Source: Undaria pinnatifida | Lineage: Eukaryota; Sar; Phaeophyceae; Laminariales; Alariaceae | Direction of reading: 5' to 3' | Length of the DNA: 64,000 nucleotides | Assembly (NCBI GenBank): GCA_012845835.1 | Contig: JABAKD010000014.1 | Location: forward strand, 2,525,984 to 2,589,983 | Shown: positions 1 through 64,000 of the stretch, piece after piece | How positions within the stretch are numbered: position 1 is the first letter of the stretch | How the letters are laid out: each line of letters begins with the position of its first letter | Position numbers and translations under genes: made by a program | The notes under the pieces: generated by a model | Seen by the model: only the letters and a program-made list of their open reading frames with translations | Database searches by the model: none | What the model was told of the DNA's origin: nothing

Positions 1-129
1 GTGGAGTTTCACTTTCGGTGTCATCAAAAATCAGTTTTAAGTGTCCCCAACAAGACAGGTTTTGGGTGGAGTATGGCCAATTCAAGCAAAAAAAGGAGCC
101 TAAAAAACAAATGTATGGTGCACCTCCGG

Positions 130-700
130 CCGTGAAATGTGTCGCAGCTGGTGATAGTTATCAACCCCTCCCCCTCCTTTCGAATACTCCCCCCCCCTCT
201 CCTCTCCGGTTGTACGATTTACTGGAGATATACACGATAAACTGATGCGTTCCTCCCGTCAGATTTGTCCCCTTCAAGGGTTAATAGCTGCTGCACAGAT
301 TGAGTTGCCCCCCCCCCCCCCTCTACTACCCCGCCCCCTCCCGGCCCCCGGCCCCGGTCCCCACGCCCTAAAAAAACTCCGCCCTCCCCTTACCGGTTGT
401 ACGGCTTCCAGGATATACTTGGTAAACTGATGTCTTTCCTTCCACACACAGCTGTAAGATTTTTTCCCCCTTAGAAAAGGGTTTTATAGTTTCCGCGCAC
501 AGATTGATTAACATCACCCTGTTCACCTCTGGGTACAAGCTACACTTGTAGTCCCAAGGGGAGTCGCCGAGCCATATCCTTGATGAGGACACACACGCAG
601 TAATTCGCGCGATCGGAGTTTTCACGCGCAGCTTGCGAAGATGAGTTTCGACGAAATTTTCGATCTCGCAACTGGATCCAGGAGTGCCAGGTGCACACCT
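130..700 (+). repeat. Dispersed foldback-type repeat, copy 1
   Basis: This stretch matches segments near 13.6-14.0 kb and 53.3-54.0 kb: a C-rich part, then a part with CGCGATCGGAGT and GATGAGTTTCGACGAAAT. Inside it the CCGGTTGTACG to GATAAACTG block occurs twice, so the copy carries an internal tandem duplication. Open frames here cross the repeat on both strands and are not conserved between copies, so I treat it as non-coding mobile DNA of unknown class. Confidence 0.6.
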
Positions 701-1687
701 GTTGTATTTCGTGCCAGTTACCTCCGAACTGCTGCCGCTTGCTCCTTTCTTCCCTCGCTTCTTGGAGTGGTCGCGCATAAACCGAGACGAGAGGTTCGCA
801 CGCGGGCGAACTAAATGTGGCATATGGTGGTGTGCTATAACGGTGCGCGTCACCAGCGCGAGAACCTTGTACTACTCCTGCGAACTGCTGCCGCTTGACC
901 CTTTCTTCTCTCCATTCTTCGAGCAGTCACTGCTGTAATGGAGTACCCTCCGTAGTAGAAGGATAGTTTAAACGTAGATTCGACGTGAAACCATGCCATG
1001 GTTGAGGCGAACACGTGATATTCGATGCCACTACTCACGTCAAGGCCATCATAGATGGGCGATAACGTAGGTGACGATGATGGGACGGACAAGCAGGACG
1101 CCCCTCATCTCACTACCCTGCACTACCGTGCCTTACCCTGCCTGGCCCTGTTGAATGTCTGTGTTCTAGCATTTCTATCTTGGGGATTGATTGATGCATG
1201 ATAAGCTTTTGAGTCTATCCAGCGAGCCATGAGGAGAGAACAACCAAAGACACCGGAACTCATGAGGGTCACGCTTCCCAACTCCGCCCAACCACGCATC
1301 CCCCACTCGGAACTGTCACATCACTCATCAACTCGTAAATCAGCAGCGCACGCTTCTTGCGAAGTTACAACGCGTATGAAGAGCGTTGAGCCTTTAGCGC
1401 AGAATCCTTGTCCTCTTGCACAATGCTTTCATGCCACTTTTTTTCTCCACTCTTGCCTGCACTATCCGACGTACCACACAATAGTTAACCAGTAACAATG
1501 CCGTTTTTTTTTTTTTGCCCTTTCCCTCCCTCTAATTTCTGATATACTAGCCACACACAAATAAGCCAATGATAGCGCACCCGTGGACTTGGCGAGATTC
1601 GCGGCTTCGGCACAGAAAAGGTGTACACCCTCTGCGAGCTGTTGACTCTTTTCCCCTTCGTTATTGGAGTCACGACAACGCGTGCTA
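701..1687. other. No gene recognised
   Basis: Only short unrelated frames are present. I see no conserved motif, splice-bounded exon or RNA gene. Confidence 0.5.
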
Positions 1688-2255
1688 CGATGGAGGCATA
1701 TGGCATACCGCTTTTCGGCTAAAAAATCATTTTTTCTATGAAGGACGGCCCTTTTAGCACCGCAGTCCCGGGATAGAGACAAAGCACTTGGAGTTAGACT
1801 TGAGATGCTTTTTGGAGTTGGAAATGGGTTAACACCAGGTATAACGCAAGCTCGTTGGAACGCTGCTTGTGTCTGGGCTGATCAAGGCTACGATGATAGA
1901 GGGGGGGTTGACGGGTGCCACGACAGAGGTGACACACTTTTCGTCTAAGGTGTTTTTTTGCTGAATGACCGGCCTCCTTAATTAACCCAAAATCGCCCGA
2001 AATTGGTCATTATTATTTTATTTTTTTGCGCGAAAAATTTCGTTCTGTACCTTACCCATCATGGGATTTTTCAGCCGGTCTCAGCAGTTCTAGTTTTTCT
2101 CCATTCAGTTCTTGGGAGAGGTCTTAACGCCTGTACAACTGGAAACCCATTTGGGGGGACACACCTACTTGGAATTAGTATAGGGAGGGGTTTGGGGGCT
2201 GTGCTCCTACAGCAAGGAACCTCACACAAAAAATGCCGTGCATATCTATCGTAAC
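1688..2255 (+). mobile_element. MITE family A fragments
   Basis: Pieces of the family whose complete copies lie near 34.42-34.67 kb: a GCTACGAT...AGAGG end, a TTAACCCAAAATCG core, a CATGGGATTTTTC block and a GGGAGAGGTCTTAA block. The right end runs into another dispersed motif (TTGGAATTAGTATAGGGAGG) that recurs near 3.75, 7.56 and 9.68 kb. No transposase is encoded. Confidence 0.5.
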
Positions 2256-3714
2256 ACCCGTCCGAAACATCACCGCGACCAAACCAATGGCCCACGCGGG
2301 CAACAGTTACACGAGGGCGCCCGCATTTTTGCGCGTTTCAACATAGTTTCCGGGGTGCAGAACGATTATTAAAGTAGTCCTGTTGGCCCTGGTCTCAGCC
2401 AGAGGGAAGTCGTCGCGGCCTGCAGATTCCTTCGCGAGGATGTACACACGCACCGTCCCCCCGCGCGATCGAGAGCACAAACACGCAGCTTGCAAACATG
2501 AGCTTTTGGCGAAACTGTTTTCGGCACCAACACAGCTAGTTGCCCGGTGTTTTTCGTTCTCCAGTATACGTAAGGCCACCGTCCAGCGATTCTAAAAGGT
2601 GCGCCCATTTTCGGACTTTTTTTTCTTCTCCCTGTGTCCTCAGCTTTGTGGCGGTCCCTATCAGGACAGCACCCCCCCTCGAAAAAAAAACAAGATTGAT
2701 AACAGAGGTAAGACCGCTTCATTCAATACTTGCTTACGGGGGGGGAACAGCCTGAGCGCCCAAATGCTGGGGAGGTGTCTCGAGTAGGAATAGAAACAGG
2801 TGCTGCTGCCCCGCCTCGAAAGAGATGCGCGGGCAACGATCAAAGGATCAACCATTTTGGGGCCCGTGTATGGCGGGACCACGAAAACAACGGATGCAAT
2901 ATCGTTAAAACCTATGAACGCCGCACTCCCGACCTGGGAACAAAAGCATTTAGAGTTAAGACTAGAATAATTTTTAGGAGCTGGAAACGGGCTAAGCGTC
3001 TACCAGCAACATGAGCGCGCGGCAGAACGGGCGGGAACGCGCTGCGCCCCGTCCCGTACGCGAGTCTCTTGCATGTTTTGTTGTCCGAGACAAGTCTCTC
3101 AAAAGCGGTTCAGGAACGCGCAACAAACGAGTATACGCCTTTCAACGTATGGTCCTGCGGAGTGCGGGCCACATGCACGCGTGGATGGTATATACATTTG
3201 CGACGATTACACCCCACACCCCCAGCTGAAATTGTTCGGGTATCATTGATACTTGAACGGGGAGCAAAAAGCTGTAGTTACACCAATCAGTGACGGATTG
3301 CTTCTCTTAGCTTATTTATTTACTATGTACATATATCTATAATATATATATATATAGTCCGCAGTGGATACCTCGATTTAAGAGCACCCCGTGACGAGCC
3401 GTAACAGGGTCCGCCTTGAAAAACCCTTAGGAGCTTCAGAGGGAAAACATGACGGTGGACTTTGGCGGATCTGAGCACCGAGCACTACTGCTTGCTGTTG
3501 ATTGGGGGGCTGACAAAATTGGAGCCCGATGGAGACAACAATGTAAAAGGGATCGTACAGGACGGGTGCGCGGTTTAATCCTCCTTCGTACACTCTGGGC
3601 ACTCACGCTACGAAACTCGTAGACGGCTTGAAAAGGTCGCATTTCACCGTAGTTTATGCCACTCTACAAGGACTCCAAACGGGTAAAAATCCCTTCACAA
3701 TTGAAAACCCATCT
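2256..3714. other. No gene recognised
   Basis: Short frames only. The stretch holds a small TA-rich patch near 3.34 kb. I see no exon with a recognisable family match. Confidence 0.45.
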
Positions 3715-4190
3715 TGGGGGGAGGGGGGGGGGGGGGGGGATAAGTTGGGATTAGTATAGGGAGGGGTTTGGGAGCTCTAACATGGTTTGACTACTGCAGT
3801 GGTAAACACACGGCCTTTTCTTCGAAACGGGATATTGACAGGTCGATTTTTACCGCTTTTTTAAAAGAAATCTCGAGCGCTCCTATCTTCGGCGCTCTTA
3901 ACTGCACATTGCTCTTATCTGCGATATTGGAATGCTGAATATAATGGCCTTTTTTCGAAACGGGATGTTGACGTGCCGGTTTGACCGATTTCTGAGTCCC
4001 GAACCCTCTTCTGTCTTCAGCACACGTTGCTCTTCTCTGTGTTGGGAAATACTTGGCCTTTGGTGATACGGGACATACATGCCGATTATCCCGCTTTTAA
4101 GTGCCGAATGCCGTGGTGATACGGGACACGCCGATTTGCCCGCTTTTTAAGTGCCGAATACGCTCTCATCTTGGGACACGTTGTGCGTTA
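3715..4190 (+). repeat. Poly-G run followed by degenerate tandem repeat
   Basis: A G-run near 3,719-3,740 is followed by about four decayed units. Each carries a variant of GGCCTT..TTCGAAACGGGAT, a TTTTTAAGTGCCGAA block and a CACGTTG block. Unit length falls from about 130 to 60 bp along the array. It is non-coding. Confidence 0.5.
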
Positions 4191-4671
4191 GAGGTGCCGC
4201 ACCGTTTTTTTTGGTGCAACACTCCTCGCTTGCTTGAGAAGCCAAACAAAAATGATTTTCGAGTAAAAACTGAAAGCTCCAACCGATTGGCAACAACACC
4301 CAATCCCATCGCCGAGGCAATACAAAGAAAAAAAATAACGTTCCCGACAATAAAAAAAAAGAACGGCAATCCGACGATTGTGGGAATAAGTGGAGCGACC
4401 CCTCGTCGTCATCAACAAAGAACGATGTCCATATCCGCCAACGATTTTGCATTATAACCACCATTTCCAACTCCTCGAATTATCTCCAGTCTAATTCCAA
4501 GTATTTTGTCCCCGTGTCGGGACTGCGGTGCTAAAAAGGGTTAGTAAAGGAGCTCCGTCTCTCAGATTTGTTTTTTCCCGTCAAAAAGTGCTGACGTACC
4601 TCTCTCGTGCCGTAGCAAACGTCTCCGGGTGAGCATTCTTAAAGCGGGGTACTCACGGCGCTAAGACTAAA
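4191..4671. other. No gene recognised
   Basis: Overlapping frames on both strands lack any conserved domain and probably arise by chance in this A/T-rich patch. Confidence 0.45.
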
Positions 4672-4816
4672 TGTGCTCCTCCTCCTCCTCCTCATTTCGT
4701 TCTGCGACTGATTAAAGCCACCACCGCCACCACCGCAGTGGCAATAGTGGAGAAGCGGGTTGGTTGCTGGCTCGCTTTTGCCAATACAAACGCCGCCGCC
4801 GCCGCCGCCGCCGCGG
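4672..4816. repeat. Trinucleotide microsatellites (TCC, CCA/CCG, GCC)
   Basis: Three short trinucleotide runs lie close together, including about nine GCC units near 4,791-4,816. Reading frames across them give poly-Gly or poly-Ala and are not evidence of a gene. Confidence 0.75.
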
Positions 4817-4889
4817 AAATCACGTGCGTACAACTCTATCCGCAAACACACCATACGCAGACCGTTCGGATGTTGCAGTGGGCGTGGTC

Positions 4890-5520
4890 CCGCGTTCCCG
4901 CATTATATAGTACAGTACCCTTGAATGCGGGGAGCCAGCTTAGTGCGATGCTCCCGCGTTTGTGCGGTATCCTCTAGTGCGGTGGTCCCTCGTCAGCGCG
5001 ATAACCTTTAGTGCGGGGCTCCAGTTTAGTGCAGTGTCCCGCGTTAGTGCGGTACATTTTAGTGCGAAGGGTCAATTTAGTGCGGTGGCCCTGCGTTAGT
5101 GCGGTACGTGGCCCCAGTTTTGTAGTGCGGTTTTAGGAGTCGTTCTACGGTAGCCTCCCCAACTTCTCTTTAAAGAAATCGCCGGTTTCGAAACCAACCC
5201 CTGGTCGTATCTCCTGAAATGCGGTGTCCCTCGACACCCCGACGTCATCGATCGATGGGCCTTTCCACACGGGAAAATATATGGATAATTTCGTTTTCAA
5301 TTGTTCCCTCCCTTGTGTCGAGCAGCCATGAAACGTTCGTTGAAGAAAATCGCTGTTTTGGGGGGTGGCTATCGTATAATCAGTCTTAGTGCGGGGTCCC
5401 CAGTATAGTGCGGTGTTCCGCGTTCGTGTGGTAACTTTTGGTGCGATGGTCCCGCGTTAATGCGATATCCTTTAGTGCGGGCCCCCAGCCTGTTGCGGTG
5501 AAAATCGCTTCGTCACGACC
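4890..5520 (+). repeat. TAGTGCGG array, split by a MITE
   Basis: Variants of TTAGTGCGGT recur about every 20-40 bp from 4.89 to 5.13 kb and again from 5.39 to 5.52 kb. The break between the halves is exactly a family-B MITE, so the array is older than that insertion. Related arrays lie near 26.0 and 15.0 kb. The motif resembles the subterminal TTGCGG motifs of Tigger/pogo-type elements. Confidence 0.55.
5137..5383 (+). mobile_element. MITE family B, copy 1
   Basis: About 250 bp with inverted ends: a left end reading TTCTACGGTAGCC and a right end whose complement is TACGATAGCC, next to runs of C and G. The interior blocks CGAAACCAACCCCTGGTCGT and AGCCATGAAACGTTCG recur in four other copies in the window. 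No coding capacity. Confidence 0.7.
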
Positions 5521-5639
5521 CCGCCCTACAAAGTAAGCGCAACATAATAAAAAAAATATAGTTCCGGGTTGCCATGTACACGCTGTCTATAATGTGGCAC
5601 ATGTGCTTCCGGGGTAGGTGCGAAAAAAACTGTATGTAC

Positions 5640-6190
5640 CAAACTGGCTTGGGCTGAGCTTCTTACGTAACTCAGAAACAGAACAACTGACTTGGCGACG
5701 TGGGGCTGGGTTCTTCTTTCTACCAAGAAGCAGAAAAACGGAATTGGGCCTGGTTTCTTGCTACTATTAATAGTACAAGAAACATAGAAAACTGGCTTCG
5801 GGCTGGATTATTCTTTCTGCTGCTATGTAAGAAACAGAGATACGAAGTTGGACTGGGCTTCCTGCTACTGATGGACCAGAAAAACTTAACTCTTGGGCTG
5901 AGTTTTCCACCGACAAAGAACAGAAAACTTGACTTAGAAAAACGAACTTGAGCTGGGGTCCTTACTACGACGAAGAAACAGAAAGAAAAAAAACTCACTT
6001 GGGCTGGGTTTCTCACTGACGAGAAAGAAATAGATAACTGGCTTAGAAACCCGAATTGGGGCCGGGTTTCTTAGAAACCCGAATTGGGGCCGGATTTCTT
6101 AGAAACCCGAATTGGGCCCGGGTTTCTTAGAAACCCGAATTGGGGCCGGGTTTCTTACTACTAAAAGAAACAAGAAAAACTGACGTGGGC
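5640..6190 (+). repeat. Degenerate minisatellite
   Basis: Repeated blocks of the type ACTTGGGCTGGGTTTCTT with AGAAACAGAAA, spaced 45-60 bp. Near 6,045-6,160 the array resolves into four nearly identical 30-bp units built on AGAAACCCGAATTGGGGCCG. Open frames on both strands reflect the periodicity. Confidence 0.7.
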
Positions 6191-7922
6191 CGATTGTCTT
6201 GTATCGGAGGAGAGTCTGGTCTGCACCAACTTCAGCATGGACGTACATAGTAGTCTACGGAAGAGGTGGACCCACTCACGGCTGTTTTGCGGAGAGTATC
6301 CATTGTTAACGAGACGGAATTTCACAAAAAGAAGGGAAGCATCGCCACTTCATAGATAGGCGAGCTCTCCTGCGCTACAACGGTGTTCGATCGGGGCTCT
6401 GCATATACTTGGCGAGACCAGCCAACGAAATAAACTGTAACCAAGCGCTTTTTTACGCGACTTTGTCCGGGTGCTTTTTTGCCCCCTTTCTTGTTTGATG
6501 ATTCATCCTGCTAACAATGGTTCTCCGTAAATAGTACGCTTTTTCAAGACGCGCCTCGCCTGAAGCACTGTGTAAAACCTGTATCGCCCACAAACCACTG
6601 ACTTCGGAGAAAAAATGAAAGCGCAAGTGGCCTTGCAGCACGATGAACATTTCCCCGCGGTCTGCAAGGACGGGAGACCATAATACACGCTACACGGCGG
6701 TGGAGGTGTAAAACATGTTCTCTGAGGCTAGTCAGAATCTTCCCACGAACGCTAGTAGACGGGGGTGCAACAGAAGCTTCTGAGCTCCCTCCTACGACCG
6801 TGATGGAGGTCAGCATATCACCCCTTAACGTGGCTCCACGGAACACTTCCGTTCGCGCAAACCGACCAACATGTATTACGTTGTTGTTGTTCTCACATTC
6901 ACTCGCATAATCAAGTCCGTGGTCACAGGACAGGCTCTCAGTCGCCCTGGAGCTGAGGAACACCCCAGGGCAAAAACACAAACAAAGAAACCAAAGGTGG
7001 TACACGCCTATATCACAGCTGACGCAATTCATGCCTCCGCCAGAAATATATAGAAGGTGAAATCGGGAGTCGGCCTACGATGCATGCGCTGCTTAGTCCC
7101 AAAACATATAAACTTTTTTTTTTTTTTTTTTTTTTTTAGCCTCCTGGGGATCCGGGTAAAAAAAGCTTAAGCTCCATACACTTTCGTTTGTGTACCAGTT
7201 TTCGTCCATCTGCAGAACGCAGACTTTGTGTCAACCTCGCCCCTCCGGTTTAGTCAACACTTTGAACTTGCCGGCCTTCTTTGGCTGATCCCTATACGGT
7301 TCAACCAAGAAGGTGAGATAGCCACCCAGGAATCGACAGCTCTTTTTGCTCTGTCTTTACCCTGGGTAGTGCGGGAAAAACAAATAAACTCTCTCGCGAA
7401 AAAAAAAAGTCATCATCCTAAACCGATAGCTCCACACATGTTGAGGAGCCCAACCGGTCAGCAAAAAAAAGTTTGGCCCAAAGCGTGCGACTTCTACCGT
7501 GGGACTACTCTTCAATAAACGCCGTTAGAAATGGAAACCCGGGGTGGGGGAAAGATTACTTGGAATTAATGTAGAGCTCCGTACCTCTCGCCCAGAAAAA
7601 TGAATCTTGGGTGGAAAAACGAAAGTGCTAATATGTGAATAAGATGGACGGCACCATGGCCTAGCTACGTAGGTATACAACGAAAACGATTTCGAAAAAA
7701 AAAGGAAGAAAAAATCCGGCGAGTTTGGGGTTAACTGGAGCCCAGTAACTCAAAAAACGTTTCAGACGAAAAAAAAAAATGTTGACAAGTGTCTGTGGTG
7801 GATTGCGGCCTCTGACTATTTAAACCAAGATTGTTAGGCGAAGCGCTAGCTCGACGCTGAAACCACACGTCAGACAGATGACGATCTCTAGACGATCTAT
7901 ATCCTTTATCTGTCAGCATTGT
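6191..7922. other. No gene recognised
   Basis: The longest frame, on the minus strand near 6,544-7,032, shows no known domain and no convincing splice context. A T-run lies near 7,112-7,137. Nothing else stands out. Confidence 0.45.
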
Positions 7923-8219
7923 ATAAGCCGGTCGCCCCGGTGGCGTATCAGGTTTACCCTCGAGCCTGCCATAATAGGTCAGTTTCGTGAGTTCGAATCC
8001 CCCCGAGTGCATGCTCGTATAAATTCGTAGGGACTTTTTCTTTGTGCACAAATTGACTTGCGGAAAGCGCGAGAGCGTGAGTTAGCAACACTCGATGAAG
8101 AATCGACGTGCAGTGGGATTGCTGAGCCCTATGCGCGATAAACATCGAAGGCAAGAACCGGGGGGGAGAAGGAACGACACCTGTGACCACGGCTTCTCCA
8201 CCAGAAGCTGGAAAGTAGA
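7923..8219 (+). mobile_element. tRNA-derived SINE, copy 1
   Basis: The head carries a pol III A-box-like TGGCGTATCAGG (7,941-7,952) and a B box GAGTTCGAATCC (7,989-8,000) at tRNA-like spacing. A tail of about 220 bp follows. The same unit occurs at 14.25-14.54 kb (minus) and 17.09-17.38 kb (plus) with similar ends, so this is a dispersed SINE and not a single tRNA gene. This copy has the best-preserved B box. Confidence 0.75.
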
Positions 8220-8226
8220 GGTCACT

Positions 8227-8496
8227 GATTCTACGATAGCAGCCCCCCCAAAAGAACATTGATTTTCTTCAACGAACGTTTCATGGCGCTGCTCGACACA
8301 AGGAAGGACGCGATTGAAAACAAAGCATGTCCACCTATTTTCTTGAGTCCTGAAGGGCCTATCGATCGATCGATGACGTCGGGGAGGGTGTCGAGGGGAC
8401 ACCGTATTTCAGGAGAATACGCCCGCGAGCTGGTTTTGAAACCGGCGATTTCGTCAAAAAAGATAAGCTGGGGGGGGGGCTACCGTAGAATGACTC
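8227..8496 (-). mobile_element. MITE family B, copy 2
   Basis: The reverse complement matches the copy at 5,137-5,383, including the ATTCTACGATAGC / GCTACCGTAGAAT ends and the internal AACGAACGTTTCATGGC block. It begins directly after the SINE tail. Confidence 0.7.
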
Positions 8497-8517
8497 GTCA
8501 TGTGTGTGAAAAACAAA

Positions 8518-8746
8518 AACTTACAAACAAACAAACAAACAAAACAAACAAAACAAACAAGCAAACAAACAAAACAAACAAACAAAACAAACAAACAAAC
8601 AAACAAACAAACAAACAAACAAACAAACAAACAAACAAACAAACAAACAAAACAAACAAACAAACAAACAAAACAAACAAACAAACAAAACAAACAAACA
8701 AACAAACAAACAAACAGACAGACAAACATACAAACAAACAAACAAG
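8518..8746. repeat. AAAC microsatellite
   Basis: About 230 bp of nearly uninterrupted ACAA/AAAC units with occasional AAAAC variants. Long frames of Asn-Lys-Gln-Thr on one strand and Phe-Val-Cys-Leu on the other are by-products. Confidence 0.95.
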
Positions 8747-9377
8747 AAAAAAAAAAAAAAAAATGGAGCAGAATCCGTGCGTTAAAGACCGACCAAAAAG
8801 AGCTATGGTCAGGGGCTACCTCTTGGGACCCTATTTGAAGGCGGTCCGGGGTCACCCCCGCGGGTGATCCCCCTGTTCTTTTCGCGGCCCCTCAAGCTTC
8901 CGCACCGTTCCGGTCGTGCGGCAGGAATCCGCGACGGAAGGGCAAGCTATACGCTGTGGCAAACGAAATCTCCCATGTATCAGACAGTTCGCACGTACGA
9001 GTACGAGCTCGCTCCACACGCCCCCCGGTGTCCTGTTTTTCATGAGCAAGACCGCGGTACGGTGTCGCCGCCCGAGCTTCCACGCTCTGGGGCTTTTATC
9101 TGGAGGGCATCTCTCTCTCTCCGGTTTGGACAAGCTATCAGACCATAAAAAGGGGTGAATGCTGGTTATTCCGTTAAGCAAAATCCTGCGATTGGATCGT
9201 GTGGGCGACCACAAAGGGCATTTTTTTTTTGTTTTCCCCCCCGTCAGAGGCAGAGAGTCTGTCGTGGAAGCGCTGAAAACACTGTATGTAGTGAAAAAGG
9301 GGGGGGTAGATCGTAACAACAACCCTCTCTCCACAAACAGTGGCCTTCGTCGATCCAACTCACAGGTATAGACGTGC
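8747..9377. other. No gene recognised
   Basis: Frames on both strands overlap without any conserved motif. No exon-like splice boundaries supported by homology. Confidence 0.45.
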
Positions 9378-9725
9378 TACGATTATAGAGGTGTAGAAGA
9401 TTTTTCGCCCCGAAAAAATGTTTTTTGAACCCCCCGGGCCACCTTAACCCACCTTTCTCGTAAATTTTACGTAGCTAGTAGGCCAGTTTTCTTTTTATTT
9501 TTGGGGTGATTCTCGTCGTGGTGTACCTAGCTACCTGTTCATCCGGCACATGGTACACAGGTACGTATCAATAGCGGTTTTAATTTTTCTCCCAAAGATA
9601 CCGTTTTTTTTTTGGGAGGGGGGGGGATCTTAACGCCCTTTTTTTTCACAACTGGAAACCCGTATTTGGGGACAATTTACTTGGAATTAGTATAGGGAGG
9701 GGGGTTTGGGGTTGTCTACTTGTAA
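9378..9725 (+). mobile_element. MITE family A-like copy, decayed
   Basis: Starts with GTGCTACGATTATAGAGGTG and keeps the family order: CTTAACCCACC, GTGTACCTAGCTACC, TTTTTCTCCCAAAGATACCG, then the TTGGAATTAGTATAGGGAGG motif. It is longer than the 255-bp copies. Confidence 0.5.
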
Positions 9726-9944
9726 AGGGGTTAAGCTCTTAAGATGAGGAAACCTCCGAAGAAAAAAAAAAACTGCTACGAACATATATAATTCAGATCG
9801 TCTCTGGGTCGCATAGATCGCATACGAGGTACCAGAGACCCTGTCTGTCCCTTTGGACACATGCATGCTTCGGTTAGAGTCATCTCATGGCAGCGGCTGA
9901 ACTTTTTGGGCCAAAATGGTTGAGCTCCTCGAATGAAGAACCAC

Positions 9945-10125
9945 CGTTCAGTCGAATAGTCGGATACTCTCTAAGAGCATACGTCGTGCATTAGTGTGCT
10001 AGGACCCGCGCGTGTTGAATACCTGGTGATTTTTTTTTGTCGTTCAGTCGATTAGTCGGATACTCTCCACGAGCATACGTCGTGCATTAGTGTGCTACGA
10101 CCTGCGTGTTGAATTCCTGATAGTT
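9945..10125 (+). repeat. Two tandem copies of a 90-bp unit
   Basis: A block with GTCGGATACTCTC, GAGCATACGTCGTGCATTAG and GTGTTGAAT occurs twice in succession, each copy ending in a T-run. It lies 215 bp upstream of the RWP-RK exon, presumably in its intron or 5' flank. Confidence 0.75.
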
Positions 10126-10340
10126 TTTTTTTGGTCGGGTTTTTGCGCGAACGAATGCCTTCGAAGACCCATGTTTCGGGTGAGACGTTGGAGCTCCTCG
10201 TCGTGTTCGGGGAGCTCAAAAACTCCTCCGCTGCACCCTCTTACTCTTAAGATTCCCACACCATAGCGCTAAAAATGTAATATCTTGAGCATGTTTCTCG
10301 TCAACCTTTTCATGTAAGTTTTTTTTCCTTTTTCTCACAG

Positions 10341-10556
10341 GCGCTGAGCATCTCAGCGACCACCTTGAAGCGACTGTGCCGGCTGTATGGAATCAAGCGC
10401 TGGCCTTTTCGTCAGATTTCGGGAATCGACCGAACCGTGGACCGCCTTAAGGCCGAGCTTGGACCGTCCCGATTTTTGATGCCCGGGGGAGCAATACCGG
10501 ACCCAATCGCGGATCACATCCGGGAACTGCACGCCCACCGTCAAGGAATCGTTAAC
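10341..10556 (+). CDS. RWP-RK domain exon (transcription factor, partial gene)
   Basis: RWP-RK proteins bind DNA and act in nitrogen response or gamete and life-cycle control in plants and algae. This 72-codon exon carries the core of the domain: LSISATTLKRLCR, then GIKRWPFRQI, then a DRTVDRLKAEL helix. This is the family order of a threonine-leucine-lysine helix, the Arg-Trp-Pro box and the following helix. Boundaries are a T-rich tract ending CACAG before 10,341 and GTAAGT after 10,556, and both ends are phase 0. The first part of the domain should lie in an upstream exon that I could not find. A partial copy of the exon's 3' half lies at 11,680-11,796. I cannot tell which RWP-RK subfamily this is, nor whether the gene is active. 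Confidence 0.75.
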
Positions 10557-11228
10557 GTAAGTAAGCACGTGCTATGCAGACGATAGAGGTCGTAGCGCTT
10601 TTTGGCTAAAAACGCATTTTGAATGATGGTCCTCGCGGCCTTAACCCCTGTAGAGCCTAAAAAATCCCTTCCTATACTAACTTCAAGTGAATTTGTTCCC
10701 AAAAAAAGGTTGGTTTTCCAGTTGTGAAGGCGCTGAAAAAACAGATCGACGGAATTTCGCTGCTCTTTTTTTTCTTCTTTTTCTTGTATTCTTGCATTTT
10801 TTTTTGCTTTGAATCGTACCTCGACCATACTGTAATGGGATTGTTGACCAATCATTTGGGCTTCTGAATTTTTTCGTTTATCGCCAAAACCCAGTTGTTG
10901 GAATAGGTAGGGGAATGGGGCGCTTTTAAAAAAATTAGGCAAGCCCGAGGAAAAAAAGGGTGCACCTCTCTTTTCAGTAGTCCAAGTAAACGTAGTGGAG
11001 CCATCATACGGTTGGGGTTTCGCTTTTTGGGGGGTCACACGTTTTTGACCGGGGTTGATGCGAGCTAGCTCCAGCTCCTCGAGCGTGGAAACATCGGCTA
11101 GCATGCTAATTTTTTTGCGAGTATTTTTGTTTCAGGCCTACTATCAATTATAGCGCGTAATAGAAATGCTCCCAGTCGGGTTTCGAGCGAACGAAACGCC
11201 TTCGAAGGTCATGTTTCGGGTGATGGTT
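10557..11228 (+). other. Intron-like sequence after the RWP-RK exon
   Basis: A CTTCCTATACTAACTTCAAG block (reverse of the dispersed TTGGAATTAGTATAGG motif) and T-runs are present. A minus-strand frame of 187 codons shows no domain. A TTCGAAGGTCATGTTTCGGG block near 11.2 kb matches one near 10.16 kb, and a related inverted block lies near 29.5 kb. Confidence 0.5.
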
Positions 11229-11504
11229 GAGTCGTTCTGCGGTAACCCCCCCCCCCCCAGCTTTTCTTCAGCGAAATCGCCGGTTTTGGAACCAGCTCCC
11301 AGCCGTATCTCCTGACATACGGTGTCCCTTGCCGCCCCTACGCCATCTCGTTCAATCGTCCTCAAAGCTTTGCAAACAAGTAAGAAAATGTTTTTCACTA
11401 ATAGGATGATTTTTTCATAGCACCTTTCCTCGTGTCGACCAGCTATGAAACGTTCGTAAAGGAACATCGCCGTTTTTTTTGGGGGGGCTAGATATCGTAG
11501 AATC
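11229..11504 (+). mobile_element. MITE family B, copy 3
   Basis: Starts GAGTCGTTCTGCGGTAACC plus a C-run and ends with a G-run and ATATCGTAGAAT. The internal blocks CAGCTCCCAGCCGTATCTCC and GACCAGCTATGAAACGTTCG are those of the family. Confidence 0.7.
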
Positions 11505-11679
11505 AATCGGTGGACGATGGATGATGGTGATAGTGACCTCCTCCCCACGTTAGGAGCTCAGAAAAAATCTTAGAATCTGACGCGCACCCCTGTTTATGGT
11601 GGAGCTTGGACACCACCCGCCCGATCTTTCATGTTCGGGGGACTCGGAATTTTTAGGGTTTTTTTTTTTTGTTTTTTTC

Positions 11680-11796
11680 CGCCTTAAGGCCGAGCTTGGA
11701 CCGTCCCGATCGGTAGTGCCCGAGAGAAAAATGCCGGGCCCGATCACGGACTACATCCTGCGGCAACTGCACGAACGCCGGCAAGGAATCGTTAAC
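11680..11796 (+). pseudogene. Partial copy of the RWP-RK exon (3' half)
   Basis: A 117-bp segment matches the last 114 bp of the RWP-RK exon. It is identical for CGCCTTAAGGCCGAGCTTGG and the following CCGTCCCGAT, divergent in the middle, then the same again up to GGAATCGTTAAC. The 3-bp length difference keeps the frame, and the peptide stays similar (RLKAELGPSR ... RRQGIVN). No AG acceptor stands directly before it and no GT donor follows GTTAAC, so it is probably not spliced as the original is. It may be a decayed tandem copy or an alternative exon. Confidence 0.7.
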
Positions 11797-11850
11797 CCGT
11801 TTGAGACCAAGGATCAGAGGGAAAAATTGACGATTGCGGCCTCGACCGCC

Positions 11851-12133
11851 GAGTCGTTCTACGATACTAGACCTCCCCCCCCCCAACTGTCCTTGAACGA
11901 AACCGGCGGTTTTGGCACGGGCTCCCGGCCGTATCTCCTTGAAACACGGCGCCTCTTGCTTGCCACTCGCCACTCCGACGTCATCGTTCGACGCTCCTTT
12001 GTAAGCAAGAAAAACGTGTTCACATATATTATGTTCACGGCGTCCTTCCTCGTGTCAAGCAGTCATGAAATGTTCGTTAAAGAAGATCACAGGGTTATTT
12101 TTGGGAGGGGGGGGGGCTATGAATGGTAGGATC
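11851..12133 (+). mobile_element. MITE family B, copy 4
   Basis: Starts GAGTCGTTCTACGATACTAG with a C-run. It carries GGCTCCCGGCCGTATCTCCT and AAGCAGTCATGAAATGTTCG and ends in a G-run. It lies about 55 bp after the copied RWP-RK exon. Confidence 0.65.
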
Positions 12134-12442
12134 AGACCACTGCTACCGGAGACTGGCGATGATCAAGTTGGTGTCAGAACGACGACGCCAACAATGCAGA
12201 GAGCGGTACGGGACGGACGCAGGCAGCCTAATCCTACTCGTACCGCTGCGCGCTCACGCGGGACACTGGTGGTGGACGATTGATTGGAAATGTCGCAATA
12301 ATCGTTGAGTTCTGAAAAAAATGGTCCTGACACACATACGGATCCCGCGCTCGCGCTATACACACTGGTCGACGCTTGAAACTGTCGCGATCGTCGAACT
12401 CTGGAAGATTTGGTCCTTGCACGCGGACTTCCAAAGGAACAT

Positions 12443-12566
12443 CATGTCAATCTAACAAAATGCCAAACAGAAGACCACTACGCATGCGAAATTATGTTCG
12501 ACATCATGTCGATCTAACAAAATGCCAAACAGAAGACCACAACGCATGCGAACTCATGTTCGTAAC
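12443..12566 (+). repeat. 62-bp tandem duplication
   Basis: A unit with ATCATGTC.ATCTAACAAAA, CCAAACAGAAGACCAC and CGCATGCGAA occurs twice head to tail with a few substitutions. Confidence 0.85.
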
Positions 12567-12710
12567 GTACAGAGTAAACCTCAGCTGCGCGCTGGCAGTG
12601 TACTCGTAGGAGGTGGGCGGAGGCCATCGCCTATACCGTGCGCCACCATCCAAACCAAGGATACCATCAAGAGCCCCGAAAAGGAAATTGACGCACTTAA
12701 TTTTGTAAAG

Positions 12711-13104
12711 CGTACTAGGAAGAAGTTGGTAGCGTAAATATTTACGCGTCAATACGTACTGGGAAGCAGTCGGTAGCGTAAATATTTACGCGTCAATACG
12801 TACTGGGAAGCAGTCGGTAGCGTAAATATTTACGCGTCAATACGTACTGGGAAGCAGTCGGTAGCGTAAATATTTACGCGTCAATACGTACTGGGAAGCA
12901 GTCGGTAGCGTAAATATTTACGCGTCAATACGTACTGGGAAGCAGTCGGTAGCGTAAATATTTACGCGTCAATACGTACTGGGAAGCAGTCGGTAGCGTA
13001 AATATTTACGCGTCAATACATACTGGGAAGCAGTCGGTAGCGTAAATATTTACGCGTCAATACGTACTAGGAAGCAGTCGGTAGCGTAAATATTTACGCG
13101 TCAA
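12711..13104 (+). repeat. 44-bp satellite, nine units, each with a 16-bp palindrome
   Basis: Nine head-to-tail units with an exact 44-bp period. Each contains the perfect palindrome GCGTAAATATTTACGC, then GTCAATACGTACTGGGAAGC. The first unit is the most divergent and the inner ones are nearly identical, which points to recent homogenisation. The units abut with no variable spacers, so this is not a CRISPR array. Confidence 0.95.
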
Positions 13105-13611
13105 GTATTCAATTTGCCTTTCGACGCGAGGTGCATGGGGTTAGTTATTGTCAACGATTAACCGAAAAAACGTTGCGGAAAAAACGAAAAATGTAGAAGA
13201 CATGAAAAATAAAAAGCGCAAAAACAATGCAGTTCGTAGGAGTGGGCGGGATTGCCACAATTTTGCGTTCCGAGCAACGCGTCATCCCGATACAAGGCGC
13301 GGTCAAGGTCGTGTTGTTCGCGTGACTTGAGGAATTTTTTTGCTCAATGACCTGGAACGAAAAAGGCGCCCCCTCTCCCAATAAAGGAAGGCGGTCGTGT
13401 TGCTCTCGCGCACCCACCGCCTTAGTGAGTGACCCAAACTGTGCATCCAACGACCAACAAGCACGATATACTCGTATAGATTTTGATTAAAAATAAAACA
13501 TTTTTGGTCGATCTCACAGCTGAAGCGTAGTTTTCATTTTTTATAATATAGATGTGCGTCCATATCATATACATATATAGACTACATACTGAGCGTTTTT
13601 ACAATATATAT
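13105..13611. other. No gene recognised
   Basis: A/T-rich flank of the satellite with short frames. A fragment of the foldback repeat (GATCTCACAGCTG) appears near 13.51 kb. Confidence 0.45.
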
Positions 13612-14226
13612 CGAGTTTCCCCGCCCGCCTCCCCCCCCCCCCCCCGGCTCCCTCTCGTTCAAACGCAGGCCCCCATGCCCTTAAAAACTCCGCCCTCCCC
13701 TCACCGGTTATACGACCCACAGGATAGACTTACTTGATAAACTGGTGCATTTTCTTCCACAGCTGTCAGATTTGTTCCCCTCAAGAACGGGTTTTATAAT
13801 TTCCGCGCACAGACTGACTGACATCACCCTGTTGACCCTGATAGCTACACCGTAGTTGCCAGGGGAGTCGCCGACCTATATTCTTAATGAGGACACACCC
13901 AGAAATACACGCGATCGGAGTATCACACACAGCTTGTAACGATGAGTTTCGACAAAATCTTCGATCTCACAGCTGGAGGGTATTTTCAATTTTAGAATAT
14001 AGACTATACGTATTCAAAAAAATAAAAAAATACACTTCATCAGCTGTGAGATCAACCAAAAAGTTTTCTTCATCAAAACTTAGCTATGCAAGCTGCGTGT
14101 GGTACTTCGATCGCGCGTGTTACGGGCCCTCGTGAAGGATACAACTGGTCGGTGACTTCCCTGCTAATGACAGGGCCAACAAGACTAAGACGTTCAACCT
14201 TCTTCTGCGCACGGAAACTGTATAAT
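13612..14226. repeat. Foldback repeat, copy 2, with both arms
   Basis: The left arm (about 13.66-14.00 kb, plus) matches copy 1, ending in GATGAGTTTCGACAAAATCT and CTCACAGCTGG. The right arm (14,036-14,226) is the same sequence inverted. The arms are separated by an A/T-rich centre of about 50 bp, so the element is a long imperfect inverted repeat. No protein frame is supported. Confidence 0.65.
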
Positions 14227-14251
14227 ATATAGTGTATATATATCACACTTT

Positions 14252-14544
14252 TACTTTCCAGCTTCTGGAGAAGCCGTGGTCACAGGTGTCGTCCCTTCTC
14301 CCCCCCGGTTCTTACCTTCAATTTTTATCGCGCATAGGGTTCAGCAATCCCACTGCTCGTCGATTTTTCATCGAGTGTTGCCAACTCACGCTCTCGCGCT
14401 TTCCGCAGGTCAATCTGTGCACAAAAAAAAGTCCCCACGAAATTATACGAGTATGCACTACTCGGGGGTCGGGGGGATTCGAACTCACGAAACTGACCTA
14501 TATCGGGCTCGAGGGTAACCTGATACGCCACCGGGGCGACCGGG
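14252..14544 (-). mobile_element. tRNA-derived SINE, copy 2
   Basis: Reverse complement of the 7.92-kb unit. The B box reads GGATTCGAACTC on the plus strand and the A box CCTGATACGCCA. Both ends match the other copies, so it is about full length. Confidence 0.75.
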
Positions 14545-14970
14545 TGCTTATGTCTTCCTGGCCCTACCCCCTCCAGCCAACAGGGCTAAGTCCCCCTCCC
14601 CACATATGCACTTCCGAAGAGGCGTCAAACGATAATCTGCTGTCCAAATAAACAGCTGGTATATCATGATTGTCCCTCCCTGTCTGTGCTGTCTCTGCCT
14701 CTACTGGATGCGTGGCAATCACAGACTTGAGCCAATGTGGGCTATCTATGACGGCTGTAATTTGTATGTTTTCAGTAACCGTCATATCATAGATAGGCTA
14801 TTGTATACCAGGTATACAGGAACAGCGTTCTCCCTTCTTCGTATCTGTCCACAATCCACAAACAAACACGCGAAAAAGGCCAGAGAAGCCAGTGCGCAGT
14901 TCAGTCGTTGCCCGAGGTGATGCCGCATGTTCTCACATTCACGAAGGAATCCGTGCGTATTATTAGCAAG
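14545..14970. other. No gene recognised
   Basis: Short frames only. A small inverted ATAGATAGGC/GCTATCTATG pair lies near 14.73-14.80 kb. Confidence 0.45.
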
Positions 14971-15154
14971 TACAGTACGTGGCCCTATATAGTGCGGGTC
15001 ATATAGTGCGGGTTTCCGATATTGTGCGGGTGAAATCGTTTCGCACAATATAGACCCCTCTATAGTGGCCGGTTTTTATGTAGTGCGGGTGCCCGGTATA
15101 GTGCGGGTAAATTTTCGTGACACATACCCGCACTATATTGCGCCACCTACTGTA
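14971..15154. mobile_element. MITE family C (Tigger/pogo-like), copy 1
   Basis: A 184-bp unit bounded by TA. The left end reads TACAGTACGTGGCCCTATAT and the right end is its near-perfect complement (GCCACCTACTGTA), giving inverted repeats of nearly 30 bp. TA target duplications and a CAGT start are what pogo/Tigger elements show. TAGTGCGGGT recurs inside. No transposase. Confidence 0.8.
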
Positions 15155-16185
15155 TGTATCAGGTAGCAATTGTCGTATGTATGCTTGCACGTACGTACAT
15201 GGTAGGGGTGTGTCCAGATATTTTACCCGCACTATAGCGGGCACCTGCACTACTCATAAGAGTCCCTCAATAGTGCAGGATGAGGCACTATTGAGGTTTT
15301 GGAATATCCCTCAATAGTGCAGGATAAGGCACTCTTTGACGTCATGGTGTGGCCTTCACGCTTTGTGGGGCTAACAGCGTACGAAAAGGATCGAAATTGT
15401 GTGGTAATAGTGGCCGAAGCTAAATCTTAACATGTTAAGTCCTCGTTGCCTTTCTTCGATGTTGCAAGACAGAAAAAGACAAAACAGAAGAAGAAACGCG
15501 ACAGGAAGCGCACCGCAAAAAAACGAGCAACCATGTACTACTGCCCCCCGCCCTCATCACGTGGTTGGTGACAAAACTCTCATCCATCAACTTGAGAATC
15601 TCAAGCTTCGCGTTGTTGTCTGGCCGCCCTCGAGAACCAGAACCCTTCTCACTCCCCCCCCGTCGTTTTCTTCGGGCGTTTAGATGGTCCCGCCCCAGCA
15701 CTCTCAGCTGGTGTCGCTATGCGCTTGCCAGCCTCGGCGACGCACGTGCTGCAGAAGATGCACTTCGTTTCGTGGTCGTCAAATATGCTGCCGCAGTTAC
15801 AGTGGAGCCGCCCGCCACAACCTCCCTGACAGACGTGGCCATGAGGGGTTTGCGTCGTTCTGTCTCGTTGATGGCACAGTTCCCCGTCCGCACAAGGGTA
15901 TGGTGCGCCTCTGCGCTGCGTAGAGAGAGCCATTCGGGTCTGCAGCAGCACGTGTACCCTCGTTTCTGTGTTGCGTCTGTCCTCTGTTTATCTGTCTGTC
16001 CGTGTGTGTGTCCAACCTACACTCCTGCGGGGCACCGCGATGCCTGACCTGCACTATAGCGGGATGTGCCTCAATAGTGCAGGTCCTGCACTATTGAGGG
16101 CGCTGTCTGTGTCCAGAGATTTTACCTGCACTATACCGGGCATCTGCACTTTTCAACCTGCACTATAGAGGGCCCAGTTCTGTAT
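15155..16185. mobile_element. DNA-transposon remnant with TAGTGCAGG arms
   Basis: Arms rich in CAATAGTGCAGG and CCTGCACTATAG lie at 15.22-15.34 and 16.04-16.18 kb in opposite senses. The outer right end (GAGGGCCCAGTTCTGTA) resembles the family-C ends. Between the arms lies a Cys/His-rich minus-strand frame. It looks like a larger, decayed relative of the family-C MITEs, possibly derived from a source element. No DDE catalytic domain is visible. Confidence 0.5.
15649..15951 (-). CDS. Cys/His-rich zinc-cluster polypeptide, probably transposon-derived
   Basis: A 100-codon frame. Its first half holds a cysteine and histidine series: CADGELC, then HGHVCQGGC, then LHCNCG, then CIFCSTC. This could bind two zinc ions. 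A basic, Pro-rich tail with SKRPKK follows. I do not recognise a named domain. Similar short zinc clusters occur at the C-termini of some DNA transposases, and the frame lies between transposon-like arms, so I infer a transposon origin. It may be one exon of a longer frame. A neighbouring minus-strand frame (15,435-15,701) contains a Leu-rich segment (LEILKLMDES) but its relation is unclear. A host zinc-finger gene is the alternative. Confidence 0.35.
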   Translation of the reverse strand: MLLQTRMALSTQRRGAPYPCADGELCHQRDRTTQTPHGHVCQGGCGGRLHCNCGSIFDDHETKCIFCSTCVAEAGKRIATPAESAGAGPSKRPKKTTGGE

Positions 16186-16189
16186 GTAT

Positions 16190-16860
16190 TCTATATATGT
16201 TAAATATTTATAGTATATATGCAAAGAAAGACGAGTTTCGACAATAATATCTTCGATCTCACAGCTAGCTGGAGTGCATTTTTATTTTTGTAATATCGTA
16301 ATCTTCGATCTCACAGCTGGAGCGTATTTTTATTTTTATAATACTCCGAGTATAATTTTTTATAATTTAAAAAAATATATGTTTGTGTTTCGGGAAAATC
16401 TTCGATACACAGCTGGATGGAGTGCGTTTTTATTTTCATAAGATAAATATATATATACTTGTTTCGGGAAAATCTTCGATCTCACAGCTTTGTGCACTCC
16501 ATCCAGCTGTGAGATCGAAGATTTTGTCGAAACGGATTAAAATGCACTTCATCCAGGTGTGAGATCGAAGATTTTGTCGAAACAAATATATATTTTTTAT
16601 ACTATAACAAAATGAAAATGCACCCCTTCCAGCTGTGAGGTCGAAGATTTTGTCGAAACAAATATATTTTTTATATTAAAAAAAAAAAATGCACTCCATC
16701 CAGCTGTGAGATCGAAGATTTTGCCGAAACAAATATATGTATATTTTAATTATAAAAAATTAAATTACAAAAATAAAAATACACTCCAGCTGTGAGATCG
16801 AAGATTTTGTCGAAACTCATATTTGCAAGCTGTGTGTGATACTCCGATCGAGCGTATATA
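16190..16860. repeat. Head-to-head array of foldback-repeat monomers
   Basis: Several monomers containing ATCTTCGATCTCACAGCTGG point right from 16.22 to 16.49 kb. About five more point left from 16.50 to 16.82 kb, separated by A/T-rich spacers of varying length. The switch is near 16,495. The inverted half runs out into the usual GATACTCCGATCG arm. It is an expanded version of the 13.6-14.2-kb element. Confidence 0.8.
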
Positions 16861-17086
16861 CAGGTATGGCGGCTCCCGATGTGCAGATCGGCGCAAAACC
16901 ACGTGTGTGTGATGCCCAGGCCTAACCCCAACCCTAGCCGCACGCAGCCCTTCGGGGGATCGAGGTCGGTACGAGGTCGGGAGGGGCAGTCCCGCCATAC
17001 AATTATCGGTACATGGACGTCACGCGCACATTGCATCTGAAAAACCTTACAAGTCACGTGCGATTGTATTCATAGCTGGGATGATA

Positions 17087-17380
17087 TATACCGGTCGCCC
17101 CGGTGGCGTATCAGGTTATTATCCTCGAGCCTGCTATAATAGGTCAGTTTCGTGAGTTCGAGCTCCGCCGAGTGCATACTCGAATAAATTCGTTGGGACT
17201 TTTTCTTGTGCCCAAATTGACTCGCGGAAAGCGCGAGAGCGTGAGTTAGCAACACTCGATGAAAAATCGACGAGCAGTGGGATTGCTGAACCTTATGCGC
17301 GATAAAAATTGAAGGCAAGAACCGGGGGGAAGACGGGACGAGACTTGTGACCACGGCTTGACCAGAAGCTGGAAAGTAGG
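17087..17380 (+). mobile_element. tRNA-derived SINE, copy 3
   Basis: Full-length match to the other two copies: A-box-like TGGCGTATCAGG, then GAGTTCGAGCTCC (a weakened B box), a CGGAAAGCGCGAGAGCGTGA body and an AGAAGCTGGAAAGTAGG end. Confidence 0.75.
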
Positions 17381-17817
17381 AGTGATTAAAATAAAAATAT
17401 AAATTGAAAAAAAAAAAGCAAGAAGAGTGCGCGTCTAATACGTAAAATATGTTGTTTTTTTTCCTGCACGAAAAGTTACATCAATTTTTCATCATCACCA
17501 GCATGTTTTTACTTGGTGTTGGCACTTCCATGATGTTTTTGCTCGGTATTTATTTAGTAATACTCGCACGCCTTCGTATACAATGATAGGTTTAGAAAAA
17601 ATGGAGTGTTTTTTATAGTCCCTCTTAATAAGTCGCAATTAGATTTCTGAATGCAGTGACTACAGTACTTTTATTTTTATTGTGATTTTACTTAATGTCC
17701 CACCCGCCCCTCCCCGCGCGCGCGCCTGTTTGGGTGGTCGGCAGTCGGATATAAGTTGTTTTATGCTTTTACTTGCTGGTTTTTTAGTCTTCTTTCCCCC
17801 CCCCGCCGTCTAGGTAG
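17381..17817. other. No gene recognised
   Basis: A/T-rich stretch with an A-run directly after the SINE. No coding signal. Confidence 0.5.
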
Positions 17818-18000
17818 TACATTAGGTGGCCCTATATAGTGCGGGTCATATAGTGCGGGTGTCCGATACTGTGCGGGTGAAATCGTTTGGCACAATATAG
17901 ACCCTCTATAGTGGCCGGTTTTTATGTAGCGCGGGTGCCCGGTTTAGTGCGGGTAAATTTTCGTGACACATACCCGCACTATATAGGGCCACCTACTGTA
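17818..18000. mobile_element. MITE family C (Tigger/pogo-like), copy 2
   Basis: A 183-bp unit with ends TACATTAGGTGGCCCTATAT and the complement of TACAGTAGGTGGCCCTATAT. The interior is almost identical to copy 1, so both moved fairly recently. The flanking TA is consistent with TA target duplication. Confidence 0.85.
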
Positions 18001-21000
18001 ATCGAATTTTTTTTTGTTCGTGCTTTCACTTGGTTTTAGTGTACCCCCCCCCCTCTTTCTAGGTAGTAATCGGAAAAACATAAGGGTGTTGTTTCCGAGA
18101 TTTCTTTTTTTTCCCGGATATCCTATCTACGCATAATAAGTTGCCATCGATGACATCACGTTGATGACGGGCTCGTTGTTGCTGAGATCGACCTTGAAAC
18201 GATGCGCACGTTAATGGCCCCTTTATAGTGCCGGTACGTGCGAACCGGAAACATACATGCACTATAGCGGCAACCGCCGCTGTATTCTCCGCCTACTGCA
18301 ACTAATAGGGCTACGAATTGGCTGGCGGAAGACCAGCTAACTATCTGACTGCTAAGCAGCTGCTGCTGTATAGTTTACTCGTTGGCCGGCGTTAGCAGCC
18401 ATGTTATGATGTGCCTTGGGGATCCCTGAAGATATCATCCATAGAAGGGGCAGGCACAGGTGTATCTTTCGCTGACCAGCAGTCAGCTGAGGAAAACCCA
18501 GATGGATAGGATTATGAGTCATCTTGTTACAATTGCGCAAGGCTTGCTTGATTGGGTCAGGGTACAAGAGAAAGACCAGAGGGGTGGTGGGGTGGTGGCA
18601 GCTTGGTCCACGGCCGAGCTGCAAGAAGCGGCTCTCGTACCGGTGGCAAGGAATCTAACGCGTCATACCTGGTACCTGGCATGTATTATTATTCAAAACG
18701 TCATTGATTGGCAGCGTAAACTGCTTTATTATTGCCTGCCGTACGTAAATCACTGCAACAACGAACAGCAAAGCCTCGCGTGTCAGATGTTGCTTACGTG
18801 AAGTAGAATATAGACCAACTCAAATCACAGCCAATCACATTGAGTCCTAGTGCGCCTCTAACAAGAGCTATTATTATTGTTTTACTCGTTGTGCGATCGT
18901 GCCACCGTTTAATCACAGCGGGCCAGATCAAGCCGTGCCGCGAGACCGGGTGTTGTATACATGTGTACATGCGCACACAGATTACATGCTGACTACTGCT
19001 GTCTGTCGTGCTTAAGTTTGCATATATGCGTACCGTTTCCTGGGTCTCAACTACAGTTTCCGAGTCACGACAGTTTCCGAATAATAAAAATCAGAACTTA
19101 CTGACCAACAGGGATGGACGGTTGGTCTATTATTGCTCATACGAAGAGCGCATAGCACAGAAGGCACACTATAACACCAGCCCACCCTGAGTACTTGTAG
19201 ATGCGAGCTAATAAAGCCCCCCCCCTCCGGCCGAGGGCTCCACCCCACTGGAGGCGCCCCCGGAGGGCCCGCTGGAGGCGTCTCTGGAGGATCCGCTGCA
19301 GGCGTCGCCGAGGGCTAAAAATACGCGATTTGGCGACATTGTACGCCCAAAAGTATGTCAAACCGGCCAAGTTTAGTTTGATCTAGAACCAGGGACATTT
19401 CAAAGTTCGTCTCAGTTTTAGCAGACACCGTATGCATAGGAATGCACAAGAAATGTGGCCATCATGTCGTCCCCGTTTTGAGGGCCTATCCCTCGCTGGT
19501 GTTTGCATTGTATGGAAGCGCTATATATCAGTTTTTTTTGTCGTCGAGTGGCACGCAGTGGACCACCACCATTAAAAGAAGAACACGCACAAAAAAAGCG
19601 TACGTAGACCAGGATGTCTTCTACGACAGGAGCAAAAAAAGACTAGATGACTGACCATCGGCGATTCAAGAACGGCTCACTGTTGATCTAGTCAATCCCA
19701 TATCATACCGTCCGTCGTGTTGGGCGAGTCACCAACAAATACGCAATACCAACACCAATATGTGCTCTACTTCCAGGTTTACTTTCAGATCCTTAATATA
19801 TGGTCTTAATTATGGTCTTCGCTGAACAGTCACGCAGCTCAGCACATGGTATTCGCTGAACAGTCGCGCAGCTCAGCAGAGCGAGCATCGCTCAAACACC
19901 CGAGCCAGACAGCGGTGCTCATTTGCCATCCACTGGACACTGAAATATGCCAACGAGCGACATCCTTCGCACCGGCACAGTCGATGGCGATGGGTTGATG
20001 CGCCATATGATGAGTTGCAGACGGCCTCTCTGTGTGCACGCAGCGTGGTAATACTATTTGCAGAGGCCGAGAAATGCATACCAAACGAGCCAAGCAAGGA
20101 AACCCAAACGCGAAAATAGTTGGATGCTTAGCATCGCCTCAACTGACTACTAGGTAATACTTAGCCAATCAATATTGTGGGGAAAACTGAAAGAAAGGGC
20201 AACCCGACGAACAAACTCGCTAGCTGTCGACCTACTTACTATTAGCATAAGAAATCACAGCCCTATGGAGCAACCACTACTACTGGTTGTTCCCATCACG
20301 TCCCCAGAGTTTCGGCAGAGGACAACCGGCATTATACAGGGATATCTAATATGTTGCTGTTGTTGCTGATAGTCTCACGTTAATCACGAGCTTGTTGCCA
20401 GAATCTAGTCATTGGTCGGCTGTTAGTACGTGCGTGTTGTGTGTTGTCTTCACATCAGACCGTTCTTTCTACCCACCATTAGTACACTCCGTGTCCGTGG
20501 TGATTCTTCATCCTCTAGAGATATGCAAATTGTGTGGTCACAGACTGGCAAACAGAGAAAACAAAAAACAACCGCAGTTAATCAAGGCTAAGCAGGTGCA
20601 ATGCTACCGTAGTACACGGTATCATATATTAGACTACACCAAGTACTTTGGAAAAAGATCAGTTAGCTGAAGAAAAAAAAGCAACACTCAAGTGCCGAGA
20701 GCGCCTAGCAGCGTGCGTATCATATGTATGATAGGCGCCATTCGATGCGAGTCCACGAGGGAAGAAAAAGGATGAGCAACAAAAAACAAGGCGAAGAACG
20801 CACTCATATCACGGTGAAATGCGTTACCACTCACTGCTGTTACGTGCCACTATGGATGAGAAAAGGCGAATTACTGCTGAACTGCCCATCTGCCTTTTCG
20901 TCTTCAGTCTAGAGTGGTTGATACGAATATCATATATATACTTGTATGCGGTAGACGTTCACGCCTGTTGCCAGAGAATCAAGCTTTGATTGAAGTAGAT

Positions 21001-21296
21001 CTCAATTGCCCATAAAAAACGATTAAAAACGTACGGCCGAAGCATCATCAGGCAGCTTGCAAAGATGATAATCTGTTGGTTCTATAGCACTACCCACTGA
21101 TACACCTGAGTCACATGACCCAGTAGCTCAGTGGATGGTGCTATATGTAACCAATAAACCTGCTTTTATTCCTAGCTTTTTCCGTCCCTCAAGGGCGACC
21201 AATGCCAAGTGACGTAAGAATCTTCGCTTCGCCCTTCACAGCCCTTTGGTTAATATTTCTTTACCCGAAGCTGTTCTGGTATTAAAAAATGCTTCT
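18001..21296. other. Low-repeat stretch, no gene recognised
   Basis: This 3.3-kb stretch has fewer recognisable repeats than its surroundings and leads up to the Gln-rich exon, so it may hold undetected 5' exons or a promoter. Small items seen are a CACTATAGCGGCAACCG patch near 18.26 kb (family-D-like), a GGAGGCG-rich patch near 19.23-19.31 kb and a direct repeat of TCGCTGAACAGTC.CGCAGC near 19.82-19.88 kb. No frame shows a known domain. Confidence 0.4.
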
Positions 21297-21437
21297 CGTT
21301 CAAACGAGCCCCCCCCACGCGAGGGTCTAGGGCCATACGACTACGGCCATGCAAAGACTGACTACCCCCCCCCCCAAAAAAAAAAACGTCCTTCATAGTT
21401 GGCCCTGACACGAGCCCGCCAGCGAAAAACTCGGTTT
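21297..21437 (+). repeat. Decayed copy of the intron/exon junction of the next exon
   Basis: The segment CCTTCATAGTTGGCCCTGAC, with its upstream TTCAAACGAGCC and poly-C, matches the true acceptor region at about 21.44-21.55 kb (CTCACAGTTGGCCCTCGAGG, upstream ATACAAACGAATCC and poly-C). The copy lacks about 13 bp and then continues CGAGCCCGCCAGCGA against CGAGCACGTCGGCGA. A fragment of element X lies inside it. Confidence 0.6.
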
Positions 21438-21497
21438 TCCTCATACAAACGAATCCCCCCCTCCTCGCCTCCCCCGCCTAAAAAACGCCTCTCACAG

Positions 21498-23336
21498 TTG
21501 GCCCTCGAGGGCGGACACGAGCACGTCGGCGAGAAGCTGACTCCTACCAGCAGCGTCTTCGGCAGCAGCATCCAGAGTGGTAGCATCCACGAAGACCGCG
21601 TCGAATCCCCCCCCTGCCAATCCCCGGAGTACGCCGACCACGGAAGGGCCGACCACGACAACTCGACTTCTTTTGTAGGTGGAAGCGACACGGCGAATGA
21701 TGTGCCATCGCTGAGACGGGAAGACCCGCTGCTCTCGTCGTGCAACGCGGAGATGTACCCGGCAACGCCCGAGTACAAGCGCCACTGCCACAACAGCAGC
21801 GGTAGCGGTACCAGCAGCTACCTCTCGGACTACCGCACTCCAACCACCACGGGTCGCGCAGCCGCGGGGCGCACAGAAGCAGCAGCAGCGGCAGTAGCAG
21901 CGCAACAGACCCGCCACCCTGATATCGGCAATTCGGCAGTAGAGTTTCCCTTGTCTTCGCAGGCGGAGGCACTCGCAGCGGCAGCCGTGACCGTAGCCTC
22001 TCAATCAGCTGCGGCCACGGCAATAGCGCATGGCCGGGCAATATCGGAAGAGGAGGGGGAGATGGGAAGGCGTTTTTCCGCCGGGGGGGGCGGGGGTAGC
22101 GTTAGCAGCTACGCGGCGATCATCACGCCTACGACGATCGACCAGGGCGGTAACACTGCCACCTTCGACGGCAACGCCTCGGGTTTCCCTCCGCTTCGGA
22201 GGCGTCGACGGGAAAGGTGTCCCTTTGATGATGGTGGTGGTTTTGGAATTGGCGGTGGTAGGGGGGGAGACGGGGACACGTGTGATTATGGCCTGAATTC
22301 TCCGTCGTCCTCCATGGAGCATGCGTCGGAAGGGAGGGGGGGAGCGGTGTGGACTGGGAATGCTGCGCGTGATTTGCTCGGGAGGGAACAGCAGGAGACG
22401 GTAGGATTTTCCGCCCGCGAGCAAGCAGCTGATGGGCGTCAGCTGAACGAGCACCGCGACCGACAGTACCAGCAGCAGTGCCAGCAGAACCAAAAGTACC
22501 GCAAGCAATATCAACAGCTGCAGCAGTTGCAGCAACAGAAGCGGCAGCAGCAGCAGGATCAGCAGCAGCAGCAGCAACGACAACTACAATGCAAACAGCA
22601 ATACCAACAGCAGCAGGAACAGCAGCAGCAACAACAACAACAACAACAACAACAGCAGCAGCAGCACTACCAGCAGCAGCAGCGCTACCGCAGACTCCGC
22701 GACGAAAACCCCCAGGTGCCCCTTGTGTGGCCTGAACACTCCCCTAATCTCAATCCCATCCAACCCACCCACACCACCCCCCAACGAAGCTCCATCATCA
22801 ATGCCACCGCCATCACACACATGGCTGACCTCATGGGAACACACGAACCCGCCCACAGCGAGACGGGAAGATTAGGAAAATCCACATCCCACATGACCGC
22901 GGATGACTTCAGCTCTCTTGGTGATAGAGGGGACAAAACCCACATGACTGCGGACGATCTTAGCTTGCTTGGTGAAAGAGGGGACCAAACCTACATGACC
23001 GCGGATGACCTTAGCTTGCTTGGAGAAAGGGGAGGAAAAACCGACATGACCGCGGAAGAGCTAAGCGCGCTTGGAGAGCTCGTTTTCGGAAACAGCGAGC
23101 TGTATGCTGCCGCCACGGCCGCCCACGCGAACTCAAAAGACGCCATCGACACAACCATTGTTGGTGGCGTCGGCGATGCCCTTGGGAGACATGTCGAAGG
23201 CGGGGGCGAGGTGGACGCGATGCGTTACACGGACATCGACTCCCTGTTGTGGGACGACGAGGAGGAGGAGGAAACGCGTGGTCCTTTCGCCGTGCCTAGG
23301 TTGGATTCCGACTGGTGCAACTACGAAGGGTATTGA
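21498..23336 (+). CDS. Gln-rich, acidic-tailed protein, probable 3' terminal exon
   Basis: One long open exon of 612 codons including the stop. The frame also stays open upstream to an ATG at 21,399, but the T/C-rich tract ending CTCACAG at 21,497 looks like an acceptor, so I start there. Order along the exon: Ser/Thr-rich part; Ala-rich segment; Gly-rich loops; a Gln-rich stretch near 22.46-22.69 kb with a run of about fifteen Gln; four tandem 17-residue repeats (MTADDLSLLGERG type) at 22,890-23,093; and an acidic C-terminus with DIDSLLWDDEEEEE. Gln-rich and acidic segments are typical of transcriptional activators, but there is no DNA-binding domain here. Phase 0 at its start would fit the RWP-RK exon upstream. 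No known family recognised. Confidence 0.65.
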   Translation: MALEGGHEHVGEKLTPTSSVFGSSIQSGSIHEDRVESPPCQSPEYADHGRADHDNSTSFVGGSDTANDVPSLRREDPLLSSCNAEMYPATPEYKRHCHNSSGSGTSSYLSDYRTPTTTGRAAAGRTEAAAAAVAAQQTRHPDIGNSAVEFPLSSQAEALAAAAVTVASQSAAATAIAHGRAISEEEGEMGRRFSAGGGGGSVSSYAAIITPTTIDQGGNTATFDGNASGFPPLRRRRRERCPFDDGGGFGIGGGRGGDGDTCDYGLNSPSSSMEHASEGRGGAVWTGNAARDLLGREQQETVGFSAREQAADGRQLNEHRDRQYQQQCQQNQKYRKQYQQLQQLQQQKRQQQQDQQQQQQRQLQCKQQYQQQQEQQQQQQQQQQQQQQQHYQQQQRYRRLRDENPQVPLVWPEHSPNLNPIQPTHTTPQRSSIINATAITHMADLMGTHEPAHSETGRLGKSTSHMTADDFSSLGDRGDKTHMTADDLSLLGERGDQTYMTADDLSLLGERGGKTDMTAEELSALGELVFGNSELYAAATAAHANSKDAIDTTIVGGVGDALGRHVEGGGEVDAMRYTDIDSLLWDDEEEEETRGPFAVPRLDSDWCNYEGY

Positions 23337-23370
23337 CCACCGACTGGTGCAACTACGAAGAGGATTAACC
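23337..23370 (+). repeat. Tandem copy of the coding tail
   Basis: The last coding segment, CCGACTGGTGCAACTACGAA followed by a stop, is repeated immediately downstream with a few changes. The second copy would encode DWCNYEED and a stop. It lies in the 3' UTR. Confidence 0.9.
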
Positions 23371-23613
23371 ACGGCTTTTCACGGATCATGACCCGACGCG
23401 CGGGTCGGGTCAGGAAGCTTTTAAAATCTTACGGATTGAGTCGGGTCGAGTCAGGAGGTCAGGAAGTGTTGAAAATCTCACGGGCCGGATCGGGTCAGGA
23501 GATGTTCGAAATCTCACGGGCCGGGGCGGGTCTAAGAGGTTGTCAAACCCTACACGACAGGTCGGTTCACCCTGACCCAGCCCGACCCACGAGAGGAGTG
23601 ACCCAGCCCGTGC
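23371..23613. mobile_element. MITE family E (CGGGTC-rich foldback), copy 1
   Basis: The left half repeats CGGGTCGGGTCAGGA and AAATCTCACGGGCCGG, the right half carries the inverted form (CCTGACCCAGCCCGACCC). The ends resemble those of the better copy at 51.45 kb. It abuts the duplicated coding tail and so may form the 3' UTR of the Gln-rich gene. Confidence 0.65.
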
Positions 23614-23954
23614 AATGTTCTGGTACGGATTACGCCTGGAGAGAAAGGAGCTTGCGCGAGAACGCTTTTCTGGAAATGGCGTGACGTATATACTTCTAGA
23701 CTCGGGGATGCCTGAAGAACGGAGTTGTGCGCGGATGTTTTGCGCAAAGAAGCATGTGCGTGGCAGACTCAAGAAAGAGGTTTGTGCTTCATTTCTTGGA
23801 TTGACGCTCTATAGGCAACAGCAGATTCCAGTGTTCCGAAACACTCGAATCGGGGAAAAAAAACGAAGAAAAAGTAGATGTTTTGGTATGCCGTAGCGCC
23901 GTGGGGGAGGTGCGCAGACTCCAAATTTTCCAAGGGTGTGGTGTGGTTGGAAGG
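23614..23954. other. No gene recognised
   Basis: Possible 3' flank of the Gln-rich gene. Short frames without domains. Confidence 0.45.
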
Positions 23955-24090
23955 GTAGTCACTCGTGGGTATTATACCCGAATACTTTTTTTTTTGGTTT
24001 TTTTGGTCACACTCGGGTATGTAGATACCTGGGTATGTAGGTACCCGGGTATGTAGGTACCCCGGTATTGTACCCCCAGAGTATACATAC
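23955..24090 (+). repeat. Short tandem repeat of GGGTATGTAGGTACC
   Basis: About four units of a 15-16-bp motif, each partly self-complementary, with looser copies (GGGTATTATACCCG) upstream. Confidence 0.8.
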
Positions 24091-24229
24091 TCTACTCCAC
24101 ACACCCTTGCGATGTTCCAACACGCGAGGCGAGGCGAGCCGTCGCGGAAGAAAACACGAGGTGCAGGGGAAGAAGATATCAGAATACCCACGATTATTAC
24201 ACGCTCGGCTGTGAGACTGCTGGGGAGAG

Positions 24230-24520
24230 GGAAGGGGGGTGGGGGGCTTATGGCAGGGGGGGGGAGTTCCCAAGTTGAGGAAAAAAGCGGGGTCTCTCAC
24301 CTTGTGGCAAGGGGGGGGGGGTCCCCCCCATCTTCCTGCAGGGGGAGGGGGGGGGCGTTCTCATCAACGGGGGGGGAGTCCCCCTTATGACACCACCTTG
24401 TGTCAAGGGGGGAGATCCCCCATGGGTTTGCAATAGGGGACGACGACCTCATCTACGGGGGGGGGGGGGGGGTAGCCTCATTTGGGGGGGGGCGGGGTAG
24501 CCCCATTTTTTTGTATGTAG
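24230..24520 (+). repeat. G-rich degenerate minisatellite
   Basis: Irregular units of 40-60 bp in which runs of 6-16 G alternate with TCCCCC and CTTGTGGCAAGG-like blocks. Potential for G-quadruplexes is high. Gly/Pro-rich frames on both strands are by-products. Confidence 0.7.
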
Positions 24521-25254
24521 TGGGAATAGGAAGTATTGCGCGTCTCAAACCGCCCAAAACCTCCGATAGCCAAGTCATGTTATTCTCGCGTCGTCCTTTT
24601 TAGAGCTGGTGAGAAAAGCCGGCAACGTTCCCTTAGGCACCAGAGCCGGCACAAAATCGGCAAGCTCCCTGAGTCAGCTTGAGAGGCAAGCTGAGACGGA
24701 GCTCGGTCGCTTCTTTAAAAAAAAAAACACTATGTTGTGTTTCACTTACTTGTGTTTTGTGTTCCCTGATTTGATTTGCGTTCGCTGCATCGAGCGGGGG
24801 ACCAACACCAACGGGTTTGGGCGAAGGGAGGCGTGTGTGTCTGCGGGGGGGGGGGAGGGGAGGAAGATCATTGATCATGACCACTACAATAATATTATTT
24901 CCTTTCTTCGGTTTTGGCATGGAGCCAGTCGTTTATACTAGTAGTTAGTGTAGGTATGTAGGGTCGTCATACAGCCCGTGTTTTTTGCCCCTTGCTTGAT
25001 TTAGCTTCCAACGTTTTGGTCCCTTATTCGAGTTGGCCTCCATCTTTTTGTCTCATGTTTGAACTGATTTTTAGCTGCCAGATTTTTTTTGTGCAGCGCT
25101 GTCCTTGTCACGGCCTATTTTCCAACTAGTTTATGTGTAGCGCTGTCCTCGCTACGGCTATTTGCCCTGCGAGCAGTTGCGGGGGTGACCCGGCCGACGC
25201 ATGAAAAACATGCGAAAGCTCCAGCTTGATTGACCGTCTGGTTCTCGTTTTTGT
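24521..25254. other. No gene recognised
   Basis: A CGCTGTCCT.G..ACGGC block occurs twice near 25.10-25.16 kb. No gene signal. Confidence 0.45.
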
Positions 25255-25565
25255 AGATGTTTTTTTTTTACTGCCACGTGCAATAAGTCGGCTTGAAGTC
25301 AAACGCTCTGACCTGATTGTTCGCCGAGTTTTGTTTCATTAGATGTTGTTTTCCCTGCCGCATTAACTTTGTCGGTATAAAATAAGCAAAACGTCCGGCC
25401 CTATTAAGTATCGCTTTCCGTTTTTTTATCATGTTTTTTTTTTTCCCTGCCGCATGCAATAAATCGGCTTAAGAGGCGAAAAAAAAAAGAGCACTGACAT
25501 GATTGAGCGTCGAGTCTTGTATCATTAGGCGTGTTGTTTTGGGCAGCCACACGCAATATGTCGTG
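25255..25565 (+). repeat. Degenerate tandem repeat
   Basis: About three units carrying CTGCC.C.TGCAATAA.TCGG, a TGA(C/T)(C/A)TGATTG block and GTCTTGTATCATTAG-like blocks. Confidence 0.55.
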
Positions 25566-25984
25566 CTCGGTTCCCTGTGTTCTTTTTTTTCTCTTTTGTG
25601 CATACCTGGTAGTTCCTATGAAAAACACGCAGCTTGCAAAACTCAAGTTTCGAAACGAAATCCTGAATCTAACAGCTAAGGCTGAAATGTCACATATATT
25701 TTTATGCAAACTGCGTGGGGGTATATAGGTTGTACGTATGATACGGTAATTTATTCGGAGTAGACTAGTAGGCTTTTGAGCAACTTATTTAGGTGAGTAG
25801 GAGGGGGAAGAGGTCCGTGCTCAGGGAGGGTACGGTCCGTAGATATAGTAGCGTAATTTTCTTATTTAAAGCGTTGTGCCCTTGGACATGTGGATAGAGA
25901 GGGGGGGGGGTCGTTACACCGAGTTAACCAAGTGCATACCGCCGTCGAAGGTGCATCGTCTATGCCGCGGCCCCGTGCTAGCAC
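25566..25984. other. No gene recognised
   Basis: Contains a fragment of the foldback repeat near 25.62-25.68 kb (GCAGCTTGCAAA, AGTTTCGAAACGAAATC). No coding signal. Confidence 0.45.
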
Positions 25985-26290
25985 GGTGCCCTTTGGCGCA
26001 AGGTGCCGGTATAGTGCGGTACCAATCGCTTGTCACGACCTCGCCCTGCACAGTACGGCACGCATTAAGGTACCCAACAGTGCGGGGGGCCAGTATAGTC
26101 CAGTATAGTGCGGTGCCTTGGGTCGGTATATAGTGCGGTGAAAATCGCTTGTCACAGCCTCGCCCTACCTGGTACAGAGTACCGCACGCAGTAAGTAGTG
26201 CGGGGTGCCAATACAAGGCGGTGAAAATCTCTTGTCACGGCCTCGTCCAGCAGGGTACCGTATACCTGGTACATGCAGTATCGAGCAATA
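25985..26290 (+). repeat. TAGTGCGG array with CGCTTGTCACG blocks
   Basis: Repeated AGTGCGGTGAAAATCGCTTG and CACGACCTCGCCCT blocks, the same motifs as near 5.49 kb. It looks like relics of one element family inserted or duplicated in tandem. Confidence 0.6.
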
Positions 26291-26479
26291 TTTCGGGGTC
26301 CTACGGGTTAGTGGTTGCGGGTATGATCGTCTGGCAAAACCCCCGTGCCAACAAGAGGGACCGCGACTGTACGTCAAGCCAGTTATTTGAGTTCGTTGGA
26401 ACTTAGGACAGAAGAGAAGACCGCGGTTGAGTTGACCAGCACGGTCTGCCCCCGTCGTCCATGCTGCGTAGGCGATCAT

Positions 26480-26712
26480 AATGGTCCCTCTATTGTGCCC
26501 GTGTGTCCAAGCCGGAACTAACCGCACTATAGCGGCAACTGGCACTAGGGAAGAAACCGGCACCACAGCGGCAACCTGCACTATAGCCGCAACCGGCACC
26601 ACTCCACCATACCGTGGCTGCTGGTTTGTTCTCATGTGTGCCAAACGATTTCGCGGGTACTAAAGCAGGCGACCGGCAACCACTCAACCTGCAGCATACA
26701 GGGACCACTATG
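26480..26712. mobile_element. MITE family D, copy 1
   Basis: The left end reads ATGGTCCCTCTATTGTGCC and the right end is complementary (CAGGGACCACTATGG). The interior is rich in GCACTATAGCGGCAAC. It is related in motif to family C. No coding. Confidence 0.6.
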
Positions 26713-26984
26713 GTACATCGAAATTTTCGTGGCAACTTATTGAAGTCATGGCCGCCAAAAGCTGGGGGGAAGCGTAATTTCGCGACCAGGTAGTGGCGGG
26801 GGTGGGGATAAGCTGATATTTAGACACCGTAACGATTTGGAGCGACCGCAGGCGTTAGGCTCGTCGTTAGTGATGGTGTTCCCTCAAGAAAAGACAGTGG
26901 AGAGACTCGAGAGGGCATCGAATGTTTCGTGTCGGAGAAGTAAGTGGTGTGTATTTAGCTGTCATCGCGTTGATTCCTCTAGCT
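26713..26984. other. No gene recognised
   Basis: No gene signal or clear repeat beyond a few short frames. Confidence 0.4.
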
Positions 26985-27420
26985 ATATATACAAAGCAGA
27001 GACACATGTCAATGTCGACCTTGCTTTTTGCGTGTGATAAGCTACTTCTAGGCTGCCAACCTTTGCTTTTTTTCGCGTGATGTAGCTACGTGTAGGCGGT
27101 TAACTTTGCGTGTGGTTTTGTGGTAAGCTATGTCTAGGCTGTCATCCTGTGTCTTTTGCATGTGATGAGCTGTTCTAAGCTACCGACTGCTAAGCTATTC
27201 TGAGCTTCTTGACCCTTCGTTTTACGGGTGATAAGCTACTTGTTAGGCTGTCAACCTTGCTTTTTTTACGTGTGATTTAGCTATTCTGAGCTACGTGCCC
27301 CGCCCTTGCTTTTACGTGTGATAAGCTACTTATAGGCTGTCGTTATCAACCTTGCTCTTTGGGTGTGGCAGATAGGCCTTTCTAAGCTATCTCAACCTTA
27401 CATGTATCATGTTAAACTTA
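26985..27420 (+). repeat. Degenerate 55-65-bp tandem repeat
   Basis: About seven units around AAGCTACTT.TAGGCTGTCAA, CCTTGCTTTTT and ACGTGTGAT. Divergence between units is high, so the array is old. Confidence 0.75.
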
Positions 27421-28197
27421 TGGCGCACCACAGGAGTGAAAAAGTGCCAGTTATATTATGTGGATCGTATAGATGTGATCCTGTTACCCATGGTTCGATA
27501 TGAGGTCTTTTTATAGCGGGGATTTGTGTTCACTATTAATATAACATCCCGATAGCTTGACGTTGGGGTCACGTCATGGTTCTGCTAACTGGGTTTTGAG
27601 GTCACGATGTGGTCCTGCGTTAGCTGCGTCCCCCCCGTAAAAGCAGGTGGTCGTGATGCATGGGACATTTTTGCGGTGGAACGTTTCGTGTCAAAACAAG
27701 CGATTAGTGGGCCTCTTTTCAGCGAGCATGCGGCCGCCCACCCGTGTTATTGCAGCACGCCTTTTTCCCTGGGGTTCGATAACGTGTAGGATAATTACTG
27801 CCTCCTTGTCTTGTTGTTTTTTTTTGCAACTGTTCTTCTTGTTGGGTCCTTGTCGACTTTTGTTATGTTCATTCAGGTTTTTCTTGCGATATTTTTCAAC
27901 TTTAATAAAAATAAAGTCTGCGTTTAGATATTATAAGAAAAAGTACGCGAGAATCTTAGTCTGGAACTCTGCTTCTTCTTTTGTCGGGATTGTCTTGATG
28001 ACGCCAACTTGAATGCTGGTTTGACGCTTAATGGCATGGCTCTTGAGCAGCATCGATGTTTTTGAGTTTTACGGAAAAAAACTCTAGCGCTATACAACCC
28101 GCCCGTGCTACGTTTTGCACGCTTAAGGGTGTCCTCAAAATGCGTAGTGTGCGCTGTGTTTTGGTGTGGACGCCATTCAGTGGCGACCTATATTGCA
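27421..28197. other. No gene recognised
   Basis: The longest frame has a hydrophobic stretch but no signal, domain or splice support. Confidence 0.45.
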
Positions 28198-28330
28198 GCC
28201 GTAGTGGTCCCTCAATAGTGCCGGTTTCCTGCTATAGTGCCTGTGAAATAGCTTGGCACAGATGGGAACCATCAGTAGTGGCATTATGCGGAGTAATGTC
28301 GTTTTCCTTCACAGTGCCGATATTTCCGGC
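28198..28330 (+). mobile_element. MITE family D fragment
   Basis: Begins GTGGTCCCTCAATAGTGCCG, followed by GTGAAATAGCTTGGCACAGA. Only the left part is recognisable. Confidence 0.5.
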
Positions 28331-28474
28331 CGGCACAATGCCGGCGCTGCAGCTGGACCACAAACTGCTGTACGTTGCGTTTAGTGTTTCTGTGAAATAT
28401 TTAGGGGGGTCTATATAGCGCGCGCTTCCTTATATGTAGGGCGGGCGGGGGGGGGTACGTGTTATCAAATTAGC

Positions 28475-28870
28475 ATGCACATAGACCCTCGCGTCCCGGG
28501 AAGATCGGGACGGAGCACGTCGGGCTTTCACGGACCAGGCAGGCAGACAGTGCTCGCACGAATCGCTCGTGAGATGTTCGGTGGGTCGCATACTAAACGG
28601 CGAGTCGCACTCTGCCCACCAGAAAACCGCTTGTGCGGCGGAGTTCTGGCGCCCTGTGCGTCCAGTCTTGCATACGGATGACGGCGTCGAATGACTTCAC
28701 CTGTTTTCCCGTGTGGTCAATTTGCGAGACAATAATGTTAAGACCATGGACCCTCACATCCCTGCCATGCCGGTGTGGGCCACGTCGGGTTTTCACCGAT
28801 CAGGCAGGCTTTCCTTGCACCAATAGCTAAGCGCCGACAAGTGTTCGGTCGGCGAGTCTGAGCGGGAGCG
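28475..28870 (-). repeat. Dispersed element X, two partial copies
   Basis: The block GGTGAAAACCCGACGTGCTC with CCGTCCCGGCATAGTAGGG, seen on the plus strand near 48.2 and 63.1 kb, appears here twice in reverse orientation (about 28.48-28.60 and 28.74-28.86 kb). A G-run follows at 28.87-28.89 kb. Confidence 0.6.
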
Positions 28871-29309
28871 GGGAGGGGGGGGGGGGGGGGGGCAGTTTTC
28901 CAGGCCCGGTGTTGCATGGTCTAGTGTTTTATATGGTTGAGAGTGCCTTACCTATCGACGTCGTCACTGGTGGTGAACATCGGATATCGAACGATAATGG
29001 TTGTGAATATCAATTGTCGAGAGATAAAACGGTATGATGAGCGTCGGAAATCGAACGATAACGGTGGTGCATATCGGATATCGAACACGAATTAAGTTCG
29101 ATATACTATTTATATACGATACCGACAAGAACGAGAAATCAAAATCGATACGATTTCGATGTTCGATGCGTCGAAGCTTGTGTTCCGTACAATATTAATA
29201 TCAGTTTAAAAGAAAAAAAACGGAGACGATGCCAGAAAATGGATGGCGAACGCGCTCGATATACGATATATATCGAAACGTTCCTCGCATCGAACATATC
29301 AGCTCATTT
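28871..29309 (+). repeat. ATATCGAAC-rich repeats
   Basis: Two or three units carry CATCGGATATCGAACGATAA and a GGTGGTG block, then a patch of ATACGATATATATCGA-type short inverted repeats. Non-coding. Confidence 0.55.
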
Positions 29310-29445
29310 ACTGATGATCCGTGTGCTTCAGAGAAGACAGATCCCTGATCTATACGATCTGTCTGGCCAACAGATCATGTTGCCGGTGGGGAGCCGGGGG
29401 ATCTGAACGATTCAGCGCATGTTTCCTCCTGAAATCATCCCACGG
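29310..29445 (+). repeat. GATCTGTATGATCT dispersed repeat, copy 1
   Basis: Blocks CAGATCATGTTGCCGGTGGG and GCATGTTTCCTC match stretches near 41.28-41.48 and 52.33-52.70 kb. Class unknown. Confidence 0.6.
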
Positions 29446-30059
29446 CTGGGGTTTGAAGCGGAAGTTTCTGAGCTCGTAGCGTGATGAGCTGTAGCAAATC
29501 AGCCGAAAACATGACTTCGAAGGCGTTCACTCGCTCGCGCAATTCGACCAACACTTCCATGCACTGTAGAGTCCCCAATACAAACACACTCCAGTATACT
29601 CGTATAAATTTATCATACGAAACCGATAGTTTACACTTAACTTAAGAGAAGTCAACCGGTAACAGGTAAAAAACGCCTGCCCCCCCCAAAAGCGCAACAC
29701 CTACGGTGGGAGGACTTTATGTTACGAACGAAAACAGAACGGTCAAGGCTACGATCAGGGGGGTCGCTTTGGGGGTTTTCTTTTGCAGCAGCAGCAGCAG
29801 CAGCAGCAGCTCGGGGTCCCTTGCGCGAGTGACCCCATGTTTTATTTGCGGGGTGTTAAGGCTTCCCGCTGTTTTTGTGCTAGCGCGCATGAAACCGCAA
29901 AGGAGGAGTGGTTAGCTGCGCTGCGCCAAACAAAAATCACCCAAAGTTTTTTTTCCGATGAAAAGGTACAGAATCACCATCTAGGGTGAAACGCTCAAAA
30001 GTCGATAGTGCAAACGGGAGTGCCCCCCCTACCATAGCCTTTGGCAGGTCTTGCTCAAC
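29446..30059. other. Mixed dispersed fragments with a GCA microsatellite
   Basis: An inverted CTTCGAAGGCGTTCACTCGC block lies near 29.52 kb, eight GCA units at about 29,785-29,809, and a GCGCGAGTGACCCC hairpin-end motif near 29.83 kb. No gene. Confidence 0.5.
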
Positions 30060-30470
30060 TTATCATGGCGACAGATGTAAGATCTAATGATCTGTATGAT
30101 CTATACGAATTTATATTGAAAAATTACATAGTCACTTCTAGGGCAAACCGCTCAAACTCGATAGTGAAAAGGGGAGTACCCCCCCCCTTACCGTAGCCTT
30201 TGGCAGATCTTGCGTAACATATCATGGCGACAGATGTAGGATCTATATGATATGTATGTTCTGTATGATCTGTATGATTATATATAATATATATCATCTA
30301 CCTCTTGCTCAACATATCATGGCGACAGATCTAGGATCTATATGATCTGTATGATTTTATGTGATCTAGATTATCTAGATTATCTAGATTATCTAGATAT
30401 GATCTAGATTATCTCGACGATCTACATGATCTATATGATATGTATGATCTATATGATCTGTCTGGGTTGT
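30060..30470 (+). repeat. GATCTATATGATCTG short-period repeat
   Basis: Two copies of a CATATCATGGCGACAGATGTAG-type block (kept short here) are followed by runs of GATCTNNATGATCTG and four tandem CTAGATTAT units near 30.36-30.40 kb. Confidence 0.75.
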
Positions 30471-31245
30471 GTGGAAAGTTCGATATGTATTCTCGCCCTG
30501 GAATTTCTTCAGGGCTTCTGCTGCTAAACCCTACCCCGAAAGAATGTTCTCGTTACACGCCGTGTTTATAATAGTACTTTCGGTCGGAATCTCGAATCTC
30601 GACATTCAATTGTCCCCCCCCCCCCCCCCCCCCACCACCAGCCAAGGGAGGACAATTGCACAAGCCCAATTTAGAATTCCATGACGGCTATAAATTAACG
30701 TGAATACAAGCTCCTGACCTTTTTGAAGTATCGCCCCCCCTCCCAAAGAGAGCGCACCCATTTCATGCACCGCCGTAGTCGTACGACCATAGGTCCTCGC
30801 ATCACTGAGGTGAAGGGGGTGTACTCATCCCATGCATAGCTGCAATTGCATGCCCGTAAAATAATGCCTGGGGCGGGGGGGAGAACTGAAATTCAATGTT
30901 CGAGATCCCGAAAATACTGTTTTACATTGGCTTTGCTCCTTGTAGTATGCCGTGCTCGCCACTCCACACAATAAGCCATGCTCTTTATTCCATGTAACAA
31001 GCGTGCTCGTTACTCCAGTAGTTACGGCGAGGTCGAGTTACTTTGTTCAGTGTACGACAATGTCCAAATGTCCCTTTTGAATAAACTTGGTGGTTAACAC
31101 CTGTTTGGCAGATTTAACTTGCTCCCGCCGCGTCCGACGAAGTCGTAGCAGAGCCATCCCACGCTACGAAGTGACGAAGGGGTGCAGCAGTAGCTTCTGA
31201 GCTCTTAGCATGAGGAGCTAGCTCCATATCTCACCCGACACGTTC
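30471..31245. other. No gene recognised; long C-run
   Basis: A run of about 20 C lies near 30,612-30,633. A short repeat of CCATG..TACTCC type occurs near 30.95-31.02 kb. No gene. Confidence 0.45.
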
Positions 31246-31506
31246 TTCGATAGAGATATACCCTTTTTTGGCGTTTTTTTTCTGAAATGACAGGTATTCT
31301 TAACCCAAAACCGTCGGAAATTGCTTTTTTCATGGGGGGCGGGATGATTCTTGCTGCATACCTAAGACATGGGATTTTCCATCCGGTATGATGACGCAGT
31401 TTTGTTTTTCTCCAAAATCGGTTTTTGGGAAAAGGTATCTTAAGCTCCCAAAGCGAAGGACCTCAGAAAAAAAAACGTGGTGAATGTACACCTCTGTCGA
31501 AGCACG
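31246..31506 (+). mobile_element. MITE family A copy
   Basis: Left end CGATAGAGATATACCC and right end GTACACCTCTGTCGAAGCA are inverted. The interior order is the family's: TTAACCCAAAACCGTCGG, ATGGGATTTTCCATCCGGTA, GGTATCTTAAGCTCC. Confidence 0.75.
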
Positions 31507-31679
31507 CGCGGCCCAAAGGCATTATTTCCCGCAAAACTCGACCAAAAACTTATATGCGCTAGTCCCAAAAGAGAGAGATAACGATAAAATATTGTGATAA
31601 CCGATAGATTCACACTGAAGGAGCTCAACCGGTTATAAAACGCCTGTCCTAGACAGTGCAAAGCCCCTGCCGTGGGATG

Positions 31680-32075
31680 ACTCACCATGAATTTCACATA
31701 TGCACATTTTTTCTGGAAAAAGGGCAAGAAGCGACCGTTTCTTGGGGTGAGACGGACCCCAAATTGTGTTGTTGTTGTTGTTGCCAAACGCGCAACGTTA
31801 TCACCACTTGACGACCCATGCGTAGACGGCGCTGACTATGGGTCATCAGTGGGTATGCGGCACATTTTATAGTAAATGCCCATGAAGAACGCCTGTTGAG
31901 CTCAAATCTCTTTATCGTGGATTTTTAATATGCACTCTTCCTTGAAGAAAGGCAAGAAGGATTCTTGGGGTGAGAGATGGACCCTGAATTGTGCTTTTGT
32001 TGAAACGTGCAGCATACCCGGGTAAGCTGACTACGGGTCAGTGGGTATGCCGCATATTTAACTAATTCCCAGGCA
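31680..32075 (+). repeat. Tandem duplication of a roughly 225-bp unit
   Basis: The blocks ATATGCAC, AGGGCAAGAAG, TTCTTGGGGTGAGA, GTTGTTG and GGGTCATCAGTGGGTATG occur in the same order from 31.69 and from 31.93 kb. Confidence 0.75.
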
Positions 32076-32093
32076 GAATCGGCTGGCGACGTG

Positions 32094-32352
32094 TGCTACG
32101 ATAGCGGTACACCTACCTTTTTTTTCTAATACTACCCCTCAATTTGGGAGCTTAAGACATGTCCTTCTTAACCCAAAAAGTGGTTTGAAGAAAAATCAAA
32201 ACTGCTACCCGGATGAAAAATCCCATTGGCCTGTGGGTACACAACAAAAATCATGCAACAAAACAAATTTCGCATTTCCGACGATTTTGGGTTAAGGAGC
32301 CCCGTCATTCAGAAAAAACTTTCGCCAAAAAAAGGTATACCTCTATCGTAGA
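32094..32352 (-). mobile_element. MITE family A copy
   Basis: Ends GCTACGATAGCGGTACACC and GGTATACCTCTATCGTAG are inverted. The interior matches the family in reverse orientation. Confidence 0.75.
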
Positions 32353-32497
32353 ATACGTCGTAAAACGAAACAACGATCTACGGTAGTAATATTACCCCGC
32401 CCGTCGAGGGTAAGAATGCGAGATGCTGTTTTTCAAGGGGTAGATTTCCTACTCGAGGAAGGGTATATGCCGTACACCAGCTTGAGGACAATAGCGC

Positions 32498-32850
32498 TGT
32501 CGAATTTATTATTTTCCCCGTGAAATTTGGTCTCAAAGTGTCTTGCGGCCTAATTTCAGCACGACAGCCGTCGAATCGCTCATTTCCGCGTGAAATTTGG
32601 TGTTAGGTTTTCATATCATGCGGCCTAATTTCAGCGTAATAGCTATCGATCGAATCTCTTGTTTCTCTCTGTAAAATAAATGTCAGGGATAAGTTTTCTG
32701 GAGTCCTAACTTCAGCACAACAGCTGATATCGAATACCTTATTTTCCCCTTGAAATTTGGCCTTGAGTGTCTTTCGACCTAACTCGAGCATAACAGCTAC
32801 AGCTGTCGAATTTCTTGTTATTTTTCCGCGTGAATTTTAGTCTCAGGTTT
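32498..32850 (+). repeat. Roughly 84-bp tandem repeat
   Basis: Four units of CGTGAAATTTGG, TTGCGGCCTAATTTCAGC and ACAGC..TCGAAT type. It leads directly into the minisatellite that follows. Confidence 0.75.
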
Positions 32851-32851
32851 C

Positions 32852-33960
32852 TTGCGGCGCTCCTTCTCTTGTGAGAGGGCCGGTGATGGGGAGCTCTTTC
32901 TTATGGGAGGGCCGGTAGCGCAGAACCCTTTCTTAAGAGAGGGTCGGAAGCGCGGGGCTCATTCTTGTGAGAGGGCCGGTAGTGCGGGGCTCATTCTTTT
33001 GAGAGGGCTGGTAGCGCGGGTTTCTTTCTTATGGGAGGGCCTGGTAGCGCGGGGCTCATTCTGGTGAGTGGGCCGGTAGTGCGGGGCTCATTCTTTTGAG
33101 AGGGCTGGTAGCGCGGGTTTCTTTCTTATGGGAGGGCCTGGTAGTGCGGGGCTCATTCTGGTGAGTGGGCCGGTAGCGCGGGGCTTTTTCTTTTGAGATG
33201 GCCGGTGGCGGGGGGCTCTTTCTTAAGAGAGGGCCGGTAGCGCAGGGCTCTTTCTTATGGGAGGGCCGGTAGCGCGGGTTTCTTTCTTATGGGAGGGCCT
33301 GGTAGCGCGGGTTTCTTTCTTATGGGAGGGCCTGGTAGCGCGGGGCTCATTCTGGTGAGTGGGCCGGTAGCGCGGGGCTCTTTCTTTTGAGATGGTCGGT
33401 AGCGGGGGGCTCTTTCTTAAGAGAGGGCCGGTAGCGCAGGGCTCTTTCTTATGGGAGCACCCGATAGCGCGGGGCTCTTTCTTATGAGAGGGACACCGGT
33501 GGCGTGGGGGTAGCGTGGGAGTCATTCTTATGGGAAGGCCAGGTAGTGCGGGGCTCATTCTTATGATAGGGTCGGGAACGCGGGGCTCATTCTTGTGAGA
33601 GGACCGGTAGCGCAGGCTTCAGAGGGCCGGTAGCCTGAGGCTCTGGCTCTTTCTTATGAGAGGGTCGGTACAGCGGGGCTCTTTCTTAAAGGGAGGGACG
33701 GTAGTGCGTGGCTTTTTCTTATGAGAGGGCCGGTCGCGCGGGGCTCTTTCTTATGAGAGGGCCGGTAGTGCGGGGCTCATTCTTTTGAGAGGGCTGGTAG
33801 CAGCTTTGCCCTATGAGAGGGCCGGTGGCGCGGCGTTCTTTATTATGGGAGCACCCGATAGCGCGGGGCTCTTTCTTCTGGGAGGGCCGGGTAGTGCGGG
33901 GCTCTTTCTTATGGGAGGGCCCGGGAGTGCAGAGACCATTCTTGTGAGAAGGCCCGTAGT
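32852..33960 (+). repeat. 32-33-bp minisatellite, about 34 units
   Basis: Over 1.1 kb of a unit close to GAGAGGGCCGGTAGCGCGGG plus GCTCTTTCTTAT. Units of 32 and 33 bp are mixed, so frames stay open only locally. They give 11-residue periodic peptides on both strands (SHKKEPRAT on the minus strand). Some higher-order repetition is visible near 33.0-33.4 kb. I regard it as non-coding. Confidence 0.85.
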
Positions 33961-33984
33961 GTATAAGACACATGCTGCAGTAGT

Positions 33985-34235
33985 GGTAGCACCTTTCGTC
34001 TGAAATGGTTTTTGAATGACGAGAATCTTAACCTAAAACCGCCGGAAACGTGCCATTTTTTTTTTCATGAAGATGCTCGTTGTGTACCTAAGCCATAAGA
34101 TATTTCATCTGGTAGCGCTTTATTTTTTGTCCTTATCAGTTTTTTTGGAAGAGGTCTTAAGCTCTTAAATCGAGGAATCTCAGAAAAAAAAAGTGATGGA
34201 CACCCCTCTATCGTAGCACGCGTCGTAGTGGTGCC
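33985..34235 (+). mobile_element. MITE family A copy
   Basis: Left end decayed (GTGGTAGCACCTTTCGTCTG), right end ACACCCCTCTATCGTAGCAC intact, family interior present. Confidence 0.7.
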
Positions 34236-34416
34236 AGGACCAAGGCTATGTTATCGCGGGGGGGGGGGAAGGGTTACCCCCTTTTTTCATTACCAAGTTT
34301 TGAGACACTCGCATGAGTGACTCTGTACCTCATGCTCCCTAAAAAAGATTGTGCCGTAGGCGATTTGTTCGGTGCAGCGTGACTAGCCATTCCATTGGGG
34401 ATCCGACGCCCGCTAC
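34236..34416. mobile_element. Fragment of MITE family F
   Basis: ACCAAGGCTA, a G-run, TTACCCCCTTTTTTCAT and CACTCGCATGAGTGACTCTG match the left half of the element at 43.47 kb. Confidence 0.55.
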
Positions 34417-34673
34417 GCTAGAGGTATACCTTTTTTTGGCGAAAATGATTTCTGAACGACTAGGCTCCTTAACCCAAAATCGTCAGAAATAGGCTACTAT
34501 AGTGCATGATTCTCGTGTTGTATACCTAGGCCATGCAATTTTTCATCCGCGGATAAAGCAGGTTTAATTTTGACCAAAACAGTTTTTTAGGTTGAGAAAG
34601 ACATGTTCTAAGCTCCAAAAGCGAGGGGTAGTATTAAGAGAAAAAGTGGTGTGCACCTCTACCGTAGCATTCG
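34417..34673 (+). mobile_element. MITE family A, best-preserved copy
   Basis: 257 bp with inverted ends GCTACGCTAGAGGTATACC and GTGCACCTCTACCGTAGC. No open frame. It is used here as the reference for the family, which has about nine recognisable copies or fragments in the window. Confidence 0.8.
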
Positions 34674-34739
34674 TCATCCCTATCGCAAACATAAAAGCGG
34701 CACGAAAATCCCAAGACCGCGAAAAGGAACAGAGGGGGG

Positions 34740-35008
34740 TGTTAAATTAAAGTTGGAGGACACAGAGTGTCCCCTGTAGGTCTGCCAATTGAGCAGGTCC
34801 TCGGAGAGTACTCACTTTCGTTCCTTCGTAGAGATGTAGCTTTATTCGTTTCCACCAGAGCCCGGGATAGCTTCTGAGATCGGAGGCGCGTGCCTCCGAT
34901 CTAATTCCTAACTTCCCCGAATATAAACCGCCAACCTCATCATACGAAACCCATCCAAATGATCTCAAATTCGGATACCTACAGGCCTTTCGAGGCCGTA
35001 TCTTAACA
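34740..35008 (+). repeat. Left LTR (269 bp)
   Basis: Inverted termini TGTTAA/TTAACA. A hairpin GGAGGCGCGTGCCTCC lies near the middle. Sequence following it on the plus strand shows no TGG-type primer-binding site, but read on the minus strand the adjoining AGGGTGGG is purine-rich. Confidence 0.85.
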
Positions 35009-36285
35009 CTAGCCCACCCTGATGAGTCGCATATGCAGAAATATGGGAGATTCGGGGAAACTCCGGTTCTACGAACTAGACCATGAGTCGAAGATGCGGC
35101 TCCTCAAAATCCACTCCCACACCTCTAACCGTCTGGCTATGGAGCCAGGAACACGCGAAGAAAAACAGTAGAAAGAAAAGCAGACCCTACAGCAAGGCAA
35201 TAGTCACCCATCAAAAAACTGCCGCATGCCGCCGGTGTGGCCGGGGGGGCAGAAAAGGCGCTAGAACCTGCCGCATGCCGCCGGTGTGGCGGGGGGGGCA
35301 GGAAAGGCTCTACGATAAACCAACCACAGAAAAGGTACTATGGCGAGGCGAGCCCTCGTCGATATGGAGGGGAACACAGGCGCTAACACAAGGGAGAAGT
35401 CGTGCGAAAAACCTCCCGCGGGCCATCGGCAAGGCGGAGGGTTAGACGAGGAAACGACGAATACCCGGGATGGAAGGTGTCAACACCTACAGCCCCGCTA
35501 GGGGAGGAAGTGTTTAGACGAAAAAAAACAAAACAGAACAAATGCAACACACAAAACATAAATGAAGACACACAGACCCTTACACTGGTCGCCCGCCGGC
35601 TCTGGGCTGAGGGGGGCGTCGGCAGGGCGAAAATGAACAATGACGAAAAAGGCGACAGCCCTGCGCCTCAGATAGCGGCGTTTTACCCGAACCCTGACCC
35701 GGCACTGAGCAGGGGGTTCGGCAGGACAGAAAAAAAAAATGGAAAGAACCGCCCCAAACTCGGCGAACCTTTATTGTGATAACCCCTACACTGCACCTAG
35801 GGTAAATGCTGCCTGTTTTGGTCCTATGAGCGTGGGCGTTTTGGGCGACGCTTTCCTGTGCTACCCCCCCCCGCCTAGGTTGAATAATGCCTGTTTAGTG
35901 CGATGGCTGAAGACGTACCTTTACTGTGTTGCACCCCCTGCACTGCGGTTAGGGTCAGTGCTGCCCAGTTTTGGCTCCTTGTACTGCGGTTCGTGCGGGC
36001 GTTACCCATATACCCTACGGTCAGACTGGGCGCTGCTCTTATGTTGCGGTTTTGATGATTGGTACCTTCCCACTGCTGTACTCCTCTTATACGGCTAGTT
36101 GGCGTGGCTGCTACCATCACTGATGCTGGACGGAGTCGAGGCCCATATGTTGCTGTTTGCTGAAACACAGATATACCGCTACTTGGAGCAGGAACACCAC
36201 AACAATTTATCTGTCTCCATAGCTTCTTCACGCGTCGTTCCTATCCCTCCCCCCCCCCCCCCCCCCGACACTACACCTAGGCACC
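35009..36285 (+). other. Leader region of the LTR element
   Basis: No long frame. Two copies of CATGCCGCCGGTGTGGC with a G-run and GCAG.AAAGGC lie at 35.22-35.31 kb. Two related blocks (AGGGTAAATGCTGCCTGTTT and AGGGTCAGTGCTGCCCAGTT) lie at 35.80-35.97 kb. A run of about 20 C stands just before the gag-like start. Confidence 0.6.
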
Positions 36286-39237
36286 ATGTCCACCAGTGAC
36301 GATGGGGGCTACTCGGGCAGGCTGCGGTCCTCCACGCGCCCCATCCAGGAGGCCCAGGGAGAAGGACGGGAACGCTCGAGGTCCCGCGAATCGAGACGAG
36401 GAGGACGCGCCGAAATCCTTAACGATGATAGTGACTCCAACACGAGTCAACAACACGGCACACCGACCGACCACCCCGACTCGCCGGTCGACGAGGCGGA
36501 AAAACTCCTACCGGGTGCAGAGACATCACGACGACAAATATCCTCAGCCTCGAGGGAGAATCTCCAGCTGTCCTCAGAGCACCACCGTCGACATCTGACC
36601 TCTCCGCGCTCGACAGAGCGCCTTCCCCAGAGCTACGGAGACCAGCGCTCCCATGCCGGCCCCTCAGACTCAGAGTCTGAAATTTCTCGGGCCCAAAGAG
36701 CTCTCGACGAAGCCAACGCGACCCTGCTTCGACGAGAGGAACGCAAACGGCTCGATGACGAACGTCGACGCCGTGAGGATCACGCCATCGATCAGGCGAG
36801 GGCCGCTGCTCGCGAGGCGTCCCGCGCGGTAGAGAGGGCACGCCAAGCCGTTGCCCTCTCAGCTACATCGACTCCGGCGAGAGCTGCCCCTTCCTCGGCG
36901 CGCCCGTTGGGTGTTGCCTCCCAAGATACACGACCCGGGGACGACGTTTCCATGTCTGACAGCGTCCAGTACATGGCTACCACGCCGAGGGTCGAGTTCT
37001 CGGCGCATCTGGCGGAGGCGGTGATAGCAGCGGCCACGGCCCTTCTAACTTCAGAGCGATGGTCGTCGTTCAAGGCGGAAGACCTTTCGGTCGGAGCAGG
37101 CTGGGCTCGCCGCGACAACTCGTCCGCCTTCGGGCAGATGAGGCGAGCACCTACCCTCGCTTTGGTCGAAGCCTTAAGATTGGCCCACGATGACGCCCCT
37201 GACCCAGTCCTGTGGCCGACTCCAAAGGAAGCGCTGGAAGGAAGGCGCTCCACCAAACAGCTGCGCGGTGGCAGCCGTGATCGGGGGGACCGCAACCGTG
37301 GAGGTGGTAACTCCGGGGGTGGTGGCGGCCAGAGTGGGGGAAACGGGGAAAATGGTGGGAGTGGTGGCCATCACAACCGCCGCGGTGGTGGCAACGGTGG
37401 TGGAAGCGCGGGAGGAGCGTCGGGTATTGGTGGTGGCCCACAGCGCCGCCAAGGGAGCAACCAGGCCCGAACCAACCGGGGCGGCGGTCGCAGCTCGGGA
37501 GGAGGCACCGGAGGACGGCGAAACAGCGCACGAGGGCCCTCAGCGTGGGACGACTCGTCAACGTCCTCCCGCTCGTCCTTGAGCTCGAACACGGACCACG
37601 GCGAGGTGACAGTGGTAGCTGGCAGGAGGCAAGTAACTCCTTCCCTGGTGAATATTGCCTCTTCCGCCGACCGGCTGAGCAAACTAACTGTGTCGGGTGA
37701 CCACACCAAGCCTGTCTCTTCGGATTTGGCCCGCGAGCGTACCGCCGAACTTGCTACCGCCGCGGCTCTAGCTAAATCCACGCTCGATGACTCGGTTAGG
37801 CGTGCCTATGTTAAGCTCTCCCACAAGGACGTATCACGCATTTCTGTGCTACCGTTCCCCGCCTCTTTGAACAAGTCTGACGGCACACAGCAACTCACGC
37901 GTTCGGTTCGGTCTGCCATGACTGACATACTCATGCGCTGTGACGACCGTTGCCGAGAGGGCGTACGTGCCCCCACGTGGGTTCCCGGTTGGATCCACCC
38001 CCTCCGCCTGGCATCCAACCGTGCCATAACACCTGACAGGCCCACGACCGCTCGCACGACCACCTTGATCGACGATTTCTTTGGACAGGTGTCAAGAGCG
38101 TTGGACGGAGGAGCATCTGAGCCCGAGGCTTTCACCCTCCTGCTACGCCTGCTCGTGACGCACTTTGACCGGGTCGACACGGGCGAAGGCTACACTAAGT
38201 TGCACACTTTTGGAGTGTGTAACGGCACGCCTTTTTCTGATTTCAGTCGGGAGTTCCGTGTGCTAGTATCGGCAATCACGGGGAGTGAGCGTGTTTTGTC
38301 CCCAGGGACGGATGTCGTGCTGGAGGTGGTTAGGATGGCGGTCAACGAGCAGTTTCCGACGCTCATGCCTACGTTATACCCTGGCTCGAAGGCTACGGAC
38401 CCACGGCCTTACGCCTCGTTAGATGCCATGTGGAAAGCGTTTAGTGACTTGGCGCACAATAAGACACCTGCCGTCAACGGCGAAAAACATTTTTCTCTAC
38501 CTGTTTCTTCGTCGGGATCGCGGTCATCCGCCCCGTCGGGGCCCCGGCCCGCCGTTCATGGGCGCGGCCAGGGCCGAGTGCTGTCCCAGTCGCCTTCTTG
38601 GCAGACGGGTTCGAGCCATAATCCGATTGTCATGCCGATTGTTGATTCCACCGACCCCTGGATCGACAAAATGTCCAACTGCTGGCCCCTAGAAGAACAA
38701 CACTATGCAGAAGTTTTCGCTGTTAGTGCCTCGTTTAAGACCGACGACCCTCCCCTCTGGAGCGGCCTCCTCACGCCCTCTGCCCGCGCAGCGGCTCTCC
38801 GAGAAACCAGGGGTCATTGCCTCAACTGTCACGAAGACACTCAATCCTTACGCAACTGTAGGCATCCCTTTATCAACGCCAGCGGCTGTCTAAACCCTGA
38901 ACTCGGCCAACTTGGCGATGATGACGTTTTCCGACGGTGGCAAACACGTATGGTTAGCTACCGCCGCGACGGACGGTCTTCTCGCTCGCGAACGTACAAC
39001 AAAAATCGCCGAAATCGTTCAAACCAATCACGAGGGTATCCACGGGACCAGGGACAGACAAACAGCCACAGCGGTAACAACAACAGCACATACACGCCTG
39101 GCCAACAAGGTGCTGTCCCGCCCTCGCCAGCCTCCTCGGCTTCCGTGTCTGCTCCGGGGAAGCGTTTCGGGGCAACCCACAATCCGAGCGGAAACCCCAA
39201 CGCGCGCCAACCAGGTACCTTTCGCACTGGCAACTGA
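36286..39237 (+). CDS. Gag-like protein of the LTR element
   Basis: A 983-codon frame from an ATG in good context (GCACCATGTCC). Order: Ser/Arg-rich start; an Arg/Glu/Ala-rich segment near residues 135-195 that could form a coiled coil; a moderately conserved-looking segment near 235-305; a Gly/Arg-rich linker near 320-405; a longer globular part near 430-730; a Cys/His cluster near 840-875 (CLNCHED ... CRHP ... GCLN), reminiscent of a nucleocapsid zinc knuckle but not the standard CCHC spacing; and a basic Asn/Arg-rich tail. Position between LTRs and this architecture suggest an RNA-binding structural protein. Assignment to a named gag family is not possible by eye. Confidence 0.6.
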   Translation: MSTSDDGGYSGRLRSSTRPIQEAQGEGRERSRSRESRRGGRAEILNDDSDSNTSQQHGTPTDHPDSPVDEAEKLLPGAETSRRQISSASRENLQLSSEHHRRHLTSPRSTERLPQSYGDQRSHAGPSDSESEISRAQRALDEANATLLRREERKRLDDERRRREDHAIDQARAAAREASRAVERARQAVALSATSTPARAAPSSARPLGVASQDTRPGDDVSMSDSVQYMATTPRVEFSAHLAEAVIAAATALLTSERWSSFKAEDLSVGAGWARRDNSSAFGQMRRAPTLALVEALRLAHDDAPDPVLWPTPKEALEGRRSTKQLRGGSRDRGDRNRGGGNSGGGGGQSGGNGENGGSGGHHNRRGGGNGGGSAGGASGIGGGPQRRQGSNQARTNRGGGRSSGGGTGGRRNSARGPSAWDDSSTSSRSSLSSNTDHGEVTVVAGRRQVTPSLVNIASSADRLSKLTVSGDHTKPVSSDLARERTAELATAAALAKSTLDDSVRRAYVKLSHKDVSRISVLPFPASLNKSDGTQQLTRSVRSAMTDILMRCDDRCREGVRAPTWVPGWIHPLRLASNRAITPDRPTTARTTTLIDDFFGQVSRALDGGASEPEAFTLLLRLLVTHFDRVDTGEGYTKLHTFGVCNGTPFSDFSREFRVLVSAITGSERVLSPGTDVVLEVVRMAVNEQFPTLMPTLYPGSKATDPRPYASLDAMWKAFSDLAHNKTPAVNGEKHFSLPVSSSGSRSSAPSGPRPAVHGRGQGRVLSQSPSWQTGSSHNPIVMPIVDSTDPWIDKMSNCWPLEEQHYAEVFAVSASFKTDDPPLWSGLLTPSARAAALRETRGHCLNCHEDTQSLRNCRHPFINASGCLNPELGQLGDDDVFRRWQTRMVSYRRDGRSSRSRTYNKNRRNRSNQSRGYPRDQGQTNSHSGNNNSTYTPGQQGAVPPSPASSASVSAPGKRFGATHNPSGNPNARQPGTFRTGN

Positions 39238-39300
39238 CAGGGCGACGGCGGTACGGCACACCCGACCCCTACGCCGACGGCACTGTCGGGGACACTTCCT

Positions 39301-40521
39301 TTGCTTTCACAAGATGCTCGAGTGCCTGTCGTTCGCCTTACACGTGGCGCGGCACAAATTATTTCTGTCAAGAGCCCACGGGCTCCTACGTTGCCTGATG
39401 ACTTTCACGGCGCAGTGCCGGCGTTGGGGACCAGTGCTCCCAGCATGCCCCCCCCCAGCCAGGTTACATTATCTACGAAGGGGGTGCGCGCCCACAGTGA
39501 CGCCCCCCTCGTTCATGGTCCGAGTTCGGCAATGGGGACCAGCACTTCCAACGCCGTTAACCCCTGCCGTGGCTCAAGCTCGACAACGGAGGCACTCGCC
39601 CCTAACGCTGCCCCCCTCAACCATGACTCAGGAGCCCGCACCTTGCACGCTCCCCCCAGGCATGCGTCGCGCAGCAAGAAGACTGCGGCGACGGCGCGTC
39701 GCCCCCCTACGCGAGCGGGTTCGTCTCCACCTCTTCCCGACCGTAAAGCGGCGATTGGTTTGAGGTGTGGGAAAGCCAACCCATATGCACCGAGATCTTT
39801 TCCAAGATTTGATCCGGTGTCTCCTCGCGATAGTAGCGGGCGCTCTATCCTTTTTCCCATCGAGGAGGAGCCGACAAGCTTAGCTACCTCGTGTCTCTCC
39901 TCCAAGAGGGCTAACGGGAAGGAGCCTCCTCGGGCGAAGAATTTATTTCCACTTGCCCGAGCCCCGCTTTCGAAGACGCCCACAGGGTCTACGGGCCCTG
40001 CTCCGTCTTTAAGCACGCTAACCCACGTGCACCAGGCTACGTCTGCCCCATTGGCACAGGATATAGATCCGACACTGCGCAACGGGCCAGTGATGACGCC
40101 ACGGCCTCCAGCCCGATCAACTGGACGCTATTCCCGTGAAGATACGGAAGAATCGCGCCTCTCGTCAAGCAGTAACAGCTCCGAGCCCCCTGTCCCTTCG
40201 GGTGCAGTGAGAGCAGTTCCTTGCGATTTTACGCCAAAGAGCGACAAGGCCACGGCGCGACCACCCGTGGGTTCGGGCTCGCGCCGTGCTCCCGAGGCCG
40301 GGCGTTCCCAGACGGGGACCCTGCAGGCCCAAAGTGCCAGAGACTGGTGTCACCAGACGGGGACATTACAAGCTCATATGCCTAACACGGCCTCCGACGG
40401 GTTGGCACCGTCGACTTTTGACCCTTCCCTCGAATACTCTACAGACAAAGTAGTGTTGTTCTGGCAACCGCCGTCCTTTTTCTCGCAGTGGCCTCCTTCG
40501 TCGTCGTGCCCGAGTGGTTAA
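39301..40521 (+). CDS. Second frame of the LTR element, Pro/Ser/Ala-rich
   Basis: A 406-codon frame downstream of the gag-like frame. It is low in complexity, rich in Pro, Ser, Ala, Thr and Arg, and contains a duplicated QTGTLQA motif near its end. No enzyme motif (YxDD, D-E-D, DTG) is visible. It may be a disordered accessory region or not translated at all. It ends just inside the tRNA-like sequence. Confidence 0.35.
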   Translation: MLSQDARVPVVRLTRGAAQIISVKSPRAPTLPDDFHGAVPALGTSAPSMPPPSQVTLSTKGVRAHSDAPLVHGPSSAMGTSTSNAVNPCRGSSSTTEALAPNAAPLNHDSGARTLHAPPRHASRSKKTAATARRPPTRAGSSPPLPDRKAAIGLRCGKANPYAPRSFPRFDPVSPRDSSGRSILFPIEEEPTSLATSCLSSKRANGKEPPRAKNLFPLARAPLSKTPTGSTGPAPSLSTLTHVHQATSAPLAQDIDPTLRNGPVMTPRPPARSTGRYSREDTEESRLSSSSNSSEPPVPSGAVRAVPCDFTPKSDKATARPPVGSGSRRAPEAGRSQTGTLQAQSARDWCHQTGTLQAHMPNTASDGLAPSTFDPSLEYSTDKVVLFWQPPSFFSQWPPSSSCPSG

Positions 40522-40583
40522 GGGAATGGATTCGAAACCCATTGTGATTTCACGCGCAGGTTCGTGTCCTGCCGTCGACGCCA
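40500..40583 (+). tRNA. tRNA-Ser(CGA)-like sequence with encoded CCA, inside the LTR element
   Basis: 84 bp fold as a class II tRNA: acceptor stem GTCGTCG/CGTCGAC with one mismatch; D arm CCC-GAGTGGTTAA-GGG; anticodon stem ATGGA/CCCAT with one mismatch around loop TTCGAAA (anticodon CGA); a long variable arm GTGATTTCAC; and T arm GCAGG-TTCGTGT-CCTGC. The discriminator G is followed by CCA, which eukaryotic tRNA genes do not encode. CA then separates it from the LTR. Templated CCA implies copying from a mature tRNA by reverse transcription. On the minus strand it would be a primer-binding site extended over the whole tRNA. Whether it is transcribed is unknown. Confidence 0.7.
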
Positions 40584-40585
40584 CA

Positions 40586-40854
40586 TGTGAAATTAAAGTT
40601 GGAGGACACAGAGTGTCCCCTGCAGGTCTGCCAATTGAGCACGTCCTCGGGGAGTACTCACTTTCGTTCCTTCGTAGAGATGTAGCTTTATTCGTTTCCA
40701 CCAGAGCCCGGGATAGCTTCTGAGACCGGAGGCGCGTGCCTCCGATCTAATTCCTAACTTCCCCGAATATACACCGCCAACCTTATCATACGAAACCCAT
40801 CCAAATGATCTCAAATTCGGATACCTACAGGCCTTTCGAGGCCGTATCTTAACA
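40586..40854 (+). repeat. Right LTR (269 bp)
   Basis: Same length as the left LTR with about seven substitutions. Ends in CCGTATCTTAACA. Confidence 0.85.
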
Positions 40855-40976
40855 GGGGTCACTCGCGCGAGCGAGTGACCCCGAGTCACCGTGGAAACAA
40901 ATCCAAATAGTTATCCCCCCCTATCATACCGTGTAGCTTTGGTCCAGGAGCGCACACATCTCTATCCCCTCGATTG
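40855..40976. mobile_element. Fragment of MITE family F
   Basis: Begins with the near-palindrome GGGGTCACTCGCGCGAGCGA, followed by GTGACCCC, and ends in a decayed family-F tail. The LTR element seems to have inserted at this edge. Confidence 0.5.
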
Positions 40977-41226
40977 ATTTTACGATAGCCCCCCTCAAAA
41001 TCAGCGACTTTCTTTAATGAACGTTTCATAGCTGCTCGACACGAGGAATGATGCTATGATTAACAAAAGGTCTCCATGTATATTTTTTGCGTGCAAAGGT
41101 CGATCGAACGATGGCGTCGGGGTTTCAAGAGACAGCAGTATTCCAGGAGATACGACCGGGAGTTGGTTTCAAAACCGGCGATTTCCGTCAAGAAAGGTTG
41201 GGGGGGGCTACAGTAGAACGACTCCC
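40977..41226 (-). mobile_element. MITE family B, copy 5
   Basis: Ends GATTTTACGATAGCC and GGCTACAGTAGAACGACTC. The interior is the inverse of the 5.14-kb copy (AATGAACGTTTCATAGCTGC). Confidence 0.7.
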
Positions 41227-41274
41227 TTGCCCTACTTATACTTGGCTTCCACACGGCGGACATATCAGATCCCT

Positions 41275-41480
41275 CTTGAGTTATAATACACGTTTCAGGG
41301 CAGATACATGCCCCTGGTCCATATGATCTGGCATGGCCTATAGATCATGTTTGACGGTGAGAGTCGTATGATCTGAAACGATCTAGGTAATGTTTCCTGG
41401 GTTAGATCTGTACTATACAGGGCCTGAGCAACACATCATTACGACAGCTAGAGGATGTAGGATTTAATATCATCAAAGGA
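41275..41480 (+). repeat. GATCT dispersed repeat, copy 2
   Basis: Matches the copies near 29.3 and 52.4 kb: TATGATCTG, AGATCATGTTTG, AATGTTTCCTGGGTTAGATC, GGATGTAGGAT. Confidence 0.55.
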
Positions 41481-42263
41481 ACGAGATCTGCCCGATAACG
41501 ACAGGTAAGATTTTATGAAATTAGTTTTTAAGTACACGGTCAGCTGTGAGTTCGACAAATTCGGGGTCGATACTCATATTTGCAAACCCAAAACAAGCAC
41601 CCTGGGCTCGCTCCTCGCCCTGGGAACCCGAAAATATGCTTGATGTGTGTCGAGATAGCCCGAGAAAGGTTCTTGAACGACCCAGGCTCTGCCTAGAGCA
41701 CCACACACAGGATAAGGTCTCCCACACTACTTAATTTGGCAGACAGGCCCTGCCCGCTCGGTGCAGCAGTGACATGAGTAGCAAAACCACGATGCTGCTA
41801 GTGCTCAGCACAGCAAAAAGAGCATTATATAAACAAGATTTTTACGGGTTGTAACCGGACCCGCGGATCGGGTAAGGTCGGGAGGTTTTCAATGTATCGC
41901 GGGTCGAGGTCGATCGGGTCAGGAGATGGCTCTGCACCCCACACTCAAAAGAGGACCATGGAAAACATTTTTGGTGCAGCGTTCATGCGAACAATCCCAC
42001 GGCAGTCTGTCTCTACGAATCTTATCGCAAAAAAACGAGCAGCACGAAAGCAACGGGATGAGGGAGGTCACACTCTGGCGAGTGGCCTCGAGCCTCTGAA
42101 CACGCAGGGCCTGAGCAGGAGTGACCCCCCCTTCCGTGCTATCGTCCGGCTGGAAATAGCGTCGCCGTCGTCACGAACATGTAGTGCGATTTTCGGCGGG
42201 ACTATTGCCAGACGATGGGAAGGGCTTCGCCACAGACGGAAGAAGAGTGTTGCCCCCCAAATG
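41481..42263. other. No gene recognised; family-E fragment
   Basis: CGGGTAAGGTCGGGAGG and GATCGGGTCAGGAGATGG near 41.87-41.93 kb are a piece of MITE family E. An inverted foldback-repeat scrap lies near 41.54-41.59 kb. No gene. Confidence 0.45.
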
Positions 42264-42530
42264 ACGCGTGCTACAATGGAGGTTAACACTTTTTTTCGTC
42301 TGACATGGTTTTTGCATGGCGGGGCTCCTCAACCCCCAAAAAAGTCGTCGGAAATATATATATATATATATATATTTGCACGATTCTCGTTGTAGCTAGG
42401 CCATTGGGATTTTTCATTCGGTATCAGTTTGTTTTTCTCCAAATCAGTTTTTGGGGTTAAGACGGACATGTCTTAAGCTACTAAACTCAGAAAAAAACTG
42501 TTGCACCCCTATCGTAGCGCGCATTGAATA
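42264..42530 (+). mobile_element. MITE family A copy
   Basis: Starts GTGCTACAATGGAGGTTAAC, ends GCACCCCTATCGTAGC, with family interior and a TA microsatellite near 42.35-42.37 kb. Confidence 0.65.
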
Positions 42531-42796
42531 GTACATACCTGTAAAAACGGGCGGCCGGTGCATTACGCAGCTTGCAAAGATGACTGTCGACTCTGAATTT
42601 ATTAAAACTCACCTCATAGGTATTTATAATAATTTTGTAGCATGAGTGTTGACACAAGAAGCGTGACACTTCAAAAAAACAAGAGGATTGGTGCACCACA
42701 ACAACAGGTGTTTGCCACAGGGAGGAGGAGTGTTGTCACGGGAGTCCTGTGCGACAAGGTTGTTGCTTCCATCCTAAGAATACCGGGCATACAACA

Positions 42797-43003
42797 GTAG
42801 TAGTGGTACATCTATAGCACCGGGTGTGTGCAAGTCCCGGCACTATTATAGCGGCAACCGGCACTACTCCGCATACTGCCACTACTGGTTGTACCCCTCG
42901 TCCGTGCCAAGCGAATTCACCGGCAGGTGCTATAATTGCGGGCAACCGGAACTACTACCGGAACTACTCAACCGACACTATAGAGGGACCACTACTGCTG
43001 TGT
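42797..43003. mobile_element. MITE family D, copy 2
   Basis: Left end CAGTAGTAGTGGTACATCTA and right end CTATAGAGGGACCACTACTG are inverted. The interior is rich in CGGCACTA and GCGGCAACCGG. Confidence 0.7.
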
Positions 43004-43469
43004 AGCCACTACTAATAGCGAAGACGTCAAAAGACGATCCGCTACAATATTCATTCCACGGAAACAAACGAGGATCAGCTACCAGCATACCGCCGTCGCG
43101 TTTCACACTAAAACCCACCAGTATACAATACCACTCTCGAAGTAACCCGTCGGCGCCAGCTCTCTTATCAGCGTGCACTTACTAAGCAGCCAGAGAGATA
43201 AACTGACAGACATGCTAGCTTCGCGGCCAGCAAGCCTGCCGCGACACCTGCCGATGCAAGTACCAAGCGATTCCTGCCGGTGAAAGCGTTGGTCTACCCT
43301 AACCAACAGGTGAACACCCCCTAAACATCGGTAGCAGGTTGGCAGTTTCATGCTCGGAGGTAAGATCGTTCAGGTACAGCCTCATCACAATCTTTGGCTG
43401 TGCTGGGTACCCCGGGAGGACCAGACTGAGAATCCGTAACTGACCCCAGAGACGTAGGTACCCCACACC
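43004..43469. other. No gene recognised
   Basis: Short frames only. Confidence 0.4.
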
Positions 43470-43765
43470 ACACCAGGACCAAGGCTACGGTAGGGGGGGT
43501 ACCCCCATTTTCACTGGTGTGTTTGAGCCACTCGCACGAGTAGCTCTGTACCCTACGGATGAAGATGGTTTAGGAACTTGGTTTATCGCAGCTTAGATCA
43601 CCTTTGAATTCATTGCGGATTGATTTCGTCAATGTAAAACATAAAGAAAACGTAAGATTGCATATGAACAAAGGGGTTACTCGCGCGAGTGACCCCTAGC
43701 CACTGAAATAAAAGGCCCAAAAGGGGACCCCCCTACCGTAGCCTGGGTCACAGACACAATCCAGG
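43470..43765. mobile_element. MITE family F
   Basis: About 295 bp with imperfect inverted arms near 75 bp each: ACCAAGGCTACGGTAGGGGG at the left and the complement of GACCCAGGCTACGGTAGGGG at the right. Each arm contains an ACTCGCGCGAGT-type palindrome. It ends about 300 bp before the PRP16 start and may overlap its promoter. Confidence 0.65.
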
Positions 43766-44063
43766 TATACCTTGCGTCAGAGAACAGAGCTACGAGATAG
43801 GGACAGAATTGATCCAAACCGCTCGCATATTTTGGATTTTTCGTTAAATATCCCCTAAACAAGAACGCTTGGACTATACAAAAGAAACCCTACTGAAACA
43901 ATCCCCCCCTAACCAAAAACGCATAATCTCTAAAAGAGAAACCCCACGAGGCAAGCTCTCTAAGCTCTCAGCTCTCAGCTCCTATCCCTACTCTCTGGCC
44001 AACAGAGGGCTCCCTGGGAATCAACAATCAATACTTGCGGAGAGACGCGCGAGTAAAAAGGTA

Positions 44064-44612
44064 ATGCTTCGTGCTCGGGAGCGCGTGCGTGATGATGCTG
44101 CGCTCGTCGGCGATGTAGCCTCGAGCGTATCTCGAGCGTTGGGGCTTGATTCCACCAACCGAACCCTCGGCCGGAACGTGGTGATTGCGGCTGTGGACGC
44201 CCACATTGCAGCGGTGTCCGCAGCAGCAGCTGGTGGTGGTGGTGGTCGTGGTGGTGGTGATGGAGATCTCAACACGGATGCCTCGGCAGCAGTAGCAGCA
44301 GCTATCGGGGGTGGGACTGGGGGCAGCAGCGAGGCCTCCTTGAAGAGAGGGGAAGCAGAGTTTCAGAAAGCGGCCAAGGGGTATGGCCCGCTCGGGGACG
44401 CTATGCTGTCCGACTTGTTCAGGAAGGTCACCACGAGGCTGAGGGGTTCCTTGGTCCAGCTGCAGGCCGCTCAGGAGGAGGAGGAGAGTGGTGGTGATGC
44501 CGGGCCGGAGGAAGAGGGCGGGGTGGCTGGGTTTGGGAAGGCGGAGCGGCTGTCTGGGTTTGGGGCTGGCCGGGCTCTCAAGGGCGGCTTGGTGAAGCGG
44601 CATACTTTCCAG
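44064..44612 (+). CDS. DHX38: PRP16 exon 1
   Basis: 183 codons. I chose the ATG at 44,064. The frame is also open to an ATG at 43,869, but that upstream part is pyrimidine-rich and looks like 5' UTR. The segment [20 protein letters not shown] and, later, [10 protein letters not shown] ... [12 protein letters not shown] recall the helical domain at the N-terminus of DHX8/Prp22-type helicases, which animal DHX38 lacks. The exon ends [10 protein letters not shown] before GTATG, phase 0. The GGL..(K) stretch before APxPR is conserved in Prp16. Confidence 0.8.
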
Positions 44613-47600
44613 GTATGACAACAGTAGCAACGGAGCAACGGTAGCAGCAGCGGCAACGGCAACAGCAGCAGCAGAAGTAGCAGTCGGGGGTGCTTGGGCT
44701 GGGCTGCAGCAACAGAAGCAGCAGTCGGGGGTGCTTGGGCTGGGCTACTGCTGCTGTGCCTGCTGCTGCGTGCTGTGTACCGGTACTGCTGTATACAACG
44801 ACAGCAGCCAGCTTTGCTCTCCAACACTGCTCTCCAACAACAGTAGTAGCAGTCTGATGCTCCGTGCTGTGCATTTCCTGTAGCAGCGCCCCGGACTGCT
44901 GCTGCTCCTGCGCTGCTGCTGCTGTTGTGTCGGCTGCTGCGTACTGTCTACCAGTATCAACAACAGCACCTGTGATGTAATAGCGATCCTTGCTGTTCAA
45001 CATTAGCAGCAGTAGCAGTCTGATGCTGTGTTCTGTACGATATCTGTGCGTAGCAATAGTCGTGGGTGCTTCACTAGGCTGCTCTGTTGCGTCTAGTGCT
45101 GCTACGTGCTGCATACTGGTTCGTATAATCGTACAACAGCAGCAAGCTCTGGTGCACCACAGCAGCAGAAGCAGTCTGATGCTGTGCTGTACAATACCCG
45201 CATCGTATACAAGGCTGCGCTCGCTCCGTGGGCGGCAGTACGCCACGCGCTGCCCTCGCTCAAGGAATCAGATAGAACAATCAGGCAGAGGCCAGAGGGC
45301 TTTCCCGATTTGGCGCGATGGGCGACTTCAACGTGCCAAAAGCTCAGTGGTGCAGGAAAAAAAATGTTAGGCTTTCTCGCGACGTGCGCAGAACAAGCAA
45401 GTTCAAAAATGTATCGTGAAATGTCTACCTATAGTCTGCGCATCAGCGGTAGTATCATGCCGCAAGTTGTGTAGCATGTAGAGCATGAATTACGAAGTTC
45501 AACGCGGGAAAACATCAAATAGGAAATAAAGGAAAAGGAGAAACTCTACGATCAATCTTGCAAAACAATATTTCCCAATTAGCATAGAAAAACTCGAGGA
45601 TTAATCCTGAAGAATGCTTTCACCATTGGTAATTTAGAGCTGAGAATAGTCTGAGAGGCCAGAGAACTGCCGAGGGTGACCTCCGAAGGGAGGGAGACAG
45701 CTGTAAGTTTGTGTACACCCTGGGGTGCTGCTGCTGTATCTGCTGCTGCGTGTTGTGCTTCTTACAGCAGCACCAAGCTCTGCTGTACAAAAGTCTGGTG
45801 TCGTGTGCTGTACCCGTAGCAGCGGTCGGTGGTGCCTCGCTTAGCTGGTATTGTCCTGTGTACTGTACAGCAGTAGCAGTGGTCGATTTTGCCTCGCTAG
45901 GTTGCTGCTGTGTGCTGTACCACGGCAGCAGTCGGCAGTGCCTCGCAGAGCAGCTGCTATAATGTGAGCTGGACGATAGCAGCAGCAGCGGCAGCAGAGT
46001 GGTGCGCGTCGCCATGTCGGCTGTCCCTTGCTGAGGCGATGCTGTGTGCTGTACGAGTGCAACGACAGCAGTCGGTGATACCTCGCTGCCCCCCCCCCCC
46101 CCCCCCCCCCGCCCCCTAAAATATATATAGTAGTTGGACGCCGTAAAGCATATATTGGGGTTGGCGTTGGTTGCCGACAACGCTGTAAAACATGCCAGTC
46201 ACTGCGTAAGCTAGACAACCAGGGTACCGTTTTTTTTGGCGTCACCATGATGGTTAGCAGGTTTGATCATATTGTGCGAGGTGGAGATCCCCAACTCCGC
46301 ACAAGGGGAATGATCGCATCACGCAGTGAATATGGTAAGGCACCCACGAGGCAGTTACATAGCACACCCTGGGCAATAGATTCCAGGTCAATAGGCAATC
46401 GATAGGATGCTACTCCTATAGGAGACCTATTGTTGCCCGCGATAGGTATCGATGGGTACTTTACGTAGCCTATTGGGGCCGACAATGGGTATCGATTGGC
46501 ATCTTCAATGATCTACTGTGTGGCCAATAGCCTATTGTACCTATTTATCTTAACATATTGATACAACAAGTAGGTATCGATAGATATTTTTAGGACGGTA
46601 GTGTTTGGGATATAGATATCGACATACTTTGCACCAAACCTATTGATTCGGAAGATAGGTATCGATAGACCTTTCACAATTCTATTGTTTGGGACGATAG
46701 GTGTTGACAGACCTTTCACCATTCTATTGTTTCGGATGATAGGTATCGGTACGTAGACCTTTCGCTATTTTGTTGTTTCAGTGTTGGAGAGCAAAGGCGC
46801 TCGAAGACAGCCCGCCTAGACACAGTCAACTCTAGTTCGCCATTCATCATCCACGCCGCACGCCCCTCCACAGCCCAGCGGAGAATCCCCGAAAACGGTG
46901 CTGTCTGTCCGTGTTGTGCCCTAAAAAGCTCAAGGTAGATGGTCTCAACAACAAGGTGGTGATTACTACTTATGTGTGTTCGATGCGAAGCTCAAGCCTG
47001 CAATGCTTTAGGGCGACCTGTTTGTGAGCCATCGAGTTCCATCTTATACCCTGGATAATACCCTATCGAATAGGCTATGGGGCCAACAACAGGTCGGTAA
47101 CTATGAGGATCGATGCCTATCGCGGGGCACAATAGCTCGGCTTCGGGGCCTATCGATAAGTATTGTAAGCAACAATAGGGTAAGGGCAGCGGCCACAATA
47201 GCCTATTGTGCAACCGATATGCTTGCGAAGGTGTATATCGATAGGTATCTTGGGCACCATCATAATTTGAAAATGACTCCCAACAGGCTATCGTTCGATC
47301 AATACCTTGTACCTTTTTATCGCCACCAGTCAATACCTATCGGTTAAAGCGATAGGTGCGCGATGATATCGATGGATACCTATTGGTCAATGTAATAGGT
47401 TTGCAAGGGTATCGATCGATGCCTGCCCAAATTAATAGGTTCTCAAGGGTATCGATCGATACCTACTGACATTTTAATAGATATATTTGCAAGGGTTTCG
47501 ATCGCTACCTACAGCTTGTGAATGTACTTATATCCTCGTACTGCTTAGAACAACCTATCTATGCGTGCCGTATACCCCAGGCTGTTGTTTGAATTAATAT

Positions 47601-50600
47601 CTCGGATGATAGCAACAATATGTATCGTGACCTACTTCTTGCCTTTTGTTTCAAAACAGCAGCCTTACGATAATACCTGGTACTAAAATAACTCGACCAT
47701 TTCGCGTACCTATTGGTCACAGAAATAGGTATCGATCGACAGTCTGACATAACTATTGTATTAATAATAACAATAGCCTGTTGTGCCGATTTATTAGAAC
47801 CTATTGGTCGAAGAAATAGGTATCGATAGACAGGTTCACACACCTACCTCAAGAACAATAGCCTATTGTACCAATTTCTCTGGACCTATTGGTCCAAGCA
47901 ATGGGTATCGATCGACAAATTCGCATACCTATTGAACGTGTCAATAGGTATCGATATGCAATGCCCCAACCTATTGACATTCGATAGGCATTTTCAATAG
48001 GCTATTGTCGGGGGGGGTTTACATAGTAATACCCATTGCTGTCTCTGGAGTGGCTACACCAGAAAACAAAGCAACTCATTGGCGCTGTCATCCAGAGGCA
48101 AGAAAGTAGGCACAATGTGCCGAAGTCCGTCTTACGAGCGGTTCTGGGAAGGATGCAGCTCACCCTTCGTGCGACTCGCCGAACATCTCACGGCGCTTCG
48201 CTTGGCGCAAGCAATGTCTGCCTGGTTGGTGAAAACCCGACGTACCCCGTCCCGGCAAAGTAGGGATGCAAGGGTCTATGGTCATACGACTACGGCCATG
48301 CACAAATTGAGTACTCCCCCCCCCCCGGCCCGACGGTCTGATGTTCCCTACCAGGCGCCGACACCGAGGGTGCAGCAGGTGTCCGTCCTCGGCCTCGACA
48401 AGCTTGCAGCTCAACAGCGGGCCGAAAAGCAAGCGGCACTGGAAGCCGTCGGTGGCGGAAAAGGTGGTGGCACTAATAGGTCTACCGCTCCCCGGGGCGG
48501 GGCTCTGTCATTTGCCGACCAAGAGTCGGGCGAGGACAGGGGGGTATCGGGTGTCGAGGGGGTTCGTACAGGAGGGAGGCGGGCAGCAGGGGCGCAGGGG
48601 GGGGGGGGGGGCGGTGGTAATGGAGGAGGCGGGACCGAGCCCGGGGACGGGGAGGGGACCGGTGGGAAGAAGGAGCCGAGGTGTGTGTTTTGGTTTGGTT
48701 TGGTTTGGTTTATTTGTCCCACGCAGGTTGCAAAAGACGGGGGGGGGGGGGGGGGGGGAGGGGTACTCACTTGTTGCTTGCCTTAGTCATTTGACCATTG
48801 ACCACGCATCCCTTTCGAGACGGAGCACCGTCCCTAGTCCTAATAGAGACACCTCCAACGTTTGGGCGCTCCTTACGCTTTTTCCATATATTACATAGCA
48901 ACTGTGTATCTCCTTCCTGTTTCACCGCCTGTGGCCACCATCTCTCTCCTAGGATACCGATTGTTTGCTCGCTACTCTCTAGTCTCCCAAACTCTTCCTG
49001 GCCACATTCTTCTAAATTTCCTCATCTCCTGTAACACATTCCGTTCCTCCTTGTATATTTCACATTCTCCTACTATGTGAGCCATACGCTCAATTCTTGT
49101 GCCACACAGGCACATGTTTGCATCCATGCCCTCCTCCCGACTACTGGTGTGTATCTTTCTTCTTTCTGGTAGGTCCAGGTCCCCTACACGAAATCGTGGT
49201 TTCAGCCTTTTCGCGTAGTCCATTGGGCCGTGCAAATACGTTTTCCTTCCAGTGTCTTCCATCAACCCTCCGTATATCTCCCAAGTGCTTCTCCTCTTTC
49301 ACCTTATTTCGTAGCGCTAACCTTTCCCTTTCTTCTATTGTTTCTTTTACTTCTGTCTTGTCCCCGCCAAACTTCTCTATAGACAGTACCTCTTCTTGGT
49401 CTCCTCCTAACGTGTTCAATATTTCCTCGAGTACGTTATCCCATCTTATTCCAGCTCGCCCTTTTGTTATTTTCTCCCATACAACCCTATCAGCTATGGC
49501 TGGCAACCTCTTTTCTGGCATATTCCTTATTTATATTGCCATTTGCTTTCTCTCGTCTCGATTTGTTTGAAGTGGGTACATTCCTAGTTCTGCTCTTAAT
49601 ACTGTGATTCGTATTCCTCGTCGTAATTGAGCATCCTAGTATCTTTGTAGCTGGTGTCATCTGCGCTGTTTCCAGTTGTTTTACGAACTTCGCGTTCCCA
49701 TCCCATACTTCTCCTGCATACACTAGCTTTGGCACAATCACATTCATCAGAATACATATTTTAATCCTAGCGTCAAGGTGCGAGTCAAAGTATGGGGAGG
49801 GGGGGTATCCAGTGAAATTGCAACGACGTTTTGGCGATAAATTGTTGACTGTACTTGGAATTCGAGGGTTGAGAGTATGGCATGGCAGTTTGGTCCCTTA
49901 ACGCGCGCAATAATTCACCTTCCCCTCCCCCCCCCCCCCCCCCCTCACTCACAGACAGCGACACTACAGGTCAAGGCCTGGCCCCGATACCCCCTCCCAT
50001 CCCGGAGGCGTTAACCGCTCAGCTAAGGAAAAAATTGACGAAAAAGAACGCTCCCGAAAACGTGCCGCCACCACCACCACCACCACCACAGCAAAGAATG
50101 ACAGTGCAGGCACCAGCAGACGGAGTCGGTGGGGGTCGTCGGCAGTAGCAATACCGGAGGTGGCGGTAGCTGGGGCAGGGGAGGGGGGAGAGGCAAGGGA
50201 GAGGGGCGGGGGGAGGCGGAATGATGGGGATCGGCGGGAAGGGGGCGGGAGGAAGCGGGATGACCGTGATCGTGATCGCGACCGTAACGCCGGCGATCAG
50301 AGTAGTCGTCGGGAGAGCAGCAGCAGCAGCCGCCGTGAGAGCGGCAGCGGCGGGTCGAGAAGAGACAGAGATAGCGGCCGCTCTGCCACCAACGGGGGTG
50401 ATAGCTCTAGAAGCAAGCGCTCGAGGAGCCCGGGAGGGGGGTCGGTTTCGCGAACCAGAAATCGGAGCAGGAGCAGGAGCAGAAGTAGGAGCCCGGAGCG
50501 ACGCCGCCCGCGCACAAGGGAGAGGTGGGAGGATGCCGTTACACCAAGGTGAGAATGCGGCTCGCGTTGCGCGCGGCGGGGGGGGGGGGGGGGGTGCCTC

Positions 50601-53600
50601 GATATAATGTGAAGGCGTTATGCAGGGGGGGGGGGCTCTCAAAACTCAAGGTTACACTCAAACTCAAGCTCAAGCTCAAAAATCAAACTTAAGCTCAAAG
50701 TCAAAATGAAAATTGCGCGACTCCAAACTTAAAACGCAACGCTCGGACGATAATTCACAACTCAAAACGCAATGCTCGGACGATAATCCAAACTGAAAGC
50801 ACCCAACTCACATCAAACTCAAACTCAAACTACAAACTCAAACTTCAAAGCTCAAAGATCAAAACTCAAAACTCACCACGCAACACTCAATCTAAAACTC
50901 AAACATCAAACTTCAAAACAGGAATGGAAGCACCCACACCGACGGAAGAAGCAACAACGGCAGCAGCAGCAGTAGCCGCCACAACAGCAGCAGCAGCCGC
51001 AACAACAGCAGCAGCAGAAGTGGGGCTCGAGACAAGGGGTCTTCGTGGCTACCCACCCCTCTTCCTAGCCCCTCCCGCCGTCGCCCCGACGGCAGCCGTG
51101 CAGACCCTACCCGCGCAGGAATAGGCCTGGATGAATCAGAATGGGAAGAACCAGAACGCCTTTCTTCAACTCCTTTGCCCAGTCCCGGGGTTTCCACCCG
51201 GGGTGATAGCGGTGTTGGCCGCGGTGGGGAGGGGAAGACACCTATGACGGCTACTACTGCCACACCTACCCCCATGTCGCGGGGGTCTAGGGGGGGCGAG
51301 GGGGGTGATGACGGTGATGGAGGGTGGGATAGGCCGAGCCCAAGTCCGAGGTCTGGGTGGGATAGGCCTAGTCCTACCCCGTCGTCGATTTCTTCGAGGG
51401 ATGCCAGGTGAGGCTAGGGTATGCGTATTGCTCGGATCGAAAAAAGTACGAAGGCTTTCCACGGGTCATGACCCGGCTCGCTGGTCGGGTCAAGAGACAT
51501 TTCGAAAACCCGTGGGTCGAGTCGGGTCGGGTCAGGAGGTGTTGGAAATCTCATGGGTCGGGTTGGGTCCGGTCGGGTCAGGTGTCTTTCTAGTATCAAG
51601 GGGTCGGGCGTGGTCATCCTGGCCCGGTTCGACCCGCGAGAAGAGACCCGACCCGTGAAAGCCTTGAAAATTACCTGGTACGATCTAGATCATCTAGGTC
51701 CTAGATCATCTGTGAATAGATCCTACATTTTCGTTTTTATAGTCGTTGCTGAGCAGGAGATATAGGCCTAGTCGTACCCCGTAAACGGTGTCTTGGATGG
51801 AGGCCAGGTGGGGCTATATCTACAGTGCACAGATCGGAGACATGTCTAGATCATCTATGAACATATCCTGCATTTGGAGGTATGGCTAGGCTATTAATAG
51901 GCTATAAATAGTCAACACACGTGACAGATCACGACTTGGATCATGTACGTATGAATATAGAACTACTTACCGTTAGGAGGTGTTGCTGTGCAAGTTGTGT
52001 GGGCCTGCTACTACCCCGTCAACGATGGAATCGAGGGAGCCCAGATACGACTAGGCTAGCAACATTCCCTCGGCGATCGTATCAACCTGGACTCCCCCCC
52101 CCCCCCCCCCCCCCCCCTCCCCTCTTTCCCCTCCCCCCTCCCCACCGGATTATTGTGCCCCCCCCCCCCCCCGTTTCACGATGTTTATATTTCCGCTTCA
52201 TCGTGGACGAGGTGGGGTCGGGCTCGACCCATTCATCCCGCATCTCGATTGTGATGTTTTTGTTTTGTATTTCCCAAAGCCGCGCGCGCACATCAGCAAC
52301 GATTCTCGTAGTTAGTTTATGACACGTCGGACACAGATCATATCCCTACTAATTACTAATGATCTATCTATGTCATTCGGGTCACATGGATCCTGGTATG
52401 TATGATCTGCATGGCCGATATTGCTCATGTTGCCGGGTGGGAGCCGTATGATCTGTATGATCTAGCACATGTTTCCTGAATTGGATATGCGCTGTTCAGA
52501 TCCGGGATCTTGTATGTTGTGTATCTTCTACTACAGATATAGGATCAAGATCATCTAGATCGTGATGTTGCCGGTTGGGAGCTGTGTGATCTGTATGAAC
52601 ATTTCCTGCATTGGATCTGTACTGTTCAAATCGGAATCTAGTATGTTCTGGATCTACTACAGACGTAGGATCTAGATAATCTAGATCGTGATCTGTCCGA
52701 TGGGGTAACTGTTCGATTCATATGTGGGACATGAACAACTATTGGTAATTAATGTATTCATGCTTCACGTTGGCGTCTGAGGCTGGTCATCCCTTTTTTC
52801 CACGATGTTTTGCTTTGCTTTGTTCGACGCGCTTTTACCAATTTTTTTCGACTGTGCAGGTCTACGAGAGGAACAGGCTGGTCTACCCGGGGCGGGGGCG
52901 ACGGAAGCGAGGGCGTTGATAATGTACGTGCGTGTGTGGTGTGTTCTTAGGGGAGAGGGGGGAGGAGGGGGGACAGGGAGGAAGAGGGGCGGAGGAAGCA
53001 GGGAGTATTGAGTGGGGAGAAGGGAGGGGACGGGGAGGGGGGTGCGGGGGGGGGGAGGAAGGAGGGGCGGGGAGAGGTTGCGTGAGTGGCGCAGTATTGT
53101 TGTCCCGGGGTACAGGGAAGCGGGGGGGGGGGGGGGGGGGGTTGGGGGGGCTTGTTCGGCGTCGCGATTCGTTCCCTATATTTATCGTGTTTTTGTTTCA
53201 CACGTGTTGTTCGTTCCTTTTTGTTTTGTGTGTTTTTAGACCATGGCTCCATCCGTTGTTATACATATATGTTCGTATATACCAGGTATACATATATATA
53301 CTTCAAGCCCCCCCAACCCATCCCAACCCCACCCCCTCGACCACTCCACCCTCTCTCTAGTCACTGATTGTACGACTTACCCCAGGATATACATGATAAG
53401 CTGATGCATTCTTTCCAAAACCGTAACATTTATCCCCTCCAAATAATGTATAGTTTCCACGCACAGATTGAGCTGCCCCACACGCCCCACCCCCGCCCCA
53501 ACCCCCCCCCCATGATAAACTGGTGCTTTTTTTTTTTTTTTTTTTTTTTCCCAAAACCGTCAGATTTATTCCCTTGAAAGGATTTATAGCTTACACGCAC

Positions 53601-55505
53601 AAATTGCCCGCCCGTCCGCCCCCCCCCCCTTTGCCCCCCCCCCGCCTCCAACCCCGCTCGCTTTTGATCAGAACCAGGCCCCCACGTCCTTCAAAACTCC
53701 GCCCGGTTATTCGACTTACAGGATTCACTTGATAAAAGGATACATTTCCCTCCACAGCTGTCAGATTTTGTCCCCCTCAGAAACGGGTTTTATAGTTTCC
53801 GCGCACAGACTGACTAAAATCACCCTGTTGACCCTGATAGCTACACTGCAGTTGTGAGGGGAGTCGCCGATCTATATCCTTAATGAGGACACACAACTCG
53901 TAATACGCGCGATCGGAGTATCACACACAGCTTACAAAGATGAGTTTCGACGAAATCTTCGATCTCACAGCTGGAGTGTATTTTCATTTTTTATAATATA
54001 CTTCGAAGTGTATATTCTCTCCACGATTCCGTTCGTGTTAAATTGGGATTTGGATTTGGGTTTTGGTCTGATTTGCACTATATGATTTTTCAGCAAGACT
54101 AGAAGGCGCAGCAGAGGCGGACGGCCAACATCGACGACGAGGAGTTCGACAGGGGGTTCTATTTGCGTGATGATGGGAGGGGAGGAGAACGGTGGAAGAT
54201 TTTTTTTTATATTTCTCCGTACATAAACATGTTAACATGCCGCCATTCGTTCCATATACCTGGTATGTATTAACACCATGGTCTAGTCCGTTCCCCTTTT
54301 TTGTTTTTCGTCTAATCCAATTCCGTTTTACTTTGTCACAATTTTAACTTGTGTGTCCTTGTTTTTTCAGCAAGACTGGGAGGCGCAACAGAGACGGACA
54401 GCCAAAATCGACGACGAGGAGTTCGACAGGGGTTTCTATTTGCGTGATGATGGGGGGGGGGCGATGGAAGACTCGGAAGCGTCGAACCCTTTCCTTGGGG
54501 ATGAGAAGAAATTCGCTGCTAAGGAGGCCGAGATGGCCAAGCTACGGTAAGCTTCAGAAAGTAGACGTGGTTTTTGTGGTATGGTATGGTATAGTACGGT
54601 TTGGTTTGGTACAGTGTGATACGGTATGGTGAGGTACATGGTATGATATGTTTGTGGTATGTATTGATATGGTGTGCTATGGTATAGTATGGTATGGTGT
54701 TGTGTGGTATGGTACGGTACGGTATGGTATAATATGGTATGGTATAGTATGGCGAGGTGCATGGTATGGTATGGTGTGGTATGTAATGATATGGTGTGCT
54801 ATGGTATGGTATGGTATGGTATTATATGGTATAGCATGGTAATGCATAGCATGGTAATGCATAGCATGGCATAGTTTGGTGTGTTGGACTGAAACCGAGC
54901 CAAAACCGAGCTGAAAACAAACTGTCCAAAACCCGCGTCCGAACGCGCGCATAGATATCTATAGTTTCACACCATATACATACCTCTATTGTCCACACAG
55001 GGCGAAAGGGGAAGGGAAGATAGCGAACCGAACTGCAAAGGCCAGTCAGATGAGCGCAGACCAGGACGCGTGGGAGAACAACCGCCTCCTTACAAGTGGA
55101 GCCCTGTTTGAGGGAGAGGTGTCGCTAACGTTCGACGATGGGGAGGATCAGCGCGTACAGCTCATCGTGCACTCCCTCAAGCCGCCCTTTTTGGATGGTC
55201 GGGTTAGCTTCAGCATGCAGCAGGTGGGGGATAAGGGGGGGGGGGGGGGTAGGGTTGGACAGGGGGGGGGGGGGAGGAGGGAGTTCGTTTTTGTTTTTGC
55301 ATTTTTTTGGGTTAATTATTTATTTTTGCTCTTTTTTTTCGTGTTTTTGCATTTTTTTCGATGCCACGTACACTCCCTCAAATCGCCCTTTTTGGATGGT
55401 CATGAAGCAGTTGGGAGATGGGGAGAGGGGAAGGAAAGGGGGGGGGGGGGGGGGGGCAAGAGGAGGGAGGGGGCTCGTTCCTTTTTTATATATATTTTTT
55501 TCGTG

Positions 55506-55547
<42 letters not shown>

Positions 55548-58500
55548 CGGTATTTCGATTTTTTTCTTTTTTTTTTCGATAAGCATATGCTACGATAGAG
55601 GTTACCCTTTTTGGTTGAAACATTTTCTGAATGACGCGTCTCCTAGAGATCAAATCGTCGTCCGAATTTCGTTAATTTTTTTTCATTTTTCTGTGTACCT
55701 AGGTCATGGGATTTTTTTTTTTTTCTAATTTTTTGATCGGGTAGCACTTCCCCCCCCCAAAAAAAAACAACAGTTTTTTGGGGGAGTTTAGAGCTTTAGT
55801 GAGGACCTTCCGAAACAAATGGTGCCCCGTGACCGAATAATGCGTCGATACTTGGTGCACTCCCTCAAATCGCCCTTTTTTGGGTGGTCGGGTCAGCTTC
55901 AGCATGAAGCAGGTGGGATGGAGGGGGGAGCAGCGGGGGGGGGGCAGGGGTCGGTTTGTTCCCCCCCCCCCCCCCCGTTTTCCTTCCTTTTTTTTCCGTT
56001 CTTGTTCTGATTTTCCATACTTTTGTTCCTTGTCTTGTGCGATTTGTCCCCCCCCCCCCCCAGTTTTCCTTCCTTTCTTTTCTGTTCTTGTTTCTGATTT
56101 CCCATACTTTCGTTCCTTTCTTGTGCGAAAAGAGAGACAGAAGACAATCCCGACCATGAAATACCGGTCGAGTCACTTCACGCTCTTAATGGGCCAGCGA
56201 AGTCCTCGGTTACCCGTGAGAGAAGAAATGCGCTACAAGGGCGGAAAAGATGACGCTACTCGTACAGTTGTAGCCTTTTTTTTATTTTATTCCCCTAATG
56301 TTTTCGTTTCATTTCGATTTTGCTATCCTTTTTTTTTTCATTTTTCCCTCGCCCCCATTGTGTTTTTGGTTTGTTTTCTTCCTCTTAATTTCTAATTTTT
56401 CATACTTTTGGTTCTTCCTTTTTTTTTTTCGTGTTCGTGCGAAAACAGAAAATGGTCCCCACTGTGAAAGACCCGTCGAGCGACTTCGCGCTCTGTGCAC
56501 GGAACGGGTCGGCCACCCTCCGACACCAACGAGAGAAGCGTGAGAAGGGCAAGATGCGCCAGCGATTCTGGGAGCTGGGGGGAAGCCGCATGGGCAAGGC
56601 GATGGGGGTCGCCGATGAGAAGGAAGGAGGTGGTGACGAGGAGGAAGGGGAAGGGGACGGCAAGGAAGAGGTAAGAGGAGAAAGGCGTTGGCCTTCTTTT
56701 TTTTTTTTCTTCGGCTGCAAAATCTATTTTTTTTTTTTCGAGTTTCAAGTGGTTTGTCCCTCAGAAACGAGCTTCTTTTTTTTTCATCATCACTTTTTAC
56801 TTTCCGGCTCAACTCGTAAGTATGAGGTTTTACCCTCTCAGCGACGTTCTGGACAAGATGTAGTCACGGGTGTCTTGCCTTCTTCTCCCCGCTATGAGGT
56901 AAGGTGTAACAGGTTGGCTCAGTTTGCTGTTTTTGGTGCTTTTGTTGCGAAGGGGGTTTTCTTTTGAGTGGAAGGGTCGGCGGGGTGGGGGACGGAGGGG
57001 AGCGAACGGGAACGCAAGGAAGAGGTGAGAGGCACTTAGACTAGCCCTTTAAAAACTGCATCCCTTTGGGAGGGGGCAAAGTGCGGTAGTAACATGGTGT
57101 AAGGAAGAGGCGTTTTGCATGGGCGAGGCGGTAGGGGTGGACCGATAAGAAAAAAGGGAGGGGGGGAGGGGACGGCAAGGAAAAGGTAATGGACGAAAAG
57201 GGCTTTTGGGGATGTGTTGAGGCGTTTTTGTGTTGGAAAAGGCGTCCGTTTTGAGTACAAAGGAGGCGGGGGGGGGGCAGGGGACGGTAAGAAAGGGAAA
57301 ATAGAGACGCTTTGAATATAACCCTTCAAGAACTGCATTCCTCTTTCATGGGAGAAAACTACTTGGAATTAGACGGAGATACTGGTTGCAGTTGGTAAGT
57401 GGTTGGCTCCGGTGCTTATATGACGCTTTTTTCAAGGCGTTTGTGTTGGAACGGGTGTCGGTTCTGAGTACAGGGGAGGCGGTGTCCATTGGGGGGGGCA
57501 GGGGAAGGTAAGAGATTATAGGCACTTCGATTATAACCCTTTAAGAACTGCATCCTTTCTTAGGGAAGCAAACTGCTTGGAATTTTTTTCGCGGTGGTGA
57601 AAGGTTGGTGCAGATGCTCGTGTGGCGTCTGTCAAAGCGTTTTTGTCGAAAAAGGAACTCGTTTTTGAGTGGGAAGGAGGCGGTGTCGATGAGTGGGGAC
57701 AGGGGACGGCAAGGAAGAGGTGAGAGAGGTACTTCGATTACCACTTTAAGAACTGCATCCTCTTTTCCTCTCTTTTCTTGTAGTACTACGGGAGACAAAT
57801 ACCACCATAGTTCTGAGCATGTTGTTCCCCAAACACATGGATGCAGTGTGTCGTTGCACAGGGGCGAATTGTGTTGGAACGGGAGTTCGTTTTGAGTAGA
57901 AAATAGGCGGTGTTTTATGGGGGGGGCGGGGGGGCGGGGGGCGGCAAGCACGAGGTGGGCGGCGAAAGGTCTCAACGGATTTGTGCTCTGATTCTCTTTT
58001 TGGTGCTTGTTTCGGTGGTTGCGTGTTGAAAACGGAGTTCGTTTTGAGTGGAAGGGATGCGGTGTCTATGCAGTTGGGCGAGGGAGGGGGGGGGGGGGGG
58101 GAGGGCAGGGGATGGCAAGGAAGGGATGAGAGGTACTTGAGGAGGAGGACGGGTTCCTTTCGGAATCTCTTGACCCGTTTTGTTTCTGGAAGTCACAGAG
58201 GAAAAATGAAACAAGTAAGTGTTTGCTGTGATGATTGCGGCAGCATTTGGCCACACGAAGCATCCCGGACTCTCTGCTAGGGTAGGGTAGGGTGTGCTTC
58301 AGGAGTGGATCATGGGGTGGTACATAGGAGTATACTTGTGCTGATGCACGCTGTTCACTGTAGGAAGGGATTATGAGACCGCACCTCTGTTTCTTTTTTC
58401 TAGTTTTTTTAAAGTTCGCTATGCTTTTTATCGATTCCGAAGGGTCAATTTGGTGTCATGAAGCGTGTGCTACGATACGGGTGGCGATATTCGGTTGGAA

Positions 58501-61500
58501 CGGGTTCCTGGAAGACGGGGCTCCTTCGCCCGAGCCCGTCGCGGTGTTAAAATGTTGGCTATTCCTGGAGTGGTTTACGTATTGTTAGTACCGCATTTAT
58601 TGTCGTTGATAACGTTTTGCCACTGTACGCATTTTTAAGATATTGCTGTTAACACTGACGAAACATCACAACTTAGTACCTCGGGATGAAGTACGTGTAG
58701 CAGCTAACATCGTTACAACTTGCCGTTGATGTTAATTCACCCTCGCACCATCTGTGGGATGAACGAGCGGCCGGTGTATCACGCAGCTTGCAAAATATGA
58801 GTATTGATTTTAAATTTATCGAAACTCACAGCCTAGTCTACGTGTTTAGAAGTTTTTTTTTTGTTTTTTTCAATATATATTTTTAATTGCAATACCTAGG
58901 CCATCGGGTTGCGGCTTTATTTTTTTTTGGTCGAAATCGTGTCTTAGGGTGAAAGTTAGGGTTAGGGTTAGAGATAGAGGGGTATAAAGCTCCCTCCTTA
59001 AGCGAGGAAAGAGTCCCAGGAAAAACAAGGCCCACCTCTCTTGCCGTGGCGTGTCTGATGGCAAAAAGTACAGCCCAAAGCAATAAAAACGACAACACGT
59101 ACATGTCCATGTCTAATTTTTTCTTGAAACAATGACAGCGACAACACGTGAACATTCTCAGCGACAACACATGAACACCTGTATGTCCAATTTCATGAAT
59201 GTTTTGCGCCGGAAAGGGCGTGTGGCGTGCGGTCTCAACCGCCTTAGAGCTATAATAACTGCACCCAAGTTTTTTCAGGACAAATTACTTGGACTTTGCT
59301 TGGACTCGAGTTTCTTCTTTAATGCAAGTAGTTTTTGGGACAAATTACTCAGGCATAGTGTGCGTGTTTTTCCAGTAGTAGGAGGGCTCAAAAGGGCCCA
59401 TATACCGCTGTCGCGCCTTTATCCTCATCCGGTTGGGATTTTGGCATTTCCGTCGGTAAATGTAACGGTTACATCAGGGCGAGGAGGACATGGACTACAA
59501 GAAGGCGGCGGGATTCCAGCAGCACATGAAGAAGACCGAGGCTATGTCGCACTTCAGCAAATCCAAGACCATGCTGGAGCAGAGAGAGTTCCTGCCCATC
59601 TTCCAGGTTAAGGATGACCTTCTCCGAGTCATCCGTGACAACCAGGTAAGACCGACGGAAGTGCCATTATTTTGATGTGACCGACCGTTAGTATGCTACC
59701 AGGTGTACTATTACTAGCCCGTCGGGACTTCGGCAGCGTCGAAAAAAATGTGATAGGATCTTCTCCGAGTCGTTCGTGACGATCAGGTGTGACCGACGGA
59801 ACTGCCACTATTTTTGATGATACCGACCGTTATTTTGTGATACCTTTAATCCCACGGGGAGTTCAACTGGAAAAGCGACGAAAATAAATGACGGGATCTT
59901 CTCCGAGTCATCCGTGGCAATCAGGTCGGCCCGACGGAAATGCCATTATTTTGTAGCCTTACCGACCGTCTGCAGTCGCCCGGTTGTGTCATGATCCCAA
60001 GCCGATTCACTACAAGGCGACACAGAAGATACTCGAGTATTTGAATGCCACGTCGGATTTAGTCTTGACTTTCAGGAGGGATAGTGACTTTGAGTCGGTG
60101 CAGATGGAATTTGATTTAGAGACGTACGTAGACGCGGACTACGCCCACAAGGCAGAGGACAGGCGTTCCGTTTCTGGTGTAGCTGTTTGCTGCGGTATAT
60201 ATGTGAATCTATAGTAAAATAGTACGACCGACGATTGCTTGTTGTTCGGCCGGCGGGGATTGGTTGTCTTGGAACAGTCAGACCGACCGTTACCGCCATA
60301 ACATTGTAAGTATTCCTGCGGGGAAGTTGGTACATTATAGAACCAAGTATGGTTAGTAAACATACATGAATACGTCGCATATACGTTTGACGGGGAACGT
60401 CTCCATCTCAGTACTTTGGACGCTATCCCGGACCCCTCCTTCCCCCGTTCATGTGTCCCCTCAACCCTGCCATACAATGCTCCTCTTTGCTTGACGAGAC
60501 CCGCCACTCTCCCGACCCTTAGGACCCCCACCGCTCCCCCCATTCCTTCGTTCCGTACACCCGGTCAAACAAGTCTCGTGATCTGACGGGGCCCCCATGT
60601 CGGCCCTTGGGATGCTAACCCGGAGCCCCCCCCCCCCCCCCCCCCCCCGCGACGTTCTCTCTGCCGCCTTAGCCCTGTCAAGCAATGCTCCTCTTGGTTT
60701 CAACGAGAGCTGTCATCCTCCCGACAATCAGGACGCTGATTTCATCACCCCATTTTTTCGCCCCCTCCACCCGGTCGAACAAGGTTCTTGGTTTGGCGGG
60801 AACCCCCCCCCCGCCTTTTCCAAACCTTCGGACTCTGTATCCCGAGGCACACGTCGCCCCTCGCGGGGCGCCTCCTCCATTCCCTCCTCAACCTTTTCTA
60901 ACACACCTCCTCTTTGTTTTGTGAAAAACGCCTCCCTCCCCTTTTAGAAACACCGCAAATAATATGCCACAATAACTCCAAGTCAATTGTACCTGGAAAC
61001 GTTTGGTGCTGTTCTGAAAGGGTTAAGACGCTTAATCCGGACCCCCCCCCCTCCCGCCTCCGCCTCCGCCTCGGCCTCCGCTTTCTTGCTTCCTGTAGGT
61101 GGTCATCATTGTGGGGGAAACGGGGTCGGGAAAGACAACGCAGATGACACAGTACCTGCATGAAGGGGGTTTCACGCAGTAAGTTGGCGTTTTTTTGCTT
61201 GTTTCGAGTGTCCAGGCCTTGCCGTATGCCTCGTTTGGGGGAAGGGGGGGCCACGATTAGGGTGGCCGTGACGATAGTGGTGAATGAGGATGACGCAGTG
61301 CCTACAAGAAGGAGGTTTCACATCGTTTGTTGGCGTTTTTGGCGTGTTTGATTGTCGAGGCCTCGCCGGGTGCCGGAGGAAAGGTGGGCGGGTGGGGGGG
61401 CAGTGATGCAGGTGGTAGTGGTGATGGTGACGGAGTAGTTGTTGCTGGTAGTGATGTTGGTGGTGGTGTTGCTGATGGTGGTGTTGCTGCGGTTGTTGTT

Positions 61501-62408
61501 GCTGTGGCTGTGGTTGATGGTGGTGCTGATGCTGTTGTTGCTGTAGCTAATGCTGTGGCTGGTGCTATTGTTGTGGCGGGTGCTGCTGCTGTTGTGCTCC
61601 TGTGGTTGTTGTTGCTGCTGCTGCTGCTATTGCCGTGACTGTTGTTGTTGCCTTGCTTGGTGATGTCGCTATTGCTGCTGTAGCTGGTGATATTGTCGTG
61701 ACTCACGAGGTGGCTGCTGCTGCTGTTGCTGTTGCTGTTGTTGCTGTTGCTGCTGTTGCTGTTGCCGTAGTTGATGCGGTTGCTGTCGCCGCTGTGGCTT
61801 ATGTCGCTACTGCTGTTGATGTTGTTGCTTTTGCTGATGCTGTTGTTGCTGTGGTTAATGATTTTAGTGCTGTGACTGATGTTGCTATGATTGATGCTGT
61901 TCCTTCTGCGGCTGCTGCTGCTGTGTGTTTGCGTTGTTCACATTAGCGTCATTTCCACCCGTCGACATCCATGCAGCACGCCCAGTGTCGGTGCCGATTC
62001 GTCATCCCAAGGAGAGACAAATCCTGTGGGTCACAAAGTAGGAGGCAGAGATATACATCGCAAATACAGCTGTAACGAGAGTTTACCGTTCAATGCCAAG
62101 CGTACGGAATCATGAAAGCGGAGCGTACGAAAAGCCAACGAAAAGACAATTCGCAGGAGAGAAATATATATATATATATGAATGCCAGCAAACAAGGTAA
62201 CTCGCAGGGCGCGAAAATGTAAATAATGGCTGCTGCTGATGTTACTGCTGTTATGCTCTTGCGTACGCGCGTGCTGTCTCCTCCATGCGCGTCCCAATTG
62301 CTCCGCGATAGATTTGGGAAGGTCGGGTGCACGCAGCCCCGTCGTGTAGCCGCCATGTCAGTGGCAAAACGCGTCAGCGAGGAGATGGGCGTCGGCCTCG
62401 GGGATGAG
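44064..62408 (+). CDS. DHX38: PRP16 / DHX38, DEAH-box pre-mRNA splicing helicase (5' and middle part)
   Basis: Prp16 is the ATPase that remodels the spliceosome after the first catalytic step. The gene is recognised from order and sequence of exon segments against animal DHX38: [27 protein letters not shown], an Arg/Ser-rich region, two GWDRPSP(S/T)P repeats, [62 protein letters not shown] and [15 protein letters not shown]. Eleven exons join with consistent phases and GT/AG borders, giving about 990 codons. The next expected residues (VGYAIRFED) and the DEAH, SAT and C-terminal motifs are not in the window, so the gene continues beyond the right edge. The N-terminal part is several hundred residues longer than in animals. 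Introns are 0.37-3.7 kb. Confidence 0.93.
44613..46085. repeat. CAG/CTG-rich degenerate repeats in intron 1
   Basis: About 1.4 kb of interrupted CAG, CTG and GCA triplets arranged in loose units with GTCGGGGGTGCTTGGGCTGG (twice near 44.68-44.75 kb) and GTGCTGTAC. Frames in several phases give poly-Ser, poly-Gln, poly-Ala or poly-Leu and are by-products. A relatively plain stretch lies at 45.2-45.7 kb. Confidence 0.75.
46086..48335 (+). repeat. Element X copy, split by a hAT-like insertion
   Basis: After a C-run, 46.11-46.36 kb and 48.02-48.33 kb together match the continuous copy at 62.62-63.19 kb: GGGGTTGGCGTTGG, TAGACAACCAGGGTACCG, CTCCGCACAAGGGGAATGA, CCCATTGCTGTCTCTGGAGT, GGCCATGCAC. Class and coding status are unknown. 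Its 3' end comes within 20 bp of PRP16 exon 2. Confidence 0.8.
46363..48018. mobile_element. 1.66-kb non-autonomous hAT-like element
   Basis: Flanked by an exact 8-bp duplication TTACATAG (46,355-46,362 and 48,019-48,026). The empty form (TTACACAG) is present once in the intact element X at 62,873-62,880. Ends are imperfect inverted repeats (CACACCCTGGGCAATAG against the complement of CTATTGTCGGGGGGGT, about 12 of 16 matching). The interior is packed with AGGTATCGAT, CCTATTG and CAATAGGCTATTG motifs in both orientations. An 8-bp duplication is typical of hAT elements. No transposase is encoded. Confidence 0.8.
48355..48680 (+). CDS. DHX38: PRP16 exon 2
   Basis: Starts after CCCTACCAG with [18 protein letters not shown], the conserved Prp16 segment APxPR..LLGLD. 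It continues through a Gln/Glu/Ala stretch into a Gly-rich, disordered part. The donor is GTGTGT after AAGAAGGAGCCGAG, leaving phase 2, which the next exon completes. It follows exon 1 in phase 0. Confidence 0.85.
48767..49795 (-). mobile_element. 5'-truncated LINE, C-terminal reverse-transcriptase region
   Basis: On the minus strand, fragments in more than one frame read [20 protein letters not shown], then [20 protein letters not shown], then a Cys/His zinc knuckle (CLCG ... HIVGEC), and finally [19 protein letters not shown] up to a stop at about 48,767. This is the thumb and C-terminal part of a non-LTR retrotransposon polymerase. It is truncated at the 5' side near 49.80 kb and shifted in frame at least twice, so it is dead. 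It lies antisense in PRP16 intron 2. Confidence 0.8.
49970..50548 (+). CDS. DHX38: PRP16 exon 3 (RS domain)
   Basis: Begins after a C-run and ACTACAG, one base completing the codon from exon 2. [20 protein letters not shown] follows; TPSHPGGV is a hallmark of Prp16 N-termini. Then come a Glu/Lys/Arg stretch, a short poly-Thr run, and a long Arg/Asp then Arg/Ser domain ([20 protein letters not shown]). Ends ERWEDAVTP with donor GTGAGA in phase 2. RS domains mediate contacts within the spliceosome and nuclear localisation. Confidence 0.9.
50640..50915 (+). repeat. CTCAAA hexamer repeat in intron 3
   Basis: Irregular tandem CTCAAA/CTCAAG/CTCAAC units fill almost the whole short intron. A CGCAACGCTCGGACGATAAT block occurs twice within. 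Confidence 0.8.
50922..51407 (+). CDS. DHX38: PRP16 exon 4
   Basis: Starts after CAAAACAG in the phase needed by exon 3. It carries Ser/Asn/Arg-rich runs encoded by AGC codons, then [43 protein letters not shown] and two GWDRPSP(S/T)P repeats. Human DHX38 has matching W-E-x-PSPTPS and TPLPTPS segments in the same order. Donor GTGAGG, phase 2. The end of this exon is copied twice downstream. Confidence 0.85.
51451..51665. mobile_element. MITE family E, copy 2
   Basis: 215 bp with inverted ends AAGGCTTTCCACGGGTC and GACCCGTGAAAGCCTT. The interior repeats CGGGTCGGGTCAGGAGGTG. Located 45 bp after the exon 4 donor. Confidence 0.8.
51762..51838 (+). repeat. Decayed copy 1 of the exon 4 tail plus donor
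   Basis: ATAGGCCTAGTCGTACCCCG ... GGCCAGGTGGGGCTA ... CAGATCGGA aligns with 51,362-51,438 (end of exon 4 and start of intron 4) with scattered changes; the offset is about 400 bp. Confidence 0.8.
52001..52060 (+). repeat. Decayed copy 2 of the exon 4 tail
   Basis: GCCTGCTACTACCCCGTCAA, TCGAGGGAGCCCAG, then CTAGGCTAG: a third, more divergent version of the exon 4 end. Confidence 0.65.
52080..52320. other. C-runs in intron 4
   Basis: Two C-runs of more than 15 bases near 52.10 and 52.16 kb within short frames. No exon. Confidence 0.5.
52325..52700 (+). repeat. GATCT dispersed repeat, copy 3, duplicated
   Basis: Two successive versions of GTTGCCGG.TGGGAGC, GTATGATCTG, ATTGGAT.TG..CTGTTCA and GATATAGGATC-type blocks, matching those near 29.3 and 41.3 kb. 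Confidence 0.6.
52860..52923 (+). CDS. DHX38: PRP16 exon 5
   Basis: A small exon after TCGACTGTGCAG. Its first base completes the codon left by exon 4 (Arg), followed by [21 protein letters not shown] and donor GTACGT, phase 0. Gly/Arg content suits the position just before the conserved EEERQQWE-like segment, but the sequence itself is not conserved, so the call rests on splice sites and phase. Confidence 0.65.
53012..53160. other. G-rich stretch of intron 5
   Basis: Long G-runs, including about 20 G near 53.12-53.14 kb. No coding. Confidence 0.6.
53320..54005 (+). repeat. Foldback repeat, copy 3
   Basis: Three successive partial leader blocks (GATAAACTG, CAGATTTAT.CCC, TTATAG.TT.C.CGCACA) then the full arm GGGGAGTCGCCGATCTATAT ... 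CGCGATCGGAGTATCACACA ... CTCACAGCTGGAGTG. It ends about 90 bp before the copied exon 6. Confidence 0.7.
54094..54200 (+). pseudogene. Decayed upstream copy of PRP16 exon 6
   Basis: After ATTTTTCAG the sequence aligns with the first part of exon 6, 54,371 onward, with few changes, and encodes the same [20 protein letters not shown] stretch. The conserved Trp codon of QDW is TAG here (54,100-54,102). The copy loses similarity after about 95 bp and has no matching donor. If spliced in, it would truncate the protein, so it is a dead duplicate exon or a poison exon. Confidence 0.85.
54371..54546 (+). CDS. DHX38: PRP16 exon 6
   Basis: Begins after TTTTTTCAG in phase 0: [20 protein letters not shown], then a Gly-rich DDGGG turn and [20 protein letters not shown]. 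The Trp-Glu, acidic and NP.. pattern matches the segment QQWEDDQRQADRDWY...FHNPLA of animal DHX38. Donor GTAAGC, phase 2. Confidence 0.92.
54575..54880 (+). repeat. GGTAT microsatellite in intron 6
   Basis: About 300 bp of TATGG/GGTAT pentamers with some variants. Frames give Met/Trp/Tyr/Gly periodic peptides, not genes. Confidence 0.9.
55001..55223 (+). CDS. DHX38: PRP16 exon 7
   Basis: One base completes Arg from exon 6. Then [38 protein letters not shown], and [20 protein letters not shown]. Human DHX38 reads ERWETNRMLTSGVV and VHLMVHNLVPPFLDGRIVF at this place. The exon ends with two Gln codons before GTGGGG, phase 0. Its tail is copied twice in intron 7. Confidence 0.95.
55364..55411 (+). 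repeat. Decayed copy 1 of the exon 7 tail
   Basis: GTACACTCCCTCAAATCGCC and CTTTTTGGATGGTCATGAAG match the [10 protein letters not shown] coding stretch, then AGTTGGGAGATGGGG resembles the donor region. About 20 bp of the exon end is missing. Confidence 0.85.
55512..55546 (+). repeat. Run of about 35 G
   Basis: The longest homopolymer in the window, inside intron 7 between two exon-tail copies. Length may be affected by sequencing or assembly. Confidence 0.85.
55589..55851 (+). mobile_element. MITE family A copy in intron 7
   Basis: Starts TGCTACGATAGAGGTTACCC. The interior follows the family (GTGTACCTAGGTCATGGGAT) while the right end is decayed. It separates the second and third copies of the exon 7 tail and so is younger than that duplication. 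Confidence 0.65.
55852..55918 (+). repeat. Decayed copy 2 of the exon 7 tail plus donor
   Basis: GTGCACTCCCTCAAATCGCC, GGTGGTCGGGTCAGCTTCAG, CATGAAGCAG then GTGGGA: nearly the whole exon 7 end with a donor-like GT in the right place. Confidence 0.9.
55970..56280 (+). pseudogene. Copied acceptor regions and a decayed copy of exon 8
   Basis: Three C/T-rich tracts with TTTTCCATACTTTTGTTCCT-like ends occur at 55.98-56.03, 56.06-56.13 and, before the true exon, 56.38-56.45 kb. After the second one and GAGACAG, 56,141 onward reads [16 protein letters not shown] against [16 protein letters not shown] of exon 8. Similarity fades after about 100 bp, so this is an old tandem duplicate of the exon start with its acceptor. 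Confidence 0.8.
56449..56670 (+). CDS. DHX38: PRP16 exon 8
   Basis: 74 codons after [61 protein letters not shown], then a Gly/Glu/Asp-rich tail. Human DHX38: [42 protein letters not shown]. Donor GTAAGA, phase 0. The exon end GGGGACGGCAAGGAAGAG recurs in intron 8. Confidence 0.95.
56985..58140 (+). repeat. Intron 8 array with copies of the exon 8 end and donor
   Basis: The motif GGGGACGGCAAGGAAGAGGT, which is the end of exon 8 plus its GT, recurs near 57.01, 57.17, 57.71 and 58.11 kb with one to four changes, and more weakly near 57.28, 57.49 and 57.94 kb. Between the copies lie shared blocks CTTTAAGAACTGCATCC, TTGGAAT and GTGTTGGAA.GG..TTCGTTTTGAG. Unit length is about 150-220 bp. Some interior blocks are also found in dispersed repeats elsewhere, so the array is composite. 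Confidence 0.65.
58141..59477. other. Rest of intron 8
   Basis: Contains AGGGT repeats near 58.28 kb, decayed MITE family A pieces at 58.47-58.56 and 58.86-59.06 kb, a short GTTAGGGTTAGGGTTAG patch near 58.96 kb and a direct repeat of CAGCGACAACAC near 59.15 kb. No exon recognised. Confidence 0.5.
59478..59645 (+). CDS. DHX38: PRP16 exon 9
   Basis: 56 codons after [62 protein letters not shown]. Human DHX38 reads VDYRTEQKFADHMKRK, FAKKKSILEQRQYLPIFAV, LLTIIRDNS here. This is the segment just before the helicase P-loop. Donor GTAAGA, phase 0. Confidence 0.96.
59755..59835 (+). repeat. Decayed copy 1 of the exon 9 tail plus intron start
   Basis: GATCTTCTCCGAGTCGTTCG, CAGGTGTGACCGACGGAAC and GCCACTATTTTTGATG match the exon 9 end and the first 45 bp of intron 9. 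Confidence 0.9.
59888..59975 (+). repeat. Decayed copy 2 of the exon 9 tail plus intron start
   Basis: GATCTTCTCCGAGTCATCCG, CAATCAGGTCGGCCCGACGG, GCCATTATTTTGTAG and ACCGACCGT. The spacing between the three versions is about 135 bp. Confidence 0.9.
59984..60214 (+). mobile_element. Ty1/copia polyprotein fragment (fossil)
   Basis: A short stretch resembles the end of the reverse transcriptase and start of RNase H of Ty1/copia elements: [17 protein letters not shown], then a [18 protein letters not shown] motif, the family's Y-x-DAD-W/Y ... DRRS-SG signature. No LTRs are nearby. It is a small relic lying directly after the exon 9 tail copies. Confidence 0.8.
60430..60935 (+). repeat. Tandem duplication of a roughly 210-bp unit in intron 9
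   Basis: Blocks CA.GCAATGCTCCTCTT, CTCCCGAC, CCATT..TTCG and CACCCGGTC.AACAAG occur in the same order from 60.47 and from 60.69 kb, with a third partial unit near 60.88 kb. A run of about 24 C lies between the first two. Confidence 0.75.
61099..61178 (+). CDS. DHX38: PRP16 exon 10 (Walker A)
   Basis: After [29 protein letters not shown] then [14 protein letters not shown] is helicase motif I, which binds ATP phosphates. Human DHX38 has [26 protein letters not shown]. Donor GTAAGT, phase 2; the remaining base comes from exon 11. Confidence 0.97.
61288..61385 (+). repeat. Decayed copy of the exon 10 tail plus intron start
   Basis: ATGACGCAGTGCCTACAAGA, GGAGGTTTCAC, TTGTTGGCGTTTTTG, TGTCGAGGCCTCGCC and GTGCC align with 61,138-61,236 at an offset of 150 bp. 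The GT of the donor is not kept. Confidence 0.8.
61395..61935 (+). repeat. TGCTGT/GGTGATG repeats in intron 10
   Basis: About 540 bp of interrupted GTTGTTGCTG and GGTGGTG units. Frames give poly-Val/Ala or poly-Ala/Thr on the two strands and are by-products. Confidence 0.85.
62312..62408 (+). CDS. DHX38: PRP16 exon 11 (motif Ia)
   Basis: Starts after GCGATAG. The first base completes Gln, then [20 protein letters not shown] and [12 protein letters not shown] before GTAAGG, phase 0. [19 protein letters not shown] is the motif Ia region shared by DEAH splicing helicases. The next exon should begin near VGYAIRFED and is not in the window. Confidence 0.96.
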
Positions 62409-62539
62409 GTAAGGCCACCCCCCACCCCCCCCCGCCTTCCATTCACATTTTTCTTTCCTGTGGGGGGAGATAAGATCGCCCCCAACCTTCTCCGTCCCGA
62501 CATTGTAGGGATACCCCGTAACACTGAGGCTATGCATGA

Positions 62540-63195
62540 AATGAGTACACGCCCCCCCCCCCCCCCCCCGCCCCCCCCCCCCCTCGAATCCCCCCCCCCC
62601 CATTTTGTGTATATATAATAGTTGGCCTCGGTTGGCACCGAAGCTGTACAACATTATGTGTATGTTGGGGTTGGCGTTGGCTGGCAAACGACGCTGTAAA
62701 ACATGCCAATGACTGCGTGAGCTAGACAACCAGGGTACCGTTTTTGTTGTTTTTCTGGTTTTTTTTTGGTGGTCGAGTTAGATCATGTTGAACGGGGTAA
62801 AGAACCCTAAACTCCGCACAAGGGGAATGAGCGCATCACGTAGTGTGAATGTTATAAGGCATCCACGAGGCGGTTACACAGTAATACCCATTGCTGTCTC
62901 TGGAGTGGCCACACCAGAAGACAAAGTGACTCAAAGTAACTCATTGGCGCTGTCATCCACAAGCAAGAAAGTAGGCGCAATGTGCCGAAGTCCGTCTTAC
63001 GAGTGCTTCTTGGATGGATGCAGTTCACCTTTCATGCGAGTCGCCGAACACCTCACGGCGCTTCGCGCTTGGCAAGCAATGTCTGCCTGGCGGGTGAAAA
63101 CCCGACGTGCTCCGTCCCGGCATAGTAGGGATGCAAGGGTCTATGGTCATACGACTACGGCCATGCACACACTGAGTACACCCCCCCCCCTTTAG
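62540..63195 (+). repeat. Element X, intact copy
   Basis: Preceded by C-runs at 62.55-62.60 kb. Continuous from GTTGGCACCGAAGCTG to GGCCATGCACACACTGAG. It supplies the empty site for the hAT-like insertion in the other copy. A 136-codon frame (62,785-63,195) is present, but the matching region in the other copy is not similarly open, so coding is doubtful. Confidence 0.75.
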
Positions 63196-63198
63196 AAC

Positions 63199-63545
63199 AT
63201 GCTGTCTCCGAAACGGGCTACATCGGAAAAAACGAGCCATTCGATGCTTTCGTCCATGTGCAAGAACGTACGCACAAGGTGTCGAAGGCCGCCTGACGCG
63301 CGGTTCTTTGTGGGATGCAGCTCACCCTTTGTGCGACTCGCCGAACACCTCATGGCGCTTCACGCTTGGCGCAAGCAATGTCTGCCTGGTTGATGAAAAC
63401 CCGACGCGCCCCGTTCCGGCACTGCAGGCATGCGAGGGTAGTTGGTCGCACGACTACGGCCATGCATAATATGCTTGCACCCCCACCCCCGCCCCCTGCG
63501 CCTGCTCGGCTTTGCCTCCCTCCTGTAGAGCATGCAGCAGTTGGT
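63199..63545 (+). repeat. Element X, second tandem partial copy
   Basis: Repeats the 3' half: GATGCAGCTCACCCTTTGTG, CGACTCGCCGAACACCTCAT, GTCTGCCTGGTTGATGAAAA, GGTCGCACGACTACGGCCAT. It follows the first copy directly. Confidence 0.75.
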
Positions 63546-64000
63546 GCTAAGTAGATCATTGGTTAGAGAAAAAAAGAGTGTATTTCTCCTTCGTGGCATG
63601 GGAGTCGAACCTCGCTGCGCCAAAGGTTTCATGGCTTATTTAGGTGTTACCCTCTAGGCATATCAACAGCAACCATCAGTTGTACCTCCCGCTCGTGACA
63701 CTGGCTAAGCTAACACGCCTGTGCACGTGAAGCTGGTGGCGTACCCGAGTGAGCACCCGTTTCCTCCGCTGCTGCCCCTGCTGCTGCTGTACTCAGCACT
63801 TACCTCTCCGTCGGTCGAGAAACATCACATCCGTCACTGTAATCACCAGATATCATTTCATGTCTTGTATCGTCTTCACGTTGTGTAGTGTGTAGTGCGA
63901 CGTATTCCGATCGCTTGAGCTGCGAGTCGGCAGAATTTCACTATTAATACTAATATCGTTAGGTGTCGTTAACCAACTAAATTGACTCTAGTCAGCAATT
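63546..64000. other. No exon recognised; B-box-like motif on the minus strand
   Basis: The minus strand has AGGTTCGACTCCC near 63.60-63.61 kb, a good pol III B box, but without an A box or tRNA fold around it. The rest appears to be PRP16 intron 11. Confidence 0.4.

Follow-up and report, generated by a model that had tools for sequence, protein, structure and literature searches.

Exon ends of the PRP16 gene of Undaria pinnatifida recur as real, decayed copies within the adjacent introns, at seven of the 17 splice junctions tested. The arrangement of these copies in the sequence suggests that the introns have very probably grown in part by repeated head-to-tail duplication, with the exon-edge copies left to decay. 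Here, the window denotes the whole stretch of 64,000 nucleotides that was analysed, and all coordinates refer to it.

Gene model of PRP16

By its predicted protein, the gene is a PRP16/DHX38 orthologue. The best solved-structure match of the protein from joined exons 7-11 is human PRP16/DHX38 (7a5p, E 1.1e-78, chain residues 364-609), which supports the gene name given in the preliminary description. Exon limits were placed by GT/AG and reading frame, as follows.

Exon 3 (assigned): end 50549, less certain
Exon 4: 50922..51407, + strand, open frame with exons 5-11; start placed by AG and frame, less certain
Exon 5: 52860-52923, GT/AG and reading frame
Exon 6: 54371..54546, + strand, open frame
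Exon 7: 55001..55223, + strand, structure match and open frame
Exon 8: 56449..56670, + strand, structure match and open frame
Exon 9: 59478..59645, + strand, structure match and open frame
Exon 10: 61099..61178, + strand, structure match and open frame; carries a 10-residue motif
Exon 11: 62312-62408, GT/AG and reading frame

Exons 4-11 form an open frame of 505 codons, and introns 4-10 measure 1452, 1447, 454, 1225, 2807, 1453, and 1133 bases, respectively. The exon 7 protein gave 209 pattern matches in genome_contigs and 20 in viral_contigs, none confirmed by tblastn, and no relatives were found in these sets.

Exon ends recur in the adjacent introns

In the junction test, 70 bases from the relevant end of each exon, or all of a shorter exon, were aligned with the neighbouring intron. 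Scores were compared with those of distant window chunks on both strands (15 junctions tested) and of 200 dinucleotide shuffles of the intron (17 tested). Copies of the exon end were found at the donors of exons 4, 7, 8, 9, and 10 and at the acceptors of exons 6 and 8. At each of these seven junctions, the best score was reached by no distant chunk and by 0/200 shuffles. No copy was counted at the other ten junctions. The best score of the exon 3 donor was reached by 1/200 shuffles and that of the exon 7 acceptor by 9/200, while those of the remaining eight were reached by 19-127/200.

Individual copies were separated by successive masking, which recovered copies at every position named in the preliminary description, including the upstream acceptor copies of exons 6 and 8. 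We followed 16 copies: two, two, seven, two, and one at the donors of exons 4, 7, 8, 9, and 10, and one at each of the two acceptors. Summed over all 16, agreement is 795/969 exonic and 992/1304 intronic aligned bases, sums that omit gaps and come from local alignment, which flatters both parts and the intronic part more. The copies are listed below.

Exon 4 tail copy 1: 51756..51836 (tail 51756-51807), + strand, score 152, 40/52; self-match E 2.3e-7
Exon 4 tail copy 2: 51994..52044, + strand, score 120, 36/51; donor lost, CCAG|ATACGA
Exon 6 head copy with acceptor, TTTTTCAG: 54083..54201 (head 54094-54201), + strand, E 1.4e-27; exon 93/103
Exon 7 copy 1, tail and intron 7 start: 55367..55596 (tail 55367-55401), + strand, exon 40/44, intron 104/131
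Exon 7 copy 2, tail, donor, and intron start: 55842..56047 (tail 55851-55912), + strand, exon 61/69, intron 89/113
Exon 8 acceptor copy, intron 7 end and exon 8 head: 55975..56258 (head 56148-56258), + strand, exon 79/106, intron 121/146; E 2.9e-20
Exon 8 tail array, about 7 decayed copies: 56947..58197, + strand, masking alignments and self-matches
Exon 9 tail, donor, and intron start, two tandem copies: 59748..59987, + strand, unit of about 140 bases; E 3.7e-30
Exon 10 tail and intron 10 start, one copy: 61277..61423 (tail 61283-61321), + strand, exon 37/48, intron 75/93

The copied part of exon 4 is its last ~50 bases. In copy 1, a GT follows the tail (CCAG|GTGGGG). A third match to this exon, at 52208, was dropped, as it scored 86 against a null maximum of 95. 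The exon 6 copy contains an in-frame TAG at 54100; further upstream, weak intron homology continues into a dispersed repeat.

The recurring part of the exon 7 tail begins at about 55166. Its donor is lost in copy 1 (GCAG|TTGGGA) and kept in copy 2 (GCAG|GTGGGA). The exon 8 acceptor copy, further along the same intron, overlaps an 88-base intron duplication at 55952-56128. Together, the copies of the exon 7 tail and the exon 8 head fill about half of the 1225 bases of intron 7.

The exon 8 array has copied junctions near 57024, 57185, 57295, 57507, 57719, 57954, and 58132, with tail alignments at 56947-57024, 57117-57201, 57666-57719, and 58048-58125. Individually, the junction at 57719 alone beats every null, and matches between copies connect the units (57220-57561 matches 57435-57766, E 1.8e-40). 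Because whole units match each other, tandem units exist in this array, whatever the authentic intron start looks like at present. The recurring tail of exon 9 begins at about 59616, and its two copies have tails at 59755-59786 and 59895-59924 (exon 32/38 and 33/35).

Exon and intron sides of the copies

As a per-copy control, the exon and intron sides of all 16 copies were scored separately against 772 null pieces (776 for exon 10). On the exon side, the score was reached by no null piece in 10/16 copies; the other six, all of exon 8, were reached by 1-6/772 and sit in G/A-rich sequence. The intron side alone beats all nulls in five copies, namely exon 7 copy 1, both exon 9 copies, the exon 10 copy, and the exon 8 acceptor copy, and in these five neither side was reached by any null piece. 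It is weak in exon 7 copy 2 and the exon 6 acceptor copy (13/772 each) and in exon 8 copy 4 (21/772). In the remaining eight, both exon 4 copies and six of exon 8, it was reached by 47-527/772 nulls.

The intron side is thus clearly copied at four of the seven junctions, the donors of exons 7, 9, and 10 and the acceptor of exon 8. At the other three, the donors of exons 4 and 8 and the acceptor of exon 6, scoring the intron side by itself gives a weak or chance-level match. Decay of both sides, or copies of exon sequence only, would explain this, the intron part having either faded or never been copied. The earlier claim that every copy extends past the donor into intron sequence therefore stands for four junctions, and for individual copies only where the intron side is significant alone, in 5/16.

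Tandem duplication along the gene

Self-matching of the gene region (49.9-62.5 kb) gave 22 significant pairs, all direct and none inverted, 88-794 bases apart, as against 79 direct and 63 inverted matches in the rest of the window. Since all 22 are direct, they point to tandem duplication, as had been proposed. Within 1.5 kb, direct matches cover 30.0% of the gene versus 15.9% of the rest, and inverted matches 0.0% versus 8.1%. Besides the 88-base duplication of intron 7 mentioned above, duplications lying entirely within introns include the following:

Intron-only tandem duplication, intron 4: 52398..52724, + strand, distance 139; E 1.4e-27
Intron-only tandem duplication, intron 9: 60388..60919, + strand, distance 196; E 2.9e-20

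We also divided the sequence into 70-base tiles and counted those whose local direct match exceeded all of the tile's nulls. About half of the intronic tiles in the gene have such a copy (67/136), as do 11/22 exon-dominated and 3/5 mixed tiles. Local inverted matches were found for nine intronic, one exon-dominated, and no mixed tiles. Among the 701 tiles elsewhere in the window, 182 have direct and 71 inverted matches. By intron, the unfiltered counts for introns 4-10 are 9/20, 7/20, 5/6, 9/16, 18/39, 10/20, and 9/15. Part of the tile signal is simple repeat, for example a TGGTA array in intron 6 and a GCTGTT-type array in intron 10. When tiles that fall in TRF arrays with a period of <=50 are excluded, the counts are 55/119 intronic, 10/20 exon, and 129/630 other tiles.

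For exons 4, 7, and 9, there are 8, 3, and 2 exonic sites, respectively, at which copies agree with one another but not with the exon unit. Such sharing is expected from re-copying of copies or from later change in the exon, and the data fit both. Exonic differences by codon position are 30/180, 24/181, and 41/185 for positions 1, 2, and 3 (12/16 copies, four of exon 8 omitted). Judged directly from the counts, the mild third-position excess may reflect an unconstrained copy next to an original under constraint.

Splice sites and reading frame in the copies

GT is retained in 11/14 donor copies, or 10/14 if the alignment ending at 58125 is preferred, in line with the earlier remark that several copies keep it. 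By our own estimate, about 9/14 would be retained by chance at about 80% identity per base. Retention is thus near chance and gives no sign of selection.

Reading through the authentic donors of exons 4, 7, 8, 9, and 10 leads to stops at 51409, 55596, 56965, 59673, and 61180, and every copied donor with a GT sits downstream of the in-frame stop. The sole copied donor before the stop, that of exon 7 copy 1, has lost its GT. Similarly, the copied acceptors of exons 6 and 8 lead to stops at 54100 and 56393, ahead of the authentic exon. Because of these in-frame stops behind the copied sites, use of a copied site would be expected to break the message. Cryptic use of the copied donors, raised in the preliminary description, is possible as it had suggested, but the predicted outcome would be non-productive. 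The exon-edge copies are probably non-functional.

Alternative explanations

Copies at five of the nine tested donors might suggest that a process directed at splice junctions makes the duplications, and junctions had indeed been thought to be favoured. Such targeting is very unlikely. The blind self-match set covers 4/17 junctions against a circular-shift mean of 4.5, with 76% of shifts covering at least as many, and exon tiles are copied as often as intron tiles, with or without short-period repeats. Junctions are therefore not special, being duplicated with about the same frequency as ordinary intron sequence, and exon-bearing copies are easier to detect because their originals escape decay. 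The exon copies are most readily understood as the detectable part of a process that acts along the whole gene. Another proposal, the Rogers/Hellsten model, is that tandem duplication of exon sequence with AGGT gave rise to the introns themselves, which would account for tandem copies with AG|GT at several donors. Under this model, a copy of the preceding exon's tail would be expected immediately before the acceptor, whereas no exon-tail copy was found right before an acceptor here. Tail copies sit within roughly the first half of each intron, and the significant copies near acceptors repeat the head of the exon to which the acceptor belongs. We therefore regard intron creation as highly unlikely and retain the earlier view that existing introns were lengthened.

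The retained GTs, which lead to stops and would make non-productive splicing feasible, together with the fact that PRP16 encodes a splicing factor, could also suggest that the copied donors act as decoy or regulatory sites in the splicing of PRP16 itself. Retention close to the chance expectation argues against this, and we give the idea as little credence as intron creation. Decayed whole or alternative exons would fit the exon 6 copy, which retains an acceptor and 93/103 aligned bases, but this copy extends over only ~103 of the 176 bases, counted from the exon start, and its third codon is a stop. No whole-exon copies were seen among the copies followed, and this origin seems extremely unlikely. 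Long poly-G and poly-C runs in the sequence would be compatible with an assembly artefact in which haplotypes or mis-joined reads were placed in tandem. Yet even the exonic part of the copies shows 6-27% divergence, and the copies also differ from each other, by more than would be expected of alleles, which makes an artefact the least probable of these explanations.

A model for intron growth by duplication

In the tandem-duplication model that we favour, segments ~90-500 bases apart would have been duplicated head to tail, repeatedly, along PRP16. A duplicated unit lying fully within an intron would simply lengthen it. Where a unit ran from an exon tail into the next intron, the second copy would stay in the intron behind a still-usable authentic donor, and in the mirror case a unit from an intron into an exon head would place the first copy upstream of the authentic acceptor. 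In both cases the mRNA could remain unaltered, with selection holding the original exon part while its copy erodes. Minisatellite-like extension, copy from copy, probably lengthened some of the arrays. We infer that the authentic sites are used, that the copies are neutral, and that the duplications arose by slippage or unequal exchange.

The long introns of some lineages are often attributed to transposons. Copies of conserved exon sequence can be recognised well after ordinary intron duplicates have become indistinct, since the exon original is not free to drift, so that intron growth by duplication could be measured in any genome with gene models. It is conceivable, although we advance it only tentatively, that local tandem duplication, including junction-crossing events, is one of the main sources of intron length across the genome in this lineage, and that the frozen exon halves form a datable fossil record.

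Relation to known systems

The preliminary description knew of no standard account of the pattern, but related cases have been described. Tandem duplications of intron-exon boundaries, termed 'mirage' minisatellites, are reported in the amphioxus globin genes BflGb6 and BflGb9 and in Adh3 (PMC3087553), and also in PGBD5, with Adh and TnC (PMC3902484). Mirages are reported to occur at 5' and 3' edges with units of 10-160 bp, many copies carry AG/GT, and splicing is reportedly undisturbed (PMC3087553, PMC3902484).

From its sequence features, the PRP16 arrangement appears to be a similar pattern that belongs with this known amphioxus type. As in mirages, the repeat units span the exon-intron boundary, with both sides significant in 5/16 copies at four junctions, and copies occur at both 5' and 3' intron edges (five donors, two acceptors). 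The open frame across exons 4-11 would be compatible, though only indirectly, with undisturbed splicing. Length instability, or polymorphic copy number, is a further trait of the amphioxus type, and the PRP16 analysis covered one sequence. Unlike mirages, the PRP16 copies occur in a DEAH helicase gene, affect seven junctions within it, show a spacing of ~110-500 bases, and are more decayed.

Other described cases share single features with PRP16. In a potato RdRp gene, a boundary-crossing tandem duplication of an intron end and exon head, a likeness to PRP16, produced a new intron (PMC4974935), whereas the PRP16 copies lie within old introns. Human genes have variable internal tandem repeats at exon-intron boundaries (PMC2812944). 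These resemble the PRP16 copies in being minisatellite-class, lying at exon edges, and altering the intron, but they are recent, nearly identical, located in segmental duplications, and associated with transcript effects. Intron gain by AGGT tandem duplication, reviewed in PMC3443670 and also recounted in PMC4974935, has the mutational step in common with PRP16 but needs a new intron between two exonic copies, and none was seen here. For Ectocarpus, introns are described as long, and tandem repeats as relatively evenly spread (PMC12477816). No algal account of the pattern was found among the listed titles and opening abstract lines of open-access papers, including those on brown algae and Ectocarpus, which is weak evidence of absence.

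Other features of the window

Pfam searches gave one match for ten ORFs, far below the cut-off, and two for three further stretches, both below the cut-off. A by-eye likeness of 59999-60211 to a Ty1/copia RNase H was set aside, as Pfam gave it no support. Rfam and ARAGORN identified one tRNA-Ser.

Repeats and open reading frames elsewhere in the window

Comparison of the window with itself showed that two introns of the PRP16 gene also carry repeats found elsewhere in the stretch. Intron 5 contains a dispersed repeat (53324-54000) with further occurrences at 162-676 and 13628-14001, the latter matching it at 82% identity over 380 columns. The copied exon 6 head, an upstream duplicate of the start of exon 6 with its acceptor, sits immediately downstream of this repeat. 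In intron 11, one repeat is present in two adjoining copies (62874-63495), and these are 79-88% identical to the same repeat at 48019-48331. Within intron 9, 59999-60211 looks like a copia-type RNase H fragment on visual inspection, a likeness that gained no support from Pfam.

Outside the gene, two large stop-to-stop ORFs (1004 and 427 aa) lie side by side at 36223-40521, and a tRNA-Ser at 40500 overlaps the end of this region. A Pfam search of both ORFs returned no match; the pair is perhaps a retroelement. Numerous direct (same-orientation) self-matches mark a minisatellite block at 32846-33961.

The long ORF at 21399-23336, which is likely coding, contains an internal repeat (22888-23077) whose copies lie 102 bases apart, a distance divisible by three, indicating that tandem duplication is present within likely coding DNA as well.
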